From positions 1 to 20,626 of the IMG/VR virus record IMGVR_UViG_3300042392_000749: a DNA stretch of 20,626 nucleotides; one strand, 5' to 3'. The stretch is from a virus. The position numbers were made by a program, and so were the translations under genes. The notes beneath the pieces are model-generated. The model did no database searches. It had not been told where the DNA came from and worked only from the letters and a program-made list of their open reading frames with translations. Shown here piece after piece: positions 1-20,626 of the stretch (the stretch's first letter is position 1; each line of letters starts with the position of its first letter).

Positions 1-78
1 TTCATTTTGGTTTTTCTTATAACCAACGAAATATCCGATAGCTGCTGTAACAATTGTAAGTATAATTTGTTCTATCAT
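1..78 (-). CDS. Small membrane protein, N-terminal part (cut by window edge)
   Basis: An open frame starts at the ATG at 78-76 and runs off the left edge after 26 codons. It begins MIEQIILTIVTAAIGYFVGY and continues with a Lys/Asn-rich stretch. This is one hydrophobic helix of about 17 residues followed by positive charge, which suggests a single-pass inner-membrane protein with its remainder in the cytoplasm. The start lies one base after the stop of the connector gene, so the two are probably co-translated. Small membrane proteins of this shape are common in Bacteroidota phages, and a holin or spanin-like lysis role is possible but cannot be shown from the N-terminus alone. Too short for the family to be certain. 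Confidence 0.6.
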   Translation of the reverse strand, partial: MIEQIILTIVTAAIGYFVGYKKNQNE

Positions 79-79
79 A

Positions 80-697
80 TTAGTAGCAGTCTTGACAAGG
101 AGGGTTCTCGTTTTCTAATTCTGAATAAACTGTAAATTGTTTATCCAAATTTTTTGTTGAATAACCCTTACGAGTTGTATGTGCGAGATATATACCGTTA
201 TTATATTTTTGTGATCTGTTTGGAATCATACCATCAATAGTAGATTGTGTAACGTAATCAGGGAATTGATTTTGTCCTCTACCAATTAATAGATAATCTT
301 GTAAACGAGTTAAATAAAAGTCTGCACGCTGTTTCTGTATGGTTCTAAGATACTTCATAGTATCTATATTTACAGATGTTGCTGACTCCATTGTTCCTTC
401 TACTATACCCCGATTCATCGTCCTGTACATCAAATGCGGTATAGCTTGAAAGTAAGCTTGTTGTACCAAGAACGGTTGCACATAGTCATTTACCAAGGTT
501 GTTTCAGCTGCGTTAAATGTATTACCTGTTGCAGATACTTGTGACAATAAATGATTATAGAATTTCGTTCCCAAAATGGTTTGAAGGTCTATATCTTGTG
601 CAATCTGAACCTCCGCTTTAAGAACGTCCATATCCACATTTTTATTGATGTTGGTAAAGTTTTTCAGCTTTACCTCTGATATTAATAATACACCCAT
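80..697 (-). CDS. Head-tail connector/adaptor-like protein
   Basis: 205 aa. The N-terminal half carries the pattern typical of phage head-tail connectors of the DUF6712-like type: residues about 30-54 read as an alpha-helical segment 'QIAQDIDLQTILGTKFYNHL', followed by a Val/Tyr/Gln-rich helical region. Such proteins form a ring under the portal and close the packaged head. The C-terminal 40 residues are polar and end in CQDCY. The gene follows the portal stop with a single base between them (TAATATG), so it is likely made in fixed ratio with the portal. The start at 697 is the only one that uses this junction. No Shine-Dalgarno sequence is visible. The connector role is inferred from the motif and the portal neighbour. 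Confidence 0.6.
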   Translation of the reverse strand: MGVLLISEVKLKNFTNINKNVDMDVLKAEVQIAQDIDLQTILGTKFYNHLLSQVSATGNTFNAAETTLVNDYVQPFLVQQAYFQAIPHLMYRTMNRGIVEGTMESATSVNIDTMKYLRTIQKQRADFYLTRLQDYLLIGRGQNQFPDYVTQSTIDGMIPNRSQKYNNGIYLAHTTRKGYSTKNLDKQFTVYSELENENPPCQDCY

Positions 698-698
698 A

Positions 699-1853
699 TT
701 ATACTAATGTTGGAGTTATTGGTTTATCATCCACTACTGGATTTTCTTTAACGTCACCCGTTAAGAATAAACTTAAAGGTTTAACTTCAAAGGTTGTTGG
801 TCTTTCAAATTTCAATGAAACCAATTTATCAAAAACTGGTAACAAACAATTTTGATATGGCATAATTACCATCTTACGGAAATATTCTGAATGTTCTGTA
901 ATCTCATTACCACCACCCAATTTACCAGAGGTTGCAATACCAAATAACTCAGCAGAAGAAACTCTGTGAGAGGATAGGATTGAACGAGTTACATCATCAC
1001 TTAATGCTTGATAATAGTTGTCATTATCATTACGAGGAATCTGTGTAATGACAGGAGATTGTTCTTGTGATTCGTTGAATGAGATAATAGCTTGACCAGC
1101 ATTATCTGTTCCACCATATTGTGATTCTAATGCCCTAACCAGATCTCTTTGTTCTTCTTCACCAGGAATCCCGTTATTATAATTAATCCATAAACTTGGA
1201 ACCATTCCTTTACGAAGGTTGTTCATATGGAAGTTCTTTGTTTCAATATCAATTTCCATACTTCTTTGACCAGCTGACCAGTCAGGAATTGGATAGTATG
1301 ACATAGATGGAATATAGTTCTTGTAGTAATAGATTTGATTTGGGTCCTTCTCGTTTTGTGAGAACGCCTTAATTTCAACAGGAGGATATTTCTTTATATT
1401 CTTCCATTCAGGAGAATAGTAATAACATTCAATCTTATCGTCTTCATTCAATTTACCACTTCTAATTCTACTAAAATCTATATGATAAATCTCAGCAATT
1501 GATTTTTTATCTTTAGCCCAAATAACATTTAAAGCAAACCCACCAAATAACATAAAATCCAAAGCACATTTTCTCATTACTTCGGATACGTTTTCAGATT
1601 CATTTATCAAGTTAATAGTAGCCATAGGATTGTTTAAAGAAACAACACCATCACCCATTATCTGATTTACCTTAGATATTACAACAGCTTTGTGGATTGC
1701 ACAATTGTCAAATAATTCAATAAAATATTGAGGTAACAAGTTATGTTCACCATAATAAACCCAAGGTGAACGTAGTAAAACCTCAGCAAAAATTGGTACT
1801 GAAGCCTTTGCGAATGCTATATTCTTAAACTCTGTCTTTTTTATCTCACTCAT
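699..1853 (-). CDS. Phage portal protein (HK97 type)
   Basis: 384 aa, the usual length for a compact HK97-family portal. The portal is the dodecameric ring at one capsid vertex through which DNA enters and to which the tail joins. Visible features are an N-terminal segment that places the polypeptide on the capsid side, a mixed alpha/beta core with 'DFMLFGGFALNVIW' and 'IYHIDFSRIRSGK', and the C-terminal signature 'HRVSSAELFGIATSGKLGG' at about residues 294-312. That signature is the conserved stretch preceding the clip and tunnel helices in portals of this group. The tail of the protein is Pro-rich. It is preceded by the 122-aa gene with a 2-base gap and followed by the connector. Unusually, it is among the last genes read in the structural block. 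Confidence 0.85.
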   Translation of the reverse strand: MSEIKKTEFKNIAFAKASVPIFAEVLLRSPWVYYGEHNLLPQYFIELFDNCAIHKAVVISKVNQIMGDGVVSLNNPMATINLINESENVSEVMRKCALDFMLFGGFALNVIWAKDKKSIAEIYHIDFSRIRSGKLNEDDKIECYYYSPEWKNIKKYPPVEIKAFSQNEKDPNQIYYYKNYIPSMSYYPIPDWSAGQRSMEIDIETKNFHMNNLRKGMVPSLWINYNNGIPGEEEQRDLVRALESQYGGTDNAGQAIISFNESQEQSPVITQIPRNDNDNYYQALSDDVTRSILSSHRVSSAELFGIATSGKLGGGNEITEHSEYFRKMVIMPYQNCLLPVFDKLVSLKFERPTTFEVKPLSLFLTGDVKENPVVDDKPITPTLV

Positions 1854-1855
1854 AA

Positions 1856-2224
1856 TTAATCTTGTATGTATATATAATTTTCATTTACTTCATTCGGAGA
1901 GATATATTGTGTAAATGGATTGCTTTCTTGGACACCTTGCAATATTGCAATTCCTTTGAAAACATTAGTTGTCGTATCCCCAAAAATATTTAATATATAT
2001 TCCCCCAAATAGTTTAAATCATCAGTATCTAATGGTAATACAATTTCACAGTAACGAATATTCTGTTCATATTGTGCTGGATCAGACGTTGAAACAGTAT
2101 AGGATTTGGACTCCTTACTCATAATATGTACAAAGTTCAAAGTATAGCCAGTAAAAGTATCCCTACTATTATTGTTTATATTAAGAACTAATGTATTTTC
2201 TTGACCTTTATTGATGTATAACAT
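1856..2224 (-). CDS. Small beta-rich phage structural protein, function unknown
   Basis: I choose the start at 2224, giving 122 aa beginning MLYINKGQEN. A longer frame begins at 2278, but that ATG sits at the end of the U tract of an intrinsic terminator and adds a Phe/Ile/Asn-rich leader that looks like translated untranslated DNA. The protein alternates polar and hydrophobic residues throughout and seems all-beta. It resembles small proteins often found between capsid and tail genes in Bacteroidota phages (pattern: INK, a 'Y.LNF' strand, 'R..E..LPL', 'LGEY.LNI'). No catalytic residues are visible. It lies directly before the portal with two bases between, under a separate copy of the 14-nt motif. 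A minor structural or head-decoration role is possible but not shown. Confidence 0.65.
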   Translation of the reverse strand: MLYINKGQENTLVLNINNNSRDTFTGYTLNFVHIMSKESKSYTVSTSDPAQYEQNIRYCEIVLPLDTDDLNYLGEYILNIFGDTTTNVFKGIAILQGVQESNPFTQYISPNEVNENYIYIQD

Positions 2225-2236
2225 ATTATCTTTCTT

Positions 2237-2250
2237 ATTATTAAATATAA
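2237..2250 (-). promoter_or_regulatory. 14-nt upstream motif TATATTTAATAATA, copy 1
   Basis: The minus strand reads TATATTTAATAATA followed by AGAAAG, 12 bases before the ATG at 2224. It is immediately downstream of the intrinsic terminator, an arrangement expected of a promoter restarting transcription for the 122-aa, portal and connector genes. TATATTTA matches seven of the eight positions (counting the two free ones) of the Bacteroidota -7 element TAnnTTTG. Promoter function is inferred. Confidence 0.45.
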
Positions 2251-2278
2251 AAAAAATCATTTTGAATTGGTATAGCAT

Positions 2279-2307
2279 AAAAAAAAGGGTCCGAAGACCC
2301 TCTTTTT
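2279..2307 (-). terminator. Intrinsic terminator with cUUCGg tetraloop
   Basis: On the minus strand the sequence is an A-rich run, then GGGTC-TTCG-GACCC, then eight T. The stem closes on the very stable C(UUCG)G loop and is followed directly by the U tract, the textbook form of a rho-independent terminator. The flanking A and T runs can extend the stem, and there is also a T-rich stretch on the plus side, so it may work in both directions. It ends the transcript after the probable tail-tube gene. Confidence 0.85.
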
Positions 2308-2343
2308 ATTAGAAGATATAGAAATTCGGTCAAAGACCTACAA

Positions 2344-2925
2344 TTATGCTACCACAATTGCACCAAAGATAGAAATTAAATAATCGTCACCTGATACATC
2401 GTTAGCATCTAAAGAAGTGCTTATTAAAGTATTAGCTGGAGTATTTTCTTGACCTGTGAAGATCATTTCAAATCCATTTCTATCACCGTACGCCGTACCC
2501 GTTCCTGCAGAACCACCTGATAAATACATCCCGTGTACCTGACCTAACAAGTAGAATGCATTATTTTGGTCTTGTGCAACGATTTGGATTTGGTCGTTTT
2601 GTGATAAGACTTTTAATTTATTTCTTTTCTCTTGGTCGTAACGGAACAAGATTGCTGTAAGAACTTGTTCAAAATAGATTGTACCATTTTCAAAGTTCTT
2701 TTGTACGTTTTGTGCTAAGCTGCTTGTGTTGCGCTTAAGCTCAAAACCATAGAGTGTAGAACCAGCTACTGAAGTAGCACCAGTGATTGCACCATCTGCG
2801 TCGTAAGTGTAACCAGTAATACCACCAAGAGTTGTACCTGTACCACCTACTACCCATATTTTTTTGACACCACCAATACCATCAGAACAACCGAATGCTT
2901 CACCTGAAGTTATATAACAAGACAT
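2344..2925 (-). CDS. Probable major tail (tube) protein
   Basis: 193 aa. The protein is Gly/Thr/Ser-rich and beta-stranded. It has a central segment 'FELKRNTSSLAQNVQKNFEN' (about 61-80) and 'GTIYFEQVLTAIL' (81-93), then a helix and strand 'NKLKVLSQNDQIQIVAQDQN', and the C-terminal pattern 'YLLGQVHGMYLSGGSAGTGT' (125-144) and 'MIFTGQENTPAN'. In Bacteroidota phages this layout (Gly-rich start, long amphipathic strand pair, 'F.GQE..PA') belongs to a small structural protein usually interpreted as the tail tube subunit, which stacks into the DNA conduit around the tape measure. Its place directly after the capsid gene fits. It has its own 76-base leader with a hairpin and is followed by a strong terminator. 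The tube call rests on context and general fold and is moderately certain. Confidence 0.55.
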   Translation of the reverse strand: MSCYITSGEAFGCSDGIGGVKKIWVVGGTGTTLGGITGYTYDADGAITGATSVAGSTLYGFELKRNTSSLAQNVQKNFENGTIYFEQVLTAILFRYDQEKRNKLKVLSQNDQIQIVAQDQNNAFYLLGQVHGMYLSGGSAGTGTAYGDRNGFEMIFTGQENTPANTLISTSLDANDVSGDDYLISIFGAIVVA

Positions 2926-2960
2926 AATTTATATGTTTAAATTTTTTATTTATTTTTTTT

Positions 2961-2981
2961 AAAGGGGACTTTCACCCCTTT
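2961..2981. other. Hairpin in capsid/tail-tube spacer
   Basis: A perfect 7-bp stem (AAAGGGG / CCCCTTT) encloses a 7-base loop in the 76-base spacer between the capsid and tube genes. On the minus strand it is followed by A-rich sequence rather than a U tract, so it is a poor terminator for the genes here. On the plus strand it is followed by TTTTGTTTTT and would act as a terminator for antisense transcription. It may instead protect or process the capsid mRNA 3' end. Confidence 0.5.
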
Positions 2982-3001
2982 TGTTTTTATATTTTTTTAG
3001 A

Positions 3002-3964
3002 CTATGCTAAGTTGTTTGTTGCGAAGTACGCTGTTGAACCAAATGTTGCAATTTGTGCACCATAGTTATAGTTCGCTCTTAAACGTAATTCATCAAAATC
3101 CTTAGAGTACCAGATAACCAATTTCTCGTGATCTGACAATAAGTCAAAACCTACTACGATATACTCGCGTGGTCCAATTACTACTTGGTTAGAACTGTTC
3201 AAACCGATAGTTGGAACAACTTTAACATTTGTATTTGGATGTACAGCTTCCATATTCGCAGTAATATCAGCACCACCAATGTAGTTAGCGAAGAAGTTAG
3301 CTCTAGTTAATGCTTGTACATATAAACGGAAGTTAGCGTAAGACATAAACACTACTAAATCTTCTCTTGACATAGCGTTGTCATCTAATACGTTGATTAA
3401 CTTATCAATTTCTGTGATAGGGTTACCACTTGTTCCGTAAGATGCAGTTGAACTGAAAGTTACACCACTTGAGTTTGCAACACCTGTTGTTCCTGTACTA
3501 ATCAAGGTTTTGAAACCGTTGAAACAAGAAGAACCAGTTGTAGCTTGCCACAATTGTTGTTCAATTCTTTGTTGGATTTGTTTAACTTTTAAATTTGCTA
3601 TTTGCTCCTCAAATGGAACTGACTCAGATGTTTGACCTGGCGCCATTAACATTGATTGGTATGTGTCATACAAATCTTTGTAACATAAAGCTTCATTATA
3701 CTTTTCAGGACAAGTTGTGATATTAGCTTGTGTGAAAGTTGTTGTACCTGATGGATCCCATCCGCAAGTACCATCGTTGAAAAACGCTGTAGAGTTTAAA
3801 AGGTTCAACGCTTGTGTTCCTTTGATACCTAAACGTACGTTTGCGTAACGTGCAGTTGTACCACCTATTAACGCCTTTGAAAGTAATTCACCACCTACTT
3901 GGTCAACGTATGAACCGATTGTTGCAACGTCATAAGCGAATTGTTCTTTTGATAAAATTTTCAT
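3002..3964 (-). CDS. Major capsid protein
   Basis: 320 aa. This is the shell subunit, expected to adopt an HK97-like fold. The recognisable core is 'TTTFTQANITTCPEKYNEAL' (about 74-93), a pattern seen in capsid proteins of Bacteroidota phages. A helical segment 'EEQIANLKVKQIQQRIEQQL' follows, corresponding to the spine helix region, and the A-domain-like C-terminal half contains 'VFMSYANFRLYVQAL' and 'IVVGFDLLSDHEKLVIWYSK'. Cysteines at about 67, 85 and 94 cluster near the start. The gene order protease, scaffold, capsid is the canonical head-building cassette. The 17-base leader is A-rich (AAAAAAAATAAGAAA before ATG), the kind of leader that promotes high expression in Bacteroidota. Length and neighbours support the call strongly, but the fold is inferred. 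Confidence 0.8.
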   Translation of the reverse strand: MKILSKEQFAYDVATIGSYVDQVGGELLSKALIGGTTARYANVRLGIKGTQALNLLNSTAFFNDGTCGWDPSGTTTFTQANITTCPEKYNEALCYKDLYDTYQSMLMAPGQTSESVPFEEQIANLKVKQIQQRIEQQLWQATTGSSCFNGFKTLISTGTTGVANSSGVTFSSTASYGTSGNPITEIDKLINVLDDNAMSREDLVVFMSYANFRLYVQALTRANFFANYIGGADITANMEAVHPNTNVKVVPTIGLNSSNQVVIGPREYIVVGFDLLSDHEKLVIWYSKDFDELRLRANYNYGAQIATFGSTAYFATNNLA

Positions 3965-3981
3965 TTTCTTATTTTTTTTAG

Positions 3982-4719
3982 TTATTTGTTATTTTGTCTT
4001 AAAGACATAATCATAGATATTTTATCATCCATTTCATTGTCTTTAGGTTGTTTATTAAAATCTGTTTTTCCATTAGCAATTGGTTTTGCTGCTGGTTCTT
4101 TTTTGAATGCTTTAAATTCGTTTTCTAATGTTGAGTAATTTGACTCTATTTGTGCCATTTTCTCACCCATTTTACTAACAAACTCTTTTAACATATCCAT
4201 CATTTCTTTTGACATATCCATTGAAGGAACTTCAACTTCAACTTCAACTTCAGGTTTTTCATCTTCAGAAACAACTTCTTCAATTTTTGCGATAATACCC
4301 TCTTTGGTTTCTACTTTAGTTCCGTCCTCAAGTTCGTGAACACCATCTGGTGCAGGTATTTCTGCGTCAGGGGTAACCACAATAACTTTAGCACCTTCTA
4401 CTAAACTATCACCTTCAACTTTAATGACTGTACCGTCAGCGAGTTTTGCATCCATAAAAATTTCTTTTACTGTTTTGATTGAACCGTTCTTAACTTCTAT
4501 TTCAAAGTTTTCAACTAATCTGTATTTACCATCTTCTAAAGCCACTTGTTCAAAAGCATCGTTAATCTTTACGATTGACTTACCTACCTCTAACTTATCA
4601 GTTTGAAGGATAGTGTTATCTTCTAATTTAAATGACAATAATGTTGGTTCATCAGCTAAAAATCCAAACTTAACCATCAAAGATTTAATCTCTTGAATTG
4701 CGTTTTTAGAATTTGACAT
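3982..4719 (-). CDS. Probable capsid scaffolding protein
   Basis: 245 aa, acidic. Residues about 20-135 look like small beta domains with repeated motifs 'LEDGKYRLVENFEIEVKNG', 'LADGTVIKVEGDSLVEGAKV' and 'APDGVHELEDGTKVETKEG', each ending in a Gly turn. A run of EVEVEVEV (encoded by four perfect GAAGTT copies) leads into a Met/Lys/Glu-rich coiled coil (about 168-205, 'EMMDMLKEFVSKMGEKMAQI'). The C-terminus is Lys/Asn-rich and polar. Scaffolds are temporary internal cores whose basic C-terminal part binds the capsid subunit. The position between protease and major capsid gene, the acidic/coiled composition and the charged tail fit that role. Similar 'PAPDG..LEDGT' proteins occur next to capsid genes in related phages. 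It is preceded by a 73-base leader with motif copy 2. Confidence 0.65.
   Translation of the reverse strand: MSNSKNAIQEIKSLMVKFGFLADEPTLLSFKLEDNTILQTDKLEVGKSIVKINDAFEQVALEDGKYRLVENFEIEVKNGSIKTVKEIFMDAKLADGTVIKVEGDSLVEGAKVIVVTPDAEIPAPDGVHELEDGTKVETKEGIIAKIEEVVSEDEKPEVEVEVEVPSMDMSKEMMDMLKEFVSKMGEKMAQIESNYSTLENEFKAFKKEPAAKPIANGKTDFNKQPKDNEMDDKISMIMSLRQNNK
4228..4251 (-). repeat. Hexanucleotide tandem repeat (GAAGTT)4
   Basis: Four perfect copies of GAAGTT on the minus strand encode Glu-Val four times in the hinge between the beta domains and the coiled coil of the scaffold-like protein. It is a short slippage-prone tract; the length change would stay in frame in steps of two residues. Confidence 0.85.
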
Positions 4720-4752
4720 AATTGTTTATTTGTTTTAATTTATTATTCTCTT

Positions 4753-4766
4753 ATTATTAAATATAG
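4753..4766 (-). promoter_or_regulatory. 14-nt upstream motif TATATTTAATAATA, copy 2
   Basis: The minus strand reads TATATTTAATAATAAGAGA in the 73-base spacer between protease and scaffold genes, 33 bases before the scaffold ATG. It shares the downstream AAGA with copy 1. The spacing would leave a 5' leader of ordinary length if it is a promoter serving the scaffold, capsid and tube genes, all needed in high amount. Function is inferred. Confidence 0.45.
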
Positions 4767-4792
4767 ATTTAGATATATATTACCATATGTTT

Positions 4793-6274
4793 TTAATATT
4801 TCTTCAATATCTCGGCTACCTTGTATAAGAACATCTCCTCTTTTGTGAAAGAAGAAACCTCCTCAAAGAAACCAGACACAGAAAATCCATTCAATTTACC
4901 ATCTTTAACTTTTTTCCAAATCTCTTCATTTTTAACTTTCATTGATACAAACCAAGTACCAACAGGGGTTGACTCATAACCATATTTTGTTGACTTATCT
5001 GATTCATCTTCCTTAATCCAAGACTCAATTACATATACATCCTTAACAGCTTTACCGTCGTGCATTTGGTCATTGTTGTCTGTATATTTGTTTTTCATAT
5101 ACTTCTCAGCAATCATCTTGATTGTTTCAGCACTGAAGAAAACATAATACGGATTACCCAAAGAATCCTTACGGAATATCTTTTGATCAGGAATCATTGC
5201 TGGTCCAAGTACAATTCTCTTTTCCTCATTATCAATTTGGAAATATTGTTTTGACATTTTCTCCTCTTGATTAATTTTTGATTCAGCCCAACTTAAAGCA
5301 GACTTACCTCCCCAACTATCATACATCAATTTACCACAACCATCACCATATCCTTTTGAACTTTCTAAATCAACCTCGTGTCTTGATAAGTAACTATACA
5401 TTCTTTTCACCGTATCTAAACTGATTGGTTCACCATTAGCAAGTTGATTAGCACGCTGTTTTCCCACATCTGTTCCACAAGAACCCCATCCATTCTCATC
5501 AACATATTTCAATACAGCTTTAGCATTATTCTTAACACTATCAGGATAGTCTGAATAACTATCAAACATAGTTGGTTTAACTAATGATTTTGATATTGTA
5601 TCACCTGATACTTCATCAACATATGATGGTAATGGATTGTCATAACCAAATGATTCTTTACCTGGTACTCTTGTATCTGGTTGAGGTAATCCCATAATAT
5701 CCAAACTCTCATCACCTTCCACTCTACCTTTTCTAACGGATGATTTGTTTACAATTTCTGTACCTCTACGATATGTTATTTTCTCCCAAATATGACGACA
5801 GTTATAAGAACCACGCCATACCATAGCAGATGAACCTAAGTCATTTATAATAGATTCTAAATCCTCAACTCTATAAACTAAGTTCTTACTTAATAAATCC
5901 CTACAAAAGTCTCTTGTTGTATCTATTACAGGTGCACCATTAGCTTGTGGGTTTAATATATATTTATATCTAATTAGAAAGTTTTCTGTATCTTCAAATG
6001 AAGGTTGATTTGGTGAGGAAGAAACAAAGTCTTCTTTAACTCTTTCCCATCCATCAGAAAATAACTCCTCTTCCAATTGACCCTTTTGGGTAATCATCTC
6101 AGAGTAAGTTAAATCTTGACCATCAGGAATTACAAATTCCTCTGGTTTCACCTTATTGAAGAACATCCAATTAACTTCTATTGCTGGTTCGTCAACTAAA
6201 GATATACTGTCAATACCTGAAATGGCATCGTCTTCTTCTATCTTTAATTCAAATATTTTATCTTTCTTTATCAT
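4793..6274 (-). CDS. Prohead protease, XkdF-like (Peptidase S78_2) with large insert
   Basis: 493 aa. The C-terminal domain (about 343-470) matches the XkdF-like putative serine protease family: 'RIVLGPAMIPDQKIFRKD', 'YYVFFSAETIKMIAEKYM', a His in 'QMHDGKAV' (His405), 'VYVIESWIKEDESDK', 'GTWFVSMKVKNEEIWKKVK' and 'LNGFSVSGFF' with candidate nucleophile Ser465. Such enzymes cleave scaffold and capsid proteins during head maturation. The N-terminal strand 'ISGIDSISLVDEPAIEVNW' (18-36) normally sits close to this domain but is here separated by about 300 residues. The insert has two recognisable modules: 'TTRDFCRDLL...YNCRHIWEKITY' (119-168), resembling Cys/His motifs of phage head-morphogenesis proteins, and 'DSVKNNAKAVLKYVDENG' to 'GDGCGKLMYDSWGG' (245-323), a module seen in other phage prohead proteases. 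Upstream: 41-aa gene and motif copy 3 directly before the ATG. Confidence 0.8.
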   Translation of the reverse strand: MIKKDKIFELKIEEDDAISGIDSISLVDEPAIEVNWMFFNKVKPEEFVIPDGQDLTYSEMITQKGQLEEELFSDGWERVKEDFVSSSPNQPSFEDTENFLIRYKYILNPQANGAPVIDTTRDFCRDLLSKNLVYRVEDLESIINDLGSSAMVWRGSYNCRHIWEKITYRRGTEIVNKSSVRKGRVEGDESLDIMGLPQPDTRVPGKESFGYDNPLPSYVDEVSGDTISKSLVKPTMFDSYSDYPDSVKNNAKAVLKYVDENGWGSCGTDVGKQRANQLANGEPISLDTVKRMYSYLSRHEVDLESSKGYGDGCGKLMYDSWGGKSALSWAESKINQEEKMSKQYFQIDNEEKRIVLGPAMIPDQKIFRKDSLGNPYYVFFSAETIKMIAEKYMKNKYTDNNDQMHDGKAVKDVYVIESWIKEDESDKSTKYGYESTPVGTWFVSMKVKNEEIWKKVKDGKLNGFSVSGFFEEVSSFTKEEMFLYKVAEILKKY

Positions 6275-6288
6275 ATTATTAAATATAA
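6275..6288 (-). promoter_or_regulatory. 14-nt upstream motif TATATTTAATAATA, copy 3
   Basis: The whole 15-base spacer between the 41-aa gene stop and the protease ATG is TTTATATTTAATAAT, so the motif runs straight into the start codon (last A of the motif is the A of ATG... TAATAATATG). Copy 4 has the same abutting arrangement. It is either a translation-start context or a promoter giving a nearly leaderless transcript; the sequence alone cannot decide. Confidence 0.45.
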
Positions 6289-6289
6289 A

Positions 6290-6415
6290 TTATCTTCCCT
6301 GAGATCTGTAGGGTTTAGGTTTTTGACTTTTGGGTCCCCAAGATTTTTGTGCTTTACCACCTTTTCTTTTACCAAAAGTTACTTTATTGTTTGATTGATT
6401 TTTTCCCTTTGCCAT
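6290..6415 (-). CDS. 41-aa highly basic small protein
   Basis: A complete frame of 41 codons fills the gap between tape measure and protease. Its ATG (6415-6413) shares one base with the tape-measure stop (TAATG), and it ends at TAA 15 bases before the protease ATG. The product starts MAKGKNQSNN and continues with KVTFGKRKGGK and a Lys/Pro/Gln-rich tail ending PYRSQGR. It has about 14 Lys/Arg and no acidic residues, so it should bind nucleic acid or an acidic partner. The packing at both ends, the coupling junction and the biased composition argue that it is real. A nucleic-acid-binding or virion-internal role is possible, and no family is recognised. Confidence 0.7.
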   Translation of the reverse strand: MAKGKNQSNNKVTFGKRKGGKAQKSWGPKSQKPKPYRSQGR

Positions 6416-9345
6416 TATAATGTTGAAAGGTCCTTTAACCTTGTTTGTTTTTCTATTTCTGATTGCATATCTTTTGAAACCACATAAGTCTTTAAGATTA
6501 CAGGTGATTGTTCTTTTGAGTAATCAGCTAATTTTGGATTATCAAATCTTGCAGCACCTGTAGCACCTTTACTGAATGATGTACCACCACCCATTTGATT
6601 CATAGCTGATAGTAATGGTGCAAACATAGTTACAGCACCTCTTGTCATAACAGCTTCACCACCTTCAGCGGTAATTGGAACACCACCATTTGAGTGTCTT
6701 GGTCCTTCAATCATACCACCATCACCATAGTTTCTACCTAAATTATTTGAAGCTGGTGCACTTGAACCACCACCTCCACCACCATCGTATTGTGTACTCT
6801 TAATTAAAGCTACCTTCTTATAACCAAATACTAAAGCTGCGGCCGCTGCGGCTGCACCCAATACAGGTCCAACCACAGGTATAACTGCTAAAGATTGGTA
6901 GGCTTGAATTGCACCTTGTAAGGTTCCAATAATTGCTTGTGCAATTTGTACATTCTTATTCTTTTCAAAATATTTCTTCTTAATCTTATCTTCCTCTTCC
7001 GCATTACCTTTGACTTTTTGTAAGTCTTGGTCCATTTCCATTTGGTTAATTTCACTAACATCACTGAAAGCATTACTAACAGCAGCTAATCCTGCACTTA
7101 TAAAACCTAAATAAGCATTTAATTTTTCTGATTGTAAGTCTTTTGATAATTGTGCATATTTTTGTTCAATTGCTAATTTCTGTGCTTCTGTTAAATCTAA
7201 CTCAGCCAATTCCCTTTCTTTAGCCTTGTTTAATAATTCTTGTCTTCCATTCCAATAAGCATTGAAACTATTCTTATTTGCTTCATTTGTTATTTGAAGA
7301 AATCTAAGGTCACTATCAAGTTTAGCTATCTTTTCATCGTTCTCTCGTTTTCTCTTATCTTCATCAATTTTCTTTAGGTCCCTATCTAAAATCTTAGCCA
7401 TAGCTAATCTTAATGCATTTTTATCCATTTCAGACATTGCAATAAAATTCTTATCTTCTTCTAGTTGTTTTGAATCTTCATTAAATTTTAATTGTCTTTG
7501 TTCCTTCTCTCTTTTAGTTTGGTCATCAATTGATTCAATTAAAATTAATTGTTTCTTTTTAGCAAACTCTTCCCTTTTCTTGGCTTCTTCTTCTAATAAT
7601 TTTAAATCTTCATCTTGTCTTTTTTGATTTAATTGAACTATCTTAACACCATATTTTACAAAGATTTGAAGTTTTAATTTCTCTTTCTTTTCCTCACTAA
7701 TTTGTAAAGCATCAACTTTAGCAGCTTCACCTTCAGCTTGTATTTGAAGTTCCTTATCTTCTCTTTCTCTTACTGTTTTTAATGTTTGAACCGCGTTATT
7801 TTGTTTAAGTTCCAATAACATCTTATCGGCTTCAATATTATCCGCAGCAATCTTTTCTAATCTCTTTTTTTCTTCCTCTCTTTCTTTATCTCTGATTGTT
7901 TTGATATATTCTAAACCAGCAAATTCAATATCGTTTCTTTTCTTAACATAACTTGCTGAAGCTTCAGTTATTTTTTTATCAATATCGTTTGCAACCTTAG
8001 CTTTTTCTTCAGCACTAAGTTTTCCGTCTTTTGCTGACTTAGCCCTTAATGCTTGTAAATCACCAATTTGTTTTGAATATAATTGTTTCTCTTGTTCTAA
8101 ACCATCTTGAGTAATCTTCAATAAATCTTCAGCTGACTTACCTTCAATTTGTGCAAGTAATGTTTTCTTTTTAGTTTGATACTCAACACCTTGTAAATTT
8201 TTATTTAAAGCCTCAGTATTTCTTTCTAAAGCTTTGGTATATTTGTCAGTATTATCGGCAGCCTTTTTAGTTGCATCAGCTGTAGACTCAGTCCAACCTA
8301 ACCAGTCAGTACCTATCTTTATTAACTTTAATATGGGTTCTAATAATAAACTAAGTAAACTAATAAGAATCCCAATACCTATTGATTTTAAAGCCACACT
8401 CAACGCAACCGCTGCAGTTGCTGCCGCATATTCTGCAATACTTAAAGCCGTAAAAGCTGACATTAATACTCTACTCAATATAGTTGATTGTGCAAGTGCA
8501 ATCATATTGGCTTTTCTCGCTGTCGTATTTACAAGTGTAGCAGTTGTTTGTGCTGTTTCAGTACCAGCCAATTGCATATTGGCGGTAGCTAAACCTTTAG
8601 ATTGTAATATTGCATATTGTTCAGTATTAGATAAACGATTTAACGCAACCGCTTGTTGTTGTGTAATTTCATTATTACGTAATAATGATTTTGTATATTG
8701 ACCAAACGCAAGATCTAGTTCTTTTAATGAACTTGCATATTTTTTATCACCAATTGAACGTTTAACTGAATTAATTTCCGCTTGTTTTTGTGCAACTGTT
8801 AATCCAACAGTTGCAGTAGTTAAAGCACTTGTTGTTCCAGCAGCGACTGCCGTCGTTGTTGCAACTTGACTATTTGCACTAGCTAAAGATTGTGTGGCTC
8901 CAGCGGCTTCTTTAATTGAACTTGAATCAACTTTTCCACCTTTTACCTCTGGTAATTTTAAACCCAATAGGTTCTTACCAATATCTAAAATATCATTACC
9001 TGTTTCCTTTAATTGGAAACCTAAATCCTTTAAACTAAAACTTGAAAAGGTTTTTAATAGACCAATAACACCATTTAACTTTCCAAATAAATCACCAACA
9101 GGACCTGGTATTAATGAAAGTGACGCAAATAAATCCCTTGATTTGGCGTTAGTTGCTGCCAATCCATCCTGAACATCTCCTAATTTTGTTGATAAAGCCT
9201 GAAACTCTGCGGTTCCTTCTTTTGTTTTTCTTAATTCAGCAGTTAGTAATCTAGCCTGTTGTTGTAAGTTTTTGGTTTTATCAATTGCAACATCAATAGG
9301 TTTACCATTAATGTCGTATATAATTTCAATTTTCTTTGATGCCAT
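6415..9345 (-). CDS. Tape measure protein
   Basis: 976 aa, the ruler that sets tail length and is ejected ahead of the DNA. Layout: N-terminal helices (about 1-285), a hydrophobic Ala/Leu/Ile-rich membrane-active segment (about 288-342, 'IGIGILISLLSLLLEPILKL'), a very long Lys/Glu coiled coil (about 355-765), a second hydrophobic Ala-rich segment with 'VIPVVGPVLGAAAAAAALVF' (about 795-840), a Gly-rich hinge, and the C-terminal motif 'GGMIEGPRHSNGGVPITAEG' followed by GEAVMTRGAV that is typical of phage tape measures. The end 'KTYVVSKDMQSEIEKQTRLK' also recurs in Bacteroidota phage tape measures. At roughly 0.15 nm per residue the tail would be near 145 nm, supporting a long non-contractile tail. 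The upstream 65-aa gene is in the tail-chaperone position; the 41-aa gene overlaps its stop. Confidence 0.9.
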   Translation of the reverse strand: MASKKIEIIYDINGKPIDVAIDKTKNLQQQARLLTAELRKTKEGTAEFQALSTKLGDVQDGLAATNAKSRDLFASLSLIPGPVGDLFGKLNGVIGLLKTFSSFSLKDLGFQLKETGNDILDIGKNLLGLKLPEVKGGKVDSSSIKEAAGATQSLASANSQVATTTAVAAGTTSALTTATVGLTVAQKQAEINSVKRSIGDKKYASSLKELDLAFGQYTKSLLRNNEITQQQAVALNRLSNTEQYAILQSKGLATANMQLAGTETAQTTATLVNTTARKANMIALAQSTILSRVLMSAFTALSIAEYAAATAAVALSVALKSIGIGILISLLSLLLEPILKLIKIGTDWLGWTESTADATKKAADNTDKYTKALERNTEALNKNLQGVEYQTKKKTLLAQIEGKSAEDLLKITQDGLEQEKQLYSKQIGDLQALRAKSAKDGKLSAEEKAKVANDIDKKITEASASYVKKRNDIEFAGLEYIKTIRDKEREEEKKRLEKIAADNIEADKMLLELKQNNAVQTLKTVREREDKELQIQAEGEAAKVDALQISEEKKEKLKLQIFVKYGVKIVQLNQKRQDEDLKLLEEEAKKREEFAKKKQLILIESIDDQTKREKEQRQLKFNEDSKQLEEDKNFIAMSEMDKNALRLAMAKILDRDLKKIDEDKRKRENDEKIAKLDSDLRFLQITNEANKNSFNAYWNGRQELLNKAKERELAELDLTEAQKLAIEQKYAQLSKDLQSEKLNAYLGFISAGLAAVSNAFSDVSEINQMEMDQDLQKVKGNAEEEDKIKKKYFEKNKNVQIAQAIIGTLQGAIQAYQSLAVIPVVGPVLGAAAAAAALVFGYKKVALIKSTQYDGGGGGGSSAPASNNLGRNYGDGGMIEGPRHSNGGVPITAEGGEAVMTRGAVTMFAPLLSAMNQMGGGTSFSKGATGAARFDNPKLADYSKEQSPVILKTYVVSKDMQSEIEKQTRLKDLSTL

Positions 9346-9346
9346 T

Positions 9347-9544
9347 TTATACTAATTCGTTTTTTATATCCTCAAAAGACTTTTCTAAAAGATTCTTTTC
9401 ACCCTTTAATGATTTTATTGAACTTAAATCAAATTCATACATTATTACATTTTCTCTGATTTTATATAATTCATCAGTATAGTTTGTAATTATTAAACTT
9501 GATAAGTCTATCTTTTCTTCGTTTTCAAAAATTTCTATTTTCAT
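9347..9544 (-). CDS. 65-aa acidic protein in tail-chaperone position
   Basis: 65 aa, Glu/Asp/Lys/Ile-rich, beginning MKIEIFENEEKIDLSSLI and ending DIKNELV. Its stop is one base before the tape-measure ATG (TAAAATG), and it starts 10 bases after the 336-aa gene. In siphophages the gene just before the tape measure normally encodes tail assembly chaperones, which bind the tape measure as the tube forms around it; this small acidic protein could take that part. The family is not recognised. An in-phase heptamer A AAA AAC lies near its 3' end (9365-9359), the kind of site used for -1 frameshifting in chaperone genes, but it may be chance in AT-rich DNA. Confidence 0.7.
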   Translation of the reverse strand: MKIEIFENEEKIDLSSLIITNYTDELYKIRENVIMYEFDLSSIKSLKGEKNLLEKSFEDIKNELV

Positions 9545-9554
9545 ATTCTATATT

Positions 9555-10565
9555 TTAAGGACAACCTGATTGACCTGTTGCAGTTATAAAGTAAGTTGTT
9601 CCTGGTGTTGATGGTGTAAATCCTGTAATTACATAGAAATATCCATAACTACCTTCAACTCTATCACCACTATTATAGGTTCCATAAGGTAATTGTTGTG
9701 AATATTTGGTTTCAAATGTTTGACAATCAGTCATTATATAATATCCATCATTACCAGATGTTGGAGTCGGTGTTGGCGATGGACTTGGTGCACTTCCACA
9801 ACTTGAACCACAGTTAGTTACTGTAAAATTTGCTAAGTCAGCAAAAGGAACCCCTACAAATATTGTTGCACAATCCAAACAAGCGGTCAATGTAACCGTT
9901 CCTAACGAACCAATAAATTGATAGGTACTTCCAGTCGTTGTTGTGTATTTAATCCAACCAGTGTCCGTTACATTCAACGTAGCACCACTTGTATAATTTC
10001 CACCAGGCGTTGCTGAAGGAGTAGGAGTTGGAGTTGGTGTTGTATTTGTTGCGGTAGGACTTGGAGTTGGAGTAGGCGTTGGAGTTGGTGGGGTAATTGT
10101 ACTTACCACAAAACTTGCACATATTGGGAATATAGACCTATGTCCTATCATTCTAATATCAATTACATACGTTCCATTAGTAAATCCTGCTATTTCAAAC
10201 TGAGAAGGTAACATAGTAAATGTAAATGTTCCACCTGTTGAACTCAATGCTATATTAGATGAGGACTCAAAATCAATTAACCTCCAAGGTTTGAAGTAGG
10301 TTCTTGATGGTTCCATTGCGTGAACCGAGAACAGATTTAAATCACTTGCTTGTGAGATAAACGGTTCTGCACCATTCAAACTCCAAGTATAACTAAATTG
10401 GATTGTTATTCCTGTATATGTTACAGTTGTAGCTGAGAAGTTTGTTACCGTACCACTAACCGAATTGTTATTTATGTCGTGGATAATTTCAACATCGTAC
10501 TCAGGAACTGTATTGTTCGGATATACGAAATTTTTACTATCTATCTGTTTTATATATTTCCTCAT
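9555..10565 (-). CDS. Pro/Thr-linked virion protein (tail or fibre accessory)
   Basis: 336 aa in three beta-rich parts joined by two Pro-Thr linkers. Residues 1-157 form an N-terminal domain ('KNFVYPNNTVPEYDVEIIHD', 'SVSGTVTNFSATTVTYTG') of a type found in other Bacteroidota phage structural genes. The linker at about 158-187 is PTPTPTPTPSPTATNTTPTP-like. A Cys-containing domain follows (about 190-257, with CLDC and NCGSSCG), then a short PSPSPTPTPT linker, then a small C-terminal domain with 'YIMTDCQTFETKYSQQLPYG'. The two last domains look like independent adhesin modules that could be exchanged. The same linker style is used by the hub gene directly upstream, so the two are probably parts of one tail-tip assembly. 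No signal peptide and no enzyme motif are visible. Confidence 0.65.
   Translation of the reverse strand: MRKYIKQIDSKNFVYPNNTVPEYDVEIIHDINNNSVSGTVTNFSATTVTYTGITIQFSYTWSLNGAEPFISQASDLNLFSVHAMEPSRTYFKPWRLIDFESSSNIALSSTGGTFTFTMLPSQFEIAGFTNGTYVIDIRMIGHRSIFPICASFVVSTITPPTPTPTPTPSPTATNTTPTPTPTPSATPGGNYTSGATLNVTDTGWIKYTTTTGSTYQFIGSLGTVTLTACLDCATIFVGVPFADLANFTVTNCGSSCGSAPSPSPTPTPTSGNDGYYIMTDCQTFETKYSQQLPYGTYNSGDRVEGSYGYFYVITGFTPSTPGTTYFITATGQSGCP
9757..9790 (-). repeat. Pro-Ser/Thr linker repeat
   Basis: A low-complexity tract encoding PSPSPTPTPTSG that separates the second and third domains of the 336-aa protein. On the plus strand it shows the GTTGGAGTCGG-type pattern shared with the linkers of the hub gene. 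Confidence 0.8.
10003..10093 (-). repeat. Pro-Thr linker repeat
   Basis: About 30 residues of PT dipeptides with short SPTATNTT and SATPGG breaks, joining the N-terminal domain of the 336-aa protein to its Cys-containing domain. The underlying DNA is a quasi-repeat of CCAACTCC/CCTACTCC units close to those in the hub gene. Confidence 0.85.
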
Positions 10566-10579
10566 ATTATTAAATATAA
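10566..10579 (-). promoter_or_regulatory. 14-nt upstream motif TATATTTAATAATA, copy 4
   Basis: The 17-base spacer between the hub stop and the ATG of the 336-aa gene is ATTTTATATTTAATAAT, so the motif abuts the start codon exactly as in copy 3. It could be a start-site context that replaces Shine-Dalgarno pairing, or a promoter for the 336-aa, 65-aa and tape-measure genes. Confidence 0.45.
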
Positions 10580-10582
10580 AAT

Positions 10583-13500
10583 TTACGTAATGTCATCGTT
10601 CCAAACGATTTTAATTTGGTCTCCTTGATTTATAACAACACTATTAAATGTTCTTGTAATTGTTGATGTTGTTGGACATATAGGTAAAGTACCTGATGCA
10701 CTTGTACTATTAATTTCAACATTGTTTACATATAAAGTTACAGTTGCACCCCAATTAGTAGCATTTGCTGCCGCTTGACATAATTTTCTACTTGCAGTAA
10801 CATTATATGTACCAGCTAATGAACCATAACTTTGAACACCTCTACTCGATGAAAATGAAAAACTTCCAATTGTTATTGCGGAATAAGTTTTTGTTATTGC
10901 ATTAATATTAATAGTTAATCCACTCCAAGTTCTTACACCATCATTTATTGCAGTTGATGAAACAACATATTCTGCACTTGTTATTGGTCTAGACCCTGTT
11001 GGTGTAATAGTCTGAGTTGGTGTGGGCGTAGATGTTTTAGTAACCGTAGGGGTTGGAGTTGGAGTTTTAGTTTGCGTTTGAGTTGGTGTAGGCGTAGGAG
11101 TTTGGGTTTTAGTTTGTGTTGGTGTTTGAGTAGGTGTTGTTGTTGGCGTAGGAGTTGGAGTCGGTTGACTACTCAATAAAATTGGGTTAGATAAACAACA
11201 TTGATTGTTTGATTGTAACTCAATATATGTACTTCCACTTGTTGAACCATTTTGAATATCAAATGTATAACCAGATAATAATTCAGATTGTGTTACACCA
11301 GTAGCAACGGCTGTCAAATAATTAGTTCCATCACCATAAATTGAAAATAATGAAGATTCATTTGAACCAAAATTAGTTGCGGTTAATTTATAAGTTGTTG
11401 AATATAAATCTATAGTTGGAATAGAATTTAATCCTATAGCAACTTGATATGCATCAAAACTATAATATATAGAAGATGGAGTTGAAATATATAACCAATA
11501 TACATTTGTATCATTATATGTAAAACTAAAATTACCAGTTCCAATAGTTCCAGTTGAAACAATTGTATTTAAATAACCATCTTTAATTGTGTAAGAATTA
11601 TATCTTGTAAAACTATTAACGTTAAAATAAATTGTATCACCACTTACCGCACCTGTTAAATCTAACAAAATTGGGTCATATGAGTAAGCAGGAAAGTTTA
11701 CAAATTTATTACTATAATGATTTGAACCCAAAGTCCAAGATTCAACCGTTGAACCTGTTACACCACAATTATATGGTGTTGGTGTTGGGGTTGGTGTTAC
11801 AGGTCCACCACTAGCTGATGGAGTTGGTGTTGGAGTTGGATTAGTATATGTATAATCTATTACATCGCCATCAAAATCTGTTTTAATTAAACAAGAAAAA
11901 TAGAATCCGTTATAAGAAATAAAATCACCACTAATCATCAAATTTGAATTTGATAATTCTATTACTTTTCTTATTATAGTATTTGCTGCCCAAGTTGGTG
12001 CAATTATAGTTGGGTTGGTAAATGAATTATCAATACTACCATCAGAATTTAATCTACATATATTATTTTTAGATGTACCACTATATTGTGTGAATGAACC
12101 ATATATTAATAATTTATTATTTGATAATTCCGTAACACCCTGAATAATATTTGAAGTGATTGAACTTGTGAAAGTATTATCAACACTACCATCTGTATTA
12201 ATTCTTACAATTGAATTTTTAGAAACTCCATTATAAGAAGTTATTTCACCAACTACTATATATTTTCCACTTTGTAATTCAATAACTTGATATAAATCAT
12301 CTGCAGTAAAACCAGTACCACCTACATTAAATGTAGAATCAAATGTACCATCATAATTTAATCTACAAATACCATTTGCTGTATTACCATTATATTTGTT
12401 AAAAGGACCGACAGCTAAAAACTTACCATCAGATAATTCAATAATATTTGTTGGTCCTCTATGAAGATTATTAAATTTAAATCCACTTTCACAATTATAA
12501 TTAAAATGAATATTATAATCTCCGTTTGAATTTAATTGATGTAAACCAGTTTGTGTTTCACCACTATACCCAACACCTCTATCATTATAAACCATTATTT
12601 TATCATCTGATGTTACAAATGAGAATAATCCATATTGGTTTCCTGTAAAATTATGATTACTATTAAAATTAGTATCAATATTACCATATTGGTCTAACTT
12701 TACTATAAATTCAACTGGTTGTCCATTATAATATTCTAAAAAACTTGTTATTATAAGTCCATTATCTTTTGTAATACTAACAGATTCAGGTAGTGAATTT
12801 GTGAATCCTGTTGCTATGTTTAATGTATCATCCGCATCACCATTATTATACATTCTTATAATATTACCATAATTATATAACTCATTTTGTGATTTTACTT
12901 GATCATAGTTACCAACAGTAATAACTCTATCATCATTACCAGGATATTTCTTCATATCTGTAATCCATCTATTAAATCCTAATGGCACAGGAGTTGGAGT
13001 TGGAGTTGATGTTTGAGTTGGAGTATTAGTTGGGGTTGGAGTAGGTGGAAATAAAATTTTACCATCAATATGATATTCAAAGTTATAATCCAATACATCA
13101 GGTAATACCACAAATGTAATATCTTGTTCTGTAGAACCAGTAACTCCACTAATATAAGTTTCTCTTATTCCATTATCTCCGCCTTGGTCATCAGTTGTAT
13201 AATCAATTCTACTTACATCAATTGAATTAGTAAATGAAACACCTAAAGTATTAATTTTAATATAAACTGTGTCACCAGAATATAAATAAGTTGTATATAA
13301 ATTAGTTATATCAGAATATACTAATTTTCTATCAACTCCATTTACCCTACATTCAATATCTGATGGATTTGAAAAACCATTAATTTCATAATAAGATACT
13401 ATCAAACTACCTCTCATTTCACCAGGAATTTCAACCGATGGGGTTGCACTTGGAGTAGGTGTAGGAGTTGGAGTTATAGCTGTACCAAAATATGTTGAAG

Positions 13501-16189
13501 AACCCGTTGTGATTCCATAAGTTGATGCTGTTGAATAGAAATTAGCACAATCTGTAAATAGATTTGAACCTTGTGTAGTTGAACCACTGTTTAACCAAAA
13601 TGTTGGCATAGAATATTGGAATGGTCCACCAATTTCATCATTGTAAATATGGTTATGTAATGTATCACTATCCCAATCTATACCTGATGTGTTATATGTT
13701 TCTTCACTAACCTCGTATATTGTATAAGGGGCATAAACTGTATTTGAAAATCCTTGAACATATTTGAAAGAAGAAGTAAATCCTGATGATTGACTTGGTA
13801 AGTTACCAACCTGATGGTCATAATAAATTGACCAACCAAAATTGGAATCCAATAAATTAGGTTCTGTGAAATATGTTTTAAATTTGTAAACAATAGAAGT
13901 ATTATCACAATAGTAATATTGGAAGTATCTATCTGTATATGTTTTAGGTGCATTGTTAAATTGAACTAATTCAACCTGACTTAATTCCCTATTTGTTAAG
14001 TTAAAATCTGTAATCTTACTAACAACGAAATACTGTTCATTTACCTTGATTAAATCCTGTGGTTGTAAGTTCTTTATATCTGAATAGTTAAGGTCAAAAT
14101 ACCCCGTTAAAACCCTTGTATTTGGATTGTACAGGTTTGACACTCTACCTTGATAGTAAGAGGTGTACGCATCGTTTTCTGTGTACGTATTATAAGGTTG
14201 AACACCAATGGTTGTATCAATAGGTAACTCAGAATTAAATAATATACATTGACTATCGTTATTAATCTTTTGACTATCTGTCATACCCATCGGCATTGTA
14301 TGGGAAATTACAGGTAATCTATCGTATTGGTTGTATGTACTTCCACTTGAATTGGATATATAAGCCACATATGTCTTGTAATAATATGTTGCATCGTATG
14401 TTTCACCAACCACATCTAAGAATGGATTGAACGCACCTAAGTACCAAAACAATTTTGGTTTAGTTTTAACACCATTGTATTGCCAGTTTACCTGATTACC
14501 TTGTGCTTCACTACTATTACTAACATAGTTTATACCTAATGGTAAACTAATATTGTTTGTATTGTCATTATCCCACTTACGTAGTAACTGTGGTCCGAAT
14601 ATAGTTGTAATATCTTTCCTTTGTGATTTAAAATCAGTTGGGTTATATACAATATTCTGTCCGTATATTCTATTCTTACTCTTTTTAAATTGTGCATTAC
14701 CCTCGTCACCATCTTCTGAATCTGAAATGAATAATTCACTTTCAATAAAGTTTAATGCTGGTTGAACTGAGAATCCTTTGTCAAAACTTAGTTTGTTGGA
14801 CCAGTTATGAACAACACCCGTTCCAATAAAATAATCGTATGGTTCTATTCTAATCTTATATCCATCATCAGGATCAGGGATGAGAACTAAATTAAATTTC
14901 TTTGCAATAGATGATAATAAATCTATCTGTTTTATATTTTGGTCAATAACCAAACTAAAATCTACGTAGTCACCATCAACAAAAGTTACACTATCACCAA
15001 CCGCTTTGGGTAAATAAGATAATGATGTACCATTTGGTACTTGTGATGATTCACCGTAAGAAAATGGTAATCCAATATCACTAACTGTTATACCTGATGT
15101 TCCATAAGGAATTACAGCATCAACAGTATAATAATCATATGTATAATCATTAAAATAATATAATCTAACATTAATATCTTCATCACAAAAAACAGGAATC
15201 CCTGTTCCCAATTTTGCAACAACACACAAAACACTATTACCTTCTTCTACAAAGAAAACTTCCACACCTTCTATTGGTAATGATTGAATTTCATATATCG
15301 TCCAACTAAATTTAACATTGTCAGATGAAAAATATCCATATAGATATAATGTTTTCATCCAAGGTGTGTTAAAAAAGTCTGAGGTTATTTGGTAACCTTG
15401 AGTCTTAAACATCAACTGTAATAAATTCCATACACTTAAACCAGCTTTCAATTGATTATTGAATGGTCCTTGAGTTGGTGAGTTAATCCTAAATTCTTGA
15501 ACACCAGCAGCATAAGCTGCGGCTAATGTTGGATAAGAATCTAATGGACTTGTTGATGTATATAAACGACAACGTTCAATTATGGTTCCACCTGAAAAGT
15601 TTACAGTATTTCCTGTGTCATATAAATAACCATTGTGTACCACAGGATACATATATGGATATGGTTGTTCACCATCGATTGTATAATTAGAATATGTAAA
15701 CGCTCTGGTTACATTATCCAAATTAAATATGTGATTAAACTGATAATCGCTATCATTAAAATCTAAATCTTTTAATAAGTTGTTTCCTATTGAACCATAT
15801 AGTTCAGCAGGTGTTGAAAATAAAGTCACATCATATTCTACCGCAGAGTCTTTAACACTAATTTTATTTAATCTTAAATAACCTGTGAAGTAAGCTTCAT
15901 CATTAATCAATACATTACAAGGAACCCTTTTATTTGGATTGAAAAATAATGACTGTGCATCAACGTTAAAGAAGTTTTCAAAGAAAGCATTATTCTTTTT
16001 AGAACCAGGAAGCATAACACCAACCGAATAGTCAGAGTTTCTTTTTCCTATGTCTCCTAATTCAGCAAATGATTTTGTGACAGCAATTGGGATACTACTA
16101 TATAAATCTAAAAAATCATATTCAGTAATACCAGTATTGGTATTAACATTATCCAATTGAACCCTTAATACGGTTTGTTGTTGACTCAT
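10583..16189 (-). CDS. Giant tail-hub / tail-tip adhesin with delta-60 propeller
   Basis: 1868 aa. The N-terminal 760 or so residues resemble tail-tip/baseplate-hub proteins of Bacteroidota phages: 'FLDLYSSIPIAVTKSFAELG', then 'RNSDYSVGVMLPGSKKNN' and 'FFNPNKRVPCNVLINDEAYF'. Four Pro-Thr linkers (near 905, 1046-1068, 1447-1473, 1675-1730) then divide the protein. The module at about 1068-1447 has seven repeats of the form 'VVGxxxxYNG...I.RLN.DGS.D.TF', matching the delta-60 (DUF5122) beta-propeller, for example 'ICRLNYDGTFDSTFN', 'IVRINTDGSVDNTF' and 'ICRLNSDGSIDNSF'. A C-terminal beta domain (about 1731-1868) contains WSGLTININAITKTYSAI and a 'LCQAAANATNWGA' segment. The protein probably sits at the tail tip, with the hub holding the tube end and the linked modules contacting the host surface. 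It starts two bases after the 529-aa gene. Confidence 0.75.
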   Translation of the reverse strand: MSQQQTVLRVQLDNVNTNTGITEYDFLDLYSSIPIAVTKSFAELGDIGKRNSDYSVGVMLPGSKKNNAFFENFFNVDAQSLFFNPNKRVPCNVLINDEAYFTGYLRLNKISVKDSAVEYDVTLFSTPAELYGSIGNNLLKDLDFNDSDYQFNHIFNLDNVTRAFTYSNYTIDGEQPYPYMYPVVHNGYLYDTGNTVNFSGGTIIERCRLYTSTSPLDSYPTLAAAYAAGVQEFRINSPTQGPFNNQLKAGLSVWNLLQLMFKTQGYQITSDFFNTPWMKTLYLYGYFSSDNVKFSWTIYEIQSLPIEGVEVFFVEEGNSVLCVVAKLGTGIPVFCDEDINVRLYYFNDYTYDYYTVDAVIPYGTSGITVSDIGLPFSYGESSQVPNGTSLSYLPKAVGDSVTFVDGDYVDFSLVIDQNIKQIDLLSSIAKKFNLVLIPDPDDGYKIRIEPYDYFIGTGVVHNWSNKLSFDKGFSVQPALNFIESELFISDSEDGDEGNAQFKKSKNRIYGQNIVYNPTDFKSQRKDITTIFGPQLLRKWDNDNTNNISLPLGINYVSNSSEAQGNQVNWQYNGVKTKPKLFWYLGAFNPFLDVVGETYDATYYYKTYVAYISNSSGSTYNQYDRLPVISHTMPMGMTDSQKINNDSQCILFNSELPIDTTIGVQPYNTYTENDAYTSYYQGRVSNLYNPNTRVLTGYFDLNYSDIKNLQPQDLIKVNEQYFVVSKITDFNLTNRELSQVELVQFNNAPKTYTDRYFQYYYCDNTSIVYKFKTYFTEPNLLDSNFGWSIYYDHQVGNLPSQSSGFTSSFKYVQGFSNTVYAPYTIYEVSEETYNTSGIDWDSDTLHNHIYNDEIGGPFQYSMPTFWLNSGSTTQGSNLFTDCANFYSTASTYGITTGSSTYFGTAITPTPTPTPSATPSVEIPGEMRGSLIVSYYEINGFSNPSDIECRVNGVDRKLVYSDITNLYTTYLYSGDTVYIKINTLGVSFTNSIDVSRIDYTTDDQGGDNGIRETYISGVTGSTEQDITFVVLPDVLDYNFEYHIDGKILFPPTPTPTNTPTQTSTPTPTPVPLGFNRWITDMKKYPGNDDRVITVGNYDQVKSQNELYNYGNIIRMYNNGDADDTLNIATGFTNSLPESVSITKDNGLIITSFLEYYNGQPVEFIVKLDQYGNIDTNFNSNHNFTGNQYGLFSFVTSDDKIMVYNDRGVGYSGETQTGLHQLNSNGDYNIHFNYNCESGFKFNNLHRGPTNIIELSDGKFLAVGPFNKYNGNTANGICRLNYDGTFDSTFNVGGTGFTADDLYQVIELQSGKYIVVGEITSYNGVSKNSIVRINTDGSVDNTFTSSITSNIIQGVTELSNNKLLIYGSFTQYSGTSKNNICRLNSDGSIDNSFTNPTIIAPTWAANTIIRKVIELSNSNLMISGDFISYNGFYFSCLIKTDFDGDVIDYTYTNPTPTPTPSASGGPVTPTPTPTPYNCGVTGSTVESWTLGSNHYSNKFVNFPAYSYDPILLDLTGAVSGDTIYFNVNSFTRYNSYTIKDGYLNTIVSTGTIGTGNFSFTYNDTNVYWLYISTPSSIYYSFDAYQVAIGLNSIPTIDLYSTTYKLTATNFGSNESSLFSIYGDGTNYLTAVATGVTQSELLSGYTFDIQNGSTSGSTYIELQSNNQCCLSNPILLSSQPTPTPTPTTTPTQTPTQTKTQTPTPTPTQTQTKTPTPTPTVTKTSTPTPTQTITPTGSRPITSAEYVVSSTAINDGVRTWSGLTININAITKTYSAITIGSFSFSSSRGVQSYGSLAGTYNVTASRKLCQAAANATNWGATVTLYVNNVEINSTSASGTLPICPTTSTITRTFNSVVINQGDQIKIVWNDDIT
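11000..11166 (-). repeat. Long Pro-Thr/Gln/Lys linker repeat
   Basis: About 55 residues made almost only of PT, QT and KT dipeptides (such as PTQTQTKTPTPTPTVTKTST), the longest linker in the window. It connects the last Cys-containing module of the hub protein to its C-terminal beta domain. The DNA is a run of near-identical 6-base units. Confidence 0.9.
11774..11850 (-). repeat. Double Pro-Thr linker repeat
   Basis: Two short PTPTPTP tracts separated by SASGGPV, marking the exit of the seven-repeat propeller and the entry of the next module of the hub protein. Confidence 0.85.
12986..13050 (-). repeat. Pro-Thr/Gln linker repeat
   Basis: Encodes PPTPTPTNTPTQTSTPTPTP immediately before the propeller module of the hub protein, so the propeller is bounded by a linker on each side, as expected for an exchangeable cassette. 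Confidence 0.85.
13440..13476 (-). repeat. Short Pro-Thr linker repeat
   Basis: Encodes TPTPTPTPSATPSV at about residue 905, the border between the hub region and the first attached beta module of the 1868-aa protein. Confidence 0.8.
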
Positions 16190-16191
16190 AT

Positions 16192-17781
16192 TTAGAAACC
16201 TTTATTTGCAAAGAAGTTGTTAGCCGTCTTCAATGTAATTCTATACTTATTAAGTTTTTTATGTTTTTGAGTTATATGATCTACCTCAGTTGAAATAATT
16301 TGAACTGGTGTTAAATCTTTATATAACTTATCTTGTCTGTCTATTAATGAAATGTAGTCACTCTTCATTATATAAACTTGTGGTGAGGTAAACAATCCTT
16401 CCAACCAATTAGCTGTTGGATTATTTAGGTAGTTACTTTCTAAAACGATTTCTTGGTCAACATCAGTTGCAAATGTTTTAATAGTTCTACCCATATCTCT
16501 ATCGGGACTAGCCAAATCGGTAGCATAATATCTACTATCATAGGATTGTGTTTTATATTTTGACGTATCTTGTCTATATGCAGTGAATGTGTAGTAATCA
16601 TATCCACCTCTGTTATTTAACCAAACAATTCTCGTATCTTGTGGTTGACAATTACCTTCAAGATAGAAATAGAAAGCTTCAGACACAGGTCCTACACCAC
16701 CATTTGTTGTTCTTCCTGTTAGGTTTGTTGGGAAAGAATAACATAATTGTACTCTATAATACGATATTGTATCCCAATCAATCGTTGTAAATATGTTTGA
16801 TATATCTTGAGGACCACAAGGAAGACTGAATATTTGTAAAGTATCTGTATATCCTGTTGGTGATTGAAACGTTGTACCTGAAAAATTTAACTCTTGTTCA
16901 AAGTGTGTAACGAGAGTATTAGTCTCATCATATAATTCAAATAATGCAAAGTCTGCTTCTATCACTTGTCTATCTCCTGTTTGTCCGTTTAAATAAAATA
17001 ATACATAATTATCTTCGGATTGTATATATTGAATCCTTGGTGCTTCAGTTAAAAATCTACTTGTTTGTGATTGTTCAGGTAGTGTTGGATAATCCATTAA
17101 GAATTGTGCCACTGGTGACATTCTACGATATATGTCTACCGTATTGATTGTCATACCTGTACCTACTACTGTTCCAATCTCTTGGTCAAAGTTTGGTAAT
17201 ATAAAATGGTCATTCATTTGGAATTGACCACCGATATAATTAAAATGATTACCTGTGTTTGTAAATCCTGATGGAACAAATGAAGTATCGTTTTGACAAG
17301 CTACTAAGTTTGTAAAATGGTTATATAGATTACCAGGATCATTTGTATATTCTGTTACAGTTCTTCCTGATGAGTTTACATATCTATATCCGTAATTGAA
17401 GTTTACATTAATACTATTTGGATAAGGATTATTCCAGTTGATTTGTTCTGTTGTACTATACCAATCGTTTAACCAATAGTAAGTATAGTGTTGTGCTTTC
17501 ACATAGTTGGATAAGTAATCGTATGGTCTTATGTTAAATCTGTAAGTGAATGTTAATCCACTCTGAGATACGTCGTAAGGGATTACTGACATACGTCCAA
17601 CCTTCTCATCGCTTGAAAATAAATCTACATCTAATCTCATACTCTGAACATAGGTGTCCCCTGTCAATACTACTTCGTATGTTCCACCTCTTTGGTAGAC
17701 CATATCCGTACTTCTCCTTAATTGTGTGTTGCTATTTAAGTTATTACTATATAGCGATTGGTATCCAAATATATAACTCAT
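16192..17781 (-). CDS. Tail-tip structural protein (distal-tail-like)
   Basis: 529 aa, unusually rich in Tyr, Phe, Asn and Thr, with beta-strand spacing throughout and no membrane segment. Recognisable stretches are 'NNRGGYDYYTFTAYRQDTSK' near residue 390 and a C-terminal 'LFTSPQVYIMKSDYISLID' followed by 'PVQIISTEVDHITQKHKKLN'. The 'LN..GGYDYY.F' pattern recurs in tail proteins coded next to hub genes in Bacteroidota phages. It probably forms part of the adaptor between tube end and hub, comparable to a distal tail protein, though the fold cannot be confirmed here. The ATG overlaps the stop of the gp10-like gene (ATGA), and the hub gene follows with two bases between, so three tail genes are translationally linked. 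The specific role is inferred. Confidence 0.6.
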   Translation of the reverse strand: MSYIFGYQSLYSNNLNSNTQLRRSTDMVYQRGGTYEVVLTGDTYVQSMRLDVDLFSSDEKVGRMSVIPYDVSQSGLTFTYRFNIRPYDYLSNYVKAQHYTYYWLNDWYSTTEQINWNNPYPNSINVNFNYGYRYVNSSGRTVTEYTNDPGNLYNHFTNLVACQNDTSFVPSGFTNTGNHFNYIGGQFQMNDHFILPNFDQEIGTVVGTGMTINTVDIYRRMSPVAQFLMDYPTLPEQSQTSRFLTEAPRIQYIQSEDNYVLFYLNGQTGDRQVIEADFALFELYDETNTLVTHFEQELNFSGTTFQSPTGYTDTLQIFSLPCGPQDISNIFTTIDWDTISYYRVQLCYSFPTNLTGRTTNGGVGPVSEAFYFYLEGNCQPQDTRIVWLNNRGGYDYYTFTAYRQDTSKYKTQSYDSRYYATDLASPDRDMGRTIKTFATDVDQEIVLESNYLNNPTANWLEGLFTSPQVYIMKSDYISLIDRQDKLYKDLTPVQIISTEVDHITQKHKKLNKYRITLKTANNFFANKGF

Positions 17782-18302
17782 ATTCCCTCAATTGCGTTTA
17801 ACAAATCTTCAAATGCTTCGTCACCGAGTATTTGAATTATTTTATCGTTTTTCATTAACATATCAATTGATACTTCAATAAAGTTTTGTGGTTTGTTTTT
17901 AAAACCAAATTTCCCTATTGACCTTGCAATTACATATGCTGCTTGTTTTATTGTTTTATCGTTCTTTTCGATATATTTTCCTGTTTTAAAATTTCTCATT
18001 CTAAAACTTTTCTTATTCTTAATCCACTCTTCAATAGCCCCTATGTTTGCCCACTTACCAGGTTTCCTATCATTGATTAACCAATACGCATATGTGTTAT
18101 TTAATGGTTGTCCAAACGCTGTTATTTCAATAATAGTAATACCATTCTTATCAGTTGTGGTTTTAGCTTTGATACTATTTTTTAATTTACCTGAAGCAAC
18201 TCTATTTGTCAACCTTGCATTCTTACCATATTGGTAAACATTCTTTTGAAGGCTGTCTTTAACAATCTGTTCTATGATAGGTTCTATTGCGTTTAAGTCC
18301 AT
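17778..18302 (-). CDS. HK97 gp10-like neck / tail-completion protein
   Basis: 174 aa, basic. The pattern 'LTNRVASGKLKNSIKAK' (about 31-47) followed by a beta strand and 'YAYWLINDRKPGKW' matches the HK97-gp10/tail-completion type, in which '..TG.L..SI' is followed by a 'YA..vE.G' turn. These proteins sit at the head-tail junction or cap the tail tube. The C-terminal half is helical and Lys-rich. Its ATG shares one base with the stop of the fibre gene (TAATG) and its own stop overlaps the next ATG (ATGA). The place is unusual: neck proteins generally lie next to the portal and connector, which here are about 16 kb away. Assignment is by pattern and length only. Confidence 0.6.
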   Translation of the reverse strand: MDLNAIEPIIEQIVKDSLQKNVYQYGKNARLTNRVASGKLKNSIKAKTTTDKNGITIIEITAFGQPLNNTYAYWLINDRKPGKWANIGAIEEWIKNKKSFRMRNFKTGKYIEKNDKTIKQAAYVIARSIGKFGFKNKPQNFIEVSIDMLMKNDKIIQILGDEAFEDLLNAIEGI

Positions 18303-20626
18303 TATGCGGGGTTTATAATTAAGTAAGCTACTGTATCTGTGTCTCCGTTATGGTTTGATGTAATTGTAAATGTTCCACTACCTTTTGAACTTACAACAAC
18401 AGGTCCTGCATTAGGATGATTGTTAGTTTGTTTGGTCAACATAATAATACTACTTGCTGTAACTAAAGTATTTGATACAACTACAGTACCAGGGTTTCCA
18501 CCATCAAGTACCGCTGTTCCCATAGTTTTATTTGAACCTGATGAGAATAAAACATCACCAATAATTTTTGTATTAGCATTAATCTGTAAATTTTGTGAAC
18601 TTATAGGGTTAGCAAATTGACCCCAAAATAATGAACCACTTCTTTCAGCATCTGCTGAACCAAGGGAGTCATTACCAATAAAAAATTCATTTGATGTTGT
18701 TGACCAACCACCAGCTTGGTTACCAATCACAACACATCCTGAACCATTTGTATTTCTTTGTAATGTTCCTGCGCCAATAGCTGTGTTGTTACTACCACTT
18801 ACCACATTCACCATAGTATTGAAACCAATACCAGTATTTTTAGTACCTCCTGTTAATGCTTGTATTGCGGATTGTCCAATGGCCATATTTTGTCCACCTG
18901 ATATTAACGCGCTTAAAGCGCTAGCTCCTATCGCTGTATTAAATCCGTCTAAACTATTTTCTAAAGCATTACCACCAATTGCTACTATATTAGAACCAGT
19001 TACGTTAAATCTTAAAGCACTATTACCAATTGCAATATTACTTAAAGATGAACCAGTTGCTGCTGCTAATGTATTGTTTCCAATACCAATACTATCAACA
19101 TTTACAGAACCTGTATGTATTTTTAAATCATTTATCTTACCTGTTGTATTTAATGAACCTGAAACTAATACTGAACCTGTGATTCTTGTATTGTTATTAC
19201 TATCAATGTGTAATGCGTTTCTTCTACTACCTACACCTGTTCCTGTTCCCACAACAAATACTGCGTCTTGTGAACTTTCTTGTAATGAACCTGTTGCGTT
19301 ATATCTTCCAACAAAAGTTGAACCACCAACGCCAGATGCGTGTGACGCGGATACAATTAAGTTTTGACCATATACAATTGATGAAACTAAATGTGTATCA
19401 GCGCCTACTTGAGATGAAGATACTGCGGTATTTGTACCACCAATAATATTTGAAATTACTGTTCTTCTATTTGTAGTATTTGAACCTGATACCCACACAC
19501 CATTTGCGGAACCAAGTATAAGGTTATTATTAAACGATAAACCATTAGCAGTTGTAGATACTGAACTTGAAACTAAGTTAGTAACAGTAAATGCCGCGCC
19601 ACCTACAATATTATTTGTTGCTGTTATTGATGAACTAATATGTTGTAATGTTATTGAACTACCACCAAAATAGTTTTGTTGTATTGTTGTTAAGAATGGT
19701 AATGCAATATTGTTTGCGGTTGATGTAACACTACCTTGATTTAGATTATTTGAATAAGATAATGAACCACTTTGATGATTTATTGTTGTTGAGTTATATA
19801 TTAAATTACTTGATATAGATGGCGCCGATAATGAACTTGTTGTGAATTGTAATGCTAGTGATGATTGTAAAGCGTTATTAGATATGGATGGTCTTATTAC
19901 CGACCCTGTGTTTAATGTTGGTATTACTGTACCAATATTATTACTACCACCAAGATACCCATATGTTCCTTGTGTTATTGTATTACCTCTATTACCAGCA
20001 CCTAATAATATATTATTGGAACCTGATATAACGATTGAACCTGTTAGAGTATTAGTTAATAAACCTGAACCAGATGCTGCTGTAATACTACCAAACATTA
20101 TATTGGTTTGTAAATCAGGATTAGAACTTGATATATAACCAAAAGGTATAGCTAAACTACTTGATGAATGTAATTGTGATTGTATTTTTATAATACCACT
20201 ATTAACAGTATTACCAATTAATGAACCTGATATAACTGTATTACCAAGTATTAAACTACCTGTGATTTGTTGTGTGTCTGCTATTGAACCTGTGGTTATT
20301 AACCCATTTCTATCACCTCCTCCTGTTCCTGAACTACCTGACGTTCCACTACTACCTGTTCCACCACTTGTACCTGAACTACCATCAGCACCACTTGTAC
20401 CACTAGAACCAAATCCACTACTACCTGATGTTCCTGATGAACCATTCTGTCCACTAGTACCTGATGTTCCACTAGTTCCTGTTCCTCCTGATGTTCCACT
20501 ACTTCCTGAAGAACCAGCAAGACCAGATGTTCCTGATGTGCCAGAACTTCCTGCTACACCACTTGTTCCTGATGTGCCAGAACTTCCTGCTACACCACTT
20601 GTTCCTGATGTGCCAGAACTTCCTGC
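18302..20626 (-). CDS. Long tail fibre/adhesin with collagen-like stem (5' end outside window)
   Basis: The frame is open from the right edge to the stop at 18302, at least 774 residues; an ATG at 20098 is internal, because the frame continues unbroken upstream. Residues about 1-103 are collagen-like GXY triplets (GTS, GSS, GVA, GLA). Then come 'TGSLILGNTVISGSLIGN' and a long Ser/Asn/Gly beta-repeat region (about 140-490). Residues about 510-640 repeat 'NTAIGxxAL' and related units, as in the left-handed beta-roll heads of YadA-like adhesins. The C-terminal part ends with 'VVVSNTLVTASSIIMLTKQ' and 'GSGTFTITSNHNGDTDTVAY', a domain found at the ends of many phage fibres and a likely receptor-binding tip. 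Such fibres are trimeric and carried at the tail. It is the first structural gene read in this window. Confidence 0.85.
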   Translation of the reverse strand, partial: AGSSGTSGTSGVAGSSGTSGTSGVAGSSGTSGTSGLAGSSGSSGTSGGTGTSGTSGTSGQNGSSGTSGSSGFGSSGTSGADGSSGTSGGTGSSGTSGSSGTGGGDRNGLITTGSIADTQQITGSLILGNTVISGSLIGNTVNSGIIKIQSQLHSSSSLAIPFGYISSSNPDLQTNIMFGSITAASGSGLLTNTLTGSIVISGSNNILLGAGNRGNTITQGTYGYLGGSNNIGTVIPTLNTGSVIRPSISNNALQSSLALQFTTSSLSAPSISSNLIYNSTTINHQSGSLSYSNNLNQGSVTSTANNIALPFLTTIQQNYFGGSSITLQHISSSITATNNIVGGAAFTVTNLVSSSVSTTANGLSFNNNLILGSANGVWVSGSNTTNRRTVISNIIGGTNTAVSSSQVGADTHLVSSIVYGQNLIVSASHASGVGGSTFVGRYNATGSLQESSQDAVFVVGTGTGVGSRRNALHIDSNNNTRITGSVLVSGSLNTTGKINDLKIHTGSVNVDSIGIGNNTLAAATGSSLSNIAIGNSALRFNVTGSNIVAIGGNALENSLDGFNTAIGASALSALISGGQNMAIGQSAIQALTGGTKNTGIGFNTMVNVVSGSNNTAIGAGTLQRNTNGSGCVVIGNQAGGWSTTSNEFFIGNDSLGSADAERSGSLFWGQFANPISSQNLQINANTKIIGDVLFSSGSNKTMGTAVLDGGNPGTVVVSNTLVTASSIIMLTKQTNNHPNAGPVVVSSKGSGTFTITSNHNGDTDTVAYLIINPA
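20318..20626 (-). repeat. Collagen-like Gly-Xaa-Yaa repeat region
   Basis: About 100 residues of Gly every third position with Ser, Thr, Ala and Val in the other positions and a few Gly-Gly breaks. It encodes the stem of the fibre, expected to form a triple helix. The repeat continues beyond the window edge. Confidence 0.9.
20529..20626 (-). repeat. 36-bp tandem repeat in fibre gene
   Basis: Two perfect 36-base copies (20529-20564 and 20565-20600) and 26 bases of a third are cut by the window edge. One unit encodes the 12 residues GTSGTSGVAGSS in permuted form. The perfect DNA identity contrasts with the diverged triplets to the left and suggests recent expansion. Confidence 0.95.

Follow-up and report, generated by a model that had tools for sequence, protein, structure and literature searches.

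A conserved 14-nt element is almost certainly a promoter of virion genes in a freshwater phage family and is probably read by a phage-encoded sigma factor

Results

The 14-nt motif and its gene context

The viral DNA analyzed here, hereafter the window, is a stretch of 20,626 nt in which all genes lie on the minus strand. An exact search of the window located four copies of the 14-mer TATATTTAATAATA, all on this coding strand and all in spacers, and found no copy on the plus strand and none of the reversed pattern. A preliminary description of the same DNA had reported this number and strand correctly, but its coordinates were one too high. The motif copies and the features adjoining them are listed below.

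1856–2224, minus strand: post-capsid gene, 122 aa (MLYINKGQ...), start set from orthologues; first gene of the portal/neck unit
2236–2249, minus strand: motif copy 1, exact match, putative promoter core and initiator, ending about 12 nt before the ATG at 2224
2279–2306, minus strand: intrinsic terminator recognized from its sequence, GGGTC-TTCG-GACCC and then T8, just upstream of copy 1, where it would end the capsid transcript
3002–3964, minus strand: capsid-like gene, 320 aa, named for its position and conservation, with a weak match to a PHROG of unknown function
3982–4719, minus strand: scaffold-like gene, 245 aa, named for its position directly before the capsid gene
4752–4765, minus strand: motif copy 2, exact match, ending 33 nt before the ATG at 4719, mRNA with a leader predicted
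4793–6274, minus strand: head maturation protease gene, 493 aa, with matches to head maturation protease PHROGs
6274–6287, minus strand: motif copy 3, exact match, final A shared with the start codon, leaderless mRNA predicted
9555–10565, minus strand: tail-module gene, 336 aa, an ORF with PTPTP repeats that starts at copy 4
10565–10578, minus strand: motif copy 4, exact match, final A shared with the start codon, leaderless mRNA predicted

Two copies thus share their last A with the start codon. The remaining two stop short of it by about 12 and 33 nt, the distances given previously. The earlier statement that no copy lies inside a gene also holds: copy 1 would fall within the post-capsid gene if the longest ORF, from 2278, were taken, but orthologues set the conserved protein start at 2224. 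The terminator that had been noted before copy 1 was likewise found, as a hairpin and T8 at about 2279–2306, and CCCTTTTTT is kept at the terminator position in the post-capsid gene class. The capsid-like gene has no promoter of its own and is presumably read from copy 2. A PHROG search gave no match for the post-capsid gene or the scaffold-like gene. AGA follows two of the copies, as had been reported; TGA follows the other two, so that the common bases are wGA.

Two further features of the encoded proteins were observed. Residues 84–173 of the protease gene product (4793–6274) match the C-terminal part of a portal PHROG, and the window portal gene (699–1853) is without that part. The tail proteins carry collagen-like GSSGTSGTSG and PTPTPTP repeats (window 20100–20626 and 9555–16189).

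The window spacers are 83% A+T, and a repeated 14-mer could in principle be a product of chance or a mutational by-product of such sequence. When up to three mismatches were allowed, 22 sites were found in the window against 24 expected, and this lack of excess indicates that the signal resides in exact or near-exact copies. The exact motif is present in four of the seven window spacers of at least nine bases, whereas Markov models of order 1–3 predict only 0.003–0.004 copies per strand. None of 100 dinucleotide shuffles of the window contained a match, and when spacers of this AT-rich composition were simulated 3000 times, no 14-mer was ever common to more than two of them. The preliminary description had named a shuffling test beforehand as a possible refutation of its reading; the 14-mer proved not to be expected at this frequency in AT-rich spacers.

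Conservation of the motif in related phages

A search of IMG/VR with the capsid-like protein revealed more than 120 relatives by capsid gene, and 80 related loci were used here; for whole-contig tests, 16 longer contigs were joined. The 8-nt core TATATTTA occurred at 1.9 per kb in intergenic DNA and 0.065 per kb in coding DNA. It was the commonest 8-mer in the co-directional spacers of 17 contigs, with 73 sense versus 3 antisense occurrences, and 56 permutations of the same letters averaged 10 versus 73.

We then chose upstream regions by gene rather than by motif and scored them for the core [T/C]ATATTTA, counting distinct sequences. For the post-capsid gene, 63 of 64 upstream regions had the core (gap to the ATG, 10–18 nt), compared with 38 of 46 for the 337-aa gene (g337), 25 of 30 for the protease gene (gap, −1 to 1), 36 of 49 for the scaffold-like gene (gap nearly always 28–33 nt), and 11 of 20 for the tail gene (gap of −1 in 10 of the 11). 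None of the upstream regions of the control genes had it (0 of 62 for capsid, 0 of 61 for terminase, 0 of 66 for sigma, and 0 of 58 for neck), and the matches upstream of the portal gene (15/65) came mostly from the overlapping coding end NYIYIQD. Unselected orthologues therefore keep the core in 55–98% of cases depending on the gene, and those without it often carry a near variant such as TATATTTC or TATATTAA. This enrichment upstream of the same genes in relatives is what the preliminary description had proposed to look for. Such orthologous placement across dozens of diverged phages, together with the spacer simulation and the permutation counts, rules out a chance origin, to which we assign a negligible probability.

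A profile was built from 72 sites with less than 75% identity; many of the relatives are not independent, and the full invariance of the core in the profile is partly due to selection, because the sites were picked by the core. T at −1 and A at +1 were present in 93% and 92% of these dissimilar sites, respectively. The flanks diverge while the element stays, apart from a weaker upstream pattern (T−36, C−28, A−27) and a nearly A/T-only stretch at −19 to −16. The final TA is kept even where it lies outside the ATG (T in 62 and A in 61 of 63 post-capsid sites; 35 of 35 scaffold sites).

The distance to the ATG was set by the gene (−1 to 1, 0 to 2, mostly 12–13, or 28 to 33 nt). This bears on the idea, also raised in the preliminary description, that the motif is a translation-initiation signal in place of a Shine–Dalgarno sequence. 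The overlap of two window copies with the ATG and the preference of Bacteroidota for A-rich bases before the start codon (PMC6847099) fit that idea, but the spacing spans −1 to 33 nt, constant for a given gene and different between genes, and so does not support it. Most genes of the same genomes, including capsid, terminase, and sigma, have no motif, and the motif follows terminators and keeps its TA even when the ATG lies further on. A ribosome signal is therefore scarcely credible; the gene-specific spacing, the terminator before copy 1, the position at the heads of presumed transcription units, and the TA kept outside the ATG argue for a promoter.

A single conserved element of approximately 14 bp could also be the binding site of another phage regulator, such as an activator, a repressor, or a packaging or replication protein, rather than a promoter core. 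The element is not palindromic, however; it almost always points in the direction of transcription, and its layout is that of a −10 element with an initiator, spaced from the starts as a promoter should be. We consider a regulator site very unlikely. The conserved, strand-specific, and gene-specific placement in relatives supports the promoter reading of the preliminary description, and it is almost certain that the 14-mer serves the virion genes as a conserved phage promoter.

Late promoter copies or near copies were also seen in both of two diverged tail modules, running from tape measure to fibre proteins, on a 45-kb contig (G003, 1–15262 and 32889–45153).

Comparison with host-type promoters

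The Bacteroidota promoter consists of TAnnTTTG, with a nearly invariant G, plus TTTG near −33 (PMC6847099, PMC9723704). The likeness of the motif to TAnnTTTG, pointed out previously, is apt, but the difference in the last base is not minor. The late sites keep TAnnTTT and depart exactly at the final G: among 185 sites, the eighth base was A in 177, C in 5, T in 3, and G in none. The labels early and late were assigned from gene content and strand. TTTG was found 18–22 nt upstream of 8 of 57 late-strand sites versus 11 of 18 opposite-strand sites, against a background of 5%. Canonical TTTG/TAnnTTTG promoters are present in the same phages, mostly on the opposite strand.

In 16 Bacteroidota genomes (2.4–7.6 Mb each), TTTG-N18-20-TATATTTG occurred 244 times versus 69 for the reversed control, a 3.5-fold enrichment, whereas TTTG-N18-20-TATATTTA was barely enriched (144 versus 112). 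The 14-mer occurred 3 times versus 6 for its reversed control. These counts indicate that the element is not a common host promoter.

The main alternative to a phage sigma is that the motif is a host sigma-A promoter with TATATTTA as a variant −7 box, helped late in infection by a phage activator or by a high template copy number, with the phage sigma-like protein doing something else. The position-by-position layout is that of TAnnTTT(G), and these phages do have TTTG-N18-20-TATATTTA promoters, both ahead of the sigma operon and on the opposite strand. The core alone thus does not separate the two promoter classes, and host sigma-A may tolerate TATATTTA in promoters that bear TTTG. On the other side stand the complete lack of G at a base nearly invariant for host sigma-A (PMC6847099), the absence of TTTG from most late sites, the weak enrichment of the TATATTTA version in the Bacteroidota genomes, and the TA(+1) and upstream T−36/C−28 pattern peculiar to the late sites. 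The G-less last base and the mostly missing TTTG suggest a different specificity, for which a phage sigma-like protein is the simplest explanation, and we regard the host-promoter account as possible but unlikely.

We also observed a structured RNA of approximately 65–75 nt in the relatives, outside the window, at L085:4528–4594 (plus strand), in an L101 island near G007:19466 (minus strand), and in minority-strand islands of other relatives. It has a covarying closing stem of 9–15 bp, and the loop often contains GCCAT. The RNA also has a TTTG-N-TATATTTA promoter of its own, and several examples are followed by a terminator-like hairpin. Direct stem counting gave 17 distinct examples, compared with 1 of 80 control sites and 0 of 850 shuffles. 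An Rfam search with the window and three pieces of relatives gave no match, and the element looks like an undescribed phage small RNA.

Predicted position of the transcription start site

In Flavobacterium (F. johnsoniae), transcription starts 4–5 nt after the −7 box (PMC6847099), and in 11 of the 17 distinct examples of the structured RNA, the long covarying stem begins 5 nt downstream of TATATTTA. Both spacings point to the 14th base of the motif, its final A, as +1. TATATTTA would then be a −10/−7 type element spanning −13 to −6, and ATAAT would be the discriminator. With this assignment, +1 in copies 3 and 4 would be the A of the ATG, so that these mRNAs would begin with AUG, whereas copies 1 and 2 are predicted to give leaders of about 12 and 33 nt. 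The earlier prediction of leaderless or near-leaderless mRNAs for the abutting copies is thus supported by the spacing, and in the abutting classes of the relatives the mRNAs are predicted to be leaderless or to have one to three extra bases. An in-frame stop precedes any other upstream start in 22 of 26 protease genes and 37 of 43 g337 genes, and is present upstream in 11 of 11 motif-bearing tail gene orthologues, which suggests that these start codons are probably right.

Among host mRNAs, 87% have a leader of more than 10 nt in F. johnsoniae, and 5.5% are leaderless in F. psychrophilum (PMC6847099, PMC9723704). Phage transcripts were described as often leaderless in the AR9 paper (PMC5312081). 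Our literature searches found nothing on point for leaderless late phage mRNAs combined with a phage sigma, and no mention of the 14-mer.

A candidate phage sigma factor

A protein of 171–177 aa is encoded upstream of the terminase in all 43 relatives with enough upstream sequence. Its gene falls outside the 20.6-kb window fragment and is deduced from relatives, such as one with 79–86% DNA identity in blocks (G008). The best score against Sigma70_r2 (Pfam) was 16.8 bits, below the curated cut-off of 24, and 2 of 15 candidate members matched phrog_1740, RNA polymerase sigma factor; by sequence, the candidate is at best a divergent ECF sigma member. A PDB sequence search with the candidate alignment gave nothing significant, and we therefore compared folds. 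The AlphaFold model (171 aa; mean pLDDT, 83) has two helical domains in the layout of ECF sigma factors, namely, sigma2 and sigma4 domains without sigma3. Nearly all top fold matches in the PDB were sigma factors (sigma-E/RpoE, AlgU, SigL, SigH, WhiG, and sigma28). The sigma4 half superposed on domain 4 of WhiG, AlgU, and sigma-E with rmsd values of 1.4–2.8 (Z, 7.8–9.2), and the sigma2 half superposed on RpoE with an rmsd of 3.6 (Z, 7.8); single domains fitted, and full-length superpositions were poor owing to the domain arrangement. The best viral fold match was a protein annotated as sigma-70 region 2 (E, 5.5e-15), and GAP52 ECF sigma was also among the fold matches (E, 5.5e-3).

By E-value (1.6e-3), the top PDB match was 9n9q chain C, part of an RNA-guided transcription complex, with 20% identity, and an evolutionary link between the two is possible. 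A 57-kb contig (G001; L038, L054) carries two capsid genes and two sigma genes of different subtype, and represents either two joined genomes or a double set.

Among 43 distinct sigma operons, a TTTG...TAnnTTT[A/G] site lay before or within 23, and 25 had a late-type site. These sites fit a cascade from host to phage transcription, yet they also show that TATATTTA is not exclusive to late units.

Discussion

The promoter described here is probably read by a sigma factor that this freshwater phage family makes itself. Taken as a whole, it is likely that TATATTTAATAATA is a late promoter read by a phage ECF-like sigma, with a +1 that overlaps the start codon in copies 3 and 4; the sigma–motif pairing, the +1 position, the timing, and the leaderless translation are what we infer from the comparisons above. 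In the proposed scheme, host sigma-A would transcribe the sigma operon, which often lies behind TTTG-containing host-type promoters; the host RNA polymerase core with the phage sigma (from the operon upstream of the terminase) would then read TATATTTAATAATA in this family of tailed phages. The virion units so transcribed would comprise part of the tail, the protease, scaffold with capsid, portal with neck, and the 337-aa gene. An ATG over the final A would give an mRNA beginning with its start codon, and an ATG further downstream would give a leader.

These results provide a defined promoter and a candidate sigma for a large family of uncultured freshwater phages; with these, sequence alone allows late genes to be located and transcription units to be delineated. 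Because +1 would coincide with the start codon, leaderless mRNAs are predicted for virion genes in a phylum whose own leaderless mRNAs are rare. With the cultured phage P12024S, it becomes testable how ribosomes of such a phylum, which do without Shine–Dalgarno sequences, choose their start codons. For work in Bacteroidota, the combination of a small sigma and a compact promoter could also be useful as an orthogonal expression part. An alignment of the capsid against 84,980 species genomes gave no relative, and no host was assigned from that comparison; the hosts appear to be Bacteroidota-like, judging from P12024S and the promoter style.

The T4 late promoter has the consensus TATAAATA, and T4 late mRNAs are leadered. 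The T4 gp55 system resembles the one proposed here in its short, AT-rich, −10-only late promoter and its small phage sigma, but differs in promoter sequence and in the leaders. In the account of PMC7892883, T4 late transcription needs gp33 and the gp45 clamp. In phiEco32 (gp36) and phage 7-11 (gp47), a phage sigma-family protein also directs the host RNAP core to a short late element, and transcription starts 6–9 bp from it (PMC8948821), comparable to the motif here. The phiEco32 element is likewise a single −10-like sequence, tAATGTAtA (PMC8948821). By contrast, the motif of those phages is a different one, their proteins appear only distantly similar to the sigma here, judging from the GAP52 fold match, and leaderless late mRNAs are unreported in PMC8948821. 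The Bacteroidota sigma-A promoter shares TAnnTTT and the 4–5 nt to +1; here, however, A replaces G, TTTG is mostly absent, and the TA initiator is fixed.

A further parallel came from a search of cultured phages, in which the capsid and the G003 sigma had no match. The portal matched the Nonlabens phages P12024S and P12024L at 27% identity and, less strongly, two Microcystis phages and a fragment. P12024S (NC_018271) encodes gp33, annotated as Sigma-70 region 2, four genes before the terminase, and thus also has a sigma-like gene near the terminase. In addition, CGTTAnTA begins exactly 12 nt before the ATG of six genes on the structural strand, gp1, gp5, gp8, gp41, gp44, and gp45 (L196: 167, 3019, 5400, 23949, 25189, and 26790), with a AAAACAAA-like sequence further upstream; none of the papers found describes this motif. 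CGTTAnTA would be an ECF-like −10 element of the CGT type, with the start codon at the expected place of +1, and is a probable late promoter of this cultured phage. Unlike the motif here, it has the form TTYCGTTAnTA and ends a few nucleotides before the ATG, and a profile comparison of the sigma here (A1) with gp33 gave no significant similarity. Because both sigma and motif differ, P12024S looks like the same design realized with a different pair. We see an even chance that several aquatic phage lineages, probably infecting Bacteroidota, whose ribosomes do without Shine–Dalgarno pairing, have a phage sigma that makes virion gene transcription begin with the A of the ATG, with leaderless translation built into late expression, and that this arrangement arose with different promoters in different lineages, TATATTTAATAATA here and CGTTAATA in P12024S.
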